NCBI RefSeq assembly: GCF_014138285.1
Contig: NZ_JACGXN010000013.1
Location: 1-64,000 of the forward strand
Direction: 5' to 3'
Source of the DNA: Phyllobacterium myrsinacearum
Lineage (GTDB): Bacteria; Pseudomonadota; Alphaproteobacteria; Rhizobiales; Rhizobiaceae
DNA: 64,000 bases
The notes under the pieces are model-generated. The model was not told the DNA's origin. It saw nothing but the letters and a program-made list of their open reading frames with translations, and made no database searches. The translations under genes were made by a program, and so were the position numbers. This document shows positions 1-64,000 of this stretch, in pieces (positions within the stretch are counted from its first letter, which is position 1; each line of letters begins with the position of its first letter).

Positions 1-159
1 GTCAATCTGGGAGTAGGTGCGTTCCACGGGCGGTTCCTTGCATTGGATAAACCATTGTTATCTATTGCAAGTCGCACTTCATCCTTGAACCCACCAGCAG
101 CTATACCAAGATCGCATAAGATAGATTATGGAACTAGACTATACGCTGAAATGTGCCAA

Positions 160-630
160 TCAGCCCGTAATATCGGCTATTTCGGCTTTCGCCGCCTTCA
201 TCAAAGCTTGTGGCACTGCCGGGAAAACAAAGTTTGTGCCGCCTGCTGCAGCCCACACGACATCGAACTGCATCAGCGTTTCATCTGCATAGGCTTTGAT
301 GTCGATCAGATGCCCCAACGGTGATACGCCGCCGATGGCAAACCCCGTTTCCTTGCGGATGTGTTTTGGATCTGCTCGATGCAGTGTTTCTCCTGTAAGC
401 AGCGCAGCTTTGGCAAGATCAAGTTGGCGCGGTCCAGAAACCAGAAACAGGTAGAGCTGCTGTGTATCAGTCCCTTGAAAAATAAGTGATTTGACGATCT
501 GTGCGACTGTAACACCGCATTGAACGGCCGCATCTTCCGCCGTATGGGTTGAATCGGCCATCTGACGGATTTCAATTTCTAGCCCAGCCGCATGGGCAGC
601 CTGACGAACGCGTTCGACACTCTTGCTCAT
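160..630 (-). CDS. YbaK/EbsC-type aminoacyl-tRNA deacylase
   Basis: 156 residues, a complete single-domain YbaK protein. Members of this family hydrolyse mis-charged tRNAs (for example Cys-tRNA(Pro) or Ala-tRNA(Pro)) in the cytoplasm, acting in trans to synthetases. Visible hallmarks are the conserved Lys in the KSLIF segment (around residue 47) and the GFAIGGVSPLGH segment (around residues 95-106) that forms the substrate pocket. Its ATG overlaps the stop of the upstream hydrolase gene (ATGA), so it is probably the last gene of the tmk-holB-metG-tatD run. Which mischarged tRNA it edits cannot be told from sequence. No gene is visible in the 159 bases to its left. Confidence 0.9.
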   Translation of the reverse strand: MSKSVERVRQAAHAAGLEIEIRQMADSTHTAEDAAVQCGVTVAQIVKSLIFQGTDTQQLYLFLVSGPRQLDLAKAALLTGETLHRADPKHIRKETGFAIGGVSPLGHLIDIKAYADETLMQFDVVWAAAGGTNFVFPAVPQALMKAAKAEIADITG

Positions 631-1436
631 GCTTCCACCTCAAAGGACAAGCCGTCGAAGGCCGGTTCGACATGCTCTGGTGTATCGCGCAGGACAGTTC
701 CATAATCCAATGGCACATGCATATGGGTCAAAATGGCTCGACGCGGCTTGAGCTTTCCGATCCACTCCATTGATTCATCGAGAGAAAAATGGCTCGGATG
801 CGGACGGTACTGAAGAGCATCAATCACAAGAATATCGAGATCATTCAGTTGCGTCGCTGTCGTATCCGGGAACGCGCTGACATCGGAACAATAGGCCACG
901 TCGCCAATGCGGAAGGCCAATGACAGGATATCACCATGCACTTGCGGCAACGGCAACAAGCGGATGGAACCGCCCGCGCCATCGATTTCAAAAGCCTGGT
1001 GGTGGATAATTTCATGCGGCCGCAGGATCGGCGGATAGCTTGAACCATCCGGTGTCTTGAAACAGTATCCGAAACCTTCGACAAGCCTGCGCTGCGTCGC
1101 CAGATCCGCATAGATGTCCATCAGACTGCGCCGGTCAATGACGAAGGTTCTGAGATCATCAAGACCGTGAATATGATCGGCGTGTGCGTGCGTATAGACC
1201 ACCGCGTCAAGGCGACCGGAACCGAAATCGATCATCTGGGAGCGGAAATCCGGTCCCGTATCGATAATCACAGTGGTGACACCGCCGTGCTCGGCAATGC
1301 GCTCCACCAGCATGGAAGCCCGGCGTCGGCGGTTTTTCGGATTCTCCGGATCGCAGTTGCCCCAGTCACCATTGATGCGGGGCACGCCCGGAGACGAGCC
1401 GCAGCCGAGAATGGTAAAGCGCAAGCGATCAGGCAT
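627..1436 (-). CDS. MBL-fold metallohydrolase, PhnP-like
   Basis: 269 residues of the metallo-beta-lactamase fold. The zinc-binding motif H-x-H-x-D-H is present as THAHADHIHG near residues 80-89, and the N-terminus has the GCGSSPGVPR segment plus the NCDP cysteine segment seen in PhnP-type phosphodiesterases. Family members cleave cyclic phosphodiesters. In rhizobia this gene constantly follows tatD, as here, where its start overlaps the tatD stop by 8 bases. The exact substrate is not known; a phosphodiesterase role is inferred from the fold. Confidence 0.85.
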   Translation of the reverse strand: MPDRLRFTILGCGSSPGVPRINGDWGNCDPENPKNRRRRASMLVERIAEHGGVTTVIIDTGPDFRSQMIDFGSGRLDAVVYTHAHADHIHGLDDLRTFVIDRRSLMDIYADLATQRRLVEGFGYCFKTPDGSSYPPILRPHEIIHHQAFEIDGAGGSIRLLPLPQVHGDILSLAFRIGDVAYCSDVSAFPDTTATQLNDLDILVIDALQYRPHPSHFSLDESMEWIGKLKPRRAILTHMHVPLDYGTVLRDTPEHVEPAFDGLSFEVEA

Positions 1437-2217
1437 GGGCAGGCCTTGGCATCTTGGTGAACAGGCGGAACACGTTATCGGTGGTCAATGTGCCGATTTC
1501 CTCGACGCTGACACCAATGGTATCCGCTAGAACGGCGGCAGTATGCGTGACAAAGCTCGGCTCGTTACGCTTTCCACGATGCGGCATGGGCGCGAGATAA
1601 GGCGCATCCGTCTCGACCAGAAGCCGGTCGCGTGGGACATTCTTGGCAATCTCTCGAATCTCAGGTGAATTCTTGAACGTCAGAATGCCTGAAAAAGAGA
1701 TGTATCCGCCGAGCTCGACACCGATGCGAGCCAGTTCAGCGCCCGAGGAAAAACAGTGGAGAATAAAAGGGAAGGCCCCCTTCCCTGATTCTTCGCGCAA
1801 GATCGAAATCATGTCCTCATCGGCGCTGCGGGCATGAATGACCAGCGGCAAACCGGTGACACGGGCGGCAGCAATATGGGTACGAAAGCCCTGCTGCTGC
1901 GCTTCCGGTGGCGCATAATCATAGTGATAGTCGAGCCCGGCTTCGCCGATCGCAACCACCTTTGGATGCTCAGCCAGTTTTATCAGATCATCGGCGGTAA
2001 CGTCGAGTTCCTCATGCGCATTGTTTGGATGGGTGCCGACTGATGCATAAACGCTCTCATACCGCTCGGCGATACCGATAATGCCGTCAAACTTGCGCAC
2101 GCGCGTGCAGATGGTGACAAGCCGCACGACGCCAAGGTCCAGCGCCCGCTGAACGATGGCATCGCGCTCTTCGGCAAAATCCGGAAAATCCAGATGGCAA
2201 TGGCTGTCGACAAGCAT
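1429..2217 (-). CDS. TatD-family metal-dependent hydrolase (DNase)
   Basis: 262 residues, full length for TatD. The N-terminal metal site DSHCHLDF (residues 4-11), the GEAGLDYHYD motif (about residues 91-100), the HARSADED segment and the terminal ETDAPYLAP motif (about residues 203-211) are all present. Family members are 3'-5' deoxyribonucleases with a TIM-barrel fold and two metal ions, with roles in DNA repair. The gene lies 18 bases downstream of metG and overlaps the PhnP-like gene, which argues for one transcript. Confidence 0.92.
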   Translation of the reverse strand: MLVDSHCHLDFPDFAEERDAIVQRALDLGVVRLVTICTRVRKFDGIIGIAERYESVYASVGTHPNNAHEELDVTADDLIKLAEHPKVVAIGEAGLDYHYDYAPPEAQQQGFRTHIAAARVTGLPLVIHARSADEDMISILREESGKGAFPFILHCFSSGAELARIGVELGGYISFSGILTFKNSPEIREIAKNVPRDRLLVETDAPYLAPMPHRGKRNEPSFVTHTAAVLADTIGVSVEEIGTLTTDNVFRLFTKMPRPAHA

Positions 2218-2235
2218 GGAAAATCCGGTTCCTGA

Positions 2236-3786
2236 TCAGGCTTCTTTGTCAGTCTCGACGTAGCGCGGGAAAATCGGCTGCGGCGCGGGCAAATCCGCAC
2301 CGGGCACGAGTTCACTGCCGCCGAGCAGGTCGGAAAAATTCCGCTTGTCAGCAGGCACCGCCAGAACATCAAGCAGCTTTGCTGCTGATCCCGGAATGAA
2401 CGGCTGGCAGAGAATACCAACACGCCGGATAACCTCGGCCGTCACGTAAAGAACGGTTTCCATCCGTGCCGGATCGGTCTTTTTCAGCGCCCATGGCTCC
2501 TGTGATGCAAAATACCGGTTGGCTTCGGCCACCACGGCAAAGATCGCTCCGAGCGCCAGATGCATGGCCTGTGTACCCACAGCCTTGCGGGCTGTCTCCA
2601 GCGCTGCAACCGCCTGATCGAGGATTGCCTTGTCGACATCCGTCAATGCGCCGGGCTGCGGAACTTTGGCTTCGCAGTTCTTGTTGATCATCGATAGCGA
2701 CCGCTGCGCCAGATTGCCAAGATCGTTGGCAAGATCCGCATTGGTGCGGTTGACAATGGCCTCGTGGCTGTAATTGCCGTCCTGGCCAAAAGGCACTTCA
2801 CGCAACAGGAAATAGCGAACCTGATCTAGACCATAATGTTCAACCAGTGAGAACGGATCGATGACGTTGCCAACCGATTTCGACATTTTCTCACCGCGGT
2901 TGAAAACAAAACCGTGGCCAAACACGCGCTTTGGTAGTTCTATCCCCGCAGACAACAGGAAAGCCGGCCAGTAGACGGCGTGGAAGCGGATGATGTCCTT
3001 GCCGATGATGTGCACGTCGGCCGGCCAATAGCGCCAGCGATCGGCTTTCTCGTCGGGATAGCCAACAGCCGTGAGGTAGTTGGTCAGGGCGTCGACCCAG
3101 ACATACATGACGTGCTTTTCATCGCCGGGAACAGGAATGCCCCAGTCGAAGGTTGTGCGGGATACCGAGAGGTCTTTTAGTCCCGATTTGACGAAGGACA
3201 CAACCTCGTTGCGGCGCTCATCCGGCCCGATAAAACCCGGATTGTCCGCATAAAGCTTGAGAAGACGATCCTGATAGGCGGACAGACGAAAGAAATAGCT
3301 TTCCTCTTCCAGCCATTCTACCGGGGAACCCTGAGGGCCGTAGCGAACACCATCTGCACGCACTTCCGTCTCATCTTCCTGATAGTAGGCTTCGTCGCGC
3401 ACGGAATACCAGCCGGAATAAGAATCCTTGTAGATATCCCCCGCTTCGACCATTTTCTGCCAGATCGCCTGCGATGACTTGTAGTGTCGCTCCTCGGTGG
3501 TGCGGATAAAATCATCATAGGATGCATTCAGGGCGTGCCCCATATCCCGGAAAAGCTTGGCATTTCTATCGGCGAGCTCGCGGGGTGTGATGCCTTCCTT
3601 GCGCGCTGTCTGATGCATCTTGATGCCATGTTCGTCCGTTCCGCTGAGGAAGAAAACATCCTTGCCGTCATGACGGTTGAAACGGGCGATCGCATCGGTT
3701 GCGATCAGCTCGTAAGCATGACCGATATGCGGGCTGCCGTTCGGATAGGAAATGGCTGTAGTGATGTAAAATGTTTCGCGGCTCAT
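2236..3786 (-). CDS. metG: Methionyl-tRNA synthetase
   Basis: Class I synthetase that charges tRNA(Met) in the cytoplasm. 516 residues from the ATG at 3786, which begins MSRETFYIT and fits the short MetG of alphaproteobacteria. The open frame continues 51 codons further upstream, but that extension shows no family similarity and is not used. The HIGH signature (PHIGHAYE, about residues 18-25) and KMSKS signature ([10 protein letters not shown], about residues 300-309) are intact, followed by the helical anticodon-binding domain. There is no C-terminal tRNA-binding extension. A 149-base gap separates it from holB, so it may have its own promoter. Confidence 0.96.
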
Positions 3787-3935
3787 ACGTAACCTGATTT
3801 GCTTCGGATTTTGTATCTTGGGAAGGCGTAGGCTGACATAACCCATGTCCGGCCCGATTGCTATACCGGTCGTAAACTCATGATCTGATTGAAATAATAT
3901 TCCACGGTCACGGGATATGCGCAGGAAACGGCCGA

Positions 3936-4994
3936 TCAACGTGCAAGAAGTGCGCGATGCAGCCTGTCCAGAAAGATAAGAACGGATTGCTTGCGATCAA
4001 GATTGAAGGCATCGGCCTCCCGAGCTTCGCTCTGCATCTCTTGCCAGAGCGTCGACCAGTGATTGGCTTCAACTATGGCACCCTTCTCCGCAGCTTCCCG
4101 CGCCCTGGCCGCCACCCGCGAGAATATGTCCTCAAGGAAGAGATCAAACTGAATCTCGGAATCCCGGCCTGACAGGGCTGTTCCAAGCGCCTGCGCTTTC
4201 GGCACGTCAAACACCGGTTTGGTCAGAATGGCGTCGATGGTCTGTGATATTTCAAGTCCGCCAAAAACCATGAGCAACGCCGCCTTGCGTACGCTACCAT
4301 CCGCATGGGCCACAAGCGCTTCAGTGTCCGAAAGTTGATCCGCGCCGAGACCGATCGTTGCGAGCGCCGAAAGGAGGTTATCGCGATCCAGTCCTTCAAA
4401 CCGGATGGACTGGCAGCGGGAACGGATCGTGGGCAGTAAACGACCTGATGAATGCGAGATCAGAATGAACAATGTTCGTTGTGGTGGTTCTTCAAGAGTC
4501 TTCAGTAACGCATTGGCTGCATTGCGATTCATGTCATCTGCTGGGTCTACAATAACGATGCGCCAAGCGCCGTCATGCGCGGTGCGATTGAGAAAATGCG
4601 TCACACGGCGAATCTCGTCAACAGTGATTCCGGTCTTGAATTTTCCTGTCTTGGCATCAAGCGGCCGGCTTATGTGCAGGATGGCCAGATGCGTGCCCAT
4701 AGCAATCTGCCGGTAGGGTACTACGGCAAAATCAGGCTTTGCGAGCTCCAGCGGGGCATCATTCTGGACGGGATGCTTGAGCATGTGCCCGGCGAGGTGA
4801 AACGCCAGCGTGGTCTTGCCTACGCCCTGCGGGCCTTCCAGCAGCAGCGCGTGGTGCATATGGCCGGACTGGTAGGCCTGCGCCAGGAACAAACGCACGG
4901 CGGCATGGCCGAACAGATCGGGATTGGCTGATGGCGCCGGGATGCCGTCAATGGAATCATGAGTTGCGGGAACGTCGAGAACAGCGTCGCTCAT
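3936..4994 (-). CDS. holB: DNA polymerase III subunit delta prime
   Basis: 352-residue AAA+ clamp-loader subunit that helps open the beta sliding clamp at the replication fork. A Walker A segment [10 protein letters not shown] lies near residues 52-61, the [28 protein letters not shown] block near residues 143-170 is characteristic of HolB/DnaX, and the sensor-1 segment (FILISHS) follows. It overlaps tmk by 4 bases (ATGA), the usual tmk-holB coupling in Hyphomicrobiales. The usual zinc-binding cysteines of DnaX are absent, as expected for delta prime proteins of this clade. Confidence 0.93.
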
Positions 4995-5665
4995 GGTGCC
5001 GTTCCTGCCTTGGATTTTGCCTTGATGGCCCTGCTTGCTTTCAACCGGTCGGCAAGCTCGGCAATATCGGCAGCGATCTCATCTACGGGTCTGTCGGCTG
5101 CAACGACCTTGCAGCGGGCGGGCTCGGCCTTGGCGATAGCCAGATAGGCGTCCCGCCGCTTGCGGTGCATGTCGATCGTCTCCTTCTCGAAGCGGTCGGC
5201 AGTCCCTGCCCCGCGGCGTGCATTGGCGCGTTGCAGACCGGTTTCAGCGGGCAGGTCAAGAATGATGGTCAGGTCAGGCATCAATCCGTTGATTGCCGCG
5301 CGCTCGATCGCGCGCATCAGCCCGGTATCAAGATCGCCTGTAACCCCCTGATAAACCCGGCTGGAATCGATGTAACGGTCACAGAGAACCATGCTGCCCG
5401 TGTTGAGCGCCTGGCGGATGACCTGTTCGACATGATCATTGCGAGCGGCGGCAAACAGAATGGCTTCCATAGCGGGACCGAACGGCTCGGCAGCGCCGCT
5501 CAGAATAACATGGCGCACCGCCTCCGCACCGGATGAGCCACCCGGCTCGCGTGTCACCAGCACATCGTCGCCGGCCGCGCGCATATGCTCTGCCAGACGG
5601 GTGATCTGGGTTGATTTACCGGCGCCCTCGCCGCCTTCAAAGGTAATGAACAGTCCCTGTTGCAC
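4991..5665 (-). CDS. tmk: Thymidylate kinase
   Basis: 224 residues. It phosphorylates dTMP to dTDP with ATP in the dTTP pathway. The P-loop [11 protein letters not shown] (residues 9-19), the DR-Y motif (CDRYIDSS, about residue 95) and the lid region with [11 protein letters not shown] are visible. The C-terminus has a basic, alanine-rich tail. The gene precedes holB with an ATGA overlap. About 90 bases separate it from the upstream DD-carboxypeptidase-like gene. Confidence 0.95.
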
Positions 5666-5753
5666 GCCGTCAGCCGTCTTTCGATAAAGAGTCGCTCTTG
5701 ATCTTTAGGTGGTTCTAACGGGCGAGACGGAAAAGGTCGAGCCGTGAAAAGCG

Positions 5754-6965
5754 TTAAAGCTTCAGGTGTCGGGTCCAGCCTGTTGTCAACTCAAGCACCG
5801 CGTCCATTGTCCGCTTTTGCAGATCGCCGGTCTCGACAGCTTCTCCAGTATAGACGGGTGTCTCCTGCGCCAGAGCGTCCCCGATCCAGATGCGCAGCAT
5901 GCCGACCTGCTCGTCAGCCTTCAACGGCGCGATCAATGGCCCCTTATATTCCACATGGGCTTTCAGTCGATCCTTGTTGGCGGTCGGTACCAGGAGACTG
6001 ATCTTTTCATGGGCTTTCAGTGCAACACTGGATTTGACGCCGCCAAACACACTGGCTTCGCCAACGGTTTCACCTTCGGCAAAGATGCTGATTTCCTCAA
6101 ATGCGCTGTAGGCCCACTCAAATATCTTCTTGGCTTCTTCCGCCCGTTCCCTGTCTGACGCAAGGCCACTGAGCGCGACGATATAGCGGCGGCCGTTGTG
6201 CTCGGCCGAACCAACGAGACCATAGCCGGACTGTTCAGTATAGCCGGTGCCCATACCATCCGCGCCAATGTCGAGCCGTAACAGCGGATTGCGGTTGCGT
6301 TGGAAAATATTGTTCCAGGTAAAGCTCTCCTGCGCATAGGTGCGGTAATATTCGGGATACTCGTGCTTGATGTATCGAGCCAAGGTGACAAGGTCTGTCA
6401 GCGATACCTTCTGCTGGGGATCAGGCAGTCCGGTTGAATTGCGAAAGGTCGAATCCTTCAGGCCAATTTCCTTTGCCCGTTCATTCATCATCTCGGCGAA
6501 TTTTTGCTCCGAACCAGCAATGCCCTCGGCCAGAATGATGCAACCATCATTGGCGGACTGCACGATGACGCCTTGAATGAGATCGCCGACACTGATTGAC
6601 GATTTGAGTTTGGCAAACATGGTGGAACCACCGGAAGGTGCCCCGCCCGTCCGCCAGGCGTTCTCGCTGACCGTATACTGCGTATCGATTTTTATGTTGC
6701 CGGTCTTGAGCTGATGAAAGACCAGTTCCATGGTCATCAACTTGGCCAGTGCCGCGGGTTCGATCAGTGTGTCTGGCGCTTTCGCATACAGGATCGTGCC
6801 AGTCTGATCCTCCAGCATCAACGCCTGCTTGGCTTTGGTGTCGAACAGCGCATCCTGTGCATGGGCAGGTCCGTAGGCTGCCAATGTCAAGACCAGGCTT
6901 GCGGCAAGCATACGGAATGGCTGTTTCAGAAATAACCTATGATGCCGGAAATCAGTTGCCGTCAT
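5754..6965 (-). CDS. DD-carboxypeptidase-like protein (S11 family) with degenerate active site
   Basis: 403 residues from the ATG at 6965. A basic N-terminus and a hydrophobic segment end at a likely AHA-Q cleavage site near residue 36, so it is exported. The sequence follows the S11 family throughout (DacA/DacF type): beta-lactamase-like domain, then a C-terminal PBP5-type domain. Two catalytic motifs are altered. The SxxK motif reads A-L-A-K (Ala72 where the nucleophilic Ser should be, Lys75 kept) and the K-T-G motif reads G-T-G (Gly239). The SxN motif is kept (SAN, 137-139). I checked both altered codons on the DNA. Known family role is trimming D-Ala from muropeptides; this copy looks unable to do so and may bind peptidoglycan instead. 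It overlaps the rlpA-like gene by 14 bases. An alternative start is at 6911. Confidence 0.85.
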   Translation of the reverse strand: MTATDFRHHRLFLKQPFRMLAASLVLTLAAYGPAHAQDALFDTKAKQALMLEDQTGTILYAKAPDTLIEPAALAKLMTMELVFHQLKTGNIKIDTQYTVSENAWRTGGAPSGGSTMFAKLKSSISVGDLIQGVIVQSANDGCIILAEGIAGSEQKFAEMMNERAKEIGLKDSTFRNSTGLPDPQQKVSLTDLVTLARYIKHEYPEYYRTYAQESFTWNNIFQRNRNPLLRLDIGADGMGTGYTEQSGYGLVGSAEHNGRRYIVALSGLASDRERAEEAKKIFEWAYSAFEEISIFAEGETVGEASVFGGVKSSVALKAHEKISLLVPTANKDRLKAHVEYKGPLIAPLKADEQVGMLRIWIGDALAQETPVYTGEAVETGDLQKRTMDAVLELTTGWTRHLKL

Positions 6966-8292
6966 CGCGTACAACAAACGCATCACCTGCCCCGGCGTTC
7001 CAGGCGGCCTGCAGCAAGGCATCGGTATTCTTCCCGGCATTGGCGCGCGCAACCAGCGCAATGCGGGGACCATCCGGACTGTTGACCTCGGAGAGCGCAA
7101 CCTTACCCAGAGACGAAAGCGCATTCACGACGCGGCCGGCTTGTGCCTTGTCGGCAAAAAGACCCACGTCGACATATTCACCCGCTGGCGCAGCAGCTTC
7201 ACGCAGCGTGTTCTCATTTTTCCAGGCATCCGAGATGGCCTTCGGTGAGATAAGGCTGTTCATGGCGACGGCAGTCTCATTGGCACTCGCGACACGCTCA
7301 TTCGCATAGGAGCTGACAAAGGGGGACGCAGGCTTGGTGTTGCCCTTGAGCGATCCAAGCAGAACTGCAGGCTTGTCATCAATATAGGGGCCGATCAGCG
7401 GCAGAACCGGCTGAATATCATAGCCGAAAGGCATTTCACCGCCGGACATCGCGCTCATCTGCGGCTGTGCGGGCGCGCCGAGATTGGTCGCCTGATCATC
7501 AAACGAGACTGGCTGTGTGCTCAGACTTGCCACCTGAACGCCTTGCACGCGTGACGGTTGCATTCCCGGAATCGCAACGGCATTGCGCTGGGTGGGGGTC
7601 GAGCCATTCATGGCGATCATAGTGCCTGAATCCGGCTGCCCCAAAGGATTACGCATACCGGGACCACGGTAGGATGCCAGAAGGAACGCATCATCACGTC
7701 CTTCAAGCGGTGCCCGGCCAACATATTCGACTTTCACATCGGCAGTGCCCGTATGCTGATAATCCAACATCGTTGCCGCTTTTTGGGAAAGATCTATAAC
7801 GCGATTGCTGTGATACGGCCCGCGATCATTGACACGCACAATCACCGAAGTGCCATTGGCAAGATTTGTGACGCGCGCATAGCTCGGCAGTGGCATGGTT
7901 GGATGAGCTGCTGACAGATGGTTCATGTCATAGACTTCACCGTTGGCCGTCAGACGGCCATGAAAAGCCGAACCGTACCATGATGCTAGCCCCTGCCTTT
8001 TATAGCCGGGTTCTTCCTTGGGATAATACCACTTGCCACGGACCTGATAGGGGCGACCAAGCTGATCGCGACCGCCACCGCGCGGCATGTTGCGAAAATC
8101 CGTCACTACACGCGGACTGGCTTTGACGCCATACTCGGACTCGGCGAAATATTCCTTGCCGTGCGTACGCTTTCCTACTTTTACCTTGGGCGATGCGCAG
8201 GCGGCCATCAAGGCGCCCATGGCAACAACTCCCGCAATTCGAAAAGCTTTGGCTTTTGACAATGCAAACCACCGGCTGGACGCCGTCCCCAC
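6952..8292 (-). CDS. rlpA: RlpA-like septal/rare lipoprotein A with SPOR-like C-terminus
   Basis: About 446 residues from a GTG at 8292; a TTG at 8272 is an equally possible start, and both leave a lipoprotein signal peptide with the lipobox LMAAC. The double-psi beta-barrel of RlpA is clear (GLASWYGSAFHGRLTANGE through VRVNDRGPYHSNRVIDLS), including the conserved His and Asp. The last 70 residues look like a divergent SPOR domain that would bind denuded glycans. RlpA proteins are lytic transglycosylases or septum-associated lipoproteins. The open frame runs on upstream to 8460 but that part is not credible coding sequence. It is transcribed together with the DD-carboxypeptidase-like gene. 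Confidence 0.85.
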   Translation of the reverse strand: MGTASSRWFALSKAKAFRIAGVVAMGALMAACASPKVKVGKRTHGKEYFAESEYGVKASPRVVTDFRNMPRGGGRDQLGRPYQVRGKWYYPKEEPGYKRQGLASWYGSAFHGRLTANGEVYDMNHLSAAHPTMPLPSYARVTNLANGTSVIVRVNDRGPYHSNRVIDLSQKAATMLDYQHTGTADVKVEYVGRAPLEGRDDAFLLASYRGPGMRNPLGQPDSGTMIAMNGSTPTQRNAVAIPGMQPSRVQGVQVASLSTQPVSFDDQATNLGAPAQPQMSAMSGGEMPFGYDIQPVLPLIGPYIDDKPAVLLGSLKGNTKPASPFVSSYANERVASANETAVAMNSLISPKAISDAWKNENTLREAAAPAGEYVDVGLFADKAQAGRVVNALSSLGKVALSEVNSPDGPRIALVARANAGKNTDALLQAAWNAGAGDAFVVRDDGN

Positions 8293-8579
8293 ACTTATTA
8301 CGCATCGATAACAGACAAGAATGTCAGCGCAACCCCAGAACCCATCATGGAATATTGCACCAGATCTATAACTCGCACCGATAGGTTGACAGCACCTTAA
8401 CAGAACAAGCTGATATTGCTGGCATCGGGAGACTTTGGTTAACAAGATATGATCGAACAATCACTTTTTATGTGCTTTCGATTCAATGGCTGTATTGCTG
8501 TGGATAGCGCGGCTCATCCATCTTATCTCTGAACTTCAGAAGTTAAGTTTGATAAAGTAAACAAGGAAGGGTCGTTATA

Positions 8580-8741
8580 ATGTCGAGGCGTCTTCCATTT
8601 ATGTTGTGTACCCTGATCCTGATCGCCGGTTGCACGACATCAGGCAAGGTTAGCCCGCTGATCTATTGCGACAATCCTGCTGATATCCACGCGCGGGTTT
8701 TTACCAGCTGCACACAGCCGATTGGCAAAGAATCGCGCTAG
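8580..8741 (+). CDS. Small predicted lipoprotein (53 aa)
   Basis: 53 codons starting at an ATG with a good ribosome-binding site (AAGGAAGGG, 8-9 bases upstream). The N-terminus has two arginines, a hydrophobic stretch and a lipobox LIAGC at residues 14-18, so a mature lipoprotein of about 36 residues would be released, with two further cysteines (residues 30 and 44). I do not recognise the family. It is divergent from rlpA and shares the intergenic region with it. The signal peptide and ribosome site make it a credible gene despite its size. Confidence 0.6.
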   Translation: MSRRLPFMLCTLILIAGCTTSGKVSPLIYCDNPADIHARVFTSCTQPIGKESR

Positions 8742-8949
8742 AAGTTTATAACCCGCCGCCTATCTTGACCGGCGGACTGAAACTCGTTTCCCCAACATCG
8801 ATGCGGTACGAAAGAGCTAGAGCAAGTTTTGTTTGTTCCGAGCCAGTTCTGTTTCTCGGATGGCGAGACAATCCGCTAGGAAGGTGGCAAGGCCGATGTT
8901 TATTCATCGGACGAATCTGCCTGTGGATAATGCGCGATCTGATCTCAAA

Positions 8950-9090
8950 TTAAGAGAGTGATATTCCCGACAAGAAGTAGGTAAGCAAAGCAGCGACAAT
9001 TACGCCGCAGACAAATATAGCCAGATACCAGCCATATGAGTTGTGCGTTGGCCAGGCATCTTCGTCATCCTCGTCAAAATCGTCAATCAT
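8950..9090 (-). CDS. Small single-pass membrane protein (46 aa)
   Basis: 46 codons. The N-terminal 12 residues are very acidic (D/E-rich, MIDDFDEDDEDAW), followed by one hydrophobic segment of about 20 residues (WYLAIFVCGVIVAALLTYFL). A GGGCAGGG stretch precedes the ATG. No family is recognised. The acidic head plus single helix resembles small membrane proteins that modulate larger complexes, but no function can be assigned. It converges on the small lipoprotein gene. The bases between 8742 and 8949 hold nothing recognisable. Confidence 0.5.
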   Translation of the reverse strand: MIDDFDEDDEDAWPTHNSYGWYLAIFVCGVIVAALLTYFLSGISLS

Positions 9091-9373
9091 TGCCCTGCCC
9101 TTTTTGAGTGGGCCCGGCCAATCGGAAGCTGCACACTTCTTGTCGACCGAGCCCTGCCAACGGGGTTTCGCCAGCCTTCTTGAACCCCGGGCAGCAAAGA
9201 AAGTTCCAATTTGACCAAGAGGCCTTGGGCAGAAGCGATTGTACGCTGGCAGGACAAAGCCGCAAGGAATGCCGATCTTCGAATGACGTGATGAAATGCC
9301 TCCAGCTTCCGTCTGTCGCCATCGCGTGCTTTAATGCGGCGGGAACATAATATCGACATCAGGAGGAAAACGA

Positions 9374-10363
9374 ATGTCACTATCTGCGATCACCCGGCGT
9401 GCTAGCCTCGCCCTCGGCATTTCAATATTATCGGCAGTTACTTTCGGTGGACTGGCGCAGGCACAGACCTTCCCGGATCGCGTTGTGACGATGGTTGTGC
9501 CTTTTGCTGCGGGCGGATCAACGGACGTTGTTGCACGCGTGATCGCAAACAAGATGTCAGACCTGCTCGGCCAGCAGGTGATTGTTCAAAATATTGGCGG
9601 TGGAGGTGGCAGTCTCGGCGCCGGCAATGTTGCGCGCGCCGATCCGGATGGCTACACGATCCTCATGGGTACTGTTGCAACGCACGCATTGAACCCGCTG
9701 ATCCTGAAAACCAAACCATATGATGCCGAAAAGGACTTTGCTCCGATTTCGTTGCTGGTCATTGTGCCCAATGTTCTCGTGGTCAATCCCGAGTTGCCTG
9801 CAAAATCCGTGCAGGAATTGGTCGATCTGCTGAAAGCCAATCCGGACAAGTACAGTTATGCGTCATCCGGCAATGGCACGCCGTTGCATTTGTCGGGCGA
9901 GTTGTTCAAGAAGATGGCTGGCGTATCAATGCAGCATATCCCTTACAAGGGCGCGGGTCCGGCACTGAACGACGTCATCGGCAACCAGGTGCCGATTATG
10001 TTCGACAATCTCCCTTCATCGTCGTCGCATATGAAGGGCGGCACGCTGCGTGCACTGGGTGTAACCACCAAGGAAAGAGCAGCATCTTTCCCCGATGTGC
10101 CCACGATCGGAGAGACAATTCCCGGCTACGAGACCTATACCTGGAATGCGTTGTTCGCACCGGCGGGAACCCCGCCGGAAGTGATTGCCAAGCTGAACGA
10201 GTCGGCCAACAAGGCGATGAAGGATCCTGCCGTGATCGAACGCATGAAAGAGTTCAGCGCAACCATCGTCGGATCTACCCCCGATGAATTGGCGTCGCAT
10301 GTAAAGGCGGAGATTGCCAAGTGGACCCCCGTCGTCAAAGACGCCAACGTCCAGATGGATTGA
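9374..10363 (+). CDS. Bug/TctC-family periplasmic binding protein
   Basis: 329 residues with a signal peptide ending in AQAQ near residue 31. The mature part is a typical tripartite tricarboxylate transporter (TTT) receptor: PFAAGGSTDVVARV, IGGGGGSLGAGNVARADPDGYT and the PYKGAGPALNDVIGNQV segment. The start is chosen for its perfect AGGAGG site 7 bases upstream. These receptors bind carboxylates such as citrate or nicotinate and deliver them to TctAB membrane proteins. No tctA or tctB lies nearby, so it is an orphan receptor, as is common for Bug proteins. A hairpin that may end the transcript lies just downstream. Confidence 0.92.
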   Translation: MSLSAITRRASLALGISILSAVTFGGLAQAQTFPDRVVTMVVPFAAGGSTDVVARVIANKMSDLLGQQVIVQNIGGGGGSLGAGNVARADPDGYTILMGTVATHALNPLILKTKPYDAEKDFAPISLLVIVPNVLVVNPELPAKSVQELVDLLKANPDKYSYASSGNGTPLHLSGELFKKMAGVSMQHIPYKGAGPALNDVIGNQVPIMFDNLPSSSSHMKGGTLRALGVTTKERAASFPDVPTIGETIPGYETYTWNALFAPAGTPPEVIAKLNESANKAMKDPAVIERMKEFSATIVGSTPDELASHVKAEIAKWTPVVKDANVQMD

Positions 10364-10381
10364 TTTTGACGGACGCAAATG

Positions 10382-10405
10382 ACGGGCGCGAATGTGCGCC
10401 CGTTT
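10382..10405 (+). terminator. Hairpin after the Bug receptor gene
   Basis: An 8-bp GC-rich perfect stem (ACGGGCGC / GCGCCCGT) with a 6-base loop, followed by only three T, 19 bases after the stop codon. It is a plausible but weak intrinsic terminator. Confidence 0.45.
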
Positions 10406-10477
10406 CCCGGCAGGGTCGCACAATCGAACTATGCTGAAGACATCAAAGCCCAGTGCCAATATCTCAATTGACGACAG

Positions 10478-12538
10478 CTAACCCCACATACCTCTCATCC
10501 GGGCAGCAATATCAACGCGCACATTCCGCGCTTCAGCTTGTTTGGACGTTTCCTGCCGTACCTTGGGCCACGTCGTGCATTCAAAATACTGAAGAAGTGT
10601 TGCCGGAATGAACCGCGTGCGGGAGGCGTAGATATGCCGGTCTCCTTGCGAGTTCTGCCCATGCGTAAAGAAGCGTTGCGGGACAACGAGATGCAAGTCA
10701 TCCTTGGCTCGGGTCATGGCAACATAGAGTAACCTTCTCTCCTCCTCGAGCTCGGGTGTTGATCCAGCCCCGAGATCGGACGGCATGCAACCATCAACGA
10801 CATTCAGCACGTAGACAGACTTCCATTCCTGCCCTTTGGCTGAATGGATCGTGGACAAAATCAGATAATCCTCATCGAGCAGAGGAACACCGGATTGATC
10901 GCTCGTGGCATCTGGGGGATCGAGCGTGAGCTCGGTCAGAAAGCGTTCCCGGGATGGGTAACCGGCCGCGATTTGTTGAAGCTGCAGAAGATCAGCCTGG
11001 CGCATCGAAGCATCGTCGTGAATCCGGTCCAGATGGGGTTCGTACCAAATGCGAATTTGTTCCAGTTCGGCTGGCCACCCCTCTTTTCGGCCATGGATAC
11101 CCTGAAGCATCTGCACAAAAGCTGGCCAGTCCTCACCGGCCCGCGCAGGCGCCGGAATCTCAGACAGAGATTTTATGGGATCAGAACACGCCGCCATCTT
11201 GTCGAGAACACTTTGGGCAGATGCGGGACCCACACCCGGCAGAAGCTGCATCAATCGAAAGCCTGCCACGCGGTCTCTCGGATTTTGGACAAAACGCAGT
11301 GTCGCCAGAAGATCCTTGATGTGGCTGCTGTCGAGAAACTTCAACCCACCAAATTTGACAAAGGGAATGTTCCGGCGCGTCAACTCCACTTCGAGTGCAC
11401 CACTATGACTGGATGTTCGGAAAAGCACGGCCTGCTGTTTCAGCAATGCGCCATTCTCCCGCCTGTCCAATACCTGTTCAACGACGTAGCGCGCCTGTTC
11501 GCTCTCATCGCGGACGGTAACCAATTGCGGTCGATCGGCGGATTTTCGCTCCGTCCAGAGGTTCTTGGTGAAACGCTGTGATGCCAGATCAATAACGGCA
11601 TTTGCAGCCGTCAGAATTGGTTGCGTTGAGCGATAGTTGCGATCAAGTGTGATAATATCTGCCGCCGGTGTAAAAGATGCGGGAAAGTCTAGAATGTTGC
11701 GGATGGTTGCCGACCTGAAGGAATAGATGGATTGCGCATCGTCGCCGACGACCGTCAGTCCCCTGCCCATCGGCTTCAACGCCAAAAGAATGGAGGACTG
11801 CAAACGGTTGGTATCCTGATACTCGTCGACCATCACGTGATCGAACCGCGAACCGATGTCTTCCGCCAGCAGAGGATCGGTGACAGTCTGGCACCAATAG
11901 AGCAACAGATCATCATAATCGAGAACGTTCTGCAATTGCTTCGCTTCGACATACCCCGCGAACAATTGGCGCAACTGTGTGTCCCATGTGGCGCACCATG
12001 GGAAGTTTTCTTTCAGGACCTCTTCGAGGGGTTTCTCGGAATTTATCGTTCGCGAATAAATGGCAAGGCATGTGCCTTTTGTAGGAAACCGGCTCTCCGT
12101 CTTGGAGAATCCGAGTTCATGGCGCACAAGATTCATGAGATCCGCCGAGTCTTCCCGGTCATGGATCGTGAAATTTCTGTCGAGAGATATCTGGTCGCAA
12201 TATTCGCGCAAAAGGCGCGCGCCTATGCCGTGAAATGTCCCCGACCATTCCAGCGCATTACTGTACGCAGCGCCATTTGTACCCAGAACCTGATGACAGA
12301 TGCGTTCAACGCGACGCGCCATTTCAGCCGCCGCCCGCCGGGAAAACGTCATCAGAAGAATACGTCGCGGATCCGTGCCATTGACAATCAAATGAGCCAC
12401 GCGATGGGCAAGGGTATTCGTCTTTCCCGATCCCGCGCCTGCAATAATGAGCAACGGCCCGGCAATGCCCGCACCCCCTACCCCGTATTCAACGGCACTG
12501 CGCTGTGCATCATTCAACTTTTCGAGATAGGCAGCCAT
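10478..12538 (-). CDS. UvrD/PcrA-like ATP-dependent DNA helicase
   Basis: 686 residues from the ATG at 12538 (GGAGAG upstream); a TTG 13 codons earlier is less likely. Superfamily 1A motifs are complete: Walker A AGAGSGKTNT (about residues 34-43), Walker B MVDEYQDTN, motif III GDDAQSIYSFR, motif IV/V region LSTIHSAKGQEWKSVYV and motif VI RRLLYVAMTRAKDDL. Family members are 3'-5' helicases in repair and replication restart. It is shorter than canonical UvrD (about 720-850 residues) and lacks the C-terminal Tudor-like tail, so it may be a second, accessory helicase rather than the main UvrD. Confidence 0.9.
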   Translation of the reverse strand: MAAYLEKLNDAQRSAVEYGVGGAGIAGPLLIIAGAGSGKTNTLAHRVAHLIVNGTDPRRILLMTFSRRAAAEMARRVERICHQVLGTNGAAYSNALEWSGTFHGIGARLLREYCDQISLDRNFTIHDREDSADLMNLVRHELGFSKTESRFPTKGTCLAIYSRTINSEKPLEEVLKENFPWCATWDTQLRQLFAGYVEAKQLQNVLDYDDLLLYWCQTVTDPLLAEDIGSRFDHVMVDEYQDTNRLQSSILLALKPMGRGLTVVGDDAQSIYSFRSATIRNILDFPASFTPAADIITLDRNYRSTQPILTAANAVIDLASQRFTKNLWTERKSADRPQLVTVRDESEQARYVVEQVLDRRENGALLKQQAVLFRTSSHSGALEVELTRRNIPFVKFGGLKFLDSSHIKDLLATLRFVQNPRDRVAGFRLMQLLPGVGPASAQSVLDKMAACSDPIKSLSEIPAPARAGEDWPAFVQMLQGIHGRKEGWPAELEQIRIWYEPHLDRIHDDASMRQADLLQLQQIAAGYPSRERFLTELTLDPPDATSDQSGVPLLDEDYLILSTIHSAKGQEWKSVYVLNVVDGCMPSDLGAGSTPELEEERRLLYVAMTRAKDDLHLVVPQRFFTHGQNSQGDRHIYASRTRFIPATLLQYFECTTWPKVRQETSKQAEARNVRVDIAARMRGMWG

Positions 12539-12662
12539 GGACTCTCCGAGCGCGCGAATCCCATGGGGAATCGCCAAGAACAGAGAGCGAACATACTATC
12601 AACCACAGAAGAATGAAAAGCGCCCTGTTTTAATTCGGCGAAATCGACAATCTGCATGTGGC

Positions 12663-13115
12663 TTAAAGCAAGCGGTCCCGATCGTCCGCTTCTGGCAGCC
12701 AGCATGTCTCATGCCTTCCAAAGAGAACATGACGGTGACGCGCTATGAGACGATACAGGGGATCGCGGATAAAACGCGGTACGACTTTTAAAACGCCCGC
12801 AAACCGCCATGGCCACCCCAGTCTGGCATAGATACCCAGAATCGCGTCTGAATTCCGCAGTAGGCTCTGCCGTTCAACAACAATCATTGTTTCCGGATCT
12901 GCAGGATCAATGCCATTACGCCGGTAGAGCGCCATACCAACAGGCCCTTGCATCGATGCCAGCCGAAAACGACGCTGATGATCATGGCGCATAACAAATT
13001 GGGCATTGGTGCAGCACATTACACAAAGTGCATCAAACACAATGATTGGTCCGCGTGAGATGATTTCCTCAAGCTCGGCTGGTGATGGAGGAGTGTCGGT
13101 TTTTGTTGCATCCAT
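12663..13115 (-). CDS. DCC-family thiol-disulfide oxidoreductase (DUF393)
   Basis: About 150 residues from the ATG at 13115, which has an AAAGG site; a TTG at 13133 is possible. It carries the family signature with a C-x-x-C pair in the D-A-L-C-V-M-C segment near residue 32 (family form D-G-x-C-x-x-C), followed by R-F-R-L-A-S-M-Q and the C-terminal Y-R-x-x-A-R-H-R block. DCC proteins are predicted thiol-disulfide oxidoreductases with unknown partners. The Gly of the signature is replaced by Ala. The gene stands alone between the helicase and a small hypothetical gene. Confidence 0.82.
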   Translation of the reverse strand: MDATKTDTPPSPAELEEIISRGPIIVFDALCVMCCTNAQFVMRHDHQRRFRLASMQGPVGMALYRRNGIDPADPETMIVVERQSLLRNSDAILGIYARLGWPWRFAGVLKVVPRFIRDPLYRLIARHRHVLFGRHETCWLPEADDRDRLL

Positions 13116-13270
13116 GGATATAGCCTTTTCCAATCAGGCCGAATATGGGAGGGCTCCCGTGCAGCTGCAATTATACGCAGCCGCATGTCACTTCTGGCAA
13201 GCGGTTATGAAACAGCGGCTCCAATCGACGGTTACCCGGCTCCCCGCTAGGTTTCATGACTTCGCGCTTC

Positions 13271-13618
13271 CTAGGTCCAGGCGACGCGTAAAGGATGTGT
13301 AGCTTTAGCTTGCCTTGCCGTCACGTGTTGCCGCACCTCGGCAATCTGCCAGACCACAGTTCGAAGATCGATCATCGCATGCACGGGCGAATCCCGCGTC
13401 TCACTGATGATCCGTCCTGCTGCGTCGCTGCCATTGGCAGCCGTATCCCAGATCAGCATGTCGAAGATCGCCCCATCCGCCAGCTCGGCGATGCGCCGCG
13501 ATCGGAAGCCGGGCTGGCGGTTCAACCATTCATTGATACTGGTATTGGCAGCGACAAAATCCTTGGCGCTGTGATTATCGAGGAGTTTGAAGGTTGTAAG
13601 TTCTATTGCTTCAGTCAT
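13271..13618 (-). CDS. Uncharacterised small protein, ABM-like
   Basis: 115 residues from the ATG at 13618. I do not recognise a precise family. The segment VAANTSINEWLNRQPGFRSRR followed by a hydrophobic strand resembles the ferredoxin-like (dimeric alpha/beta barrel) fold of antibiotic-biosynthesis-monooxygenase proteins. It lies 30 bases after the SDR stop and on the same strand, so both are probably co-transcribed and under the divergent AraC regulator. Confidence 0.6.
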   Translation of the reverse strand: MTEAIELTTFKLLDNHSAKDFVAANTSINEWLNRQPGFRSRRIAELADGAIFDMLIWDTAANGSDAAGRIISETRDSPVHAMIDLRTVVWQIAEVRQHVTARQAKATHPLRVAWT

Positions 13619-13647
13619 TGCAGGTCTCCTGAAAGACGGGGATGTCA

Positions 13648-14394
13648 TTATCCCTGCGCCGTCGGTCTGACGATCATCTCATTGACATCGACATTATCGG
13701 GCTGACTGATGGCATAACCAATCGCCTCGGCAATGGCGGAAGCAGGGATGGACGACTGATCAAGCATGGCGTGTACGCCGGCCTTGAGTTGCGGATTACT
13801 GATCCCGTCGAACAGTTCGCTGCGTGTAAGGCCGGGGCTGATAACGGTCACACGCAGGTCCTTGCTCTCTTGCCGCAGACCTTCCGATAACGCACGTACT
13901 GCAAACTTGGTGGCACAATAGACTGCGGCGGTCGGATCGACCCGGTGTGCTGATGTTGATGCCACATTGACGATATGCCCCCTACCTTGCTCGCGCATGA
14001 TAGGCAGGACGGCGGCAATGCCATGCAGTACCCCGCGCAAATTGACATCGATCATGGTGTTCCACTCATCGACCTTCAACTCCTGTACCAGAGACAGTGG
14101 CATGACACCGGCATTGTTTATCAGCACATCGATCCGGCCATAATGTTTCTGCGCGAACGCGGCAAACGCCATGACGCTGGCAAGATCAGTCACATCGAGT
14201 TCCCGGTGCAGTGCATCGCCACCCGCCGTCTGTATTTCTTGCGCAACCGCTGCGATCCGGTCTGCACGCCGCGCGCCGAGAACAACCCGGTGGCCGTTTG
14301 CCGCTAGATAGCGGGCTGTGGCCTCGCCGATGCCACTGCTGGCACCCGTGATCAGGACAACTTTTCTGGAAATTACTGATGAGGGATTTGTCAT
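13648..14394 (-). CDS. Short-chain dehydrogenase/reductase (SDR)
   Basis: 248 residues, classical SDR. The cofactor motif TGASSGIG is at residues 16-23, NNAG at about 91-94, and the catalytic Ser and Y-x-x-x-K (YCATK) near residues 143-162. An Arg at the end of beta-2 (GARRADR) suggests NADP(H). The substrate cannot be predicted. It is divergent from an araC-family gene, the classical arrangement of a regulator and its target, with repeat motifs in between. Confidence 0.9.
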   Translation of the reverse strand: MTNPSSVISRKVVLITGASSGIGEATARYLAANGHRVVLGARRADRIAAVAQEIQTAGGDALHRELDVTDLASVMAFAAFAQKHYGRIDVLINNAGVMPLSLVQELKVDEWNTMIDVNLRGVLHGIAAVLPIMREQGRGHIVNVASTSAHRVDPTAAVYCATKFAVRALSEGLRQESKDLRVTVISPGLTRSELFDGISNPQLKAGVHAMLDQSSIPASAIAEAIGYAISQPDNVDVNEMIVRPTAQG

Positions 14395-14456
14395 TGAATG
14401 CTCCGCGTTACAACTGGCGGAGTTATGAACTGAAGCGGACTTGCGGCGTTATCCAC

Positions 14457-14521
14457 ATCCTGCAATTTTTATAGACGATCCTGCAAATTCGCTTTCTGGC
14501 CATTGGTCAGTGTCGCAGGAT
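14457..14521. promoter_or_regulatory. Candidate AraC-family operator: three ATCCTGC half-sites
   Basis: Between the SDR and araC genes an exact 9-bp direct repeat ATCCTGCAA occurs at 14457-14465 and 14478-14486, exactly 21 bp apart (two helical turns). A third copy in inverted orientation (8 of 9 matching) sits at 14513-14521. Direct half-sites 21 bp apart are the textbook arrangement for AraC-family dimers. That the adjacent regulator binds them is inference. Confidence 0.5.
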
Positions 14522-14567
14522 CGGATATAGTTTACATAGCTTAATTGCTTAATTTTGCGGGATTTAC

Positions 14568-15482
14568 ATGACCCTATCTCTCAATCCATATCAGGAGATG
14601 GCATCCATCATTGCCCGTTTCGCCAAAACGGACGAAGAGCGTTCGACGGCAATAGACGGTCTGTTTTTCAGCCGGCGGTCATCCCCGACCCATTGCCTGC
14701 ATACGGCACAATGGCCATGCTTTGCTCTTGTCGCGCAAGGAGCGAAGAGCCTCAAGCTCGGATCGGATGTCTATCGCTATGGCGTCGGCGACTTTCTCGT
14801 GGTTTCGATTGATCTTCCGGTGGTATCTCAGGTGACAGACGCGAGTATTGAAGAACCCAATCTTGGCATCGGCCTGCGGATAGATCCGGACCAGTTGAAA
14901 GCCGTGCTTGCCCGCCTCGGTTTAAACCAGCCGTCGGTTACTCCCGGCGACATGCGGGCTGTATCGGTCAACAAGGCGTCGCCGGACCTTCTGGATGCGG
15001 TGCTGCGGTTGTTACGGTTGCTGGAACGTCCGGAGGATATTCCGGCCGTAGCACCCCTGTTCGAGCAGGAGATACTTTACCGTCTTCTGACCGGACCATT
15101 CGGGCCGCAACTTGTCCAGATCGCAATGAGCGAGACCCCAGGCAACAGGATCGCTCAGGCAACGGCATGGCTGCGGGATAATTTCGCGCGGCCCTTGCGC
15201 ATTGAAGAACTGGCTGGACGTGTCGGCATGAGCGTTTCATCGCTGCATCATCACTTCAAGGCTGTTACTGCGATGACGCCGATGCAATATCAGAAGCAGT
15301 TGCGCCTGCACGAAGCACGCCGTCTTATCCTGGTGGAGCACGTCGATGTTGGAACGGCGGGCTATAATGTTGGCTACCAAAGCCCGTCTCAATTCAGCAG
15401 GGAATACACGAGGCTCTACGGTGCGCCGCCGCTGAAAGATATCAATACGTTCAAGATTTCACAGCCTTTACCATCTGGATAA
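14568..15482 (+). CDS. AraC-family transcriptional regulator
   Basis: 304 residues. The N-terminal two thirds resemble the AraC_N cupin-like ligand domain (with the HTAQWPCFALVAQGAKSLKLG strand region), and the last 100 residues hold two helix-turn-helix units (RIEELAGRVGMSVSSLHHHFK and the second around VGTAGYNVGYQSPSQFSREY). Such proteins with this N-terminal domain commonly sense small aromatic or alcohol-type molecules and regulate an adjacent oxidoreductase. It is divergent from the SDR gene and probably controls it through the half-sites in the 173-bp gap. Confidence 0.9.
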   Translation: MTLSLNPYQEMASIIARFAKTDEERSTAIDGLFFSRRSSPTHCLHTAQWPCFALVAQGAKSLKLGSDVYRYGVGDFLVVSIDLPVVSQVTDASIEEPNLGIGLRIDPDQLKAVLARLGLNQPSVTPGDMRAVSVNKASPDLLDAVLRLLRLLERPEDIPAVAPLFEQEILYRLLTGPFGPQLVQIAMSETPGNRIAQATAWLRDNFARPLRIEELAGRVGMSVSSLHHHFKAVTAMTPMQYQKQLRLHEARRLILVEHVDVGTAGYNVGYQSPSQFSREYTRLYGAPPLKDINTFKISQPLPSG

Positions 15483-15536
15483 TCGTTGTGCGGCACAGTT
15501 GCCGCGCGGCAGCAGAACCGATCAGACAGAGTGCGA

Positions 15537-16565
15537 TCATTTCGGACTCATCGGCGAGCCCTGGCGCGCATATCGCTCCACTGTTGACACGACAGCAGCA
15601 GGTATCTCGATACCAGCCGTATGCTTTTTTCGCGCTTCAATACGGCGATCGCCGGGAAGGCGCACCCCTGGAGTTTCCTGGGCAGCGCCAAACATTTCCT
15701 CCAGCCGCGTCGAGAAATGATCACCCCCGAACAGCGCTGGATCAAGGGCGATAATCATCTGACCTGTACGCGGCGGGCCGCCTTCACAATCACCAAACGA
15801 TGATGCCTCAAATGACCAGTGCGAACGTGTCAGTCCGGCCGCAAGAATATCAACCATCAGCGCTAGTCCGAAACCCTTGTAACCCCCAATGGGCAAGAGG
15901 CTTCCCTCCATCGCCGCCACCGCATCATTCGTTGGCATACCATTCGCGTCGATCGCCCAGCCATCGGGCAGAGCAACACCGCGATTATAAGCGTCAATCA
16001 CCGCTACCTTGGCAACCACACTGGAGGATTGGTCGATGACAAGCGGTGCGCGACCCTGCCGCGGAACGCCAAAGGCCAAGGGGTTTGTGCCGAAGAATGG
16101 TGTTTTTCCACCAAATGGCGCTATGGATGGTGACGCATTGGCGACCATCAGGGCGACGAAACCCCGGGTGGCGAGTTCCTCAACGAAATAACCAAGCGAA
16201 CCGCAGGCGTAAGAATTACCAACTGACAACGCAGCGATGCCGCATTCCCGCACAGCTTCGGCAAGGGGCTGCAATCCCAGGGCGATTGCAGGGTGAGCAA
16301 AACCGGTGCCTGCATCTATGTGGACAACAGCTGGCGCCTGCCTTTCAAGACGTGGCACGGCATGACCATCGACCTTGCCGCATGCCGCGTGGTCACAGTA
16401 GGTTGGCAGATAGGAAAGCCCAACAATAGCCTGCCCGTCCCGCTCTGCCACGGCGATGGATTGGGCAACAGACTTTGCATTTTCGCTTGCAACATTGGAA
16501 GCGACGAGGGCTTTTGTCGCCAAGGATTCGATTTCATCAAATGTCAGCGTTCTCATATCGGTCAT
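15537..16565 (-). CDS. Ldh/MDH-2 family NAD(P)H-dependent oxidoreductase
   Basis: 342 residues of the malate/L-lactate dehydrogenase type-2 family, which includes the delta1-piperideine/pyrroline-2-carboxylate reductase DpkA and ureidoglycolate dehydrogenase. Visible hallmarks are the GLSYLPTYCDHA N-terminal segment with the catalytic His, FGGKTPFFGTNPLAFGVP and the GGYKGFGLALMVDILAAGL segment. It is the last gene of an operon with two enolase-superfamily genes and a GntR regulator. In that context a role as imine (Pyr2C-type) reductase after an amino-acid dehydratase is a reasonable inference, not proven. Confidence 0.87.
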   Translation of the reverse strand: MTDMRTLTFDEIESLATKALVASNVASENAKSVAQSIAVAERDGQAIVGLSYLPTYCDHAACGKVDGHAVPRLERQAPAVVHIDAGTGFAHPAIALGLQPLAEAVRECGIAALSVGNSYACGSLGYFVEELATRGFVALMVANASPSIAPFGGKTPFFGTNPLAFGVPRQGRAPLVIDQSSSVVAKVAVIDAYNRGVALPDGWAIDANGMPTNDAVAAMEGSLLPIGGYKGFGLALMVDILAAGLTRSHWSFEASSFGDCEGGPPRTGQMIIALDPALFGGDHFSTRLEEMFGAAQETPGVRLPGDRRIEARKKHTAGIEIPAAVVSTVERYARQGSPMSPK

Positions 16566-16608
16566 GCGATCAACTTCCTTGGCGCGTTTACGTCAGCGCG
16601 ATAATCAT

Positions 16609-17793
16609 TCAGTTCAACGGCAAACGGCGATACGTCCCCGGCTTTGCCGGATCGTGGTATTTGTTCTTGGAGCCATTTTCGACATAATCACGATGACAGG
16701 CCGCCAAGCGGTCCCGATCCAGTGTAACGCCGAGGCCGGGGCCCTCCGGAACCGAAACAACGTTCCTCCGGGGTGAAAATGGCCCACCTTCGATCACATC
16801 AGTTGTCTGCATGCGAAACAGTGACTGGTTCGGCTCCCTGATCCAGCCGAATGCCGCACATAAATGCAGATAGGCGGCACTTCCGACGCCGGAGTCCCCG
16901 CTATAACACCAGAAATCGATACCCGCGTGTTCACAGGCGCCCAGGAAACGGATGAACCGGCCAATTCCACCGTGCACTGTTGGATTGCCAACGATTGCAT
17001 CGGGAACCTTCAATTCCATGGCCCGGGCAATATCGATATTATGCGTGGAGAACGGTATCAGGCAGTGGCGCCGCAGTTCGCGCATTTCTTCGATTGTTGC
17101 AACTGGGTCCTCCCAGTTGCGTACATTCAATTCCTCCAGCGGTCGCACCAACTGCCGTGCCGTCGTAAGCGAATAGGCCTGATTGGAGTCGATGCGCAGC
17201 ATCACATCTTCACCGAGCTTCCTGCGGATCAGCTCGAGTATCCGCAGTGACACCTTCGGGTTCTCCGTCGAAAACTTGCCTTCGAAAAACGTCGTGCCGT
17301 AGGTTTCATTCAGTTCAACGCAATAGTCGGCGACTTCTTCAGGGGATTTTTCACCTGATTTTCGCGGACCGTCTCCGCGCAGTGAAAAATAGTCTGTGAA
17401 CGGTATTTCCTTGCGTACTGCGCCGCCGAGCAACTGATAGAGCGGCTGATTCCAGGCCTTGCCGCGCAAATCCCAGAGCGCCATTTCAATCGCACCGAAC
17501 GCCATGATCCGGTTGCGGTCATTGATGCTCTGCACCCCGGTCCAGAACGGTAGGCAGACATTTTCAGCACCGGCAACATCGAAGGCATCGCGTCCGATGA
17601 GTCTCGATGCCAGCACATCATTGATGATTGCGGCTACCGCTGCACTTGGCGCTTCGCCGAGGCCGGTCAAGCCGTCATCCGTCTCAATTTCCACAATGGT
17701 CGGAGAAAAACCGTCCAGTTCGCCAAACACCCAGATATACGGAGCTTCAAGCGTCAGGTTGATTGGTGTGGCAGTAATACGGCGTATTTTCAT
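16609..17793 (-). CDS. Mandelate racemase/muconate lactonizing enzyme family protein, glucarate-dehydratase-like
   Basis: 394 residues from the ATG at 17793; the open frame extends 37 codons upstream into the previous gene but that part is not used. Enolase-superfamily features: capping domain, then a barrel with metal ligands D in LRIDSNQAY and E in NWEDP. The acid/base region differs from the usual family: the K-x-K strand reads EGKFS, and the strand that carries His in glucarate dehydratases reads FWCYSGDSGVG. The residues are thus non-standard and the reaction cannot be assigned. It follows the other enolase-family gene with one base between stop and start (TAGTATG), so the two are translationally coupled. 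Confidence 0.85.
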   Translation of the reverse strand: MKIRRITATPINLTLEAPYIWVFGELDGFSPTIVEIETDDGLTGLGEAPSAAVAAIINDVLASRLIGRDAFDVAGAENVCLPFWTGVQSINDRNRIMAFGAIEMALWDLRGKAWNQPLYQLLGGAVRKEIPFTDYFSLRGDGPRKSGEKSPEEVADYCVELNETYGTTFFEGKFSTENPKVSLRILELIRRKLGEDVMLRIDSNQAYSLTTARQLVRPLEELNVRNWEDPVATIEEMRELRRHCLIPFSTHNIDIARAMELKVPDAIVGNPTVHGGIGRFIRFLGACEHAGIDFWCYSGDSGVGSAAYLHLCAAFGWIREPNQSLFRMQTTDVIEGGPFSPRRNVVSVPEGPGLGVTLDRDRLAACHRDYVENGSKNKYHDPAKPGTYRRLPLN

Positions 17794-17794
17794 A

Positions 17795-18901
17795 CTAATG
17801 GCTCGTCTCGAAAAATGGAGTGCCAAGCAGTGCGAGATCGACGTCAATGCCAAGGCCCGGACCGTCGGGGATGCCCATCCGGCTGCCAATGACAGGCGGT
17901 GCATTGGTGGCTGTGCGGACAGTCACCCATTGGTGGAAGGCAATGGCATGCAATCGCCGTTCCTCGGGTGTCGAAAGTGAGAGGTGCGCCATGGCGGCGG
18001 TGTCGACTTCCGCTCCGCCTGTGTCTTCGACCGTGATCATGAAGCCGAGGTCAACCGCAATATCGCGGATCTGGCGCGTCTTGGTTACACCGCCAAGGCG
18101 GGAGATCTTCAAGGTCAGCCCGTCCGCAGCTCCCTTTCGGTGGATATCCAGCATCTCCTCGAGGGATGTAACGGACTCATCAAGAACCATAGGTTTATTG
18201 AGCGAACGCCGGACGGAAAGACAGTCATCGATGGACACACAAGGCTGTTCCAACGTGTAGTCAATTTCCCGCGTTGCATCGACGAACTGCCGTGCCTGAT
18301 AGGTGGTCCATCCGGCATTGGCATCGCAAAAAATCACTGTGCCTTTGGGAACAGAGCCAGCGACTGCTGCAACCCGCTCAATATCGTCGTGAACCTTGCC
18401 GCCCACCTTCACCTGCAGACGATGAAAGCCCTCCGTGATAATTCGCCTGGCATTGGCGATCATCTCCTCGACCGAGCCATGCGTGACGACCTTGTACAGA
18501 TCAGCCATATCGTTTTCCTGGCCTCCCAGCATCGTCACAAGCGGCACTTCGGCAGCACGGGCGGTAAGATCGGAGCACGCCATATCGAGTGCAGATTTGA
18601 TATAGGGATGGCCTCTGAAAATCGTGTCCATCAGCCTGTTGATCCGGGTCAAGGCACGCGGATCCTCTCCCAGAAGATGCGGTGCGATTTCGACAATCCC
18701 TGCCCTTGCGCCCGCGGCAAAAGCTGCTGAATAGAAGCTTCCGAGAGGAGCCATTTCACCCCATCCGGTCAGGCCGGTGTTTGAGGTGATCGACACAAGG
18801 AGAGAATCGAACCCTTCTGCGCTGCGCCCCTTGGACATGTTGTAGCGGCCATCAACAAACGGCTGCATCACGCGATATGCTTTTATGGTTTTGATGTGCA
18901 C
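17795..18901 (-). CDS. Mandelate racemase/muconate lactonizing enzyme family protein, hydroxyproline-dehydratase-like
   Basis: 368 residues. The barrel shows the K-x-K motif (LQVKVGG, near residue 165), metal ligands D (FCDANAGW), E (EQPC) and D (LDESV), and the distal Lys motif LKISRLGG near residue 267, so both catalytic lysines of the MLE subgroup are present. The pattern HPYIKSALDMACSDL resembles cis-3-hydroxy-L-proline dehydratases and proline-betaine epimerases. The reaction is therefore a proton abstraction alpha to a carboxylate, and a cyclic amino acid substrate is my inference. It leads the structural part of the operon, 56 bases after the GntR gene. Confidence 0.87.
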   Translation of the reverse strand: MHIKTIKAYRVMQPFVDGRYNMSKGRSAEGFDSLLVSITSNTGLTGWGEMAPLGSFYSAAFAAGARAGIVEIAPHLLGEDPRALTRINRLMDTIFRGHPYIKSALDMACSDLTARAAEVPLVTMLGGQENDMADLYKVVTHGSVEEMIANARRIITEGFHRLQVKVGGKVHDDIERVAAVAGSVPKGTVIFCDANAGWTTYQARQFVDATREIDYTLEQPCVSIDDCLSVRRSLNKPMVLDESVTSLEEMLDIHRKGAADGLTLKISRLGGVTKTRQIRDIAVDLGFMITVEDTGGAEVDTAAMAHLSLSTPEERRLHAIAFHQWVTVRTATNAPPVIGSRMGIPDGPGLGIDVDLALLGTPFFETSH

Positions 18902-18957
18902 GGCGTACGGAATCCTATGGCTGGAAGATGGGAAAGCAGCGGCAGTAAGAGGTGTTG

Positions 18958-19701
18958 TCAGTTATCCTGATCCGGATTTTTGTATTTCGTACGGTTTCGA
19001 CCAGTTGATGCCTTGCGGCCGATACTCCGTTGTTCGAGGCTTCGCGCAAAGGCCACGAGTTCTTCGAAGTCGAGCGCAATATGCTCTCGCGCATGGCGTT
19101 GCGCGGCCTTCATGTCGGTGCCCTTGAGCAGATGCACATATTCCTCGTGAACATCGACGGACGGTACAGGTTCGTTGCGGGCGCGCTGATGCAAGGCGAA
19201 ATACATCTGCAGACGGCTGGTCAGACGCTGCCACGCATCGAGCAACAGAGCATGATCAGCCCACTCGTGGATCAAACCATGCAACTGCAGCGCGGTTTCG
19301 ATCTGCCTCGTTGTATCGATCTCCAGCGTTGCCTGTTTGACCGCATGGTGCCGCCGGTCCAGTTCGGCGTAGAACTGCTCGGTCCTGTTCGGCCAAGTTC
19401 TCTCAATTGCAAACTCATCGAGTACCTGGTTGAGCGAGTACGCTTCCTCGATATCCTTGGCAGTCACTTCGATAACGAAGGTTCCGGCATAAGGAATACT
19501 GGTGAGAATGCCCTCTTGAACCAGTTCGCGCATTGCTTCGCGCAGCGGTGCACGACTGACGCGCATCTGTTCCGAAATGCGGAGCTCGTTGAGTTTCTGG
19601 CCAGGTTCCAGTCTGCCCGTCAGAATCGCCCGCTTAAGCAGAGTGACAATCTCCGCCCGGCGCGTCGTATCAATGATCGGATCAAATTCAGCGTCATTCA
19701 T
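18958..19701 (-). CDS. GntR-family (FCD) transcriptional regulator
   Basis: 247 residues. An N-terminal winged helix (ILTGRLEPGQKLNELRISEQMRVSRAPLREAMRELVQEGIL, residues 18-60 approximately) is followed by the all-helical FCD ligand domain (IEEAYSLNQVLDEFAIERTW and the downstream metal-binding His positions such as HHAVKQA and HGLIHEWAD). Such regulators bind carboxylate ligands and usually repress the adjacent catabolic genes. It is the first gene of the operon with both enolase-family genes and the Ldh gene. A perfect palindrome 35 bases upstream fits its own operator. The last 25 residues are basic. Confidence 0.9.
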   Translation of the reverse strand: MNDAEFDPIIDTTRRAEIVTLLKRAILTGRLEPGQKLNELRISEQMRVSRAPLREAMRELVQEGILTSIPYAGTFVIEVTAKDIEEAYSLNQVLDEFAIERTWPNRTEQFYAELDRRHHAVKQATLEIDTTRQIETALQLHGLIHEWADHALLLDAWQRLTSRLQMYFALHQRARNEPVPSVDVHEEYVHLLKGTDMKAAQRHAREHIALDFEELVAFARSLEQRSIGRKASTGRNRTKYKNPDQDN

Positions 19702-19735
19702 CGCACGACTCCTATGCAGATTTACAGAAAATCAG

Positions 19736-19755
19736 ATTGTCGACAATATTGCAAT
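19736..19755. promoter_or_regulatory. Candidate GntR/FCD operator palindrome
   Basis: A perfect 12-bp palindrome ATTGTCGACAAT at 19736-19747, containing the TTGT-nn-ACAA core of FCD-type GntR operators, lies 35 bp upstream of the GntR start. It is directly followed by a second 10-bp palindrome TATTGCAATA at 19746-19755. Autoregulation by the adjacent repressor is inferred. Confidence 0.5.
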
Positions 19756-19910
19756 ACTTGCATTTAGGCATACTGATTAAACGCTGGCATTTTGGGGATT
19801 CCACCGGCTGCCCGCAGTCGTACGATGCCAAACTTGCTCTTTAAGCTGTTAAACCGGCATCCCATGACTGAAGCCAAACGGGCTTACCGGTCGGGGCAAT
19901 TGGGATTGTT

Positions 19911-20417
19911 TCACCTTGCGCGGGTGCGCCAGCTCAAAAGACGCCCTTCAATCGCTGCCAGCAACAGGGAACTGGAATAGCCAACGATGCCGATCCAGCA
20001 AAGGTAAGCCAGCATGAGGTCCGCCTTGAGGGATTGCTGGGCAATCATGATGCGCGGCAGTGCAGCCGGCAGGACAATCTTGAAAATGCGTTGCGAGGCT
20101 GACAGACGGAGGGCTTTTGCCACCTCAAGCAGGCGAGGTTCGATGCCTGCCAACGCCGATCGCGTCAGGATAAGCATCGGCCATACACAGGAAAATGCGA
20201 CGATCACAATTTCCATGCGGTAACCAAAGCCAAGCATCAGCATGACGATTGGAATGAGCGCGACGGATGGGATCGGGCGGATCGCTTCGACGGTCATCTC
20301 CATCGCCTTATTGGCCGGCCTGACCAAACCGAACAAGAGCCCGAGACACAATCCAATGACCGTGCCAATCAGCAGTCCGGCAAAGGCGGTGAGCAGCGTA
20401 TCGCGGGTGGCGATCAT
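19911..20417 (-). pseudogene. Remnant of an ABC transporter permease (SsuC/TauC type)
   Basis: The 168-residue frame matches the middle of a BPD_transp_1 permease, including the EAA-type loop (RLLEVAKALRLSASQRIFKIVLPAALPRI). It lacks the N-terminal 60 or so residues and the usual first membrane helix of a 250-residue family member. After the QQSLKADLMLA segment it jumps straight to the last helix, so about 30-40 residues before the C-terminus are also missing. No ATPase or binding-protein gene accompanies it. Its 5' end abuts the truncated 5' end of a cyclase gene on the other strand. I read it as an inactivated gene. Confidence 0.75.
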
Positions 20418-20421
20418 GAGG

Positions 20422-21009
20422 CTGCCATCAATGATGGCTCCACACCTTGATGCGCCGTGGCATTATCATTCAACCATGGATCGCGGCATTCCTTCGATGC
20501 GGATTGACGATGTTCCATTGGAATGGTGTTTCCAGCCCGGCGTGAAACTGGATTTCCGGCATTTTCCCAACGGCTATGTGGTCACTGCTGCCGATGTGGA
20601 AACCGAGTTGAAACGGATCAACCACGAGCTGAAGCCGCTCGAAATCGTCATCGTCAATACGGCTGCCGGCCAACGCTTTGGCGAGATCGATTATGTCGCG
20701 ACAGGCTGTGGCATGGGATATGAAGCCACCATGTATCTTCTGGATCGCGGAATTCGCGTCACGGGCACCGACGGATGGAGTTGGGACGCGCCGTTTGTCC
20801 ACACGGCCAAGAAATATTCCGAGACCAAAGACGCATCGCTCATTTGGGAGGGCCACAAGGCCGGCCGTCACACCGGTTATTGTCATATTGAAAAACTGCA
20901 CAATCTGGAGGATCTGCCTTCAACCGGCTTCATGGTGAGCTGTTTTCCGGTGAAGATCGAGCGGGCATCGGCAGGCTGGACCCGAGCGGTCGCGATCATT
21001 GATGAATGA
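20422..21009 (+). pseudogene. 5'-truncated cyclase-family (kynurenine-formamidase-like) gene
   Basis: About 195 residues of a cyclase-family metal-dependent hydrolase: PHLDAPWHYH (the family motif H-x-G-T-H-x-D-A-P is broken at its left end), then IDYVATGCGMGYEATMYLLDRGIRVTGTDGWSWDAP and the C-terminal HIEKLHNLEDLP block with an intact end. The N-terminal 50-70 residues are missing; the open frame upstream is the antisense of the permease remnant. The first metal-binding His of the motif is lost. Together with the permease remnant this indicates one deletion that removed the promoters and 5' ends of two divergent genes. Nothing recognisable lies between 21010 and 21155. Confidence 0.75.
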
Positions 21010-21155
21010 ATGCGGCTATGACACGTGGCCGAAGGCAGTTGTCAAGGACCTCAAAACCGGGTCGAAGGTTCCAGAAATGCTGAAGCCCGCATCTGGAGAT
21101 AGCAGGGTTTCATGGAGATGAAAGCAATGCGAATTCTCTACACGCTACTGGCTCG

Positions 21156-21344
21156 CTAGTTCGTCGCAGGCAGAATGACTTTACCTTGATGCTCAGCACT
21201 CAAACGATGCGTGTCAGTTTCTGCAGCGGCTCTCATCACCGCATTATATCGGCCAAGGCCAAAGGCCAATGCAGCCAGAAACAGGACAACTCCAATGTAT
21301 CTCCAAGCATTGGTTTGATACGGCTCCGGATCAATCGAATACAT
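21156..21344 (-). CDS. Small single-pass membrane protein (62 aa)
   Basis: 62 residues with one hydrophobic helix (about residues 15-31, WRYIGVVLFLAALAFGLG) and a polar C-terminus. The start has a good CTGGAG site 6 bases upstream. The family is not recognised. It stands alone between the decayed cyclase gene and a long stretch without genes. Confidence 0.5.
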   Translation of the reverse strand: MYSIDPEPYQTNAWRYIGVVLFLAALAFGLGRYNAVMRAAAETDTHRLSAEHQGKVILPATN

Positions 21345-21806
21345 TCTAAACTCCAGGGTGACGGCACCGTTTGGTGATAGCTATCGCGGCAAGACCCCTC
21401 CATCCCGAAGGACGGTGGGGTGAAGTTTGTATAGAACAGGATTTTGTAGTGCTTCCTTCCATGACAGACCAATTGGCCAAACGCCCGGGATTCCATGGGA
21501 GTCTGGATTTCGCCCTTCTCAGGGACTGTGTTGTAGCGGTGTTGCTTCCGGCATAATGGATTGTTGACGGGACAACAGAACGACATTGACAATCCGGGAA
21601 TACAATCAAAACAGGCGTGACGTGACCGTGACGGGAATCCGGATCAGACCGGTATTCAATCCATTTTTAGCGTTGCGCGCATGAGCGAGTAACAATACGC
21701 CCCGTGCACTCAATACTGATGAGCAATGTTGATGTTACGCCCGTCTGGTCCATTTTTACCGGCCGGCCCAGCCTTTCAACGCTACAAGGCAATGGAAATG
21801 GCAGAC
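21345..21806. other. Stretch without recognisable genes
   Basis: About 460 bases before the tRNA. No open frame here has a convincing ribosome site or recognisable product. An imperfect hairpin (10 of 12 bp, ACCCC...GGGGT arms) lies near 21406-21433. Confidence 0.5.
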
Positions 21807-21896
21807 TGGCGGAGGGGGTGGGATTCGAACCCACGGTAGGCTCTCACCTACGCCGGTTTTCAAGACCGGTGCCTTAAACCGCTCGGCCACCCCTCC
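21807..21896 (-). tRNA. tRNA-Ser (UGA)
   Basis: Reading the minus strand, the 7-bp acceptor stem GGAGGGG/CCCCTCC, discriminator G and an encoded CCA end are present. The anticodon arm CCGGT-CTTGAAA-ACCGG gives the anticodon TGA. The long variable arm (GTAGGTGAGAGCCTAC) is diagnostic for a class II serine tRNA, and the T arm GTGGG-TTCGAAT-CCCAC is standard. Total length is 90 with CCA. Confidence 0.97.
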
Positions 21897-22155
21897 GTCC
21901 CTGCTCGCAATTTAGTAGTAATGGATCGGTTATTCCATCACATTTGCCCGAGCTGGTCGGAGGCCTTTATAGCCATTCGCATTGCGGCGTCAACCGGCTC
22001 GGTAACACTGATGCACTTTCATGGCACGACAGACCCCCTCGGCCCGCACCTTTGCTGTTGCGCCGGACCAATGGCCATCAGTTCACAACCTTATCACTTC
22101 CAATGACCCCATGTCCGACTACCATCTCTTCAGAGTCATCTGATGGAGAAAAACA

Positions 22156-22608
22156 TTGAAATCTTTCATAGCTCTGGCGTTCCTGATCGCCATCACTGGT
22201 ACGGGCACTGCCTACGCGCAACGCGTCTATTCACCGGAAGAACTGCGCAACAAGCAAATCGTTCTCGATTTTTACGAGAAAGGCCTGAACCAGAAAGATT
22301 TTGAAGCCGCTTCAAAATATCTTGGAACCTATATCCAGCACAACCCAAATGCTGCCGACGGTCCTGAGGGTTTCAGGAAATTCATCGAATTTCTGAAGAA
22401 GGACTTTCCGCAATCCCGCAGCAAGATCACACAGGTATTGGTCGATGGTGATTTTGTTACACTTCGGGTGCATACGACGCGCGAGCCGGAAACACGTGGA
22501 AGCGCCATCATCGACATATTTCGACTGAAAGACGGAAAGATAGAAGAACACTGGGATTCGGTTCAGCCGATTCCCGAAAAATCCATGAACAACAACACCA
22601 TGTTCTAG
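22156..22608 (+). CDS. Secreted SnoaL-like (NTF2 superfamily) protein
   Basis: 150 residues with a TTG start chosen because ATGGAGAAAAACA supplies a ribosome site directly before it; the nearby ATG at 22143 is out of frame. A signal peptide ends at AYAQ near residue 22. The mature part is a SnoaL-like NTF2 fold (IVLDFYEKGLNQKDFEAASKYL, then the IDIFRLKDGKIEEHWDSVQP segment with the family's Glu-His-Trp-Asp). Members of this group are periplasmic or cytoplasmic and mostly of unknown function. A large palindrome begins at its stop codon. Confidence 0.85.
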   Translation: MKSFIALAFLIAITGTGTAYAQRVYSPEELRNKQIVLDFYEKGLNQKDFEAASKYLGTYIQHNPNAADGPEGFRKFIEFLKKDFPQSRSKITQVLVDGDFVTLRVHTTREPETRGSAIIDIFRLKDGKIEEHWDSVQPIPEKSMNNNTMF

Positions 22609-22678
22609 TGGTCCGATTCTGACATTTTCAACCCTTTGATACAAGCCGTTCAGGCAAATGTCAGAATCAAAGGACCAC
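22608..22678. repeat. Long imperfect palindrome 1 (TAGTGG-type)
   Basis: Arms GTGGTCC-GATTCTGACATTT and its complement pair over 20 bp with a 3-base bulge and a 28-base loop. It begins at the stop codon of the SnoaL-like gene. It shares the TTCTAGTGG edge and the TGACATTT core with the next palindrome, so the two look like copies of one repeat type. Confidence 0.6.
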
Positions 22679-22696
22679 CAGCAAGTGTATGATTCT

Positions 22697-22756
22697 AGTG
22701 GAATTTTGAATTTGACATTTGCATGTCTCGCGTGATGTCAAATTTGCTCCACCACT
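22697..22756. repeat. Long imperfect palindrome 2 (TAGTGG-type)
   Basis: Arms pair at AGTGG/CCACT on the outside and AATTTGACAT/ATGTCAAATT inside. It starts with the same TTCTAGTGG as the preceding palindrome, 89 bases away. No long T tract follows, so these are not ordinary terminators. Confidence 0.55.
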
Positions 22757-22764
22757 GTAAAGGC

Positions 22765-22801
22765 CGTCGGTGGCGCTGGATGAAGGTCAGCGCCACCGAC
22801 G
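22765..22801. repeat. Perfect 14-bp stem hairpin
   Basis: CGTCGGTGGCGCTG pairs perfectly with CAGCGCCACCGACG across a 9-base loop. No T tract follows. The 394 bases from here to the regulator stop at 23196 hold no convincing gene; open frames there lack ribosome sites and family similarity. Confidence 0.6.
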
Positions 22802-23195
22802 AAGCAAGCCCTGGTCAGGAGCTCGCCTTTGGGAATTTCGTTTTGTCACGGATGGTCGTCAGCAGCACGATTCATCGATGGGACGATCGACAAATCTGCT
22901 CTTTTCCCCAACGCTCCCCAAGGTCACATTCGAATTGGACGCGGTGCGAACAGTCCGTATTGCCTATGACGGCGATCGGATTTCTGTTCTGGAAATATGC
23001 CACGACGTTCTGACAATTGAGCCCGGCGGCGTTTGAAACCCACCCAGTTTATTTTCTCCACCACTTTCACGCCGACTCTCGCAGCGTTTAAGGTAGAGTT
23101 GCTCAATATTAACAGGGTGTCAGCCCCATCTGTTCAGCTGCAAACTCCATCTGTCGCAGTTTTGCGACAAATCAAGGCAAAAAAATCAAAATCGC

Positions 23196-24173
23196 TCAGG
23201 AAAGACCGAGACGCTTCAATTTGCGATGCAATGTCGCCCGGCTGATACCCATATCGGCCGCGGCAGCCGAAACATTCCCGCCGCTTCGTGCCAGCGCCCG
23301 TTGAATTGCGCCTCGCTCAGCGGTCGCAAAGTCCTGGGAAGCCGATTGATGCTGGCCGAGAACATCTGCCGCAGGCAATGGCGCACTGAGCACCTCATCG
23401 GTTAGACCAAGCATCTGACGTGCGGAACGTGACGCTCCGATCACCAGATCATCTTCGTCCACGGCAATAAGCGCATTCAATGCCCGCTCACTCGTGCCAT
23501 TGTCGCCGGGAGGCGCCAGGAGAATACGCGCCTTGGGAAAGGCAAGGCGGAAGTTTTCCGATTCCACGCGTCGGGCAGCATCAGCCACGGCAATTGAAAT
23601 CAACTTGACGAAATCCTCAGTCAGGTCACGCCGGGCTGAAGACACATCAATAACAGCGGCCAGCCGGCCCCGATGATCAAAAATCGGTGCAACAGTGCAC
23701 GATAAAGCTGTGTTTCTGCTGCGAAAATGCTGGTCGCGATGAATGGTAAGAGCCCGCTGTTCTACGATAGCCGTGCCAATGCCATTGGTGCCTTCGGATT
23801 CTTCGCTCCATACAGCGCCTGTCCACAGGCCCATTCTGTAAAAAGTTTCGTCGTCTCCAACATAACCGCGCCGGTCAACCGGAATGCTGTCTTTATCTGC
23901 GAGGAGAATACAGCATCCTGCCCCGCCTACTGCCGCATAGAGCCTGTCGAGGCTGTTTTGCGCGGTCAGTATGAGGGAGCCCATGCGCTCGCGCGCCTGA
24001 TTGAGTTCGTAGTCCGTGAGGATATTGGGTCCCCTGCCTTCAACCGGATTGAGTCCGTATAGGCGCATTGACCGCCGCCAGGAGGCAATGAGAGCCGACT
24101 GCGCCGCCGCGTTGCCTGACGAGAGCGCCGATTCAATATATTCAGCATGCAAACCGTTTTGCAGCGTTACCAT
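23196..24173 (-). CDS. GAF-domain/Fis-type HTH regulator without AAA+ domain (AcoR-like)
   Basis: 325 residues. The N-terminus (ALIASWRRSMRLYGLNP) and the GAF-like middle (WSEESEGTNGIGTAIVEQRALTIHRDQHF, then APIFDHRGRLAAVIDVSS) follow acetoin-catabolism regulators such as AcoR. The C-terminus is a Fis-type helix-turn-helix (IQRALARSGGNVSAAAADMGISRATLHRKLKRLGL). The sigma54-contacting AAA+ domain that normally lies between them is absent, so it cannot act as a classical sigma54 activator. Its target is unknown; the next gene on this strand upstream is the CFA-like methyltransferase, 203 bases away. Confidence 0.88.
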   Translation of the reverse strand: MVTLQNGLHAEYIESALSSGNAAAQSALIASWRRSMRLYGLNPVEGRGPNILTDYELNQARERMGSLILTAQNSLDRLYAAVGGAGCCILLADKDSIPVDRRGYVGDDETFYRMGLWTGAVWSEESEGTNGIGTAIVEQRALTIHRDQHFRSRNTALSCTVAPIFDHRGRLAAVIDVSSARRDLTEDFVKLISIAVADAARRVESENFRLAFPKARILLAPPGDNGTSERALNALIAVDEDDLVIGASRSARQMLGLTDEVLSAPLPAADVLGQHQSASQDFATAERGAIQRALARSGGNVSAAAADMGISRATLHRKLKRLGLS

Positions 24174-24376
24174 GGTCCCCTCCGAGGCCGTGTAATGGAT
24201 TAGACTATGGTTGAGTGATCACCACGGTCAAGTCCACACTTTACGCTATATTAGGGAGCCCATCTGAGCGACGGGGCGCAGAAAGCGACGCTGCATCCGA
24301 CAATAAGCGGTCATATACGGTCAAAATGGGAACCGAGCAAAGCAAATGAATATATTCTTACTGTAGAGTTTTTCCC

Positions 24377-25630
24377 TTAGCCATTGGCTGCGTGCAAAAC
24401 TCTGGGTCTGCTCTGTTCATGTTCGGCAATGTAGGTTCGCGTCAATGGAATAACATCGTTTCTCTTGGCAATCTGAAACTGGAAAACCACGAGGTCTTCG
24501 TAACGGAATGCAGACTCGGCAGCAGCAAGATAGAATTCCCACATCCGGCAGAAGCGTTCATCATACAGTGCTGCAGCATCCTGCCATCGATCCATGAAGC
24601 GTTCGCGCCACGCAGACAATGTTGAAGCATAATGCAGGCGCAGAACTTCGACATCAGTGACTGTCAATCCGGCTTTCTCGATTTCCGGCAGTATCTCTGA
24701 CATGGATGGAATATAGCCCCCCGGAAAAATATATTTGTCGAGCCATGGGGTGGTAAAGCCCGGGACCGCGGAACAACCAATCGTGTGCAAGACCATTACA
24801 CCATTCTCATCCAGCAGTTCCGCGCATTTCCGGAAAAATTGGCCATAGGATCCAGCGCCGACATGTTCGAACATTCCGACTGAAACAATCCGGTCAAAAG
24901 TGCCTTTCAGGCTACGATAGTCCTGCAGGGCAAAGTTGACGCGATTGAAACGGTTCTTCGTGCCCGGTCTGTTGTTAGCAAATTCAAGCTGTTCCTCCGA
25001 GAGCGTTATGCCAAGTACTTCGCCGGATGGTGCTTCCGCTGCAAGATGCAGGGCCAAGCCTCCCCAACCGCAGCCGATGTCAAGGACGCGGCTATCCGGC
25101 TGAACCAGAAGCTTGGCGGCGAGATGGCGTTTCTTAGCAAGCTGTGCGTCTTCCAGACTTTGATCCTGATATTCGAAGTAGGCACACGAATATTGACGAT
25201 CAGCATCAAGAAACAGACCGTACAGCCTGCCATCCAGATCATAATGGTGCGCAACATTGCGTTTCGAACGTGCGGGCAGATTGCGCTGCCGGAAACCTCT
25301 GAAACGAGCACGCAAACCGTCGATCAGGCGGGCAGGAAGCGGATGCGTTTCATTCTGGGCTTCGCGCAGTACCAGACAAAGAAAATCGTAAATCGTTCCT
25401 TGATCGACGACGATGCGCTCATCCATGAACAGTTCACCGAGTTGCATGTCGGCATCCATCAGAAAGAGCAGCTGTGCCGCCCTGTCGGTAAAACGCACAA
25501 CGACTGGCTCTCCGCTACCATCGCCGAAAGCAAGACGGGTCCCGCTTGCCGTGACGACAGTCAGTGAGCCTTTGGTCACAATACGGGAAAAAGCGAAACG
25601 CAGAATCCGGTCCACCAACGAAAGAGGCAT
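24377..25630 (-). CDS. Cyclopropane-fatty-acyl-phospholipid synthase family methyltransferase
   Basis: 417 residues. The C-terminal two thirds is the SAM-dependent CFA synthase domain: YSCAYFEYQDQSLEDAQLAKK, the SAM motif VLDIGCGWGGLALHLA (about residues 185-200), VSVGMFEHVG and YIFPGGYIPS. CFA synthases add a methylene bridge to unsaturated acyl chains of membrane phospholipids. The N-terminal 120 residues form the less conserved lipid-binding part. It lies downstream of the sigma/anti-sigma pair on the same strand with a 120-base gap, and may belong to that stress regulon, which is inference. Confidence 0.92.
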   Translation of the reverse strand: MPLSLVDRILRFAFSRIVTKGSLTVVTASGTRLAFGDGSGEPVVVRFTDRAAQLLFLMDADMQLGELFMDERIVVDQGTIYDFLCLVLREAQNETHPLPARLIDGLRARFRGFRQRNLPARSKRNVAHHYDLDGRLYGLFLDADRQYSCAYFEYQDQSLEDAQLAKKRHLAAKLLVQPDSRVLDIGCGWGGLALHLAAEAPSGEVLGITLSEEQLEFANNRPGTKNRFNRVNFALQDYRSLKGTFDRIVSVGMFEHVGAGSYGQFFRKCAELLDENGVMVLHTIGCSAVPGFTTPWLDKYIFPGGYIPSMSEILPEIEKAGLTVTDVEVLRLHYASTLSAWRERFMDRWQDAAALYDERFCRMWEFYLAAAESAFRYEDLVVFQFQIAKRNDVIPLTRTYIAEHEQSRPRVLHAANG

Positions 25631-25750
25631 GCAGACACTCCTGAGGCCATAGGTGTTCGCCTCCTAGCACGTGGTGATGATTACAGGATTACGCCAACCT
25701 GATGCCAAAATGAAATGAACGCGGCCTGAATCCGACCACTGTCATTGTCA

Positions 25751-26557
25751 TCATGCGGTGAGAACCTGGCGGAGCCGGTCACTCATCGCCTTTATATCGT
25801 CCAACGACTCATGGCCGATCAGCATGAAAGCATGGGTGTCATTCGACCAATACACTACGTTCATGCCGTGACGATGCTCGCTGTCCGGCGCCTTGGCGCC
25901 CTTCGAGGATTGAACAATGCAAAGAGCCATCGGTTGCTGCATTGCATCCAGATAGGTGATCTGCCCCAAAGCATTGCCATCGTAGGCCAGCATCTGGGCG
26001 CGTTTTAGCGTGGCTCCCGGCAACTGCACGCGTTCAGGCGTGAGGCTGAGACCTAGCTTGGCGCCAACATCGCGCAACTGCTGGGTTTGCGCTGCCACAT
26101 CAACCGGCCCGCGGCCCAACGTATCGCTGGTATAGAGAGACATGTATTGCGCAACGACCGAACGCCAGTCATTGCCGTCCTGATCAGCATGAAGGCTTGA
26201 CTGGACACCAAGGAAAGTCCGGTCGACCGCGACACCAACGGCGATGAATCCGACAGCAGCAGCCAGAAAGCCCCGGCGGGTCCAGCCGCTTGTCTGCTCC
26301 GCAACAACCGGTACAGGCGGCGATATCTCGGCGAGCAGCGCCTCAAGTTTGGCTTTCGGCGCCTTGTCGAGTAGCGGATCAAACGCATCGCGAAATGGCA
26401 GGCTGCTGGACATGAGAAAACGCAGCCGCTCTGCGACAGCGTCGTCGCTTTCGATCAGATGTTCTATCTGTTCGCGCGTATTTGAATCGAGCTCCCCGTC
26501 CAGAAATGCCACGAGCATTTCATCACTGCGTATCGTTTCCCGGTTGGGATCGGTCAT
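25751..26557 (-). CDS. Anti-sigma factor (membrane-anchored)
   Basis: 268 residues. The first 75 residues are a soluble helical domain (LVAFLDGELDSNTREQIEHLIESDDAVAERL) of the anti-sigma type; the zinc-ligand H-x3-C-x2-C pattern is absent, so it is not a ZAS anti-sigma. One membrane helix follows a twin-Arg-like GWTRRGFLAAAVGFIAVGVAV at about residues 92-112, then a periplasmic domain of 150 residues. Its start overlaps the ECF sigma gene by 4 bases (ATGA), the normal cognate arrangement. Confidence 0.85.
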   Translation of the reverse strand: MTDPNRETIRSDEMLVAFLDGELDSNTREQIEHLIESDDAVAERLRFLMSSSLPFRDAFDPLLDKAPKAKLEALLAEISPPVPVVAEQTSGWTRRGFLAAAVGFIAVGVAVDRTFLGVQSSLHADQDGNDWRSVVAQYMSLYTSDTLGRGPVDVAAQTQQLRDVGAKLGLSLTPERVQLPGATLKRAQMLAYDGNALGQITYLDAMQQPMALCIVQSSKGAKAPDSEHRHGMNVVYWSNDTHAFMLIGHESLDDIKAMSDRLRQVLTA

Positions 26558-27195
26558 GACGCGCTCCCCTCCATCTTGTCTGATCCGGCGGATGCAGCCA
26601 GCTTGGCGCGCGCGGCAGCAAGTCGACTCATCACCGTACCAATCGGTATTTCGAGAAGCTCCGCGACTTCGCGATAGGAAAGTTCTTCCACATAGGCAAG
26701 GAAAACCACGGTTCTTTGCGCCTCTGGCAAAGCCTGAACCTGATGGAGTACCTGATTGGCAAAAATGTGGGTTTCCGTATCCCTTGCGCCGTCAAAGACG
26801 AGGGTTTCATCCGCGTCGACAAAACCCTGTCCCATCCTCACACGGCGGGAGCGAACCTCATTGAGCCATATGGAATGAAGAATTGAAAACAGCCACCGAT
26901 CGAGTCGCGTACCAGGTGCAAACTGATTTGCCCGTTCCAGCGCCCGCACACAGGTCGCCTGCACAAGGTCATCAGCCACGTCACGCTGGTGGGACAAAAC
27001 CACAGCGTAGCGCCAGAGCCGCGTAAGGTGTTGGGATAGCCCCGCCCTGATTTCCTGCTCGTTTGCGATGGTCGCCTCCGCATCGGACCGGGAAACTCGG
27101 TCCGATGACTCTCTGCTACGCTTGGCCCGACTATAAGCAGGAACCGCAGGATATGCGACAGACATGATGAAACCTGTTTGATTTGTCATGGTCAT
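26554..27195 (-). CDS. ECF-type RNA polymerase sigma factor
   Basis: About 213 residues from the ATG at 27195; a TTG at 27213 and an ATG at 27189 are alternatives. Region 2 (YAVVLSHQRDVADDLVQATCVRALERANQFAPGTRLDRWLFSILHSIWLNEVRSRR) and region 4 (LPEAQRTVVFLAYVEELSYREVAELLEIPIGTVMSRLAAARAKL) are complete with a short linker. It directs transcription of a stress regulon once its anti-sigma is inactivated; the signal is unknown. The TPR gene lies 34 bases upstream on the same strand and is probably in the same transcript. Confidence 0.92.
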   Translation of the reverse strand: MTMTNQTGFIMSVAYPAVPAYSRAKRSRESSDRVSRSDAEATIANEQEIRAGLSQHLTRLWRYAVVLSHQRDVADDLVQATCVRALERANQFAPGTRLDRWLFSILHSIWLNEVRSRRVRMGQGFVDADETLVFDGARDTETHIFANQVLHQVQALPEAQRTVVFLAYVEELSYREVAELLEIPIGTVMSRLAAARAKLAASAGSDKMEGSAS

Positions 27196-27229
27196 CTGCG
27201 GATCCCGCTTCAATCAGGCGCTTCCTTCC

Positions 27230-27784
27230 TCACATCTTTGACGGATTTTCGATCGCCTCGGCCAGATCGCGATATTCCTCGCAGTCTGTACCGCAGATGC
27301 CCTTGATCCTGGCAAGCTGGTCCTTGGCAAGATCAAGATGACCCTTGATCACATATGCTTCGCCAAGATATTCGCGCACCTTCGCGTATTGCGGGTCAAG
27401 CTGAACGGATTTCATATAATAACCGATACCCTCGTCGGTACGCCCAAGTTTGCGCGTGGCATAGCCGCGATAGTTGAGCGCAACGGCGGTATTCGGATTC
27501 TTCAATGTATCGAGTATGGAAAGCGCTTCTTCATAGCGTCCGGCTTCGGCAAGCGCATAGGCATAGCTTGTCAGATCGGAGTCCGGCAGCAGACTGCCTT
27601 CCTGTTTCACGCATTTCTTGGTTTTCGAATTCCAGACTTCGCCCTTCGGGCAAGTCGGTGTGGTGCTTGTATCTTCGCCGGCGGCATAAACAGGGCCGGA
27701 AAAAGCGGCGGCCGCAAGGCAAGCGCCAAACAGGGCTGCTGTATAAATCCGGACGGCGGATCGCGAATTGGCTCTATTCATCAT
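27230..27784 (-). CDS. Exported TPR-repeat protein
   Basis: 184 residues from the ATG at 27784, chosen because AGGAGAG lies 7 bases upstream; the open frame reaches further but without support. A signal peptide ends near VYAAG (residue 34). A short Cys pair (CPKGEVWNSKTKKC) follows and then at least three TPR-like helices pairs (YAYALAEAGRYEEALSILDTL, NYRGYATRKLGRTDEGIGYYMKSVQLDPQ, REYLGEAYVIKGHLDLAKDQLARIK). TPR proteins mediate protein contacts. Being first in the sigma/anti-sigma transcript, it may take part in signal sensing, which is inference. Confidence 0.85.
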   Translation of the reverse strand: MMNRANSRSAVRIYTAALFGACLAAAAFSGPVYAAGEDTSTTPTCPKGEVWNSKTKKCVKQEGSLLPDSDLTSYAYALAEAGRYEEALSILDTLKNPNTAVALNYRGYATRKLGRTDEGIGYYMKSVQLDPQYAKVREYLGEAYVIKGHLDLAKDQLARIKGICGTDCEEYRDLAEAIENPSKM

Positions 27785-27902
27785 GACGTTCTCTCCTGCA
27801 TCAAAACGACTACGATGAGAGAACACGCCAAGTCTCCGTTTTATTCGGCTGCTGGTAAAACTTGTTCTGCAACAAAATTTCAGAAAACGAAAAATTCCAA
27901 CC

Positions 27903-27946
27903 AAAATTGTCCATGACATTCGTTGCGGGACTTAAAATTGTCCATG
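27903..27946. promoter_or_regulatory. 13-bp direct repeats between divergent TPR and Tim44-like genes
   Basis: The 13-bp sequence AAAATTGTCCATG occurs exactly at 27903-27915 and again at 27934-27946, 31 bp apart (close to three helical turns), 61 bases before the Tim44-like start. It looks like a tandem protein-binding site serving one or both divergent transcripts. Confidence 0.45.
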
Positions 27947-28006
27947 CCGCTCTCTATATGCGATGCGAGTGCCCAAATTAGGCCGGGTGCGTAACAGGAG
28001 AAACTA

Positions 28007-29029
28007 ATGTCTGGCACTGCTTCCCGCATCATTCGCATCGTTGTGTTGCTCGTTCTGGCTTTGGCGGTGACGCTCAGTGCCTTTGATATTGCCGACGCAC
28101 GGCGAGCTGGCGGCGGATTTGGCAGCCGTGGTACGCGCACCTTTGATGCGCCTGCGACGACCCGGACTGCACCCTCTCCTGCAGCGCCCATCGAAAGAAC
28201 GATGACACCACGCACGCAAACCAATCAGCCTTCGGCGATGCAACCGCAGATGAATACGCAGCGCCCGGGTTTCTTCAGCGGTTTCGGCCGATCCATGATC
28301 GGTGGCCTGCTGGTTGGCGGTCTCATCGGCACGCTGCTTGGCCACGGTTTTGGTGGTGGCTTTGGTTTCCTCGGCATGCTGTTGCAGATCGGACTGGTGA
28401 TCGGCGCGGTCATGTTGGCCATGCGGTTCTTTGCCCAGCGTCGGCAATCGCCTGCGACGGCATCGGGTCCGGCATTCAATCAGGCCTTCGGCCGCGCAGC
28501 GGATCCTTCCGCATCCCCCTCATTCCGTATTCCAAGCATTGGATCGGCGATGGGTACAGGTTCTTCGGGTTCAGGTTCTGCTGCTCCAAGGGCTGCGCCT
28601 GTGCAGTCTTCGCAATCGTCGGATGAACTTGGTCTTTCGCAGCAGGACCTCGATCGGTTCGAACAGCTTCTGACCGGCGTTCAGACGGCATACGGTACGG
28701 AAAATTATGCGGTTCTGCGGACACTGACGACACCGGAAGCTATGTCCTATCTTGCTGAGGAACTCGGTGAGAATGCCACAAACGGCGTGCGCAACAGCGT
28801 TTCTGACGTCAAACTGCTTCAGGGTGACATCGCCGAGTCATGGCGCGAAGAAAATGCGGAGTACGCAACTCTGGCCATGCGCTATTCCAGCATTGATGCA
28901 ATGCTCGACCGTACGACAGGCAAACTTGTCGATGGCGACAACACCAAGGCCACGGAAACGACTGAGGTCTGGACCTTTGTTCGCAAGAACGGCGAAGAAT
29001 GGAAGCTGTCGGCTATACAGTCTGCCTGA
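28007..29029 (+). CDS. Tim44-like domain membrane protein
   Basis: 340 residues. A signal sequence or first membrane helix (residues 8-30), a proline/threonine-rich linker, two glycine-rich hydrophobic segments (about residues 95-115 and 120-140, with GGLLVGGLIGTLLGHGFGGGFG) and a C-terminal Tim44-like domain of about 130 residues (GLSQQDLDRFEQLLTGVQTAYGTEN to the end). Bacterial Tim44-domain proteins are inner-membrane anchored and mostly uncharacterised. It is a single-gene transcript ending in a strong hairpin. Confidence 0.87.
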   Translation: MSGTASRIIRIVVLLVLALAVTLSAFDIADARRAGGGFGSRGTRTFDAPATTRTAPSPAAPIERTMTPRTQTNQPSAMQPQMNTQRPGFFSGFGRSMIGGLLVGGLIGTLLGHGFGGGFGFLGMLLQIGLVIGAVMLAMRFFAQRRQSPATASGPAFNQAFGRAADPSASPSFRIPSIGSAMGTGSSGSGSAAPRAAPVQSSQSSDELGLSQQDLDRFEQLLTGVQTAYGTENYAVLRTLTTPEAMSYLAEELGENATNGVRNSVSDVKLLQGDIAESWREENAEYATLAMRYSSIDAMLDRTTGKLVDGDNTKATETTEVWTFVRKNGEEWKLSAIQSA

Positions 29030-29047
29030 TAGCGCCATACAAATAAC

Positions 29048-29084
29048 AACCGGCGCAGAAGCCTTGCTTCCGCGCCGGTTTTGA
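29048..29084. terminator. Bidirectional terminator
   Basis: AACCGGCGC-A-GAAGC pairs with GCTTC-C-GCGCCGGTT (14 bp plus one mismatch) over a 3-base loop, followed by TTTGATT. It sits between the convergent Tim44-like and COG4315-type genes. Confidence 0.75.
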
Positions 29085-29107
29085 TTCTGCAACAAACCCG
29101 CTATGGG

Positions 29108-29488
29108 TTACTTCACAACGTGCCAGACGCCACCGACGCCATCGCCGGTTGTCTCGCCTTCCTTTGTGTCTTTGGCAAATGTGTAGAGCGGCTTGCCATC
29201 ATAGGCCCACATGTCCTTGCCGTCAGAGGCTTTGACGAGCGACCATTTGCCTTCAGCTTTTGCCTTGGCATCCGCGTGGAAAGCCGGCCACTTCTTCAGG
29301 CAATCTGCATCACAGTTGGATTTGCCTTTTGCATCTTTGTCGAACGTGTAAAGCGTCAAGCCCTTTTCGGTCGCCAATACCTTGCCCGCTTTTGTTTCCA
29401 CCGTTTTGGCCGGTTCGGCAGCAAATGCTGTCAGGGTGGTTGCAGCCAGAAGACCCATGGCAATCAGCAGCGTTTTCATTGATTTCAC
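29108..29488 (-). CDS. Exported Y-x4-D repeat protein (COG4315 type)
   Basis: 126 residues with a signal peptide ending at AFAAE near residue 24. Two copies of the secreted Y-x4-D repeat are visible: LYTFDKDAKGKSNC with the D-C pair DADCLKKWPAF, and PLYTFAKDTKEGETTGDG. Proteins of this group are periplasmic or lipoproteins of unknown function, some linked to respiratory or haem proteins. It stands alone, converging on the Tim44-like gene. Confidence 0.85.
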   Translation of the reverse strand: MKSMKTLLIAMGLLAATTLTAFAAEPAKTVETKAGKVLATEKGLTLYTFDKDAKGKSNCDADCLKKWPAFHADAKAKAEGKWSLVKASDGKDMWAYDGKPLYTFAKDTKEGETTGDGVGGVWHVVK

Positions 29489-29766
29489 TCCCTTATCGGT
29501 TTGACCGGCGAAACACCGGCATTCCCGTTTTACGCGAACGTTGTTCGCAGCTCATGACGATGCGACCTATTCTGATCCGAATTGAGGCAGCGGAAAACAA
29601 ACAGCGGAACGGCGATTGGTAAGCACGCTAAAACAGCGTATTGGTTATTTCGATCTCGATATAAGCTGGACATGACCTGCCCGCAAAAAACCGAGATTTG
29701 ATCTTATCTGCCCGTCATACCGGATTGCGATGCCGGCTCCGAACATTCAAAGTAATGATCTGACAA

Positions 29767-30423
29767 ATGCGACTGCTGCTTGTTGAAGATGACATGATGC
29801 TTGGCTCTTCGTTGAAGAAGGCGTTGGAAAAGCATGCCTATGGCGTGGATTGGATGCAGGACGGAGAGTCCGGACTGGCCGCATTGCAGGATTCGAGTTT
29901 TGCTGTTGTCATTCTTGACGTAAACCTGCCCAGGATGAGCGGTCTTGAAGTGCTCAGGGCTGCGCGACGCGACAAGAATCTTGTTCCCATCCTGCTATTG
30001 ACCGCACGAGACACGCCACTGCACAAGGTGGAGGGCCTGGACAGCGGCGCGGATGATTATCTGGTCAAACCGTTTGACCTCGATGAATTGCTGGCACGGT
30101 TGCGCGCGCTTGTCCGCCGGAGTGAAGGCCGGGTGGACACCATCCTCAGATGCGCCGACGTGGAAGTGGACCCGGCTGCCAAAGTGGTACGCAAGGCATC
30201 AAACCAGGTCATGATGACCGCGAAGGAGTTTCAGCTTCTGAAACTGTTGATGGAGCGCGCCGGTAAATACGTTACCAAGAGCGATATAGAATATGCGCTC
30301 TACAGCGCAGAGAGCGCAGTCGAGAGCAACACAACCGAAGTCACGATCTATAATCTGCGCAAGAAGCTGGGCAGCGACTTCATTAAATCCATCCGTGGTG
30401 TGGGCTACATGGTGGATGCATGA
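29767..30423 (+). CDS. OmpR-family response regulator (TctD/QseB-like)
   Basis: 218 residues. Receiver domain with acidic pocket E7-D8-D9, phospho-acceptor Asp51 (VVILDVNLPRMSG) and the conserved K (VKPFDLDELLARLRALVRR), followed by an OmpR-type winged helix (VMMTAKEFQLLKLLMERAGKYVTKSDIEYALYS, IRGVGYMVDA). It overlaps the histidine kinase gene by an ATGA. An 11-bp tandem repeat of the OmpR-family type lies in front of the eight-gene block downstream of the kinase, which suggests that block as its target. Confidence 0.93.
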   Translation: MRLLLVEDDMMLGSSLKKALEKHAYGVDWMQDGESGLAALQDSSFAVVILDVNLPRMSGLEVLRAARRDKNLVPILLLTARDTPLHKVEGLDSGADDYLVKPFDLDELLARLRALVRRSEGRVDTILRCADVEVDPAAKVVRKASNQVMMTAKEFQLLKLLMERAGKYVTKSDIEYALYSAESAVESNTTEVTIYNLRKKLGSDFIKSIRGVGYMVDA

Positions 30424-31799
30424 GCAGACCCACCCTCACCCGGAAACTCTTTTTCCGGATTACGCCGACAATCCTCATTACCATGGCAATCATCGGTGGT
30501 TTTGCGTTCAACAGTGCCACCCGCGAAATCAATAATGTCTATGACGCGCAGCTGATCAACGATGCCAATGTGCTGTGGATGCTGCTGCACAATGAATTTG
30601 ACGAGGAGCCGCGGGATGCTCCGCCGAAGCAGATTGCCGACATCGATTTCAACATGGGCAATCAGCTGGCACTCAACGAAGACGCCGATGATTATGCTGA
30701 CGCGCATATGTTCCGGGCATGGAAGGACAACAAGATCGTCCTTTTCTCGGGATCAACCTTTCCAGCGGAAATTCCGCTGCAAAGAGCAGGTTTCACCAAT
30801 GTTCACTACGACAGCGAGCAGTGGCGGATTTACTCCCTGCCCATTCCCGAAACGCAGATCGTGATCGAGGTGGCGGAAAAGATCGCCATGCGCCAGACGC
30901 TGGTGTCGAACATTCTGCTCAACCTTATTTTCCCGCTGCTCATCCTCATTCCCCTGATCGCCCTTCTGATCTGGTTTGGCATCAACAGCGGCTTGAGCAC
31001 GATCCGCATGCTGGTGCAGCAGATCCGCAGCCGGTCACCGGATGATCTGTCCGCCATTCCCGTCGACACGCTGCCAAGGGATCTTTCCCCGCTCGGCCGG
31101 TCGATCAATCAGCTGCTTGAGGATTTGGATGACTCGCTGAAAGCCGAACGGCGGTTCGCTGACCATGCGGCACATCAGTTGCGTACACCACAAGCCGCCC
31201 TCAAACTGCTTTTGCAGATGCTGGCGCAGGCGGACAGCGAGAAAGAGCGGCAGGCTATCATCAGCGACCTCGTTGTCAGCAATGAAAAAGCCACCTACCT
31301 CATCGAACAATTGCTGCGCGCGGCACGCGTGAGCCACCAACCGATGCAACTGCAGCCAGTCGCCTTGTATAGTACCGTGGCCTCCGTGGTCGCTGAAATG
31401 GGAAATCTGATAACTGCCAAGCAATTGGATACTTCACTCGATGGCGATGAAAAGGCGCTGGTGCGGGCAGACGAGCCCCTGCTGCGACTCATGGTCAGCA
31501 ATCTGATCGAGAATGCAGTCAAATACACGCCATCGGGCGGGCGAATTCGCGTCGGTGTTACGCTTGCCAACAATTTCTGGCGTCTGTCCATTTCCGACAG
31601 CGGCCCCGGAATCGCCGAGCATCACCGGGAAGCCGTGTTCCAGCGATTCTATCGTGTCGACACGCCGCAGATCGAGGGAACAGGTCTCGGATTGACGATT
31701 GTCGCTGATATTATCAAGCGGCTTTCCGGCACGATAGCTTTGAAATCACCGGCATCAGGCAAGGGTTTGCTCGTCGAAGTTCTTCTACCAAAAGCATAA
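30420..31799 (+). CDS. Sensor histidine kinase (TctE-like)
   Basis: 459 residues. Two membrane helices (about residues 12-32 and 166-190) enclose a periplasmic sensor domain of about 130 residues (2CSK_N type). Then come a HAMP-like linker, the H box ADHAAHQLRTPQAALK with phospho-accepting His252, and the ATPase domain with N (LIENAVKYTPSGG), D-x-G-x-G (ISDSGPGIAEHH) and G (GTGLGLTIV) boxes. It is co-transcribed with its response regulator. TctE relatives sense tricarboxylates, but the ligand here is not predictable. Confidence 0.93.
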   Translation: MSRPTLTRKLFFRITPTILITMAIIGGFAFNSATREINNVYDAQLINDANVLWMLLHNEFDEEPRDAPPKQIADIDFNMGNQLALNEDADDYADAHMFRAWKDNKIVLFSGSTFPAEIPLQRAGFTNVHYDSEQWRIYSLPIPETQIVIEVAEKIAMRQTLVSNILLNLIFPLLILIPLIALLIWFGINSGLSTIRMLVQQIRSRSPDDLSAIPVDTLPRDLSPLGRSINQLLEDLDDSLKAERRFADHAAHQLRTPQAALKLLLQMLAQADSEKERQAIISDLVVSNEKATYLIEQLLRAARVSHQPMQLQPVALYSTVASVVAEMGNLITAKQLDTSLDGDEKALVRADEPLLRLMVSNLIENAVKYTPSGGRIRVGVTLANNFWRLSISDSGPGIAEHHREAVFQRFYRVDTPQIEGTGLGLTIVADIIKRLSGTIALKSPASGKGLLVEVLLPKA

Positions 31800-31844
31800 T
31801 TTCGTAGCGTCCAAGTAAGCCTGAATGCCTTTGTTGATTTCAGT

Positions 31845-31866
31845 TTGGCATCATCTTGGCATAATT
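31845..31866 (+). promoter_or_regulatory. 11-bp tandem repeat, candidate OmpR-family operator
   Basis: TTGGCATcATc at 31845-31855 is followed without gap by TTGGCATaATt at 31856-31866 (9 of 11 identical). Tandem half-sites with an 11-bp period are the usual target of OmpR/PhoB-type regulators. The site lies 56 bases before the first gene of the eight-gene block and 46 bases after the kinase stop. Control by the upstream two-component system is inferred. Confidence 0.55.
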
Positions 31867-31921
31867 TAGCAATCAGCCCTGAATGCTAGAAGCTCCTCAC
31901 ATTCGCACGAGGAGTGTCTGC

Positions 31922-32605
31922 ATGCATGTATTTTGTGATTTCGACGGGACCATTTCCCTCGAAGACGCCACAGACTTCATACTGGATCGATTGGCCAGCC
32001 CGAAATGGGAAGACATCGAACAGGAATGGAAGCAGGGCCTCATCGGTTCCGCCGAATGCATGGCGCGTCAGATTGCCCTGATCCAGGCCACGAACCAGGA
32101 ATTGGACAGCGCACTTGACGATATCGCCATCGACCCGACCTTTCCCGCTTTCATCGACTTTTGCTGGGCTCAAGGCATTCCTGTCACCATCATCAGCGAC
32201 GGCGTTGACTACTTCATCAAGCGTATCCTTGCCCGCTACAATCTGGATTATCTGCCCGTCATCGCCAACAAGCTGACCATCAGCGGCATGAACGGCCATA
32301 CACGGTATCAACTGAGCTCACCCTACAGCGATGCCGACTGTTCTTCAGCGGCAGGTGTCTGCAAATGCCGCTCGGTCGAAGCCTTCGATACACGTGTCTA
32401 TATCGGCGACGGCCGTTCTGATTTCTGCGTCTCCGATAAGCCGGAACTGGTTTTCGCCAAAGACAAGCTTGCCGATTTCTGCACTGAGCGCGCCATTCCG
32501 TTCGTCGGCTATCAGAATTTTTCCGACCTTACCCAGAGCCTGAAAAATGCACTCCCCGGTTTCAACCGCCACCTACAGAGTGCTCCCCGCTACGCCACAG
32601 CGTAG
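31922..32605 (+). CDS. HAD-IB family phosphatase (MtnX-like)
   Basis: 227 residues from the ATG at 31922, which has a GAGGAG site 7 bases upstream; the frame extends 13 codons further without support. HAD motif I is CDFDGTIS (Asp nucleophile, residues 4-11), motif II Ser in TIISDGVD, motif III/IV in YIGDGRSDFCVS. The helical cap is short, as in MtnX, SerB and PHOSPHO1-like enzymes, which remove phosphate from small phosphorylated metabolites, including phospho-amino alcohols. It is the first gene of the eight-gene block. Substrate unknown. Confidence 0.88.
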   Translation: MHVFCDFDGTISLEDATDFILDRLASPKWEDIEQEWKQGLIGSAECMARQIALIQATNQELDSALDDIAIDPTFPAFIDFCWAQGIPVTIISDGVDYFIKRILARYNLDYLPVIANKLTISGMNGHTRYQLSSPYSDADCSSAAGVCKCRSVEAFDTRVYIGDGRSDFCVSDKPELVFAKDKLADFCTERAIPFVGYQNFSDLTQSLKNALPGFNRHLQSAPRYATA

Positions 32606-32628
32606 TTTGACAACAGAAGAGAATCTTC

Positions 32629-34050
32629 ATGAAAACCAACCTTGCTATCAAGCAGAATGATAATGCTGCGTCACAGCAGATATCCGAAGCCGAACTTCGT
32701 GCCCTTGAGCAGGAATACTGCTCGCATGGTGACACGGTCCACTACACCGACCATCCGATGTTCTTCGATCGCTGCGAAGGTTCCTACGTCTATGATGCGA
32801 AGGATACCCCCTTCCTCGATCTGCAGATGTGGTATTCGGCCGTCAATTTCGGCTATCGCAATCCACGCCTGAACGCTGCCGCGCACCGTCAGCTGGATAC
32901 GCTGCCTCAGGTAGCGTCGCAGTATCTGCATCGCGAGAAGGTTGAGCTGGCCGCCATGATCGCGCGCGATGCCGAGCGCAAGTTCGGTGCCAAGGGCCGT
33001 GTTCACTTCAATGTCGGCGGTTCACAGGCTGTTGAGGATTCCCTCAAGCTCGTCCGCAATTACACCGGTGGAAAAAGCCTGATGTTCGCCTTTGAAGGCG
33101 GCTATCACGGCCGAACGCTCGGCGCATCGGCTATCACATCCAGCTATCGTTATCGTCGGCGCTATGGACACTTTGGTGACCGCGCCCAGTTCATCGAATT
33201 CCCCTACCACTTCCGCGGCCCCAAGGGCATGAGCAAGGAAGAGTACGGTCATTACTGCGTCCAGAAATTCGCCCGCCTTTTCGAGAGTGAATATAATGGC
33301 GTATGGGATCCGAAAACCGGTAAGGCCGAATATGCCGCGTTTTATGTCGAACCCATTCAGGGCACCGGCGGTTATGTCATTCCGCCAATGAATTTCTTCA
33401 AGGAACTGAAGAAGGTTCTCGATGACCATGGCATTCTGCTTGTGGTCGACGAAATCCAGATGGGTGTCTACCGCACAGGCAAGCTGTGGTCGATCGAGCA
33501 TTTTGGCGTAACACCCGATGCGCTTGTATTCGGCAAGGCGATCACCAACGGCCTCAACCCGCTTTCCGGTGTCTGGGCCAAGGAAGAAATGATCAACCCC
33601 GGCATTTTCCCGCCCGGTTCCACACATTCGACATTTGCCAGCAATCCGATGGGGACAGCTGTTGCCCTCGAAACCATGAAAATGCTTGAAGAAGAAGACT
33701 TCGGTGCGGCAGTCATGGAAAAGGGTGCCTATTTCCTGGATGGCCTGAAGGAACTGCAAAAGCGTCACCCTACGATTGGCGATGTCGACGGGCTTGGCCT
33801 CGCGCTGCGTGTGGAGATTTGCAAGGAAGACGGCTTCACCCCTGACAAGGCGACGCTCGACTGGATGGCCGACGAAGGCATGAAGGGCGACCTGCTTGTC
33901 GGTGCCAAGGAGTATGGCCTGGTGCTGGATGTTGGTGGTTATTACAAGAATGTCATCACATTAGCTCCAAATCTTCTTATCACACATGAGGAAATCGATC
34001 TGGCTCTGAACTTGCTCGACCAGCTTTTCGTGCGCGCAGCCAAGAGATAA
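32629..34050 (+). CDS. Class III (omega-type) PLP aminotransferase
   Basis: 473 residues. The PLP-binding pattern is clear: FNVGGSQAVEDSLKLVR (phosphate loop), GGYHGRTLGASAIT, the VVDEIQMGVYRTGKLW segment with the Asp that pairs with the pyridine nitrogen, and the Schiff-base Lys303 in VFGKAITNGLNP. Relatives transaminate terminal amino groups of ornithine, diaminobutyrate, GABA or amino-alkyl compounds. An unusually long N-terminal region and the 30-residue insert after PYHFRGPKGM set it apart from the housekeeping enzymes. It starts 23 bases after the phosphatase stop. Confidence 0.92.
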   Translation: MKTNLAIKQNDNAASQQISEAELRALEQEYCSHGDTVHYTDHPMFFDRCEGSYVYDAKDTPFLDLQMWYSAVNFGYRNPRLNAAAHRQLDTLPQVASQYLHREKVELAAMIARDAERKFGAKGRVHFNVGGSQAVEDSLKLVRNYTGGKSLMFAFEGGYHGRTLGASAITSSYRYRRRYGHFGDRAQFIEFPYHFRGPKGMSKEEYGHYCVQKFARLFESEYNGVWDPKTGKAEYAAFYVEPIQGTGGYVIPPMNFFKELKKVLDDHGILLVVDEIQMGVYRTGKLWSIEHFGVTPDALVFGKAITNGLNPLSGVWAKEEMINPGIFPPGSTHSTFASNPMGTAVALETMKMLEEEDFGAAVMEKGAYFLDGLKELQKRHPTIGDVDGLGLALRVEICKEDGFTPDKATLDWMADEGMKGDLLVGAKEYGLVLDVGGYYKNVITLAPNLLITHEEIDLALNLLDQLFVRAAKR

Positions 34051-34054
34051 TCGA

Positions 34055-35008
34055 ATGCAACTCCTCCTTCTCCACCTCGATGATGCGCTGGAGTTGCAAC
34101 CAGACTTCGTGCGCGCCTGTATGCGAATGGGCGCGCGCCAGATTCGCGCGGAAGATCATGGCCGTGTCGTCCGCCTGTGGGGTCACCAGCCAGCAATAGA
34201 CGCACTTGGCGGCAATATCGCGCGGCATATTATCGGTGACCAGAAGAAACCGCATCTCTGCTTCATGGGATCGGGTGATTTCCACCACGTAACCGCCCTC
34301 CTCGTCGCTGCCGCGCTTGAAAACAATCCCGGTCCGGCAACGCTCGTCCATTTCGACAATCATCCGGACTGGGTACATTTCGGCAATGGCATGCATTGCG
34401 GGTCATGGATCAACCGCGCCCTGCAACATCCGGGGCTCGAGAAGATCGTGACGGTCGGCGTTTGCAGCGATGATCTGACGAGCCCTGAACGCAAAGGGGC
34501 AAACCTGTCTCTCTTGCAACAGGGTCGGCTGGAATTGTACCCGTATAGTCACGCGCCTAGCCGCGTCCGTAAGGATTACGGCAGCGGCGCAAGCTTCGAG
34601 CAGAAGAATGGCGTCCTGAACTGGAAGACTATCTCCGAGATCGGCGAAGAAAACTTCATCGACCAATTGCTGTCGCGGATCAAGACCGACGCGGTGTATC
34701 TGACGATCGACAAGGATGTTCTCGTCCATGACGATGCCATAACCAATTGGGATCAGGGGAAAATGCGCCTCCCCTATGTCCTGTCGCTGATTACGGAGAT
34801 CAGCAGGCGCCACCGGATCGTCGGCGCCGACGTGACCGGTGATTATTCGACACCATCCTATGCCGGCAACCTGTGGACGCAGTTTACCAAGCGTGCAGAA
34901 ATTTTCATCGATCAGCCACACACGACACCAGACCCCATAGCTACAACGAACATCAACAGCGCCGCCAATCATGCATTGCTGGAAGTTCTGTCGGAGGCAA
35001 TGGGATGA
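34055..35008 (+). CDS. Arginase/ureohydrolase-fold enzyme
   Basis: 317 residues. The manganese-site motifs of the arginase/HDAC fold are recognisable in a divergent form: GSGDFHH (for GGDHS), HFDNHPDW (for D-A-H-x-D), LTIDKDVLVHDD (for S-x-D-x-D-x-x-D-P) and the terminal GADVTGDYS. Four metal-binding Asp/His positions are thus kept. The family cleaves C-N bonds of guanidines (arginine, agmatine, formiminoglutamate) or of acylated amines. The unusual motifs suggest a different substrate. It starts 4 bases after the aminotransferase stop. Confidence 0.82.
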   Translation: MQLLLLHLDDALELQPDFVRACMRMGARQIRAEDHGRVVRLWGHQPAIDALGGNIARHIIGDQKKPHLCFMGSGDFHHVTALLVAAALENNPGPATLVHFDNHPDWVHFGNGMHCGSWINRALQHPGLEKIVTVGVCSDDLTSPERKGANLSLLQQGRLELYPYSHAPSRVRKDYGSGASFEQKNGVLNWKTISEIGEENFIDQLLSRIKTDAVYLTIDKDVLVHDDAITNWDQGKMRLPYVLSLITEISRRHRIVGADVTGDYSTPSYAGNLWTQFTKRAEIFIDQPHTTPDPIATTNINSAANHALLEVLSEAMG

Positions 35009-35358
35009 CCGGTACCCTTACGCCCCACATGCTTGCATTGATCGCATTCTGCATTCTTACAGAAACGGCACGCGAGGTTTGCTTCAAGCACTCCGCCGAC
35101 AACGAAGTGCTCTCCGCCGCTCTGGTCAAGCCCGTGACCTGGCTTGGCGTGATCTTCTGGGCGCTTGAATTGATCGGCTGGACTGTCGTGCTGGAGCATG
35201 TGCCGCTGTCGATCGCCTTTCCGCTCATGGCCCTGAGCTATGTCGTCATCGTGCTCGCCGGAGCATGGATATTCAAAGAACAAATCAACCTTCGCCACGC
35301 CGCCGGTGTGCTGTTCATCACAGCCGGTGTGGCTTGTGTAGGAGCAACAGGATTATGA
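35005..35358 (+). CDS. SMR/EamA-type four-helix membrane protein, subunit 1
   Basis: 117 residues, four predicted membrane helices (about residues 8-24, 40-63, 66-90, 95-114). The sequence pattern (WALELIGWTVVLEHVPLSIAFPLMALSYVVIVLAGAWIFKEQI) follows the small multidrug resistance/ArnE-ArnF type, with the conserved Glu in the first half (TETAREVCFK). Such half-sized proteins work as dimers, including heterodimers such as ArnE/ArnF (lipid flippase) or MdtI/MdtJ (spermidine). A second SMR gene ends this block, so a heterodimer is likely. It overlaps the arginase-fold gene by ATGA. Confidence 0.85.
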   Translation: MTGTLTPHMLALIAFCILTETAREVCFKHSADNEVLSAALVKPVTWLGVIFWALELIGWTVVLEHVPLSIAFPLMALSYVVIVLAGAWIFKEQINLRHAAGVLFITAGVACVGATGL

Positions 35359-36230
35359 AACTCTTCGCTCATACGAGGTGGGACGTTGCGCCCGTTTTGG
35401 CTGCCATCGCCCACCTTCTTTTCAATATCTACTTGGTTGTCGGCTTTGAAAGCAGGCCATTATGGTTGTCGCTTGTGCTTGGCGGGCTCTACGCGGTTTC
35501 GATCTCGTGGAACATCAACAGCATTTCGCACAACTTCATCCATACGCCCTATTTCAAGCCACGCGGGATGAACTATGCGTTCAGCCTGCTGGAATCGGTC
35601 ACCATCGGGTTCTCTCAGACCTATTATCAGTGGATTCATATGCGCCATCATTCAGGCAACAGCGACCGTCCGAATGAGAAAGGCGAAACAGTCGACTGGC
35701 TGTCCATTTATCGCCATGGCAAGAATGGTGAGCCGGAGAATGTCTGGAGCTATACGTTCCTCAGTTTCTTCCGCGACAGCCTCGGTGACATTCACAAGGC
35801 CATTGCCAAGAACCGCCCGTTCGACGCCAAATGGGGCCGTTTCGAGCTCTATGCGTTTCTCGGGCTGGCTGCGATCGGCTTTCTCTACGACTGGAAAGCG
35901 ATGCTGTTCTTCATCCCCTTCTACTATCTGGGGAATTGCCTGTCCTCGCTCAACGGGTACTACGAACACCTGAATGGTGATCCGGAAGAACCTATTGCCT
36001 GGGGCGTAAGCAGCCATAACCGTTTCTATAACTGGTTGTGGTTCGGCAACGGATACCACGCCGAACACCATTATCGCCCTAAGACCCATTGGACTGAACT
36101 GCGTAACTTCCATGAGAAAATCAAGGAAGACCAGGATAAGGCCGGCGTGCACGTCATCAGCACCTGCCATGCGTTGGGTTTCATGGCCAAAGAGAACAGA
36201 AACCCGGATATGATTGATGCAGATGTCTGA
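35355..36230 (+). CDS. Membrane fatty acid desaturase
   Basis: 291 residues. All three histidine boxes of membrane di-iron desaturases are present: HNFIH (residues 59-63), HMRHH (95-99) and HAEHH near residue 236. Hydrophobic segments flank them (about residues 10-30, 38-55, 158-190). The enzyme inserts a double bond (or hydroxyl) into an acyl or alkyl chain, with electrons from a ferredoxin or cytochrome b5-type donor that is not encoded here. It is shorter than most acyl-lipid desaturases. It overlaps the SMR gene by ATGA and the next gene by 14 bases. Confidence 0.9.
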   Translation: MKLFAHTRWDVAPVLAAIAHLLFNIYLVVGFESRPLWLSLVLGGLYAVSISWNINSISHNFIHTPYFKPRGMNYAFSLLESVTIGFSQTYYQWIHMRHHSGNSDRPNEKGETVDWLSIYRHGKNGEPENVWSYTFLSFFRDSLGDIHKAIAKNRPFDAKWGRFELYAFLGLAAIGFLYDWKAMLFFIPFYYLGNCLSSLNGYYEHLNGDPEEPIAWGVSSHNRFYNWLWFGNGYHAEHHYRPKTHWTELRNFHEKIKEDQDKAGVHVISTCHALGFMAKENRNPDMIDADV

Positions 36231-37035
36231 TGGATTGAGCTATTTCCTCGAAGGCTCAAATGGCAAAGGCGTGTTGCTCGTCCATGGTCTGACGGGAGCA
36301 CCCGCGGAAATGAAGATGCTGGCGCGGCAATTGAACCGCAAAGGCTACAGCGTCTATGCCCCGCTTCTAGCCGGGCACGGCGTTGATATGGCGACATTGA
36401 CGCGAAGCCGCTGGCAGGACTGGCTGGAAAGCGTGCACGAGGCGACGGAGAAGTTTGCGCCCTATACCGATAAAACATTTGCAGCCGGTATCTGCATCGG
36501 CGGCAAACTGTCGATGATGGCCGCACACCAGAAGCCCGACAGCATCAAGGCTGTGGCAATCTATTCGCCCTGCTTCCATTATGATGGCTGGAATGTGCCG
36601 CATTATTACTGGTTGCTGTCTCCATTCATCGAGCTGTTGTCGCATATTCCTGCAGTCGCCCGGCTGAATTTCAGCGAAACCTCGGCGCTCGGCATCAAGG
36701 ATGAGCGAATCCGGCGCATGATGGAGAGCATGTCTGCCGAGGGGGTCATCGACAAATTTCCGGGAAAAGGCATTGCCGAGATGTACCGTCTTGGCAAGGC
36801 GTTGAAGAAAACCCTGCCGCAGATGCGGACACCAACGCTGATCCTGCACGCCATGGAAGATGACTTGAGCAGCCCCAAACATGCCCGATACATCAGCCGC
36901 CACATCGGCGGACCGCATCAACTGAAATGGATCGAGGACAGCTATCACATGATCCATGTCGACCGGCAGCGCCAGAAAGTCGGTGACTATACGGCAGAAT
37001 TCTTCGAGGCGAACAATGCTCCAGCCCATGCATGA
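36217..37035 (+). CDS. Alpha/beta hydrolase with Cys in the nucleophile elbow
   Basis: 272 residues from the ATG at 36217; the ATG at 36223 is possible. The oxyanion loop VLLVHGLTGAPAEM, the nucleophile elbow A-G-I-C-I-G-G (Cys93 at the place of the usual Ser in G-x-S-x-G), the Asp in MEDDLSS and the His in MIHVDRQ form a Cys-His-Asp triad. I verified the TGC codon. Carboxylesterase/lipase-like sequence overall (TrEst/Est30 type). A Cys nucleophile is known from dienelactone hydrolases and acyltransferase-type enzymes. It may transfer or remove an acyl group in this pathway. Confidence 0.85.
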   Translation: MQMSDGLSYFLEGSNGKGVLLVHGLTGAPAEMKMLARQLNRKGYSVYAPLLAGHGVDMATLTRSRWQDWLESVHEATEKFAPYTDKTFAAGICIGGKLSMMAAHQKPDSIKAVAIYSPCFHYDGWNVPHYYWLLSPFIELLSHIPAVARLNFSETSALGIKDERIRRMMESMSAEGVIDKFPGKGIAEMYRLGKALKKTLPQMRTPTLILHAMEDDLSSPKHARYISRHIGGPHQLKWIEDSYHMIHVDRQRQKVGDYTAEFFEANNAPAHA

Positions 37036-38194
37036 TCATGTCGTGCAGCACGTGGCTGCATCATCGAAAATTGCCGTTATAGCCCAGGCGCGCGTGTTTG
37101 AGTCGATCCGCGCCATCGGCCGGGATGCCTGGAATAAGTGTTTTCCCGACGAGGTTGAGGATTACGATTGCCTGCTTGCCATTGAGGAAGCGGGAATTTC
37201 CGGCTTTGCTTTCCGCTATGTCACCGTCATGGAAAATGGCCAGTTGCTGGCGGCAATGCCCGCGTTCCTGACCGACTATCAGCTGGATACGACACTGGAA
37301 GAAGGCCGCTTGCGCCAGATTCTGCGCCACGTCAGGCGGGCCTTTCCACGCTTTCTCACGCTCAAACTGGCCTGTCTCGGGTCGCCATGCACTGAGAATG
37401 GCGTGGCGGGATTTCACCCGAACGTGCTTGAACGGCGCAAGGCCGATCTGTTTTCGCAGCTGCTCCGCGGCTTTGAGCATTATGCAAAGACAAATGATTG
37501 TTCGCTGATCGGCATCAAGGATGTGCCGGAACCAGCGACCCAGACATATGGGGGCGTTTTCGCTGATCATGCCTTTGCCGGCATTCCCGGACTGCCAACG
37601 GCCTGGCTAAACATCGATTTCGACGCCATCGACACCTACATGGCCCGGCTTTCATCCGGAACGCGCAAGGATATGCGCCGGAAAATGAAATCCTTCGACA
37701 AAATCCGGGTGGAGAAACGCACGGATTTTGGAACCATGCTGCCAGAGGTCATGGCGCTTTATCATGACACGCGCAACCGCAGCGAATGGCAGTTTGAAGA
37801 ACTGACTTCAGACTATTTCGCCGGCATTCTGCGTCAGATGCAGGGACGTTCCTTCTGCACCTTCTACTACGCTGATGATCAGTTGCTGGCTGCCAATCTA
37901 CTGGTCCATGACGGCAACACTCTGATCGACAAGTTCTTCTGCATGAACAGCGCCGAAGGCCGTGCGTACAATCTCTATTACCTCAGCTGGTTCACCAATC
38001 TGCGCCATTGTCTGGATCATGGGATAAAACGCTACCAGAGCGGACAGGCCTACTACGAAAATAAGATAAGGCTCGGTAGCCAGCTGACGCGCAACACCAT
38101 GTATTTCAAGCACCGCAACCCGGTTATTCAATGGGCTTTGCGCCTCGCCTCACCGCTCTTCGCCGCGGACGAAACCTTGAGGGATGGCGCATGA
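37016..38194 (+). CDS. GNAT/FemAB-like acyltransferase
   Basis: 392 residues from the ATG at 37016; an ATG at 37028 is possible. The C-terminal half shows the double-GNAT pattern of the BioF2/FemAB-like group (LSSGTRKDMRRKMKSF, MALYHDTRNRSEWQFEELTSDYFAGILRQMQG, FCTFYYADDQLLAANLLVHDGNTLIDKFFCMN and YYENKIRLGSQLTRNTMYFKHRNP). Such enzymes transfer acyl or aminoacyl groups to amino groups of cell-envelope or secondary metabolites. It overlaps the hydrolase by 20 bases and the last gene by ATGA. Confidence 0.85.
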   Translation: MLQPMHDHVVQHVAASSKIAVIAQARVFESIRAIGRDAWNKCFPDEVEDYDCLLAIEEAGISGFAFRYVTVMENGQLLAAMPAFLTDYQLDTTLEEGRLRQILRHVRRAFPRFLTLKLACLGSPCTENGVAGFHPNVLERRKADLFSQLLRGFEHYAKTNDCSLIGIKDVPEPATQTYGGVFADHAFAGIPGLPTAWLNIDFDAIDTYMARLSSGTRKDMRRKMKSFDKIRVEKRTDFGTMLPEVMALYHDTRNRSEWQFEELTSDYFAGILRQMQGRSFCTFYYADDQLLAANLLVHDGNTLIDKFFCMNSAEGRAYNLYYLSWFTNLRHCLDHGIKRYQSGQAYYENKIRLGSQLTRNTMYFKHRNPVIQWALRLASPLFAADETLRDGA

Positions 38195-38607
38195 AGCCGA
38201 TTAATCTCGTCTGGTTTGCCATACCGGTTCTCAATACCCTGTTTCAGGTCTTCATCAAGCTTGCTGCGGAACAGATGACCGGGCTGGGTTTTGATGTGGC
38301 CTGGCTCGTCCACGCGGTCACGTCGCCGTGGATGCTGGCCGCCATTGCGGCTGAAGTTGTCTGCTTCGTGTTCTGGCTGCAGGCACTGGCCCAGCTTGAC
38401 CTGAGCAAGGCATTTCCCCTAACCGGCATCAGTTACGTGATGATCCTTGCAACAAGCTGGCTTGTTTTCAGGGAAGACATCACCGCACTGCAAATTATCG
38501 GTAGCACGCTCATTCTCATCGGAGTCTGGCTAATCGGCACTGCCTCCGGAGCACAGAAAGACAGCGAGCCATCGCTTTCAAGCGTGATACCCCACAACTT
38601 ACACTAG
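38191..38607 (+). CDS. SMR/EamA-type four-helix membrane protein, subunit 2
   Basis: 138 residues with four predicted helices (about residues 5-22, 44-66, 72-95, 101-120). The FWLQALAQLDLSKAFPLTGISYVMILATSWLVFREDI pattern parallels the first SMR protein (AFPL, SYV, W-F-E positions align), so the two are homologous halves, with a longer polar C-terminal tail here. The ATGA overlap makes it the last gene of the block. Together with subunit 1 it probably forms an antiparallel heterodimer that exports or flips the pathway product. Confidence 0.83.
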   Translation: MKPINLVWFAIPVLNTLFQVFIKLAAEQMTGLGFDVAWLVHAVTSPWMLAAIAAEVVCFVFWLQALAQLDLSKAFPLTGISYVMILATSWLVFREDITALQIIGSTLILIGVWLIGTASGAQKDSEPSLSSVIPHNLH

Positions 38608-38720
38608 AACATTCCCTTGAACAGATTCTCTGTCTGTCAAACAATGCGATTTGACTGTCCGTTCTGATTTCGATGTAATCCGCCATGAAAACACCGCATG
38701 CCCGACTAGGAATAGAACCG

Positions 38721-38966
38721 ATGGATCGCTACGAAATCTTCGCAACCTGGATTTTCCTCGCATTTGGCGTGCTGATTTTGGCTGGATTGATGGCGTTCTC
38801 AATAACCTCCGCCGACAAGACGGCGTTTCTGTTCACGCTTGCCGCGTCCTGTGCCACTTTTTTTCTGGGCGCCGCAGTCGTTCTTAATCAACCCAAACTA
38901 TACGGCCTGATTCTGCTGGTCACAATTGTTCTCGTCGGCTGCTCCATCACCGCCATCGTAACCTGA
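38721..38966 (+). CDS. Small membrane protein, paralogue of the one at 43750
   Basis: 81 residues from the ATG at 38721 (AGGAATAG site upstream). Three hydrophobic helices. It aligns over its whole length with the protein at 43750-43995: both start MD(R/N)-E-, share GLM in helix 1, F-L-x-L/A-L in helix 2 and the loop NQPKLYG / DKPRVYG before helix 3. The family is unknown to me. No operon partner; the neighbouring flavin reductase converges on it. Confidence 0.6.
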   Translation: MDRYEIFATWIFLAFGVLILAGLMAFSITSADKTAFLFTLAASCATFFLGAAVVLNQPKLYGLILLVTIVLVGCSITAIVT

Positions 38967-38970
38967 TCCA

Positions 38971-39510
38971 TCACTCAACCGGCGGAGTGATGTGCCTGTA
39001 CGCGCCGTGCCAGTAAAGCAAGGGTTCCGCATTTTTACGCAAGGTAATCGCGCGCACCCTTCCAATGAGAATGCCATGGGAGTGGCGTTCAATCGCGTCA
39101 TCGAGCTCACAGTCAAGAACAGTCAGGGCATTCTTCAAAGCAAGCGTTCCCGTGGCAAGTTCTTGCCATTCACTGTCGAGATATCGGTCAATGCCCTTGC
39201 GTCCACCACGGCCGGCAAAACTGTCCGCGACATGGCGCTGATCATGTGCCAGTACGTTGACGCAGAAGCTGCCGTGGCGCTGCAAGACCGGCCATGACGA
39301 TGAATCACGATTGAGACTGACGATTACCGACGGCGGTTCAATGGCCAGCGACGAAACGGAGGTCGCCGTAAAACCCGTGCGGTCGTTGCCCCGCCCGACG
39401 GTTATAACGCTCACCGCACCCGCGAGGTGACGCATGGAATCCTTGAATAAATCAGCTTCCACGGTCAATTCGTGCTGGGCGGCACGCGCCCCTGTCTGAA
39501 AGACGGACAT
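38971..39510 (-). CDS. Flavin reductase family protein (FMN-binding split barrel)
   Basis: 179 residues from the ATG at 39510, chosen for its GAGGAAAAA site; the frame extends 52 codons upstream without support. The split-barrel pattern of HpaC/Fre-type flavin reductases is seen: MRHLAGAVSVITVGRGNDRTGFTATSVSSLAIEPPSVIVSLN, SFCVNVLAHDQ, and the C-terminal SHGILIGRVRAI-LLYWHGAYR. These enzymes supply reduced FMN/FAD to two-component monooxygenases. No oxygenase partner is adjacent. Confidence 0.88.
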   Translation of the reverse strand: MSVFQTGARAAQHELTVEADLFKDSMRHLAGAVSVITVGRGNDRTGFTATSVSSLAIEPPSVIVSLNRDSSSWPVLQRHGSFCVNVLAHDQRHVADSFAGRGGRKGIDRYLDSEWQELATGTLALKNALTVLDCELDDAIERHSHGILIGRVRAITLRKNAEPLLYWHGAYRHITPPVE

Positions 39511-40104
39511 TTTTTCCTCATTCATTGGATCACTCTGGCAGGTGGGACCGTCAAAGTCCGGGCTTTCGGCTTCGGAAGGATCACTTCGCTCGGTGTGCAA
39601 GAGGTCTTCGTCATTAGACTTTCTATCAATAGACGCGTGACCGGTTTCAGATGAGTATCCAGCCACCCGATTTCAATCACATCCTGGATCGAAGGCGCTT
39701 GGCTGTTCACCGCTGCATTGCAGCACATTCGTATAGCGGCAAACCAGATTGTGCTTTGCTCAACCTGCGACCTTTCTGCAATTTTGTTTTGCCTTTCTTG
39801 AGTATTTCGAGAAACCAAATCTAAAAGAAGCGCTATGACGCCTTGGCTGCCATAAATCCATCGCCCCGAGACGAGCCAGAAACGGGTGACAGTGAGTCTG
39901 CGGCCCCGGGCGCAAATCCAGATCCTTTCCGGATGCCGATGCGTGCAAACGACAGAATCCGGCACCGATGAGAAATTATTTCCATGGCAGCGTACCTGGG
40001 CGCAAAACCTTACCTCCAAGACCACCAAAATAGTAATCCCTATCGTGTTAATCGTCTATTGAATGCCTGATGATCAGTGCCACAGCATAGAGAGAACGAT
40101 TCCG
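39511..40104. other. Stretch without recognisable genes
   Basis: About 590 bases between the flavin reductase start and the next small gene. Open frames here (for example the 168-codon minus-strand one) have no ribosome site, unusual composition and no family similarity. Probably promoters and decayed sequence. Confidence 0.5.
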
Positions 40105-40257
40105 ATGGCGTCCACTGACTATACAGCCTCACGCATCACGCCAGCTTCGGCATTTCAGCGTATTTTCAAAGACAGGGACCGTGCGACTGTTGCTGTGGTT
40201 TTCACAGTCGCCTTTGCATTCCATTTGGCCGTATTATTTAATCTCCTGCCTGCCTAA
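40105..40257 (+). CDS. Small membrane protein (50 aa)
   Basis: 50 residues from the ATG at 40105. A polar, basic first half (about residues 1-28) is followed by one hydrophobic helix to the C-terminus (VAVVFTVAFAFHLAVLFNLL). AGAGAA lies about 10 bases upstream. The tail-anchored layout and absence of a recognised family make it an orphan small membrane protein. Confidence 0.45.
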   Translation: MASTDYTASRITPASAFQRIFKDRDRATVAVVFTVAFAFHLAVLFNLLPA

Positions 40258-40327
40258 ACATATCGAGATGTCCTTCAGGCGATAACCCTTCGTGCTTCGG
40301 GCATTATCCAGATCGACGGACGATCCT

Positions 40328-41410
40328 ATGGCTGCACTATTCTCCCCTCTGACAATCGGTGATCTGAAGCTCGCGAACCGGATCGTCATGGCCCCCATGA
40401 CCCGTCACCGTGCATTGCACGGCAAAATACCGGGTAGCTTGAATGCCCTTTATTATACCCAGCGTGCAGGTGCGGGCCTTATCATAACGGAATCGACGGA
40501 AATCGATCCCTATGGCGCCATTGAAGTTCCAACGCGGCCGGGACTTTTCAATGATGAACAGGAAGCTGGTTGGCGGTTGGTAACCGACGCAGTCCATGCG
40601 GCAGGTGGCAAAATCTTTGTTCAATTGTCCCATATGGGGCGAACCGCCCTTCCCTCGCAATTGCGCGATGGTCGCTGGCCTGTTGGTCCTTCGGCGCTCG
40701 CGGCGGCAGGAAAGATTTACACGGCAAATCGTGCCGAACCCTATGTTGAGCCGCAAGCCCTTTCTGTTGATGGCATCACGACGATTATTGCGGGGTTTGC
40801 CGATGCAGCAGCGCGCGCCAAAAGAGCCAGATTTGACGGCATCGAAATCCATGGCGCCAATGGTTATCTCGTCGATCAGTTTTTGCGGGACGGCAGCAAT
40901 ATCCGAACCGACAATTATGGCGGCTCGGTGGGAAATCGTACGCGCTTCCTGCTTGAAATCATTGAGGCCGCAAAAGAATACTGGCCGACAGATCGTATTG
41001 CCGTGCGACTATCACCAACCAATCCGTTTCAGGGCATGAGCGACAGCGATCCTGTCGCAAACTTTGCCGGCATTGCGGCCCTGCTCGCCCCCTTTGGCCT
41101 TGCCTATCTGCACATCGTTACCCCTGTCGTCGTGCCGGAAGGACAAGCCGATGTTGCTCCCGCCATTCGCGCGACCTTTCATGGTCCTTTGATCGTCGCA
41201 GGCGGCTACAAGCGTGATCACGCGGAAGATGCCCTGACTAGCGGCAAAGCCGATCTTGTTGCTTTCGGAGAGGCCTTCATCGCCAATCCGGACCTTCCGC
41301 AGCGCTGGCGGATCAATGCTCCCCTTAATGCTGCCGACAAGGGTACTTTTTATACGACTGATGCCAAAGGCTATACGGACTATCCGAGCCTTGAGCTCGT
41401 CGAAGACTGA
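40328..41410 (+). CDS. Old-yellow-enzyme family alkene reductase
   Basis: 360 residues from the ATG at 40328. FMN-binding TIM barrel of the OYE/NemA type: FSPLTIGDLKLANRIVMAPMTR at the start, VQLSHMGRTALPS, the catalytic HGANGYLVDQFLRDGSN, NYGGS-NRTRFLLEI and the C-terminal GYTDYPSLE. It reduces activated C=C bonds with NAD(P)H. No operon partners. Three hairpins follow its stop, the last a strong terminator. Confidence 0.92.
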   Translation: MAALFSPLTIGDLKLANRIVMAPMTRHRALHGKIPGSLNALYYTQRAGAGLIITESTEIDPYGAIEVPTRPGLFNDEQEAGWRLVTDAVHAAGGKIFVQLSHMGRTALPSQLRDGRWPVGPSALAAAGKIYTANRAEPYVEPQALSVDGITTIIAGFADAAARAKRARFDGIEIHGANGYLVDQFLRDGSNIRTDNYGGSVGNRTRFLLEIIEAAKEYWPTDRIAVRLSPTNPFQGMSDSDPVANFAGIAALLAPFGLAYLHIVTPVVVPEGQADVAPAIRATFHGPLIVAGGYKRDHAEDALTSGKADLVAFGEAFIANPDLPQRWRINAPLNAADKGTFYTTDAKGYTDYPSLELVED

Positions 41411-41482
41411 ATACTTGCTCCGCGGAGCTGAAAATATTTCATTTCGTCTGGAACCAATCTTTTGCTGAGGCATTTTGTGGGT

Positions 41483-41568
41483 ACTGGTAACCCCAACCAG
41501 TCTTGGCTTTTCCCCCCACAAGCCAACATAGCCCAATCCTCATACCCCTTGAGGATTGGGCTTTTTTC
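41483..41568 (+). ncRNA. Candidate small RNA (three hairpins)
   Basis: After the alkene reductase stop, three successive hairpins occur on the plus strand: ACTGG/CCAGT (41483-41501), TTGGCTT/AAGCCAA with a ten-base loop containing six C (41503-41526), and a 13-bp terminator (41530-41562) followed by six T. C-rich loops over a hairpin followed by a terminator resemble alphaproteobacterial trans-acting RNAs that pair with ribosome sites. The 5' end and promoter are not defined, and it could simply be a structured 3' UTR. Confidence 0.35.
41530..41568 (+). terminator. Strong intrinsic terminator
   Basis: A perfect 13-bp stem AGCCCAATCCTCA / TGAGGATTGGGCT with a 7-base loop is followed by TTTTTT. 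It ends the alkene reductase transcript or the candidate small RNA. Confidence 0.9.
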
Positions 41569-41609
41569 GTTAGCATTACAGAAGAAGAACACCTGAAACG
41601 GAGGAAGCA

Positions 41610-41768
41610 ATGTCCATTGATAGTGCCAAACAAGCCATCGAGACTGCGATCCATCGCGGTGATTTCAAGAGTATGGGTGTCGCCGTGTTCAAGGCCATCA
41701 ATGCCCTGGAGGACCGCATCCGGCAGATGGAAGAGGAAATCGCCCGATTGAAAGCAAAAGTGAACTGA
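41610..41768 (+). CDS. Small coiled-coil protein (52 aa)
   Basis: 52 codons with a strong GGAGG site 5 bases before the ATG. The N-terminal half is helical and amphipathic (IDSAKQAIETAIHRGDF); the C-terminal half is a heptad-type coiled coil (INALEDRIRQMEEEIARLKAKV), so it probably forms oligomers. Family not recognised. It follows a terminator, so it has its own promoter. Confidence 0.65.
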   Translation: MSIDSAKQAIETAIHRGDFKSMGVAVFKAINALEDRIRQMEEEIARLKAKVN

Positions 41769-41924
41769 GGCCAGGCCATTCGTTCTTTGAAATGAAAGTT
41801 GGCTATGTTAAGATTTCGGCAAGTTGAGTGTAGCGGTACCTTGAGCCTGCGCCGCACTGAAACGATGCGCGATATTTTTATCCAGAGTCCAGTTTGTTAG
41901 AGCCAAATCAAGCCTCAACCCGTG

Positions 41925-41952
41925 AAACCCCTACCGTTTCGGCAGGGGTTTT
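41925..41952 (+). terminator. Terminator-like hairpin in front of a small membrane gene
   Basis: AAACCCCT pairs with AGGGGTTT over a short loop, followed by TT. It lies only 22 bases before the next ATG. It may end upstream transcription or act as an attenuator or leader structure for the small gene that follows. Confidence 0.5.
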
Positions 41953-41973
41953 GCTTGTGAGAACCGGCACGCC

Positions 41974-42156
41974 ATGAAAATCATTCTGTCGATTGTCGCG
42001 ATACTTCTCATCATTATGGGTGGCATCTGGGCGCTGCAGGGCCTCAACCTCATTGGCGGAAGTTTCATGGTCGGGCAAACCCGTTGGCTCTATATCGGAT
42101 TGCTGACAATCGTGATCGGCGCCGTTCTCCTGGTTTTCACCGCCTCGCAAAAGTGA
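41974..42156 (+). CDS. Small two-helix membrane protein (60 aa)
   Basis: 60 residues with two hydrophobic segments (about residues 2-20 and 37-55) joined by GLNLIGGSFMVGQTRWL. The pattern (ALQGLNLIGGSFMVGQ) is typical of a widespread small conserved membrane protein of proteobacteria with no known function. GAGAACCGG lies upstream. It stands alone. Confidence 0.7.
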   Translation: MKIILSIVAILLIIMGGIWALQGLNLIGGSFMVGQTRWLYIGLLTIVIGAVLLVFTASQK

Positions 42157-42337
42157 GACCGCCTGCCTCACATTCTTCCGTCTTCCAATCAGAAATCAGC
42201 CGCTGCCGTCTCGTCAGTTCATTCGACGGAAATGAGACTTTACAAGGTGTTGACAGGTATTTGCCGCACCGTGCATCTGGATTTGTCAGGAGGCGGCTGA
42301 TAGAACCGTGTGAAGAAAGCGGGAGGCTTGAGTTTAT

Positions 42338-42700
42338 ATGACTGAACTGGCGATTATTGTTGAATTCGAAACGCATGAGGGTCGTGAAGAGGAGTTTACG
42401 GCGCTTATTCGCGAGCATGCACGCAAAACACTGGATGAAGAACCGGGATGCCTGCGTTTCGAAGTCATCAAACCGATTGAGCGTGATGGCACACCTATCC
42501 CGAACAAAGTCATGGTCAACGAACTTTATGCCAATGAAGCTGCTGTCACAGCCCATGAAAACAATCCGCGCATGGCAAAAGTACGTGCTGCGAATGCGCC
42601 ATTGCTCAAATCCAGCAGACTGATCCTGGCCAAATCCCTGAGTGCCAAGCCGGCCGAAGGTATGACCACTATGGAACTGAATGCCAGCAATGATGATTGA
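42338..42700 (+). CDS. Antibiotic biosynthesis monooxygenase (ABM) domain protein
   Basis: 120 residues; a dimeric alpha/beta-barrel ABM protein (MTELAIIVEFETHEGREEEFTALIREHA, DEEPGCLRFEVIKP, MVNELYANEAAVTAHE). Similar to YgiN-type putative quinol monooxygenases. The C-terminal 25 residues are a longer polar tail. No neighbouring partner; the substrate is unknown. Confidence 0.85.
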   Translation: MTELAIIVEFETHEGREEEFTALIREHARKTLDEEPGCLRFEVIKPIERDGTPIPNKVMVNELYANEAAVTAHENNPRMAKVRAANAPLLKSSRLILAKSLSAKPAEGMTTMELNASNDD

Positions 42701-42805
42701 GGGACTTTGCCTAACGTCGAATGTCGTTGGGCATCGAAACGTGCAATGAATGATTATCACCGTTCTGAACGAACTACTCCTGCCGCCTCGGCAAGAAGGT
42801 TTCCT

Positions 42806-43045
42806 GTGAAAAGCAAATTGGCACTCGCCGTTCTCTTGCCGTGTATATTGGCTATCAGCAATTGCGGCGCGATGCGCTGGATGGACGAAACCTCGAAATC
42901 AACGGGTTCTTCCAAATGTGCAGGCTGGAATAAAATCCGCATCAAACCGGAAACGGCGGTCTATCTTGCCCGGAATGATTTCTCTGCGGGAATAGACATC
43001 GATTCCCACAACCTCAACGGACAGTCGAACGGCTGCTGGAACTGA
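42806..43045 (+). CDS. Small exported protein (79 aa), GTG start
   Basis: 79 residues from a GTG at 42806 with AGAAGG 6 bases upstream. A signal peptide of about 20 residues (KSKLALAVLLPCILAIS) ends near a Cys, but the position -1 Asn makes a true lipobox doubtful. The C-terminal half (C-x-W-N-K-I-R-I-K-P-E and the terminal D-S-H-N-L-N-G-Q) recalls short lipoproteins encoded near phage lysis genes, though no phage genes are nearby. Upstream in-frame codons exist but lack support. Confidence 0.45.
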   Translation: MKSKLALAVLLPCILAISNCGAMRWMDETSKSTGSSKCAGWNKIRIKPETAVYLARNDFSAGIDIDSHNLNGQSNGCWN

Positions 43046-43128
43046 CACCGCATCCAATCGAAGTTTTCTGGAACCAAACACTGCCAGCACCGTTATTCCC
43101 CGAGCATAAAGTGAAAGGAATTTCGGAA

Positions 43129-43437
43129 ATGGCAACGAATGTATCGAAAGCGCGTGACGCGGTTGAAGGCGATCTGGAGAGTCAGATTGCGGCCTTGCGC
43201 AAGGAGCTTTCAGGGATCACCCAGACTCTTTCGGATCAGGGATATGATTTGCTTGATCAGGCCAACTCAACCTATGACACCGTAAGACGGCACGGCCGCA
43301 AGGCAGTGCGTTTTGTGGGAGATGAAGCACAGGTCGTGGCAGAGAAGGCGAAGGAGAACCCGCTTGTCACGGTTGCCGTCATTTCTGCAATTGCAGGTAT
43401 TGGCTTGCTTGCCGGCCTCAGTGCCTATCGCCGCTGA
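43129..43437 (+). CDS. DUF883 family protein (ElaB/YqjD-like)
   Basis: 102 residues from the ATG at 43129 (AAAGGA upstream). A long helical coiled-coil region (residues 8-75) is followed by a GxxxG-type membrane helix (VTVAVISAIAGIGLLAGLSAY), the hallmark of DUF883 proteins. E. coli relatives anchor ribosomes to the inner membrane in stationary phase; the same role here is an inference. A terminator hairpin follows 110 bases downstream. Confidence 0.85.
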   Translation: MATNVSKARDAVEGDLESQIAALRKELSGITQTLSDQGYDLLDQANSTYDTVRRHGRKAVRFVGDEAQVVAEKAKENPLVTVAVISAIAGIGLLAGLSAYRR

Positions 43438-43547
43438 ACCCGCTGGGACTTGAAACACGCAATACTGCCGCCTATATCAGCTGCAGAAATTCGGTTCCGC
43501 CTTTGACCACGGATGTACTGGCATTGATGTTGAGCCGAGTTTGGAAA

Positions 43548-43571
43548 GGTCGGGATTTCCCGGCCTTTTTT
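43548..43571 (+). terminator. Intrinsic terminator
   Basis: GGTCGGGA / TCCCGGCC stem followed by TTTTTT. Located downstream of the DUF883 gene, so its transcript may extend to here. Confidence 0.7.
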
Positions 43572-43749
43572 ATTGTCTTTTTGCATCAGCATGATCCTTA
43601 TCGGCGATACTTCAACCGGTCTTCTGTTGCGCCTGAGGGACGGAACATCTATGAAAGACGGGAATAGAGCCTTGATCTGGCTGGATCAGGTTTTACGATT
43701 GAAGTGAGCCCCTTGATTCCGTACCGGGGTGTGTAGAGCGAGCTGCCCA

Positions 43750-43995
43750 ATGGACAATTTTGAGAAATACGCACTGGCTTTGATGGTCGTATTCGGCGCC
43801 CTTATTATTGGCGGCCTTATGGCTGTCCATATCGCATGGGTTCACAAAGCCGGATTTCTCTACGCCTTGAGTGCCGCCGTCGTTGTCTGGGCCGCGGGCT
43901 TTGCCGTACTTTTTGACAAGCCTCGCGTTTATGGTTTTCTACTCCTTGTTGCGGCGGGTTTCATCACAGCTTCCATCGTCGTTCTTGTTCGCTGA
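43750..43995 (+). CDS. Small membrane protein, paralogue of the one at 38721
   Basis: 81 residues from the ATG at 43750; three hydrophobic helices. It is a clear paralogue of the 38721-38966 protein, with the same GLM, KAGFLYAL and DKPRVYGFLLL positions. The conserved (K/Q)P-(K/R)-x-YG loop between helices 2 and 3 may matter for function. It lies upstream of rirA but there is no sign of co-transcription. Confidence 0.6.
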   Translation: MDNFEKYALALMVVFGALIIGGLMAVHIAWVHKAGFLYALSAAVVVWAAGFAVLFDKPRVYGFLLLVAAGFITASIVVLVR

Positions 43996-44045
43996 TATTT
44001 TGTATAAGAAAATATGAAATTCAGGCTCATATTATTATTTACTTT

Positions 44046-44063
44046 ATCAAGAATAATTCTAAA
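44046..44063. promoter_or_regulatory. Irr/ICE-like motif upstream of rirA
   Basis: A TTCTAAA half-site and a degenerate left half give a motif of the form (T)CAAGAA-taa-TTCTAAA at 44048-44063, resembling the iron control element bound by Irr in rhizobia. It lies 55 bases before the rirA start, fitting Irr control of rirA; this is inferred from the motif. Confidence 0.45.
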
Positions 44064-44117
44064 GTAGCGTCTTGTTCCGATAGCATGCCCTGATTTCAGG
44101 TTGAGAGAGATATTCCC

Positions 44118-44579
44118 ATGCGTCTAACCAGACAGACTAACTATGCCATTCGCATTCTGATGTATTGCGCCGCCAACGACGGCAATCTGAGCAGGATTGC
44201 CGAAATTGCGCAGGCTTACACAGTCTCCGAGCTTTTTCTTTTCAAGATACTACAACCGCTCGTGGAAAATGGCTTCATTGAAACCGTTCGCGGACGCAAT
44301 GGCGGCGTGAAGCTCGGCAAAGCGGCCAAGGACATCACGCTTTTTGATGTCGTGCGCGTTACGGAAGAGAACTTTGCCATGGCAGAGTGCTTCGAGAATG
44401 ATGCGGCTGAATGCCCGTTGATCGACAGCTGCGGCTTGAATGCTGCCCTTCGAAAAGCCTTGAACGCATTCTTTGAAGTGCTGGCCCAGTACTCCATTGA
44501 CGATATCGTCAAGACCAGGGACGTGCGCGCCCTTCTCGGTATCGACAATCTGGCACCTCGCCTGGCCAGTGCGAGCTGA
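44118..44579 (+). CDS. rirA: Iron-responsive Rrf2-family regulator RirA
   Basis: 153 residues. The helix-turn-helix (IAEIAQAYTVSELFLFKILQPLVENGFIETVRGRNGG) matches RirA almost word for word, and the [4Fe-4S] cluster ligands Cys91, Cys99 and Cys105 have the RirA spacing (AMAECFENDAAECPLIDSCGLN). RirA represses iron-uptake genes when its cluster is intact under iron sufficiency, in Rhizobium, Agrobacterium and Brucella relatives. It is followed by a haem-degrading enzyme gene and an iron-storage block, so the locus is iron-dedicated. Confidence 0.95.
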   Translation: MRLTRQTNYAIRILMYCAANDGNLSRIAEIAQAYTVSELFLFKILQPLVENGFIETVRGRNGGVKLGKAAKDITLFDVVRVTEENFAMAECFENDAAECPLIDSCGLNAALRKALNAFFEVLAQYSIDDIVKTRDVRALLGIDNLAPRLASAS

Positions 44580-44653
44580 TACATTCCCAAATCCTTGAGG
44601 TAATCGGCTCCGCGTCGATCACCTTCCCCATCTGTTCGAATGGAGTTTGTGCC

Positions 44654-44968
44654 ATGTACATAGCCATGAATCGTTTCAAGGTTCAGTCCGGCTCGGAAGA
44701 AGCATTTGAGACCGTGTGGAAATCACGCGATTCCCGCTTGGCCGAGGTGCCCGGCTTTGTCGAGTTTCATCTCCTGCGCGGATCGAAGAACGAAGAAGAG
44801 AATTATACACTTTATGCCTCGCACACGATCTGGCGGACGCAGGCGGATTTCACCGCATGGACTCAGTCCGAACATTTCCGCGCAGCACACCGGAATGCCG
44901 GGGATACCAAGCCCAGTTACATCGGACACCCTCAGTTCGAGGGCTTCTCAGTGGTAGAGGGCGCCTGA
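44654..44968 (+). CDS. hmuQ: Haem-degrading monooxygenase (HmuQ/IsdG type)
   Basis: 104 residues of the IsdG-like dimeric ferredoxin-fold haem oxygenases. MYIAMNRFKV, the Asn and Trp of the family (TIWRTQADFTAWTQSEHFRAAH with a probable haem-binding His near the end of this segment) and the terminal PQFEGFSVVEGA are all as in HmuQ/HmuD of Bradyrhizobium. It releases iron from haem in the cytoplasm. GGAG lies 7 bases before the start. It lies 75 bases after rirA and is probably iron-regulated. Confidence 0.88.
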   Translation: MYIAMNRFKVQSGSEEAFETVWKSRDSRLAEVPGFVEFHLLRGSKNEEENYTLYASHTIWRTQADFTAWTQSEHFRAAHRNAGDTKPSYIGHPQFEGFSVVEGA

Positions 44969-45008
44969 TTTAGTCATTTTACGACGAATGAGACGTTTTG
45001 ACACATGC

Positions 45009-45038
45009 AAAACCGGCATTAAATTTTGCCGGTTTTAG
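45009..45038 (+). terminator. Terminator-like hairpin after hmuQ
   Basis: A perfect 10-bp stem AAAACCGGCA / TGCCGGTTTT with an 8-base loop, about 40 bases after the hmuQ stop, with the T run inside the stem. It likely works in both directions. Confidence 0.7.
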
Positions 45039-45086
45039 TATTGAAAACACCCAAACATGATTGAATTAGTTATATTATTTTCCCAG

Positions 45087-45103
45087 TTTAGAACTATTCT
45101 AAG
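45087..45103. promoter_or_regulatory. Irr/ICE-like box upstream of the bfd-bfr block
   Basis: TTTAGAA-cta-TTCTAAG, a near-perfect palindrome matching the iron control element (TTTAGAA-n3-TTCTAAA) bound by Irr. It lies 134 bases before the small ORF that precedes bfd. Irr control of bacterioferritin is known in rhizobia and Brucella; here it is inferred from the motif. Confidence 0.6.
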
Positions 45104-45236
45104 CTATTGATATCACGACATATTCAGCATCGGCGATTTGACAGAATTCAGACAAACCGGTCTTATATAGACAGTATTGCGAATAACGCATGACCTTTAA
45201 TGTTAGGGCCTTGAACCCTTGCGATTGGAGGAACCC

Positions 45237-45386
45237 TTGTCTGGTTCAAAAGTATTTCCAGACCATGAAACAATGTTTCCTGGTCATTTTTTGCAAAGCG
45301 CCATCCATCCTGAAATAAGGAGAGGTTCTGACATTGTAAAATTGTCAGAAGCCCTGGATGCTTATTCTTACAAATACGGCGCTTAG
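45237..45386 (+). CDS. 49-residue ORF directly upstream of bfd, TTG start
   Basis: A strong ribosome site (GGAGG, 5 bases before) precedes a TTG that opens a 49-codon frame ending 5 bases before the bfd ATG, while bfd has no good site of its own, suggesting translational coupling. The product (MSGSKVFPDHETMFPGH..., ending DAYSYKYGA) has no recognised family and no Cys or membrane helix. It lies behind the Irr box in the iron block. Whether it is translated needs ribosome profiling; the arrangement argues that it is. Confidence 0.5.
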   Translation: MSGSKVFPDHETMFPGHFLQSAIHPEIRRGSDIVKLSEALDAYSYKYGA

Positions 45387-45391
45387 ACAAC

Positions 45392-45703
45392 ATGCTGGTA
45401 TGCCATTGCAATATCATCACCCAAAAAGAGATCGAGAATACTATTATAGAGCTTCTCGATATTGATCCGTGGCAACTGATTGTCCCGGCAAAAGTCTACC
45501 ATGCCATGCAGAAGCGCGGCCGATGCTGCGGCTGCTTCCCAAATGTCGTTGAAACCATCATAAAGGTGACGGAAGAATATCACCTCCGCCACGGTTCAAA
45601 CGATTCTGATGCTGTCTCGTTTATTGATCGTGTGCGGGCATTGCGTCACGAATACGGGAGTTCACGGCATGAAAGGCGACAAAAAGGTCATCGAGCGGCT
45701 TAA
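45392..45703 (+). CDS. bfd: Bacterioferritin-associated ferredoxin
   Basis: 103 residues. The BFD-like [2Fe-2S] motif is Cys4-x-Cys6 followed by the C-C-x-C group (Cys45, Cys46, Cys48, in GRCCGCFP), with the family's helical context. Bfd reduces the ferric core of bacterioferritin for iron release. It is longer than the usual 60-75 residues, its tail overlapping the bfr start by 35 bases in another frame. Adjacent to bfr, which confirms the role. Confidence 0.9.
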
Positions 45704-46154
45704 CGAGGCGCTGTTCCTCGAATTGGGAGCGGTCAATCAGTACTGGCTGCACTATCGCCTTCTGGACGATTGGGGTTACAAGGCGCTTGCAAAGAAAGAG
45801 CGCGCTGAATCCATTGAAGAAATGCAGCACGCCGACAAAATCATCGAGCGCATCATTTTCCTTGAAGGTCATCCAAATCTGCAGTCGATCGGCGCATTGC
45901 GCATCGGCCAGAACATCAAGGAAGTTCTCGAAGCGGATCTTGCCGGCGAATATGACGCCGTAAAGTCCTACAAGAAGTCGCGCGAGATTTGTTCCGAACT
46001 GGGTGATTACGTCACCAAGGAACTGTTTGACTCCCTGTTGAAGGATGAGGAAGGTCATATCGACTTCCTCGAAACCCAACTGGATCTGCTCGGCCGCATC
46101 GGCGTCGAGAATTATGGTCAGCTGAATGCGGTGTCGGCTGACGCCGCTGAATAA
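45669..46154 (+). CDS. bfr: Bacterioferritin
   Basis: 161 residues from the ATG at 45669. The ferroxidase-site residues Glu18, Glu51 and His54 and the haem ligand Met52 ([10 protein letters not shown]) are at their canonical positions, and the C-terminal [20 protein letters not shown] segment completes the four-helix bundle. It forms a 24-mer that oxidises and stores iron in the cytoplasm. Start overlaps bfd by 35 bases. A bidirectional terminator follows. Confidence 0.96.
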
Positions 46155-46176
46155 GCCAAACGGTTTTCATGCACAA

Positions 46177-46203
46177 AAAAGGGCGCTAATGGCGCCCTTT
46201 CCT
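46177..46203. terminator. Bidirectional terminator between bfr and the BMP gene
   Basis: AAAAGGGCGC / GCGCCCTTTT stem with a short loop and A and T runs on both sides. Convergent genes end on both sides, so it probably terminates both. Confidence 0.85.
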
Positions 46204-46221
46204 TTTGCATCAATGCGAACC

Positions 46222-47289
46222 TTATTGCGGCAGCTTGTCGTCTACGCCAGCGACATAAAAGTTCATGCCGAGAATGGTCTTGTCGTCGGCTGTCTCACCA
46301 GCCTTCAGCCACTCGGAACCATCCTGCTTCTTGACTGGACCGGTGAAAGGCTTCAGTTCACCGGATGTGATCTTGGCCTGGGTTTCCTCGGCCAGCTTCT
46401 TCACATCGTCAGGCATGTTCGTATAGGGCGCCATGACCACGAGATTTTCGTGCATGCCATGGAAAACATTGTGGGTTTTCCATGTGCCATCGATTACCGC
46501 CTTGGCGCGTTCGATGTAGTACGGACCCCAATTGTCAACGATAGCCGTCAGCTGCGTTTCCGGGCCGAACTTGATCATGTCGGAAGCCTGACCGAATGCC
46601 TTGATCTTGCGCTCGGCGGCCACCTGCATGGGGGCTGTCGAATCCGTGTGCTGGGTAATGATATCAACACCCTGATCGACCAGAGCCTTGGCCGCATCAG
46701 CTTCCTTGCCCGGATCAAACCAGGCATTGGCCCAGATCACCTTGACTTTGAAGTTGGGATTGACCGACTGCGCGCCTAGCATGAAGGAATTGATGCCCTG
46801 CACCACTTCCGGAATCGGGAACGAACCGATGTAGCCGGCAACGCCGACCTTGGACATCTTGGCAGCGATGACACCCTGCACATAGCGGCCTTCATAGAAG
46901 CGCGAGTTATAGACTGCGACATTGTCGGCAGTCTTGTAACCGGTCGCATGCTCGAACTTCACATTCGGGAATTTCTGCGCAACCTTGATCGTTGCATCCA
47001 TGTAGCCGAATGACGTCGTAAAGATCAGCTTGTTGCCGGCACGTGCCAGACGCTCGATCGAACGCTCCGCATCCGCACCTTCCGGGACGCTTTCAAGAAA
47101 GGTCGTCTCGACCTTGTCGCCGAGTGCCTTTTCCATTTCCTTGCGGCCCTGATCATGCTGGTAGGTCCAGCCGAAATCACCGGGTGGTCCGATATAAATG
47201 AAGCCGACCTTCAGCTTCTCTTCGGCATGCGCAGCGCCCGCAACAGCAAAGCTGGCGGCCATGGACAACGCCATAAGCAGTTTTTTCAT
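46222..47289 (-). CDS. BMP-family ABC substrate-binding protein
   Basis: 355 residues with a signal peptide ending AHAEE near residue 23. The mature part is a BMP (basic membrane protein) nucleoside/purine binding protein: VGFIYIGPPGDFGWTYQHDQGRKE, TTSFGYMDATIKVAQKFPNVKFEHATGY, GINSFMLGAQSVNPNFKVKVIWANAWFDP. It is the last gene of the importer operon, 55 bases after the second permease. Purine nucleosides or related bases are the inferred ligands. Confidence 0.92.
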   Translation of the reverse strand: MKKLLMALSMAASFAVAGAAHAEEKLKVGFIYIGPPGDFGWTYQHDQGRKEMEKALGDKVETTFLESVPEGADAERSIERLARAGNKLIFTTSFGYMDATIKVAQKFPNVKFEHATGYKTADNVAVYNSRFYEGRYVQGVIAAKMSKVGVAGYIGSFPIPEVVQGINSFMLGAQSVNPNFKVKVIWANAWFDPGKEADAAKALVDQGVDIITQHTDSTAPMQVAAERKIKAFGQASDMIKFGPETQLTAIVDNWGPYYIERAKAVIDGTWKTHNVFHGMHENLVVMAPYTNMPDDVKKLAEETQAKITSGELKPFTGPVKKQDGSEWLKAGETADDKTILGMNFYVAGVDDKLPQ

Positions 47290-47343
47290 TCGTGTTCACC
47301 TCTCTGTTAAATCAATGCTTTGTCTTTATTCCCGCGCGACCGC

Positions 47344-48264
47344 TCAGCGGTCCGGCACGAAAGGTTTGCCGAGCGACGTCGGCGTATTCATCAGGGTCAG
47401 ACGCTTGTTCCGCGAAATAAGAACAAGAACGACAATCGTTGCCAGATAGGGCAAGGACGACATGAACTGGGATGGTATTCCAATGCCGAGTGCCTGCGCA
47501 TGCAGCTGGCCGATGGTCACCGCGCCGAACAGATAAGCGCCGGCGAGAATTCGCCATGGCCGCCAGGACGCAAAAACCACCAGTGCAAGTGCGATCCATC
47601 CCCGGCCCGACGTCATGTTTTCCACCCACTGCGGCACATAGACGAGCGATAGTTGCGCACCGGCAAGGCCAGCGCAAGCACCCCCGAACATGACCGCGAG
47701 ATAGCGGACACGCACAACGGGCACACCGAGCGCATGCGCCGATGCATGGTTGTCACCAACGGCCCGCAGTGTCAGTCCCGCCCGGGTGCGGAACAGGAAC
47801 CATGTAACCCCGATGGTCAGGAGTATCGAGATGTAGAAAATGGGGTCCTGACCGAACAGGAACTTGCCGACAACAGGCAGACCAGTCAGCACCGGAATAT
47901 TCAGGGACTGCATCCGCACACCGGGCAGACCGACAAAACTTTCGCCGATCATGGCGGATGCACCAAGGCCCAGCAACGTCAAAGCCAAACCTGTTGCAAC
48001 CTGATTGGTGACCAGTGTCAGCGTCAGAAAGCCGAACAGCAGCGAGAAGGCAGCACCCGCGAGGATGGCAGCAAACATTCCGAGCCAGGCTGAACCGGTT
48101 AACTGGGCAACCCCAAAACCAGCAACGGCACCCATGATCATCATGCCTTCAACACCGAGATTGAGCACGCCGGATCGCTCCACAACCAGTTCGCCCATGG
48201 CTGCAATCAGCAAAGGCGTGGCAGCTGTGGCGATGGTCAAGAGAATGGCTTCGAACATGCCCAT
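47344..48264 (-). CDS. ABC permease, nucleoside importer subunit 2
   Basis: 306 residues, about eight hydrophobic segments, of the BPD_transp_2 family (YufQ/NupC-like). The conserved cytoplasmic loop (AVGDNHASAHALGVPVVRVRYLAVMFGGACAGLAGA) that contacts the ATPase is present. It follows the other permease gene with one base between stop and start and pairs with it as a heterodimer. Confidence 0.92.
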   Translation of the reverse strand: MGMFEAILLTIATAATPLLIAAMGELVVERSGVLNLGVEGMMIMGAVAGFGVAQLTGSAWLGMFAAILAGAAFSLLFGFLTLTLVTNQVATGLALTLLGLGASAMIGESFVGLPGVRMQSLNIPVLTGLPVVGKFLFGQDPIFYISILLTIGVTWFLFRTRAGLTLRAVGDNHASAHALGVPVVRVRYLAVMFGGACAGLAGAQLSLVYVPQWVENMTSGRGWIALALVVFASWRPWRILAGAYLFGAVTIGQLHAQALGIGIPSQFMSSLPYLATIVVLVLISRNKRLTLMNTPTSLGKPFVPDR

Positions 48265-48265
48265 A

Positions 48266-49357
48266 TCACGCTCCCTTTGCTGCGGCGTCGCTGTGCCGGG
48301 TCACAAAGCGAATGCGGTAATAGATGAGCGTGTCGCTCGCCAGGACGAAAAACAGAATGATGCCCTGGAAGATACGCGCCGATTTCTCCGAAATTCCAAG
48401 CGAGACCTGAGCAGCTTCACCGCCAAGATATGACAGCGCCAGCACCAGCCCAGCGGCAACGATACCAAGCGGATTGAGACGGCCGAGAAAAGCAACGATG
48501 ATGGCGGTAAAGCCGTAGCCCGGCGAGATTGTCGTGCGCAGTTGCCCGACTGCGCCGGAGACTTCGGCAATCCCGGCCAGTCCGGCAAGTGCACCGGAGA
48601 TGGCGAATGCGAAGAAGGTCAGGCGTCCGGCGCTGAAACCGGCGAAACGCCCTGCCCGCGCGCTGCGGCCCAGCACCTTGATTTCAAAGCCGCTCAAAGT
48701 GCGTGAGAGCATGAACCAGACGAGCAGTGCAGCGACAATCGCCAGAATGAAACCCCAATGGGCCCGGCCGGATTCAGACCATATCTCGGGAAGAATGGCG
48801 CTGGAGTTGAACTGCACGGTTTCAGGGAAATTAAAACCCTGCGGGTTGCGCCAGGGTCCGCGCACGATCCAGTCGAGGAACAACTGCGCCACATACACCA
48901 GCATCAGGCTGGTGAGAATCTCATTGGTGTTAAACCGCACCTTCAGAAACGCCGGGATGGTCGCATAGGCCATGCCACCCGCCATACCAAGCAAGAGCAT
49001 CATCGGCAGGACATACCAGCCCTGAAAATCAGGAAAGACAACGGGCAGGATCGATCCGGCGATGGCGCCCATGATCAACTGCCCTTCCGCACCGATGTTC
49101 CAGTTGTTGGAGAGGAAGCAGACGGAAAGCCCGACTGCGATCAGGATCAATGGTGCCGCCTTCACCAGCAGCTCATGCCACGACCAGATCTCGGTGAGCG
49201 GTTCGACAAAGTAATAATAGAGCGCCGAAACCGGGTTTTTGCCGAGAAGCGAAAACAGGATGGCGCCGGCAATCAGTGTCAGGAACAGCGCGATGAAGGG
49301 CGACAGCGCACTGAAAAGAGCTGAATGCTGGGGACGTTTGACCAGTTCTATACGCAT
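48266..49357 (-). CDS. ABC permease, nucleoside importer subunit 1
   Basis: 363 residues, BPD_transp_2 family (YufP-like). The ATPase-contact loop reads SGFEIKVLGRSARAGRFAGFSAGRL, and the C-terminal part holds the helices with GFTAIIVAFLGRLNPLGIVAAGLVLALS. It overlaps the ATPase gene by one base (TGATG). Confidence 0.92.
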   Translation of the reverse strand: MRIELVKRPQHSALFSALSPFIALFLTLIAGAILFSLLGKNPVSALYYYFVEPLTEIWSWHELLVKAAPLILIAVGLSVCFLSNNWNIGAEGQLIMGAIAGSILPVVFPDFQGWYVLPMMLLLGMAGGMAYATIPAFLKVRFNTNEILTSLMLVYVAQLFLDWIVRGPWRNPQGFNFPETVQFNSSAILPEIWSESGRAHWGFILAIVAALLVWFMLSRTLSGFEIKVLGRSARAGRFAGFSAGRLTFFAFAISGALAGLAGIAEVSGAVGQLRTTISPGYGFTAIIVAFLGRLNPLGIVAAGLVLALSYLGGEAAQVSLGISEKSARIFQGIILFFVLASDTLIYYRIRFVTRHSDAAAKGA

Positions 49358-50940
49358 CAGGCAGCCCCTGCGCTGACGTGCACCGAAGCGGGATCGGCAC
49401 CACCCATCATCAGGCCGACACGTTCCATGTTCATTGCCTCAATCGGCACCGAATCTGACAAGCGCCCATGCACCATGGCGGCAATCCGGTCGGAGATTTC
49501 GAAGAGTTCATCGAGATCCTGGCTGATCACGATAACGGCTGAACCACTGCGGGCAAGATCAACAAGCGCCTGCCTGATATGAGCAGCGGCACCGGCATCA
49601 ACACCCCAAGTCGGCTGGTTGACCACCAGAACCGATGGGTTGCGATCAAGCTCACGCCCTATGAGAAATTTTTGGAGGTTTCCGCCGGAAAGCGCTGATG
49701 CATCTGGATTTTCCGAACTTTTACGGACGTCCATCTGCGCAAATATCCGCTTTGCAGCGAGCGAAAGGCCGGACTGCTGAAGCAATCGCAAAAGTCCACC
49801 ACCGAGGAAGACCTTTCCGTCTGTGGAATAGCGCGACAAGAGCAAATTATCCGTGAGGGACATGTTTGGAACCGCACCGTGTCCCAGACGCTCTTCCGGT
49901 ACAAAGGCAGCGCCAAGCCTGCGCCGTGCAGAGATACCAGATCGCCCGGTATCCTTGCCGCGAATGCGGACAATATCGGCGCGCTCCTGCAGCACTTCGC
50001 CTGACAAGGCTTCGAACAGTTCGCCCTGTCCGTTGCCGGCAACGCCCGCAATACCGAGGATTTCTCCCGGTTTGACGACAAGCCGGATATCATGCAGTGA
50101 CACGGAAAACGGCCCGCGCGGCTTCTGCGACAGGCCGTTGACCTCAATCAGGGCTGCCTGAGCCATTGGTGCTTCATTCGGACGGCGCTCGATCACATGA
50201 ATGTCGCTGCCAACCATCAAGCGGGCGAGAGAACCGGCCGTTTCTTGACGCGGATCGCATTGGCCCACGACTTTGCCATGCCGCAGCACGGTTGCCCGGT
50301 CGCACAGGCGCCGCACCTCCTCGAGCCGGTGGCTGATGTAGAGGATTGATTTTCCCTCCGATTTCAACCGTTCCAGTGTAACAAACAACAGGTCCGCTTC
50401 CTGCGGCGTCAGAACCGACGTCGGTTCGTCAAGAATGATCAGATCGGGGTTTTGCAGCAGGCAGCGGATAATTTCGATCCGCTGGCGCTCACCGACAGAG
50501 AGATCACCCACCAATGCATCTGGGTCTACAGGAAGACCATAGGTCTGCCCGATTTCACGCGCCTTTGCGGCAATGGTATTAAGGTCGGTTTTCTCGTCGA
50601 GGGAAAGCGCGATGTTCTCGGCCGCCGTCAATGCATCGAACAGCGAAAAGTGTTGGAAAACCATACCGATACCGAGTGATCTTGCCATTGCCGGACTGGT
50701 GACGGTAAGGACGCTATCCTTCCAGATTATCTCGCCTGAGGTCGGCTGCAACGCGCCGAACAGCATCTTCACCAATGTGGATTTTCCAGCACCGTTCTCA
50801 CCCAGGAGCGCGTGGATTTCTCCGGTGCCGATCGTCAGATCGATCCCGTCACAGGCTTTCAGAGAGCCGAAAATTTTGGTGAGCTTGCGCGCTTCCAGAA
50901 GTGAACGGCCCGCTCCGCTTTTATCGCTTATGCTTGTCAT
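49357..50940 (-). CDS. ABC ATPase of the nucleoside importer (duplicated domains)
   Basis: 527 residues from the ATG at 50940; an ATG at 50955 is possible. Two fused ATPase domains: the first has GENGAGKST (Walker A), LSVGERQRIEI (signature) and LIILDEP (Walker B); the second has the degenerate GVAGNGQGELFEAL and ALSGGNLQKFLIGRELDR signature with VVNQPTWGVD, as usual for sugar/nucleoside ATPases of the YufO type. It powers the importer made with the two permeases and BMP protein. Confidence 0.93.
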   Translation of the reverse strand: MTSISDKSGAGRSLLEARKLTKIFGSLKACDGIDLTIGTGEIHALLGENGAGKSTLVKMLFGALQPTSGEIIWKDSVLTVTSPAMARSLGIGMVFQHFSLFDALTAAENIALSLDEKTDLNTIAAKAREIGQTYGLPVDPDALVGDLSVGERQRIEIIRCLLQNPDLIILDEPTSVLTPQEADLLFVTLERLKSEGKSILYISHRLEEVRRLCDRATVLRHGKVVGQCDPRQETAGSLARLMVGSDIHVIERRPNEAPMAQAALIEVNGLSQKPRGPFSVSLHDIRLVVKPGEILGIAGVAGNGQGELFEALSGEVLQERADIVRIRGKDTGRSGISARRRLGAAFVPEERLGHGAVPNMSLTDNLLLSRYSTDGKVFLGGGLLRLLQQSGLSLAAKRIFAQMDVRKSSENPDASALSGGNLQKFLIGRELDRNPSVLVVNQPTWGVDAGAAAHIRQALVDLARSGSAVIVISQDLDELFEISDRIAAMVHGRLSDSVPIEAMNMERVGLMMGGADPASVHVSAGAA

Positions 50941-51080
50941 AGTACCCCACGGCATAGGACGATTATTATGAGGTGTCCCTAACCGTTTTCGATCCTATGT
51001 CGGGCAGCATCGATTTGGGAAGTGCAAAACCGGTAGTTGCGGCCATTTGCGCACACTATTCAAGCATCATTTTCAAAAGC

Positions 51081-52061
51081 TTAAGGAATGAGCACAGTTG
51101 TCCCGGTTGTTTTACGTGCTTCGAGATCGCGGTGGGCCGTCGCAGCATCTTTCAACGCATAGGTTTGGCCGATGTCGATGCGCACCACGCCGCTTTCAAC
51201 CTGAGCAAAAAGCTCACGTGCAGCGTTTTCGAGTGCGGCCCGCGCAGCAACATAGACAAACAATGTCGGTCGCGTGAGATAAAGCGACCCCTTGCGCGAC
51301 AAAATACCAAGGTCAAACGGGGCAACCGGACCCGAGGACTGTCCAAAGCAGACAATCATGCCGCGCGGGCGCAGACAGTCCAGCGATCCGTCGAATGTAT
51401 CCTTGCCGACGGAATCATAAACGACATCAACACCCTTGCCGCCGGTGATTTCCTTCACCCGTTCGACAAAATTCTCGGTACGGTAATTGATGACGTGGTC
51501 AAAACCGTTTTGGAGCGCAAGTTTTACCTTCTCATCCGACCCGGCAGTGCCAATGACAGTCGCACCCAGATGCTTGGCCCACTGACCCGCTATCAGGCCG
51601 ACACCGCCGGCAGCGGCATGGAACAGGATCGTGTCGCCTTTCTTCACCGGATAGGTTTCCCGCAGAAGATAATAGGCGGTCATGCCCTTCAGCATCATCG
51701 AGCCGGCTTGCTGCGAAGAAATGGCGTCCGGAACCTTGACCAGCCGGTCCACCGGCATGATGCGTTCTTCCGCATAAGCGCCGATCGGATTGACATAGGC
51801 AACGCGGTCGCCCGGCTTCACATCGGTAACACCGGGCCCGACGCTCAGGACAACGCCCGCACCTTCATTGCCCGGAATGAGCGGCAAACCGCTCGGCGAG
51901 GGATAAAGACCAGTGCGGAAATAGACATCGATGAAATTCAGGCCGATGGCTTCGTTGCGCATGCGCACTTCACCCGGACCGGGTTCACCAATGGCAACGT
52001 CTTCATAGACAAGAGCTTCAGGGCCACCCGTTTGATGAATACGAATTGCTTTGACCATCAT
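51081..52061 (-). CDS. Zinc-independent quinone oxidoreductase (MDR family)
   Basis: 326 residues from the ATG at 52061 (GGAGAAGG upstream); the long frame upstream is spurious. N-terminal GroES-like domain (GEVRMRNEAIGLNFIDVYFRTGLYP, EGAGVVLSVGPGVTDVKPGDRVAY) and Rossmann domain with the AAAGGVGLIAGQWAKHLGATVIGT motif; no zinc-binding cysteines, so of the quinone reductase type (Qor). Its start overlaps the pcs stop, suggesting co-transcription with pcs. Confidence 0.92.
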   Translation of the reverse strand: MMVKAIRIHQTGGPEALVYEDVAIGEPGPGEVRMRNEAIGLNFIDVYFRTGLYPSPSGLPLIPGNEGAGVVLSVGPGVTDVKPGDRVAYVNPIGAYAEERIMPVDRLVKVPDAISSQQAGSMMLKGMTAYYLLRETYPVKKGDTILFHAAAGGVGLIAGQWAKHLGATVIGTAGSDEKVKLALQNGFDHVINYRTENFVERVKEITGGKGVDVVYDSVGKDTFDGSLDCLRPRGMIVCFGQSSGPVAPFDLGILSRKGSLYLTRPTLFVYVAARAALENAARELFAQVESGVVRIDIGQTYALKDAATAHRDLEARKTTGTTVLIP

Positions 52062-52822
52062 GCCTTCTCCGTGCGTCCAAGATTGGGAAATGCCTGCATC
52101 ACGGCACCGATCAGGAACAGGTAGAGACCTGTCACAGAAATGCCAATCCGCACCCAAAGAGGCGAATCCAGATGCTGGTAGAGCGAAAGTATGCCGAAGG
52201 CACACCACAGAAAGAAAATTGTCAGATTGAGCGGCCGCAGGCGCTGTACGCGCACCGGGTGCAGGAAATAAATCGGCAGGAACGATACGATGGCGGCACC
52301 AAGGACGATGGCGAAAGCCACCCACTCGCCGGGTTTGACAATGAACAATGTGAAAACCAGCATGTTCCAGACAACAGGAAAGCCCTTGAAGAAGTTCTCC
52401 TTCGTCTTCATGCCCGTATCAGCATAGTAGATCGCGCTGGACACCACGATGATTGCTGCTGCCAGGAATGACAATCCCTCGCCCATGAAACCGCGCTGGT
52501 AGAGCGCAAACGCCGGAATGAGCACGTAGGTCATATAGTCGATGATGTTGTCGAGCAGTTCGCCCGACCAGTTCGGCAGCACGTATTTGACTTCGAGCTT
52601 GCGCGCGATCGGCCCATCAATACCGTCAACGAAAAGCGCAAGCCCTAGCCACCAGAACATGGCGGTCCAGCTGCCTTCACTGGCTGCCACGACGGACAGG
52701 AATGCCAGAAAGGAACCTGAAGCTGTCAGCAAATGGACGGAGAAGGCTTTGGCTTGGGGTGCCGTTACTTTTTTGGGCTTAACACCCCGAGGCAAAGTTG
52801 GTTTTTTCACGGTCCGCGCCAA
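52058..52822 (-). CDS. pcs: Phosphatidylcholine synthase
   Basis: 254 residues, about eight membrane helices. The CDP-alcohol phosphotransferase motif in the Pcs form is present: DGIDGPIAR followed by PNWSGELLDNIIDYMTY with all catalytic Asp residues. Pcs condenses CDP-diacylglycerol with choline to make phosphatidylcholine in one step, a route typical of Rhizobiales and Brucella. Start overlaps nothing upstream; it is followed by the quinone reductase with an overlap of 4 bases. Confidence 0.96.
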   Translation of the reverse strand: MARTVKKPTLPRGVKPKKVTAPQAKAFSVHLLTASGSFLAFLSVVAASEGSWTAMFWWLGLALFVDGIDGPIARKLEVKYVLPNWSGELLDNIIDYMTYVLIPAFALYQRGFMGEGLSFLAAAIIVVSSAIYYADTGMKTKENFFKGFPVVWNMLVFTLFIVKPGEWVAFAIVLGAAIVSFLPIYFLHPVRVQRLRPLNLTIFFLWCAFGILSLYQHLDSPLWVRIGISVTGLYLFLIGAVMQAFPNLGRTEKA

Positions 52823-52983
52823 TCTGCTGCATGATACTCATCCGCTCATCCCTATATGTTATCAGCGACGAACGATTTGCGAGCAGCTTTTCTTGAAAAT
52901 GGTTCAAAGCGCAAGCAATGATCTTGATATAAGCTGTTCAAACTGTTGAAAGCCTGAAACGGCACGAAAGCGGAGACGAAACG

Positions 52984-54183
52984 ATGACCAGTACCAGGAC
53001 AGATCCCATTGTGGTTGCAGGAACCGGTCATGTCGGTTTGATCGCCGCCATTGCCCTTGGTCAAAACTTTGAAAACGTCATCAGTCTCGGCGTGATTCCA
53101 AACGGCACAGACAAGCGGACGACAGCCCTGATGATGCCCGCAATCCGCTTTCTCCAGCGTATCGGCCTCTGGGACAGCATTGCGCCACATGCCGCTGCCA
53201 TCGGCTCCATGCGTATCCTCGATGGTACAAATCGGCTCGTCAGAAGTCCGGCGGTGACATTTGAAGCCTCCGAGATCGACGAAGACGCTTTTGGCTACAA
53301 TATTCCCAATGCCACACTCACCAAAACGCTCAGTGATGCTCTGAAGCAGTTGCCAATCTGTCACGTGGCCGCCACGGCCACCCACTATCACCCGGTGGAA
53401 AGTGCCATGGCCGTGGAAGCCAGCGATGGATCCGTATTCTCTGCCAATATCGTTATCGCCGCCGATGGCCGTTCTTCCCTGGCACGCGAGGCCGCAGGTA
53501 TTTCGGCACGTACGTGGCAATACAACCAGACGGCGGTCGTTCTCAGCTTCAGCCATACCCGTGATCATCATAATATATCGACGGAATTTCACACCGAGCA
53601 TGGCCCGTTCACGCAGGTGCCGCTCGCCGGAAAACGCTCAAGCCTTGTCTGGGTGACCACACCGGCCCACGCCGCTGAATTGCTGGACTTGAACAGCGAA
53701 CAACTGGCGACCCGTGTGGAAGAGCGCATGCAATCCATGCTTGGCGCCGTGACCATTGATGTCGAGCCGCAAGCCTGGCCACTCTCCGGGCTTGTTCCAA
53801 ACGCCTTTGCCCGTGACCGTGTATTCCTCGCGGGTGAATCAGCTCATGTGTTTCCGCCTATTGGTGCGCAGGGGCTCAATCTCGGTGTTAGAGACGTGGA
53901 AACACTGCTCGACACCCTGCCACATGATGGCAGCGATCTCGGTGCTGCTCCTGTTGTTTCGGCCTATAACCGCAAACGCAGCCCTGATATCATCGCCCGC
54001 ACGGGCGCGGTCGACGCGCTGAATCGCTCATTGCTGTCCGATTTCCTGCCCGTGCAGATGGTTCGCAGCGGTGGCCTTGAACTGTTGCGCACCTTCTCAC
54101 CCCTGCGCAGTTTTCTCATGCGCGAGGGTTTGCGCCCCGGCAGCGGCTTTCGCTGGCCGCGCCGGGAAGCAAAACGCGCCTAA
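52984..54183 (+). CDS. UbiH/COQ6-type FAD-dependent monooxygenase
   Basis: 399 residues. FAD-binding features: [15 protein letters not shown] at residues 11-25, [36 protein letters not shown] and the GD-type motif [32 protein letters not shown]. UbiH-like enzymes hydroxylate the ubiquinone ring; the assignment to ubiquinone rather than another aromatic is inferred. It is divergent from pcs and its stop overlaps the mntH stop by three bases, so the two converge. Confidence 0.88.
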
Positions 54184-55526
54184 ACCAGAACGAAATCCAT
54201 CAGCAGTTTGACGTTCAGTGCGGCAATCACCACCGCGATGAACATGGCGAGCGCCGTGAGCCATTTCGGTGATACCAGTACCCCCATTTTGGTCTTGCTG
54301 GCTGTGAAAATGACCAGCGGGAACACGGCGAACGATAACTGAAGGCTAAGCACGACCTGCGTCAGGATCAGGAGTTTGGCCGTTCCGCTGTCGCCATACC
54401 ACACGGTGACAATCGCCGCTGGAATGATGGCAATTGCCCGGGTGATCAACCGACGCAGCCAAGGGGCCAACCGGATCTTCAGGAAGCCTTCCATCACGAT
54501 CTGCCCGGCAAGCGTCGCCGTTACTGTCGAATTGATGCCGCAGCACAGCAGGGCAATACCGAACAATGTGGGCGCAAAACCCCAGCCCAGCAGCGGCGCA
54601 AGCAGTGAGTGCGCTTCGCCAAGTTCCGCAACTTCGGTCTGGCCCGTCTTGTTGAATGTTGCCGCGGCCAGGATGAGGATTGCGGCATTGATGACAAGGG
54701 CAAAGGTCAGCGCGATGGTTGAGTCCCATGTTGCATATTTCAATGCCTGACGTTTCTCCGGCATGGTGTGGCCGTAGTCGCGCGTCTGGATAATGCCGGA
54801 ATGCAGGTAGAGATTATGCGGCATGACGGTTGCACCCAAGATACCGAGTGCGAGATAGAGCATCTCGGGATTGGTGACAATTTCCGTCGTTGGCGCAAAT
54901 CCCTTGATCACGGCCGCCCAATTGGGGTCCGCGAGAAAAATCTGGATGCCAAAGCAGACAGCAATCACACCCAGCAGTGTGATGATCAGCGCTTCCACCC
55001 AGCGAAAGCCTAGTTTTTGCAGGTAGAGGATCAGGAAAACATCCAGCGCAGTGATGAGAACGCCAAGTTCAAGCGGAATACCGAAGATCAGATTGAGCCC
55101 GATGGCAGTGCCAATCACCTCGGCAATGTCGGTTGCGATAATGGCCAGCTCCGCCATGAACCAGAGCGTATAGGCAACCGGCCTTGGAAAGGCATCGCGG
55201 CAAGCCTGGGCGAGATCCCTGCCCGATCCAATGGCCAGACGCGCGCAAAGCGCCTGCAGGACAACGGCCATGATGTTGGAAATCAACGCGACAACAAGCA
55301 GCGTGTAGCCAAACTTCGACCCGCCAGCCAGCGACGTCGCCCAGTTTCCCGGGTCCATATAGCCCACAGCAACCAGATAGCCTGGTCCAACGAAGGCTGC
55401 GGCCCTGCGCCAACCCGGCCCTGCTGTCTTGACCGCTATTGAGCGATGCACATCTGAAAGCGATGCATCGCCCCGTTCGCGCCGCCAGCCTTCGTCCGTA
55501 TCGGCTGCCTGCCGCAAGGAATCCAT
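54180..55526 (-). CDS. mntH: Nramp-family manganese transporter
   Basis: 448 residues, about 11 membrane helices. The metal-binding motifs DPGNWAT (about residues 58-64) and MPHNLYLHS (about residues 238-246) are intact, typical of H+/Mn(II) symporters. The 40-residue polar N-terminus precedes helix 1. A near-perfect Mur/Fur-type palindrome lies 26 bases upstream of the start, so manganese repression is likely. It converges on the UbiH-like gene. Confidence 0.95.
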
Positions 55527-55551
55527 GAACTACCTCAACTTCTAATCGCAA

Positions 55552-55568
55552 TTGCAAATCATTCGCAA
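55552..55568. promoter_or_regulatory. Mur/Fur-type box upstream of mntH
   Basis: TTGCAAATCATTCGCAA, a palindrome with one mismatched pair, matching the Mur-responsive element known in rhizobia upstream of mntH and sitABCD. It lies 26 bases before the mntH ATG. Manganese-dependent control of mntH is inferred. Confidence 0.65.
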
Positions 55569-55695
55569 CAATAACTACAGAACGCCTTATCGTACAAGTG
55601 GCGCAGCGGAAAGCCCCCATGCGACGAAACAGCCCATATGGGAGGGAAAGACGCCCTCGTATTCGAAAAGGTTCAGAAAACTTGCAATAAATTTT

Positions 55696-55836
55696 GTGCG
55701 TGGTTCGACAGGCTCAGCATGAGGGAGAATGGTGCTGCAAGGCCAATCGGAAATATTGCGGATATGAGCAATCTTGCAGAACATAGCTCCCTGCAATCCT
55801 CACTCACCCTCATGGTGAGCCTGTCGAACCACGCAC
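55696..55836. repeat. 30-bp inverted repeat element (about 141 bp)
   Basis: GTGCGTGGTTCGACAGGCTC... at 55696-55725 reappears inverted at 55807-55836 with 29 of 30 bases matching and 81 bases between. It lies in the mntH-METTL20 intergenic region and carries no gene. The arms can form a very long stem in RNA or a cruciform. The GGTTCGACAGGCTCA arm is, to my recollection, a common intergenic repeat in alphaproteobacteria. Confidence 0.75.
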
Positions 55837-55857
55837 ACTGCGGATGCGCGCATCACG

Positions 55858-56463
55858 TCAAATCAGTGCAAAAACGCCTGCGTTTATCGTTGCCCCCGTC
55901 ACCAGTCCGAAATCCGGCACTGAATATTCGCCAATGAGCTGAAGCCGTGCACGCGGAAGATCTGCCCGGCCGGGATCGCCGACAAGAACCTTGGCATCCG
56001 CCAGAAGGCAGCGATCAAGAAAGCCAAGAACACGCTGTGCGAGATGGGGAGCATAAAACAGGTCCCCGACAGCAACGAAATCGACGTCCAATGCCGGACC
56101 AGTCGTCAGATCCGCATGCATCGATGTTAAAACAACACCATTGAGTGCCGCATTCAGCTGTTGCGCCACAATGGCATTCCGGTCCGTTTCAGCGGCGATC
56201 ACGCGGATTGCCCCAGCCTTTGCCGCAGCTATTCCCACTATTCCTGAACCCGATCCGAGGTCCAGCACCCGCTGCCCACGCACAACCTCCGGGTGATCAA
56301 GAAAATAACGTGCAAGCACGGCACCACCGGCCCAATTGTATGCCCAATATGGCGGTTCGGGATCAGGATTTGCGTTTGAAACAACAAGGCGGCGCAATCC
56401 GCTCGTCGGCGTGGCGCTGTGGAGTACAATTTCCGGAATCGTGGGAACAGCCATGACAGGCAT
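55858..56463 (-). CDS. METTL20-like protein lysine methyltransferase
   Basis: 201 residues. Class I SAM methyltransferase of the Nnt1/METTL20 group: PPYWAYNWAGGAVLARYFLDHP (post-I-like N-terminal motif), the SAM motif VLDLGSGSGIVGIAAAKAGA (about residues 68-87), then AAETDRNAIVAQQLNAALNG and VGDLFYAP. Homologues in Agrobacterium methylate lysines of electron-transfer flavoprotein beta; that substrate is inferred here. An inverted repeat element separates it from mntH. Confidence 0.85.
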   Translation of the reverse strand: MPVMAVPTIPEIVLHSATPTSGLRRLVVSNANPDPEPPYWAYNWAGGAVLARYFLDHPEVVRGQRVLDLGSGSGIVGIAAAKAGAIRVIAAETDRNAIVAQQLNAALNGVVLTSMHADLTTGPALDVDFVAVGDLFYAPHLAQRVLGFLDRCLLADAKVLVGDPGRADLPRARLQLIGEYSVPDFGLVTGATINAGVFALI

Positions 56464-56548
56464 GTTTGCCCGGATAAACTTTTGAGGATCGGTCAGGAAA
56501 TATGCTCCCGATCACTTTTACACACTGCATGCCGGACCGACGACACTC

Positions 56549-57496
56549 TCAAAGCGGCACCAGCCCGTGCGTCATTACATAAAGCCATAGGGACAAGGTT
56601 ACGACCGAAAACAGCGTGGTTGCCAGAATACTGCTCGATGCGCGCTCAACCCAGACCCCATATTGCTGAGCAATGACAAAAACATTGGTTGCCGTCGGCA
56701 GCGCAGCCAGCAGCATGGCTGTGAACACCCAGACAGGCGGGAAATCACCGGCAAGGTGAAGGATGCAATAAATGAGCAATGGCTGGAAAATCAGTTTGAT
56801 CGGCACAATCAGATAGAGTTCCGGTGGCACCCGCTTCAACGGGCGCAGGGCAAGGGTGACGCCCATTGCAAAAAGTGCGCATGGCGCAGCCGCTTTGGCG
56901 AGAAGATCAATGAGTTTGTCTATGGATGCCGGTGGCTCGAACCCGATGACTGCGGCTGCTACGCCGAGAATGGTTGCGATGATGAAGGGGTGCAGGAATA
57001 TCTTCTTGAGAACACTGATCACCAGCTCGTGCGGCCTGCGCTTTTCATTGCCGGAAAGCGCCATCATCAACGGTGCCATGACAAAATGCAGCGTATTGTC
57101 GAAACAGAATATCAAAGCGACAGGCACAGCAGCGGGCGCACCGAAGGCCATAATCGCCAGCCCCGGTCCCATATAGCCGATATTGCCATAGGCGGCCGCA
57201 AGCCCCTGAATAGTGCTTTCGTCAATTTTACGGGTTCTGACGAAAGCTACACCGAACATCACCAGAAAAACACAAAGTGTTGATGCCGTACAACCAATGA
57301 TGAATGCCCATTGAGTCAGCTCGGCGACAGGTGTCTTTGAAAGGATCTGGAAAAACAGTGCCGGCAGCGCCACATAGACAATGAAAACGTTCATCCATCC
57401 CATCGCCTCCAGCGGCTGACGACTGATGCGGGCAACCACAAATCCGAGAAAGATCAGGCCGAAAAATGGAAGAACAAGATTGAAAACGCTGAGCAT
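56549..57496 (-). CDS. AEC-family transporter (auxin efflux carrier type)
   Basis: 315 residues with ten hydrophobic segments in two bundles of five, as in the AEC/PIN-like family. Segments FFGLIFLGFVVARISRQPLEAMGWMNVFIVYVALPALFFQIL and PTATNVFVIAQQYGVWVERASSSILATTLFSVVTL are family-typical. Members export organic acids or auxin-like compounds; the substrate is unknown. It stands alone. Confidence 0.87.
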   Translation of the reverse strand: MLSVFNLVLPFFGLIFLGFVVARISRQPLEAMGWMNVFIVYVALPALFFQILSKTPVAELTQWAFIIGCTASTLCVFLVMFGVAFVRTRKIDESTIQGLAAAYGNIGYMGPGLAIMAFGAPAAVPVALIFCFDNTLHFVMAPLMMALSGNEKRRPHELVISVLKKIFLHPFIIATILGVAAAVIGFEPPASIDKLIDLLAKAAAPCALFAMGVTLALRPLKRVPPELYLIVPIKLIFQPLLIYCILHLAGDFPPVWVFTAMLLAALPTATNVFVIAQQYGVWVERASSSILATTLFSVVTLSLWLYVMTHGLVPL

Positions 57497-57595
57497 GACG
57501 AGCTTTGACCATTGGAACGCGACCGGAAATGGCTGGATGCCAAAGATGCTCGCACGATTTGATGGAGACAGGTATGTCTCTGATATCTATAATGA

Positions 57596-57937
57596 ATGAT
57601 GATGATGAAACAAATACGCCACGCAAAATTTCAGATCGGTCAGGTTGTAAGCCACCGGATATTCGCTTTTCGCGGCGTAATCTTCGATGTCGATCCGGAA
57701 TTCAACAATACGGAAGAATGGTACCAGTCCATTCCCGAAGACATACGGCCGCGCCGTGACCAGCCATTTTACCATCTTTTTGCCGAAAATGCCGACAGCG
57801 AATATGTAGCTTATGTTTCGGAACAAAATCTTGTTGCAGATACAACCGGCGTTCCCCTGCGGCATCCACAGATCAAGGACATGTTCGAGAAGCCGCAGAA
57901 TGGCATCTATCGCGTCAAGAGTCCGCACATCAATTAG
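57596..57937 (+). CDS. hspQ: Heat shock protein HspQ (hemimethylated DNA-binding domain)
   Basis: 113 residues at most; several in-frame ATGs at the start (57596-57605) make the exact first Met uncertain. The YccV/HspQ fold is clear: AKFQIGQVVSHRIFAFRGVIFDVDPEFNNTEEW, QPFYHLFAENADSEYVAYVSEQNL and LRHPQIKDMFEK. In enterobacteria HspQ modulates Lon-dependent proteolysis and DnaA stability. It is divergent from the AEC gene and ends in a shared terminator. Confidence 0.9.
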   Translation: MMMMKQIRHAKFQIGQVVSHRIFAFRGVIFDVDPEFNNTEEWYQSIPEDIRPRRDQPFYHLFAENADSEYVAYVSEQNLVADTTGVPLRHPQIKDMFEKPQNGIYRVKSPHIN

Positions 57938-57964
57938 AGCCGGGACTCGTTAACCCGGACAATA

Positions 57965-57993
57965 AAAAAGGGACGCAAAAGCGTCCCTTTTTC
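57965..57993. terminator. Bidirectional terminator
   Basis: AAAAAGGGACGC / GCGTCCCTTTTT perfect stem with a 4-base loop and A/T runs on both sides, between the convergent hspQ and IalB-type genes. Confidence 0.9.
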
Positions 57994-58008
57994 TTGATCG
58001 AACAGCTA

Positions 58009-58632
58009 TCAGTTACCGGATTTGGCTTTTTCCTGCTCAGCCTTCATCTTGTCTTCGAATTCCTTCTGACGCTTCTGGACTTCTTCCTGAAGGGTCTTCT
58101 GGCGATCTTCGATTTCCGACTGCTGCAGGCCGGGGCCGTCAAAAGCCTGACTGAAGCCGGTCAATGCAACATTGATCGGGTTCGGCTTGTTCTGGAAATT
58201 GACCGAGGTCAGCGTCAGCTGGGCGCCCTTCTTGAAGGAAGCAACCAGATCATCGGACATCGCAACTTCCGAGATGCAACGATCCGGGAAGCAGATGGCG
58301 AAATCGATCTTCTGCGTCTTGCCGCCATTAATCTGTAGTCCGACACCAGGACCGATCAGACGTCCGGTCGGTACCGAGACCTGGAAAATCTTACGATTTA
58401 CCTTACCTTTGATTTCGATGAGGTTGACGGCGGTCAGAAGCTGTCCGCTATCGGCTGTCACGATGTTCTGCGTGTTGCAGATATCGTTGTCTTCCTGCTT
58501 GGAGCAAACCTTGAACCAACCCTGCGGCGTTCTCTGCTGCTGCTGGGCTGATGCTGGTACTGCCGCGGCGGCGAGTAATGCAATTGCACCCGCAATGGAT
58601 GCGGTTGCAGCGAATGTCTTCGGGTTGGACAT
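58009..58632 (-). CDS. Invasion-associated locus B (IalB) family protein
   Basis: 207 residues from the ATG at 58632. A signal peptide ends at ASAQQ near residue 31. The IalB domain follows (PQGWFKVCSKQEDNDICNTQN, VSVPTGRLIGPGVGLQINGGKTQKIDFAICFPDRCISEVAM) with its four cysteines, which probably form disulfides. The C-terminal 50 residues are a charged coiled coil (IEDRQKTLQEEVQKRQKEFEDKMK) not found in Bartonella IalB. The periplasmic function in non-pathogens is unknown. Confidence 0.9.
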   Translation of the reverse strand: MSNPKTFAATASIAGAIALLAAAAVPASAQQQQRTPQGWFKVCSKQEDNDICNTQNIVTADSGQLLTAVNLIEIKGKVNRKIFQVSVPTGRLIGPGVGLQINGGKTQKIDFAICFPDRCISEVAMSDDLVASFKKGAQLTLTSVNFQNKPNPINVALTGFSQAFDGPGLQQSEIEDRQKTLQEEVQKRQKEFEDKMKAEQEKAKSGN

Positions 58633-58906
58633 GGTCAACTGGTTCCTTTCAGCGCACTTATCCGAAGTGTAACTTGATCACTAAGAATTGCTTTCTCTGG
58701 CTTGGTTACCAAATAAGGCAACAGAGTGACCCTCCGTCTCGAACGTCGTGTTACACTGCATGTTAATGCAAATCCAGACTACTTTTATCTCTGTTGTGAT
58801 TTCGCGAAGATGATTACACCCCTTTGGCCGTAGAATCGTCACGAGATGGTAATCTTGTGGGCGAATCAAAGGAAAATGCCGCCAAAGGGGACATAAGGTT
58901 GAGACG

Positions 58907-60724
58907 ATGTTGAAGAAGAATTTCCAGATTTTGGCGCTGCTGGCCATAGCTTGTTCGGTAACAAGTGCGGCTGATGCCGAGCCAAAACATGGAATCGCCA
59001 TGCGCGGCGAGCCCGCCTTGCCTGCCGACTATCAGTATTTCCCCTATGTGAACCCCGATGCGCCCAAGGGCGGCGCCATAACCTATGGCGTTGTCGGCAC
59101 ATTCGACAGCCTGAACCCGTTTCTCGTCAAAAGCCTTCGCACAACGGCACGCGGTGTCTTCAACGATCCGCAGTTCGGTAATCTGATCTACGAAACGCTC
59201 ATGCAGCGAAGCGCCGATGAACCTTTCACCATGTATGGTCTGCTCGCCGAAAAGGTGGACACCGATGACGACCGCACATGGGTCGAGTTCACCTTGAACC
59301 CAAAAGCGAAATGGTCGGACGGCGAACCCATCACGCCGGAAGACATCATATTTACATTCAATCTTTTGGCCGAAAAGGGTCTGCCTCAATACAAGCAGCG
59401 CATGGACCGTATCTCGAAGATAGAGAAAATCGGCGAACGCGGTATTCGTTTCAGCTTGAATGACAAGGCAGACCGCGAATTTCCTCTCGTTTTGGCACTC
59501 ATGCCAATCCTGCCGAAGCACGCGATAGATCCGGCAAAATTCGACAGTTCGCCGCTGACGCCACCCATTGGCAGCGGCCCTTACACCATTGCCCAGATAC
59601 AACCCGGACAACGCATCGTGTATAAGCGCAACCCGGAATATTGGGCCGCTGATCTTCCAAGCAGGCGCGGGTTCAATAATTTCGATACGGTGACTGTCGA
59701 ATATTTCCGTACGGAACAGTCCCAGTTCGAAGCGTTCAAGAAAGGTGTCTTCGACATCTTCATGGAAGGCGATCCAAACAAATGGGCATCTTCCTACAAT
59801 TTCCCTGCGTTCAAGGACGGCCGGGTCGTTCAGGAGACATTCGAAACCAAAACACCGTCGAATGTATTTGGTTTCGCCTTCAACACCCGGCGTGACATAT
59901 TCTCTGACCGCGACGTGCGCGGTGCCCTCTCCATGATGTTTGATTTTGAATGGACCAATCGCAATCTTTATGCCGGGCGCTACCAGCGCCTTGGCAGCTA
60001 TTGGCAGGGATCGGATCTGTCGGCACTTGGAAAACCGGCAGACGCAACGGAACGCGCTCTTCTGGCACCTTATCCCAATGCTGTTCTGCCCGATGTGATG
60101 GACGGTACATATCAACCGGCGCAAACCGATGGTACGGGACGCGACCGCACGGAAATGAAACGTGCCTACGACATGCTGGTCAGCAAGGGGTATTCCATCA
60201 AGGATGAGGTTATGCTGGACCCGAAAGGCATCCCGTTAACCTTCGAGATACTGACGCGTTCTGTTGCCGAAGAACGTCTGGGGCTTGCTTACAAACGTAC
60301 GCTGGAACGGCTCGGCATCGGTGTTACGATTCGCACCGTTGATGATGCACAATACCAGAAACGTCTGGAGACTTTCGATTATGACGTCATTCTGGGCGCT
60401 TATTCGGGCTCCCTTTCCCCCGGCTTTGAACAGTATCGCCGCTGGAGCAGTCAGTCCCGGGACTCCAATGGCAGCTTCAACTATGCGGGCGTGGCTGATC
60501 CTGCCGTGGATGCGCTTATCGGCAAGATGCTGTCCACCCGGGATCAAAAGGAATTCGAGAGCGCCGTGCGGGCTCTCGACAGAGTTTTGATTTCGGGCAA
60601 TTATTTCGTGCCGATTTACTACCAGCCCGCGCAATGGGTTGCGCGCTGGTCCTATATCAAGCACCCGGACAAGACATCTCTCAACGGCTACCAGCTTCCT
60701 ACCTGGTGGTCTGACAAAAGATAG
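58907..60724 (+). CDS. Family 5 extracellular solute-binding protein (YejA/oligopeptide type)
   Basis: 605 residues with a signal peptide ending near SAADAE (residue 26). Family 5 SBP pattern: YFPYVNPDAPKGGAITYGVVGTFDSLNPF, YGLLAEKVDTDDDRTWVEFTLNPKAKWSDGEPITPEDI, VYKRNPEYWA and YFRTEQSQFEAFKKGVFDI. The sequence is closest in style to YejA, which binds peptides such as microcin C. No permease or ATPase genes accompany it here, so it is either an orphan or works with a transporter encoded elsewhere. The next gene starts 10 bases later, so co-transcription with the DsbA-like gene is likely. Confidence 0.9.
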   Translation: MLKKNFQILALLAIACSVTSAADAEPKHGIAMRGEPALPADYQYFPYVNPDAPKGGAITYGVVGTFDSLNPFLVKSLRTTARGVFNDPQFGNLIYETLMQRSADEPFTMYGLLAEKVDTDDDRTWVEFTLNPKAKWSDGEPITPEDIIFTFNLLAEKGLPQYKQRMDRISKIEKIGERGIRFSLNDKADREFPLVLALMPILPKHAIDPAKFDSSPLTPPIGSGPYTIAQIQPGQRIVYKRNPEYWAADLPSRRGFNNFDTVTVEYFRTEQSQFEAFKKGVFDIFMEGDPNKWASSYNFPAFKDGRVVQETFETKTPSNVFGFAFNTRRDIFSDRDVRGALSMMFDFEWTNRNLYAGRYQRLGSYWQGSDLSALGKPADATERALLAPYPNAVLPDVMDGTYQPAQTDGTGRDRTEMKRAYDMLVSKGYSIKDEVMLDPKGIPLTFEILTRSVAEERLGLAYKRTLERLGIGVTIRTVDDAQYQKRLETFDYDVILGAYSGSLSPGFEQYRRWSSQSRDSNGSFNYAGVADPAVDALIGKMLSTRDQKEFESAVRALDRVLISGNYFVPIYYQPAQWVARWSYIKHPDKTSLNGYQLPTWWSDKR

Positions 60725-60733
60725 GTTGAACGC

Positions 60734-61399
60734 ATGACCGAAAAGAAATTCACGATCGACGTAGTGTCGGATGTCGTCTGCCCATGGTGTTTTGTCGGCC
60801 GCAAGCGGCTGGAAAGCGCCCTCGCCCTCAATCCGGATCTGGATGTGACGGTCAACTGGCGCCCGTTTCAGCTAGACCCGACGATTCCGAAACAGGGCAA
60901 GGACCGCAATCGCTATATGACGGAGAAATTCGGCAACACGGACCGGATTTTCGAAATTCATCAGCAATTGATTGAACTCGGCAAGGAAGAAGGCATCGAA
61001 TTCGATTTCGAAGCCATCGAAATCGCACCCAACACATTGGATGCGCATCGCCTGATCCGCTGGGCGTCGCAAGCCGGTCCGGATATTCAGGACAAGATCG
61101 TCGGCATTCTCTTTTCCTACTACTTCGAACAGGGAAAGAACATCGGCGACCATCAGGTATTGATCGAAGCGGCCGAAGAGGCAGGTATGGACAGTGCCAT
61201 CGTCGCGAGCCTGCTGCCGACCGATGCCGACAGCGTCGGTGTGCGTCAAGAGATTGATACCGCCAACGAGATCGGGGTACGCGGCGTGCCCTGCTTTATT
61301 CTGGATCAGAAATACGCAGTCATGGGCGCACAGTCCGCCGATGCACTGGCCGATGCAATCCGCCAGACAGCCGACGGTTTTGAGCCTCGTCCGACCTGA
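60734..61399 (+). CDS. DsbA-family oxidoreductase (FrnE-like)
   Basis: 221 residues without a signal peptide, so cytoplasmic. The thioredoxin-fold active site Cys16-Pro-Trp-Cys19 (DVVCPWCFVGRKRL), a helical insertion with LDAHRLIRWASQ, and the cis-Pro region VRGVPCFILDQKYAVMGAQS are as in FrnE, which isomerises disulfides or acts in oxidative stress. It lies 10 bases after the SBP gene and converges on mfd. Confidence 0.92.
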   Translation: MTEKKFTIDVVSDVVCPWCFVGRKRLESALALNPDLDVTVNWRPFQLDPTIPKQGKDRNRYMTEKFGNTDRIFEIHQQLIELGKEEGIEFDFEAIEIAPNTLDAHRLIRWASQAGPDIQDKIVGILFSYYFEQGKNIGDHQVLIEAAEEAGMDSAIVASLLPTDADSVGVRQEIDTANEIGVRGVPCFILDQKYAVMGAQSADALADAIRQTADGFEPRPT

Positions 61400-61425
61400 G
61401 ACAGAGCGTCGGCGGGCGCTGGCCG

Positions 61426-64000
61426 CTACGCGGCGGCCAGTTTCGCCAGTTGCGTCATCACAACCGCGGCACCATTCAGCCGCTTTTCCGCCGTTGGCCA
61501 ATCGCGCACGAACACAATGCTCTGGTCCGGGCGGATTTTCGCCATCGAGCCTTGCTCGCCGATCATCTTCACCAATGCTGCCGGATTATTGAACGTCTTG
61601 TTGCGGAACTGGATGACGATCCCCTTCGGGCCCGCATCGAGCTTGTCAACATTGGCCCGGCGGCATAGCGCCTTGATATAGACGATTTTGAGCAGGTGCT
61701 GCACTTCTTCCGGCAAAGGTCCGAACCGGTCGATAAGCTCGGCACCAAAGCCGTCGATATCCTGCAGTTCCTCCAGGTCGGCCAGACGGCGATAAAGACC
61801 CAGCCGCAATTGCAGATCGGGTACATAGGTTTCCGGAATCATCACCGCCGTGCCGACGGCGATCTGCGGTGACCAGTGGCCGTCCTCGACCTCGCCCGTG
61901 CCCTTGATTTCCGATACAGCCTCTTCCAGCATCTGCTGATAGAGCTCGAAACCGACCTCCTTTATATGGCCGGACTGTTCTTCGCCAAGCAGATTACCTG
62001 CACCGCGAATGTCCATGTCATGGCTCGCCAGCTGGAAACCGGCGCCCAGTGTATCGAGAGATTGCAAGACTTTCAGCCTGCGATCAGCCATCTGCGTCAG
62101 CATCTTGTTGGCGGGCAGCGTGAACAGTGCAAATGCCCGCTGTTTCGACCGACCGACACGGCCGCGCAGCTGGTAGAGCTGGGCAAGACCGAACATATCG
62201 GCACGGTGGATGATCAGTGTGTTGGCCGTCGGGATATCGAGGCCTGATTCTACAATGGTCGTCGACAACAGCACATCATACTGCCCGTCATAGAAGGCAT
62301 TCATGATGTCATCGAGTTCGCCGGGCGGCATCTGCCCGTGCGCAATGGCAACTTTCAGTTCCGGCACCTGCGAATCCAGAAAATCCTTGATCTCGCCAAG
62401 GTCGGAAATGCGTGGACAGACATAAAAGCTCTGACCGCCGCGATAGCGCTCGCGCAGCAATGTTTCGCGGATAACAAGAGGATCGAATGGCGAGACGAAT
62501 GTGCGCACGGCCATGCGATCGACAGGCGGCGTGGTGATCAGCGACAATTCTCGAACGCCCGTTAGAGCCAGCTGCAATGTGCGCGGGATCGGCGTTGCTG
62601 ACAGCGTCAGCACATGGACGTCGGATTTGAGATCCTTCAGCCGTTCCTTATGCTTGACGCCGAAATGCTGCTCTTCATCGATAATCAGAAGACCAAGATT
62701 CTTGAACTTGATGCCCTGCCCCAGCAGCGCGTGCGTGCCGACGACAATATCGACCTGTCCTTCGGCGATACCCTTCTTGTTCTCCGCCAGTTCCTTGGCG
62801 CCAACCAGTCTCGACGCTTGCGCCACATTGACCGGCAACCCCTGAAAGCGCGTGGAAAAGGTCTTGTAGTGCTGGCGCGACAACAGCGTGGTCGGCACGA
62901 CGACGGCCACCTGGACACCATTGAGTGCCGCCACGAAGGCAGCGCGCAGCGCCACCTCTGTCTTGCCGAAACCGACATCGCCGCAGATCAGCCGATCCAT
63001 TGGCTTGCCGAGCGAGAGGTCGTCAATGACGGCTTCAATGGCCCGGTCCTGATCTTCCGTCTCCTCATAGGGGAAACGGGCGGCAAACTCGCCATAAAGC
63101 CCGTCGGGTGGCGTGAGCACAGGAGCACCGCGCATCTGCCGCTCGGCGGCAATCCGGATCAGGTGACCGGCAATTTCCAGCAGGCGCTTCTTCAGCTTGG
63201 CCTTGCGGGCCTGCCAGGCACCGCCGCCCAGCTTATCGAGGACTGCCGTAGAGCTCTCCGAGCCGAATCGTGACAGGAGTTCGATATTCTCGACGGGCAG
63301 GAACAGGCGGTCATCGCCCGCATAGTGGATTTCCAGACAGTCATGCGGCGCACCGGCCGCTGTAATCGTCCGCAGGCCAATGAACCGGCCGATACCATGG
63401 TCCACATGGACCACGATATCGCCCGCGTTGAGTGCAGCCACTTCGCTGATGAAATCCTGATCACGCTTGCGGCGCTTGGAACGGCGAATGAGCCGGTCAC
63501 CCAAAATATCCTGTTCAGCCACGACAACGAGATCGCCTGCATCAAAGCCGGTTTCCAGCGACAGGATACCCGCTGTGATCTTGTCGCGGGCAAGCGCCTT
63601 CACTGTACGCAGGTCTTCGACCAGCTCGATCTTCTCGAGGCCATGCTCGTTCAGAACCTGTATGAGCCGGTCGCGCGAGCCTTCGCTCCATGCTGCAAGC
63701 AGCACCTTTTTGCCGGCTGCCCGTTCATCAGCAATATGTTTGACCACACTGTCAAAGACGTTGGCGTCCTTGGCTGTACGTTCCTCGACAAATGTGCGCC
63801 CGCGATGAGCGCCAGCATGAATGACGGAACGGCCAGTGGCAAAGGGCGCATCAAACGGTGAGAAATCGACGCGCATACCAGAGCCAATTGCCGCTGCTTC
63901 CACCTCTGCCGGTGTCAGATAAAGCGAACCCGGCTCAACAGGTTTGTAAGGCACGGAATCGCCCGGTTCCGTGCCATCCGACTGCTTCTTGCGCGCCTCG
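61426..64000 (-). CDS. mfd: Transcription-repair coupling factor (partial, C-terminal part)
   Basis: At least 857 residues; the reading frame continues beyond the right edge, so the N-terminal part of an about 1160-residue protein is missing. Visible are the end of the UvrB-like region, the RNA-polymerase-interacting (CarD-like) domain GDIVVHVDHGIGRFIGLRTI, the translocase motifs GDVGFGKTEVAL (Walker A), DEEQHFGVKHKERL (Walker B region), GRVGRSKQRAFALF (motif VI), and the TRCF C-terminal domain. Mfd removes stalled RNA polymerase and recruits UvrA. It converges on the FrnE-like gene. Confidence 0.96.
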   Translation of the reverse strand, partial: EARKKQSDGTEPGDSVPYKPVEPGSLYLTPAEVEAAAIGSGMRVDFSPFDAPFATGRSVIHAGAHRGRTFVEERTAKDANVFDSVVKHIADERAAGKKVLLAAWSEGSRDRLIQVLNEHGLEKIELVEDLRTVKALARDKITAGILSLETGFDAGDLVVVAEQDILGDRLIRRSKRRKRDQDFISEVAALNAGDIVVHVDHGIGRFIGLRTITAAGAPHDCLEIHYAGDDRLFLPVENIELLSRFGSESSTAVLDKLGGGAWQARKAKLKKRLLEIAGHLIRIAAERQMRGAPVLTPPDGLYGEFAARFPYEETEDQDRAIEAVIDDLSLGKPMDRLICGDVGFGKTEVALRAAFVAALNGVQVAVVVPTTLLSRQHYKTFSTRFQGLPVNVAQASRLVGAKELAENKKGIAEGQVDIVVGTHALLGQGIKFKNLGLLIIDEEQHFGVKHKERLKDLKSDVHVLTLSATPIPRTLQLALTGVRELSLITTPPVDRMAVRTFVSPFDPLVIRETLLRERYRGGQSFYVCPRISDLGEIKDFLDSQVPELKVAIAHGQMPPGELDDIMNAFYDGQYDVLLSTTIVESGLDIPTANTLIIHRADMFGLAQLYQLRGRVGRSKQRAFALFTLPANKMLTQMADRRLKVLQSLDTLGAGFQLASHDMDIRGAGNLLGEEQSGHIKEVGFELYQQMLEEAVSEIKGTGEVEDGHWSPQIAVGTAVMIPETYVPDLQLRLGLYRRLADLEELQDIDGFGAELIDRFGPLPEEVQHLLKIVYIKALCRRANVDKLDAGPKGIVIQFRNKTFNNPAALVKMIGEQGSMAKIRPDQSIVFVRDWPTAEKRLNGAAVVMTQLAKLAAA

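What the first reader, a model, noticed from the sequence alone, without database searches (positions are those of the whole stretch)
31845..38607. Eight-gene translationally coupled block behind a two-component system: candidate undescribed amino-lipid or acyl-amine pathway
Seen: HAD-IB phosphatase, class III aminotransferase, arginase-fold enzyme, SMR protein, desaturase, Cys-nucleophile alpha/beta hydrolase, GNAT/FemAB-like acyltransferase and second SMR protein lie in one direction. Four of the seven junctions are ATGA or similar overlaps and the remaining gaps are 4-24 bases. Knowledge: each family is common, but I do not know a described pathway that combines them. Inference: the phosphatase and aminotransferase make an amino compound, the arginase-fold enzyme removes a guanidino or acyl group, the GNAT and hydrolase handle acylation, the desaturase modifies the chain, and the SMR pair flips or exports the product, in the way ArnE/ArnF flip aminoarabinose lipid.
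Basis: partly seen in the sequence, partly recalled or inferred. Interest (0 to 1): 0.8.

Follow-up and report, generated by a model that had tools for sequence, protein, structure and literature searches.

The report
Regulated amine-lipid cluster of unknown product
A set of genes that travels together between distant bacteria, and that in rhizobia shares a control signal with a fatty-acid-modifying gene, probably makes and moves an unknown amine-bearing lipid of the cell envelope; no paper found in our searches describes it as a pathway.

Summary
Eight same-strand genes at window 31922-38607 (a Phyllobacterium-like genome) are tightly packed: five overlaps, gaps of 4 and 23 bases. The set is no chance neighbourhood. 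Seven genes (HAD phosphatase, class III PLP enzyme, arginase-fold enzyme, two SMR-type proteins, alpha/beta hydrolase, FemABX-type tandem GNAT) occur together in 42 of 48 long loci examined, among them Rhizobium and Agrobacterium plasmids, Roseomonas, Bartonella and Xanthomonas, and diverge in step. The desaturase is optional. A box of 11-bp direct repeats precedes the operon in the 21 loci that defined it; whole-genome searches find it in 15 of 15 cluster genomes of this type and in 1 of 20 cluster-less ones (weakly). The same box precedes a cyclopropane-fatty-acid synthase gene (window 24377-25630) and, in four genomes, a VanZ gene. Where that synthase lies inside the operon it has no box of its own. 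Best reading: sensor-controlled synthesis and flipping of an amine-bearing envelope lipid. The product is unknown. One paper lists a like-named gene run in a disinfectant-resistant Serratia without recognising a pathway.

The parts
31837..31876 (+). Box of 11-bp direct repeats (ATTTCAG|TTTGGCATCAT|CTTGGCATAAT|TTAGCAATCAG), presumed binding site of the adjacent response regulator; about 46 bases before the HAD start
31922..32605 (+). MtnX-like HAD-IB phosphatase (HAD)
   Evidence: TIGR01489 111 bits over cut-off 81.6; Pfam HAD; start chosen from relatives
32629..34050 (+). class III PLP enzyme (AT3); PLP lysine K303 present, Thr444 where five aligned solved relatives have Arg
   Evidence: PF00202 263 bits
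34055..35008 (+). arginase-fold metallohydrolase (ARG); signature DNHPD, CGxW, DKDxL..TNWDQG
   Evidence: PF00491 43.5 bits; alignments; model pLDDT 93 and Foldseek hits to guanidinase and agmatinase
35005..35358 (+). SMR1: SMR/EamA-type protein, acidic residue (E20) in the first hydrophobic stretch
   Evidence: NCBIfam ArnE 49.5 bits, below cut-off 92; E or D in 46 of 46
35355..36230 (+). membrane fatty-acid desaturase-family protein (DES), three His boxes intact
   Evidence: PF00487 98 bits; His boxes invariant in 21 aligned
36217..37035 (+). alpha/beta hydrolase (ABH) with Cys in the nucleophile motif
   Evidence: PF12146 86 bits
37016..38194 (+). FemAB_like tandem-GNAT transferase (GNAT); ATG 37016 or 37028
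   Evidence: PF04339 51.8 bits; model and Foldseek
38191..38607 (+). SMR2: second SMR/EamA-type protein, Asn at the position of the SMR1 acid
   Evidence: NCBIfam ArnF 49.6 bits, below cut-off 99
29767..30423 (+). OmpR-family response regulator, QseB/PmrA-like
   Evidence: NCBIfam QseB 209.5 and PmrA 208.6 bits, both below equivalog cut-offs
30420..31799 (+). sensor histidine kinase, QseC-like
   Evidence: NCBIfam QseC 195.1 bits, below cut-off 475
24377..25630 (-). cyclopropane-fatty-acid synthase family protein (CFA), proposed regulon member; directly behind SMR2 in several Rhizobium, Agrobacterium and Phyllobacterium copies
   Evidence: PF02353 291.6 bits
25677..25716 (-). the same box in front of the CFA gene, 47 bases before its start
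   Evidence: exact match to the search pattern at 25688-25713; weight-matrix score 38.1

Best explanation
The block is a horizontally mobile pathway, here under its own QseB/PmrA-like two-component system, that builds and translocates an amine-bearing lipid (or lipid-linked amine) of the cell envelope. Shown by sequence: the gene set is a co-inherited unit, and in rhizobia it shares a regulatory box with a cyclopropane-fatty-acid synthase gene and, in four Phyllobacterium genomes, a VanZ-like gene. Inferred: (1) AT3 and the HAD phosphatase make a small amino alcohol from a phosphorylated precursor, with AT3 acting as an aminomutase, lyase or unusual transaminase rather than an ordinary glutamate transaminase; (2) the arginase-fold enzyme hydrolyses a C-N bond of an amidino, guanidino or amide group to free an amine; (3) the FemABX-type GNAT joins an aminoacyl or acyl group to that amine; (4) the alpha/beta hydrolase, with Cys in rhizobia and Ser elsewhere, attaches or trims an acyl chain; (5) desaturase and cyclopropane synthase tailor the chain in rhizobia, while a KS/ACP pair may supply it in some other lineages; (6) the SMR1/SMR2 pair flips the product across the inner membrane, and in some lineages a DevBCA-like ABC exporter with TolC sends it further out. 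The likely benefit is a changed envelope charge or permeability under membrane stress.
For: Seven-gene core in 42 of 48 loci, correlated divergence. Box before HAD in 21 loci (they trained the matrix); in whole-genome searches, box near the cluster in the window genome and in 14 of 14 further genomes chosen for this type of cluster, against 1 of 20 genomes without an ARG match, and that one with 3 mismatches; the reversed-pattern control gave none in these 35 genomes. Matrix scores 39.7-58.9 before HAD, 37.5-43.9 before CFA, at most 4.4 in 16 clusters of other lineages and at most 3.1 in 20 shuffles. CFA lies in the operon without a box of its own, or apart with its own box 47 bases from the gene (L107, L017-L019, L096, L097). 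VanZ-like gene behind the box in four genomes (Pfam tested for the window genome's copy only). SMR pair best matched to ArnE/ArnF. GNAT fold nearest to Sbb17, FemX and, lower, MprF domains. Phosphoethanolamine transferase next to the cluster in A. fabrum pAt2788a, with diacylglycerol kinase, and, by name, in Serratia sp. HRI island 11 (PMC9964261 Table 2). DevA/DevC-like exporter genes, below cut-off, in Xanthomonas and Agrobacterium copies. KS and ACP in three loci.
Against: No product, reaction or phenotype is known. The EptA link is 1 of 48 loci, plus one published table. Desaturase and CFA are absent from most non-rhizobial copies, so an acyl chain is not proven for the core. Bartonella plasmid copies keep only AT3-GNAT-ARG (L043, L091, L104), which need not be about lipids. 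SMR1 and SMR2 fall below the ArnE and ArnF cut-offs. Fold hits of GNAT and ARG are moderate (TM about 0.5-0.6), and CoA-using tandem GNATs score nearly as well as FemX for GNAT. The genome has four other strong CFA-family genes, so CFA itself is not specific to this system. Some box hits have no gene I can assign (an exact match in G013, L126; weaker ones L140, L142, L145). L025, with a similar two-component system, lacks the box. Cluster genomes with other regulators were not searched genome-wide for the box. That the adjacent response regulator binds it is inferred.
Confidence: 0.55

Rival explanations
1. A secreted natural product (antibiotic, toxin or signal) is made; the SMR pair and, where present, the DevBCA/TolC-like exporter are its export route, and lipid genes appear only because the product is lipophilic.
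For: Accessory, mobile distribution (9 of 19 other genomes of the genus; 48 plasmid records with a GNAT relative); TolC, ABC and HlyD genes beside the cluster in 8-9 of 48 loci and KS/ACP in three; a remote GNAT homologue in a Nostoc plasmid cluster with DevBCA genes.
Against: 39 of 48 loci have no such exporter in the stretch examined. The shared box extends to cyclopropane synthase and a VanZ-like gene, which are envelope functions. Phosphoethanolamine transferases adjoin one of 48 loci and one published run. A PmrA/QseB-like system is a typical envelope sensor (recalled).
Confidence: 0.22
2. A cation, guanidine or polyamine detoxification unit: SMR proteins export small cations and the arginase-fold enzyme hydrolyses guanidine compounds.
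For: Arginase-fold model hits guanidinase and agmatinase first; SMR proteins are known for guanidinium and quaternary ammonium export (recalled); the Serratia run lies in a disinfectant-resistant isolate (PMC9964261), without a test of cause.
Against: No riboswitch above Rfam gathering scores in the window or in 14 related loci; the SMR proteins score higher against ArnE/ArnF than against Qac or Ebr models; it leaves GNAT, hydrolase, phosphatase, desaturase and CFA unexplained.
Confidence: 0.1
3. A rhizobitoxine-like route: AT3 and HAD make serinol from dihydroxyacetone phosphate, and the desaturase acts on a small amino acid ether as RtxC does.
For: RtxA makes serinol by transamination of dihydroxyacetone phosphate and dephosphorylation, and RtxC is a desaturase (PMC3222319, passages seen).
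Against: No O-acetylhomoserine-sulfhydrylase-like protein among the eight by Pfam; RtxA prefers glutamate as donor, whereas AT3 lacks the arginine expected for it; the desaturase is dispensable (20 of 48).
Confidence: 0.07
4. A set of functionally unrelated stress genes kept together only by mobility.
For: Plasmid and island locations; gene order varies between lineages.
Against: Same seven genes across families despite reordering; matched divergence; overlapping reading frames.
Confidence: 0.04

Closest known systems
arn operon (aminoarabinose addition to lipid A, ArnBCADTEF)
   Same: Two-component control, an aminotransferase, a hydrolase that frees an amine, a pair of SMR-type flippase subunits (operon features recalled); SMR1 and SMR2 match ArnE and ArnF best.
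   Different: No glycosyltransferase or DegT match among the eight by Pfam; SMR scores about half the curated cut-offs; HAD, GNAT, arginase-fold and alpha/beta hydrolase have no counterpart.
MprF/LpiA aminoacyl-phosphatidylglycerol synthases
   Same: GNAT model resembles their catalytic domain; an amine added to a lipid would have the same benefit.
   Different: Pfam finds only FemAB_like and Acetyltransf_6 in the protein; about 12% identity in the fold alignments; a whole pathway surrounds it.
Rhizobitoxine pathway (rtxA, rtxC)
   Same: PLP aminotransfer to a phosphorylated C3 precursor plus a desaturase is conceivable (PMC3222319 passages).
   Different: No sulfhydrylase part; PLP enzyme lacks the Arg; desaturase optional.
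Ornithine-lipid pathway (olsBA and tailoring enzymes)
   Same: Phosphorus-free amino lipid idea (recalled).
   Different: None of the eight proteins matched the OlsB-type acyltransferase family in Pfam.
Serratia sp. HRI genomic island 11 (PMC9964261)
   Same: Table 2 rows 49-64 list OMF, ABC permease, ABC ATPase, MFP, MtnX-related phosphatase, alpha/beta hydrolase, two DMT proteins, an 891-bp gene, the 'peptidogalycan' GNAT, class III aminotransferase, two-component genes and EptC in one stretch.
   Different: Described there only as efflux and hypothetical genes; no pathway, no test; I compared names and lengths, not sequence.

Membership tests
arn (aminoarabinose) operon | ArnC/ArnT glycosyltransferases and ArnA/ArnB sugar-nucleotide enzymes | tested here: not met
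   no such Pfam family among the eight proteins; the DegT protein of the Xanthomonas copy scores 45.2 bits against the ArnB model with cut-off 631
ArnE/ArnF flippase subunits | score above the curated cut-off | tested here: not met
   49.5 against 92 and 49.6 against 99; still the best-matching named subunits
SMR superfamily (PF00893) | Pfam gathering score and acidic residue in TM1 | tested here: inconclusive
   SMR2 23.0 against 23.7, SMR1 no PF00893 hit; acid in SMR1 in 46 of 46, SMR2 N, D or E and once S in 47; equivalence to EmrE E14 is recalled
class III aminotransferase | PF00202 family with PLP lysine and aspartate | tested here: met
   263 bits; K303 and D274 in 52 of 52 aligned rows
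glutamate/alpha-ketoglutarate-dependent class III transaminase | arginine that binds the substrate carboxylate (role recalled; R in all five aligned solved chains, two of them forms of one enzyme) | tested here: not met
   Thr444 here; T in 48 and S in 4 of 52 rows
arginase/ureohydrolase superfamily | fold and the metal-binding His and Asp residues (positions recalled) | tested here: met
   PF00491 43.5 bits over 22; H77, D101, H103, D105, D219, D221 invariant in 19 aligned; Foldseek
agmatinase or guanidinase proper | family cut-off and known substrate | tested here: not met
   agmatinase models 29.1 and 25.3 bits against 302 and 174; substrate not testable
FemABX / MprF aminoacyl transferases | tandem-GNAT fold | tested here: met
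   Foldseek E 4.8e-11 (Sbb17), 5e-11 and up (FemX), 1e-9 to 8e-8 (MprF-type), query TM about 0.45-0.59; CoA-using tandem GNATs at similar E
FemABX / MprF aminoacyl transferases | use of aminoacyl-tRNA | not testable with these tools
   needs biochemistry
PmrAB/QseBC two-component systems | equivalog score | tested here: not met
   regulator 209.5 against 345 (QseB) and 208.6 against 330 (PmrA); kinase 195.1 against 475 (QseC)
ornithine-lipid pathway | OlsB/OlsA acyltransferases | tested here: not met
   no such Pfam match among the eight proteins

The most novel reading that the evidence does not exclude
A widespread but undescribed class of bacterial envelope lipid: an amino alcohol made by an aminomutase- or lyase-type PLP enzyme and a phosphatase, conjugated by a FemABX-type transferase (possibly with an amino acid from tRNA), acylated with a desaturated or cyclopropanated chain, flipped by a new heterodimeric SMR pair, and induced with cyclopropane synthase and VanZ by a dedicated sensor to harden the membrane against cationic agents.
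Probability: 0.3. Interest if true: 0.9.

Novelty: new variant of a known kind. Interest (0 to 1): 0.72.

Why it matters
A seven-gene pathway carried by plasmids, islands and chromosomes of many Proteobacteria, plant symbionts and clinical isolates among them, appears to have no described product. If it makes an envelope lipid, it adds a further route beside Arn, Ept and MprF by which bacteria alter their surface, and gives functions to three orphan groups: the TNWDQG arginase-fold enzymes, the FemAB_like transferases and a paired SMR-type flippase. The shared regulatory box makes it testable at once: it names the likely regulator and the genes to delete.

Tried and rejected
Guanidine metabolism: Rfam scan of the window and 14 loci found no riboswitch above gathering scores. 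Rhizobitoxine-like route: considered from PMC3222319 passages, not favoured. Orthologue naming by NCBIfam: no equivalog cut-off reached among the models shown for the eight (for AT3 only 25 of 69 were shown); HAD reaches the subfamily models MtnX-like and HAD-IB. Solved-structure sequence search for the arginase-fold protein: one weak hit, E 0.077. Neighbours of stand-alone homologues of the arginase-fold protein (Firmicutes L028, L029, L031-L034; Bacteroidales L035) gave no shared context by eye; these seven rows were dropped from the cluster counts. Six of 54 non-redundant loci are under 17 kb (L024, L026, L036, L079, L081, L092) and were dropped from the 48-locus counts. In one search CFA was counted in 15 of 48; three more loci (L017-L019) have a CFA gene cut by the locus edge and below the threshold. 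The weak box hit L147 in a genome without the cluster was not followed, nor were box hits L126, L140, L142, L145. Paper searches that returned nothing I judged relevant from the listing. The Nostoc plasmid copy (24% GNAT identity) is a different cluster and was not counted.
Full report
1. Is it there? Yes. The window belongs to genome G000 (5.97 Mb, contig C13); the nearest named relatives of its arginase-fold protein are in Phyllobacterium, 89-93% identical. Eight genes run on the + strand: HAD phosphatase 31922-32605, class III PLP enzyme (AT3) 32629-34050, arginase-fold protein (ARG) 34055-35008, SMR1 35005-35358, desaturase (DES) 35355-36230, alpha/beta hydrolase (ABH) 36217-37035, FemAB_like GNAT 37016-38194, SMR2 38191-38607. 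Five junctions overlap and two have gaps of 23 and 4 bases. A response regulator and sensor kinase lie upstream, closest to QseB/PmrA and QseC models but below their cut-offs.

2. Is it a unit? I collected relatives by ARG and by GNAT in plasmids (48 plasmid records, of which I opened 11). Profile searches for 21 marker genes over the longer loci, and removal of copies by hand, gave 54 non-redundant loci; 48 are at least 17 kb. All seven of HAD, AT3, ARG, SMR1, SMR2, ABH and GNAT are present in 42 of 48; the single counts are HAD 43, AT3 46, SMR1 44, SMR2 44, ABH 44. ARG and GNAT are 48 of 48 partly because they were the baits. Three Bartonella plasmid loci keep only AT3-GNAT-ARG; three others miss two or three genes (L025, L082, L085). 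Among the 38 loci with all seven of the main type, pairwise distances of the genes correlate at 0.83-0.99; part of this is shared descent, which I did not remove. DES is in 20 of 48 and is therefore not core.

3. Where is it? It is accessory: 9 of 19 other genomes of the same genus, 11 of 297 genomes of the family, 4 of 385 of the class, one of them a weak match with a stop codon, and 16 of 398 of the phylum, own genome included in the last three. Named carriers include Rhizobium and Agrobacterium plasmids, Aureimonas, Roseomonas mucosa, Azospirillum, Bartonella and Xanthomonas sacchari. In the Xanthomonas copy and in L103 a tRNA gene lies within about 360 bases upstream of the HAD start, as in some islands.

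4. Regulation. Between the kinase and HAD lies a box of 11-base direct repeats. It stands in front of HAD in the window and in 20 related loci with this kind of two-component system; L025, with a similar system, lacks it. Searching whole genomes with TCAKTTTSGCWTCAKBTTSGCNTMAK and up to 3 mismatches: the window genome has 4 hits, 2 of them exact, one before the operon and one before a cyclopropane-fatty-acid synthase gene (CFA) at 24377-25630 on the other strand. The nine other cluster genomes of the genus and five others chosen because this kind of two-component system adjoins their cluster all have a hit near the cluster (14 of 14); cluster genomes with other regulators were not searched in this way. 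Of 20 genomes without an ARG match, one has a hit, with 3 mismatches. The reversed pattern has none in any of the 35. By weight matrix, boxes before HAD score 39.7-58.9 (these trained the matrix; many come from the same genomes); boxes before CFA score 37.5-43.9 (not used in training); the best score in 16 clusters of other lineages is 4.4, and in 20 shuffles of one locus 3.1. CFA is the gene right behind SMR2 in several Rhizobium, Agrobacterium and Phyllobacterium copies and has no box there; in the Phyllobacterium branch of the window it lies elsewhere and has its own box (six loci). This is the strongest single sign that CFA belongs to the system and that acyl-chain tailoring is part of its work in rhizobia. 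The same box, with one or two mismatches, precedes a 115-residue VanZ-like gene by 184-206 bases in four Phyllobacterium genomes (window genome, G004, G012, G016); Pfam was run on the window genome's copy (35.5 bits over 30.1), the others are alike by eye. VanZ proteins have been proposed to act on lipid head groups (PMC12419801, passages seen). A MarR-like gene behind a 3-mismatch hit is uncertain, and some hits have no gene I can assign, one of them an exact match in G013 (L126). That the adjacent regulator binds the box is inference from linkage and repeat spacing.

5. The parts. AT3 is a class III PLP protein, but where the five aligned solved chains (two of them forms of one enzyme) have Arg it has Thr444; in 52 aligned cluster rows (some genomes twice) the residue is Thr (48) or Ser (4), and the GABA-transaminase Glu211 position is Thr or Asn (residue roles recalled). 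Four of the 52 are a different class III type (one annotated as glutamate-1-semialdehyde aminomutase), yet lack the Arg too. An aminomutase, lyase or unusual amine donor is therefore more likely than a glutamate transaminase. ARG keeps the metal-ligand positions and has a signature (DNHPD, CGxW, DKDxL..TNWDQG) largely shared with stand-alone Firmicutes proteins; its model (pLDDT 93) is nearest to guanidinase, agmatinase and other ureohydrolases, TM about 0.5-0.6. GNAT (model pLDDT 85) is nearest to aminoacyl-tRNA-dependent Sbb17 and FemX, followed by tandem GNATs that use CoA and by MprF-type domains. SMR1 keeps an acid in 46 of 46; SMR2 has N, D or E, once S, in 47. ABH has Cys in 25 and Ser in 23 of 48 sequences. 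DES has its His boxes invariant in 21.

6. Neighbours. TolC, ABC and HlyD genes adjoin 8-9 of 48 loci; an ATPase and a permease tested match DevA and DevC models below cut-off. A DegT aminotransferase is in 13 of 48, KS and ACP in 3 of 48, MipA/OmpV in 15 of 48, EptA and DgkA in 1 of 48: they follow the cluster on A. fabrum pAt2788a. An open paper on a disinfectant-resistant Serratia (PMC9964261; abstract, results, discussion and tables read) lists in its island 11 the same kinds of genes in one run with an EptC gene; the authors treat them as efflux and hypothetical genes. I matched names and lengths only, and no resistance was tied to the run.

7. Mechanism. Shown: one inherited unit, its box, its link to CFA and a VanZ-like gene. 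Inferred: amino-alcohol formation, C-N hydrolysis, FemABX-type conjugation, acyl tailoring, flipping by the SMR pair. I put 0.55 on an amine-bearing envelope lipid, 0.22 on a secreted product, 0.1 on cation or guanidine handling (no riboswitch in 15 sources), 0.07 on a rhizobitoxine-like route, 0.04 on an unrelated gene set.

8. Known or new? No pathway with this set was found in the held literature (searches; most subscription papers are not held). It works like Arn/Ept/MprF systems in outline, but fails several of their defining features where tested, so I do not file it as a member. I call it a new variant of the kind 'sensor-controlled envelope modification', because the product, which could make it a new kind, is unknown.

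Noticed in passing
   Followed up: yes
L116 (G000:C1:60500-68500) 2648-3220: VanZ-family gene 200 bases behind a one-mismatch copy of the box; like arrangement in G004, G012 and G016.
   Followed up: partly
L117 (G000:C10:74000-81000) 3871-4519: MarR-like gene behind a three-mismatch copy of the box.
   Followed up: no
L133 / L102 near 5579 (G684:C18): Second box copy in front of a 354-residue ORF whose start resembles the HAD N-terminus by eye and which then differs; possibly a duplicated promoter with a fused gene start.
   Followed up: no
L126 (G013:C1:2543740-2543765): Exact box match with no ORF of note within 450 bases downstream.
   Followed up: no
L028, L029, L031-L034, L035: Stand-alone relatives of the arginase-fold protein in Firmicutes and Bacteroidales with the same TNWDQG signature: an orphan enzyme family with a wider role.
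   Followed up: partly
L044 (Nostoc sp. C052 plasmid) 1671-15918: Cluster with a remote GNAT homologue, class III PLP enzyme, desaturase, nitric-oxide-synthase oxygenase, formyltransferase and DevBCA-type exporter; may be another product pathway.
   Followed up: no
L045 5776-5859 and L103 13157-13243: tRNA gene shortly upstream of the HAD gene of the cluster, suggesting insertion at tRNA sites.
   Followed up: no
window 43463-43574 (+): Rfam match to alphaproteobacterial sRNA ar35 (59 bits).
   Followed up: no
L043, L091, L104 (Bartonella plasmids): Minimal AT3-GNAT-ARG version, in L043 with an MBOAT acyltransferase gene nearby; a reduced or different use of the core.
   Followed up: no
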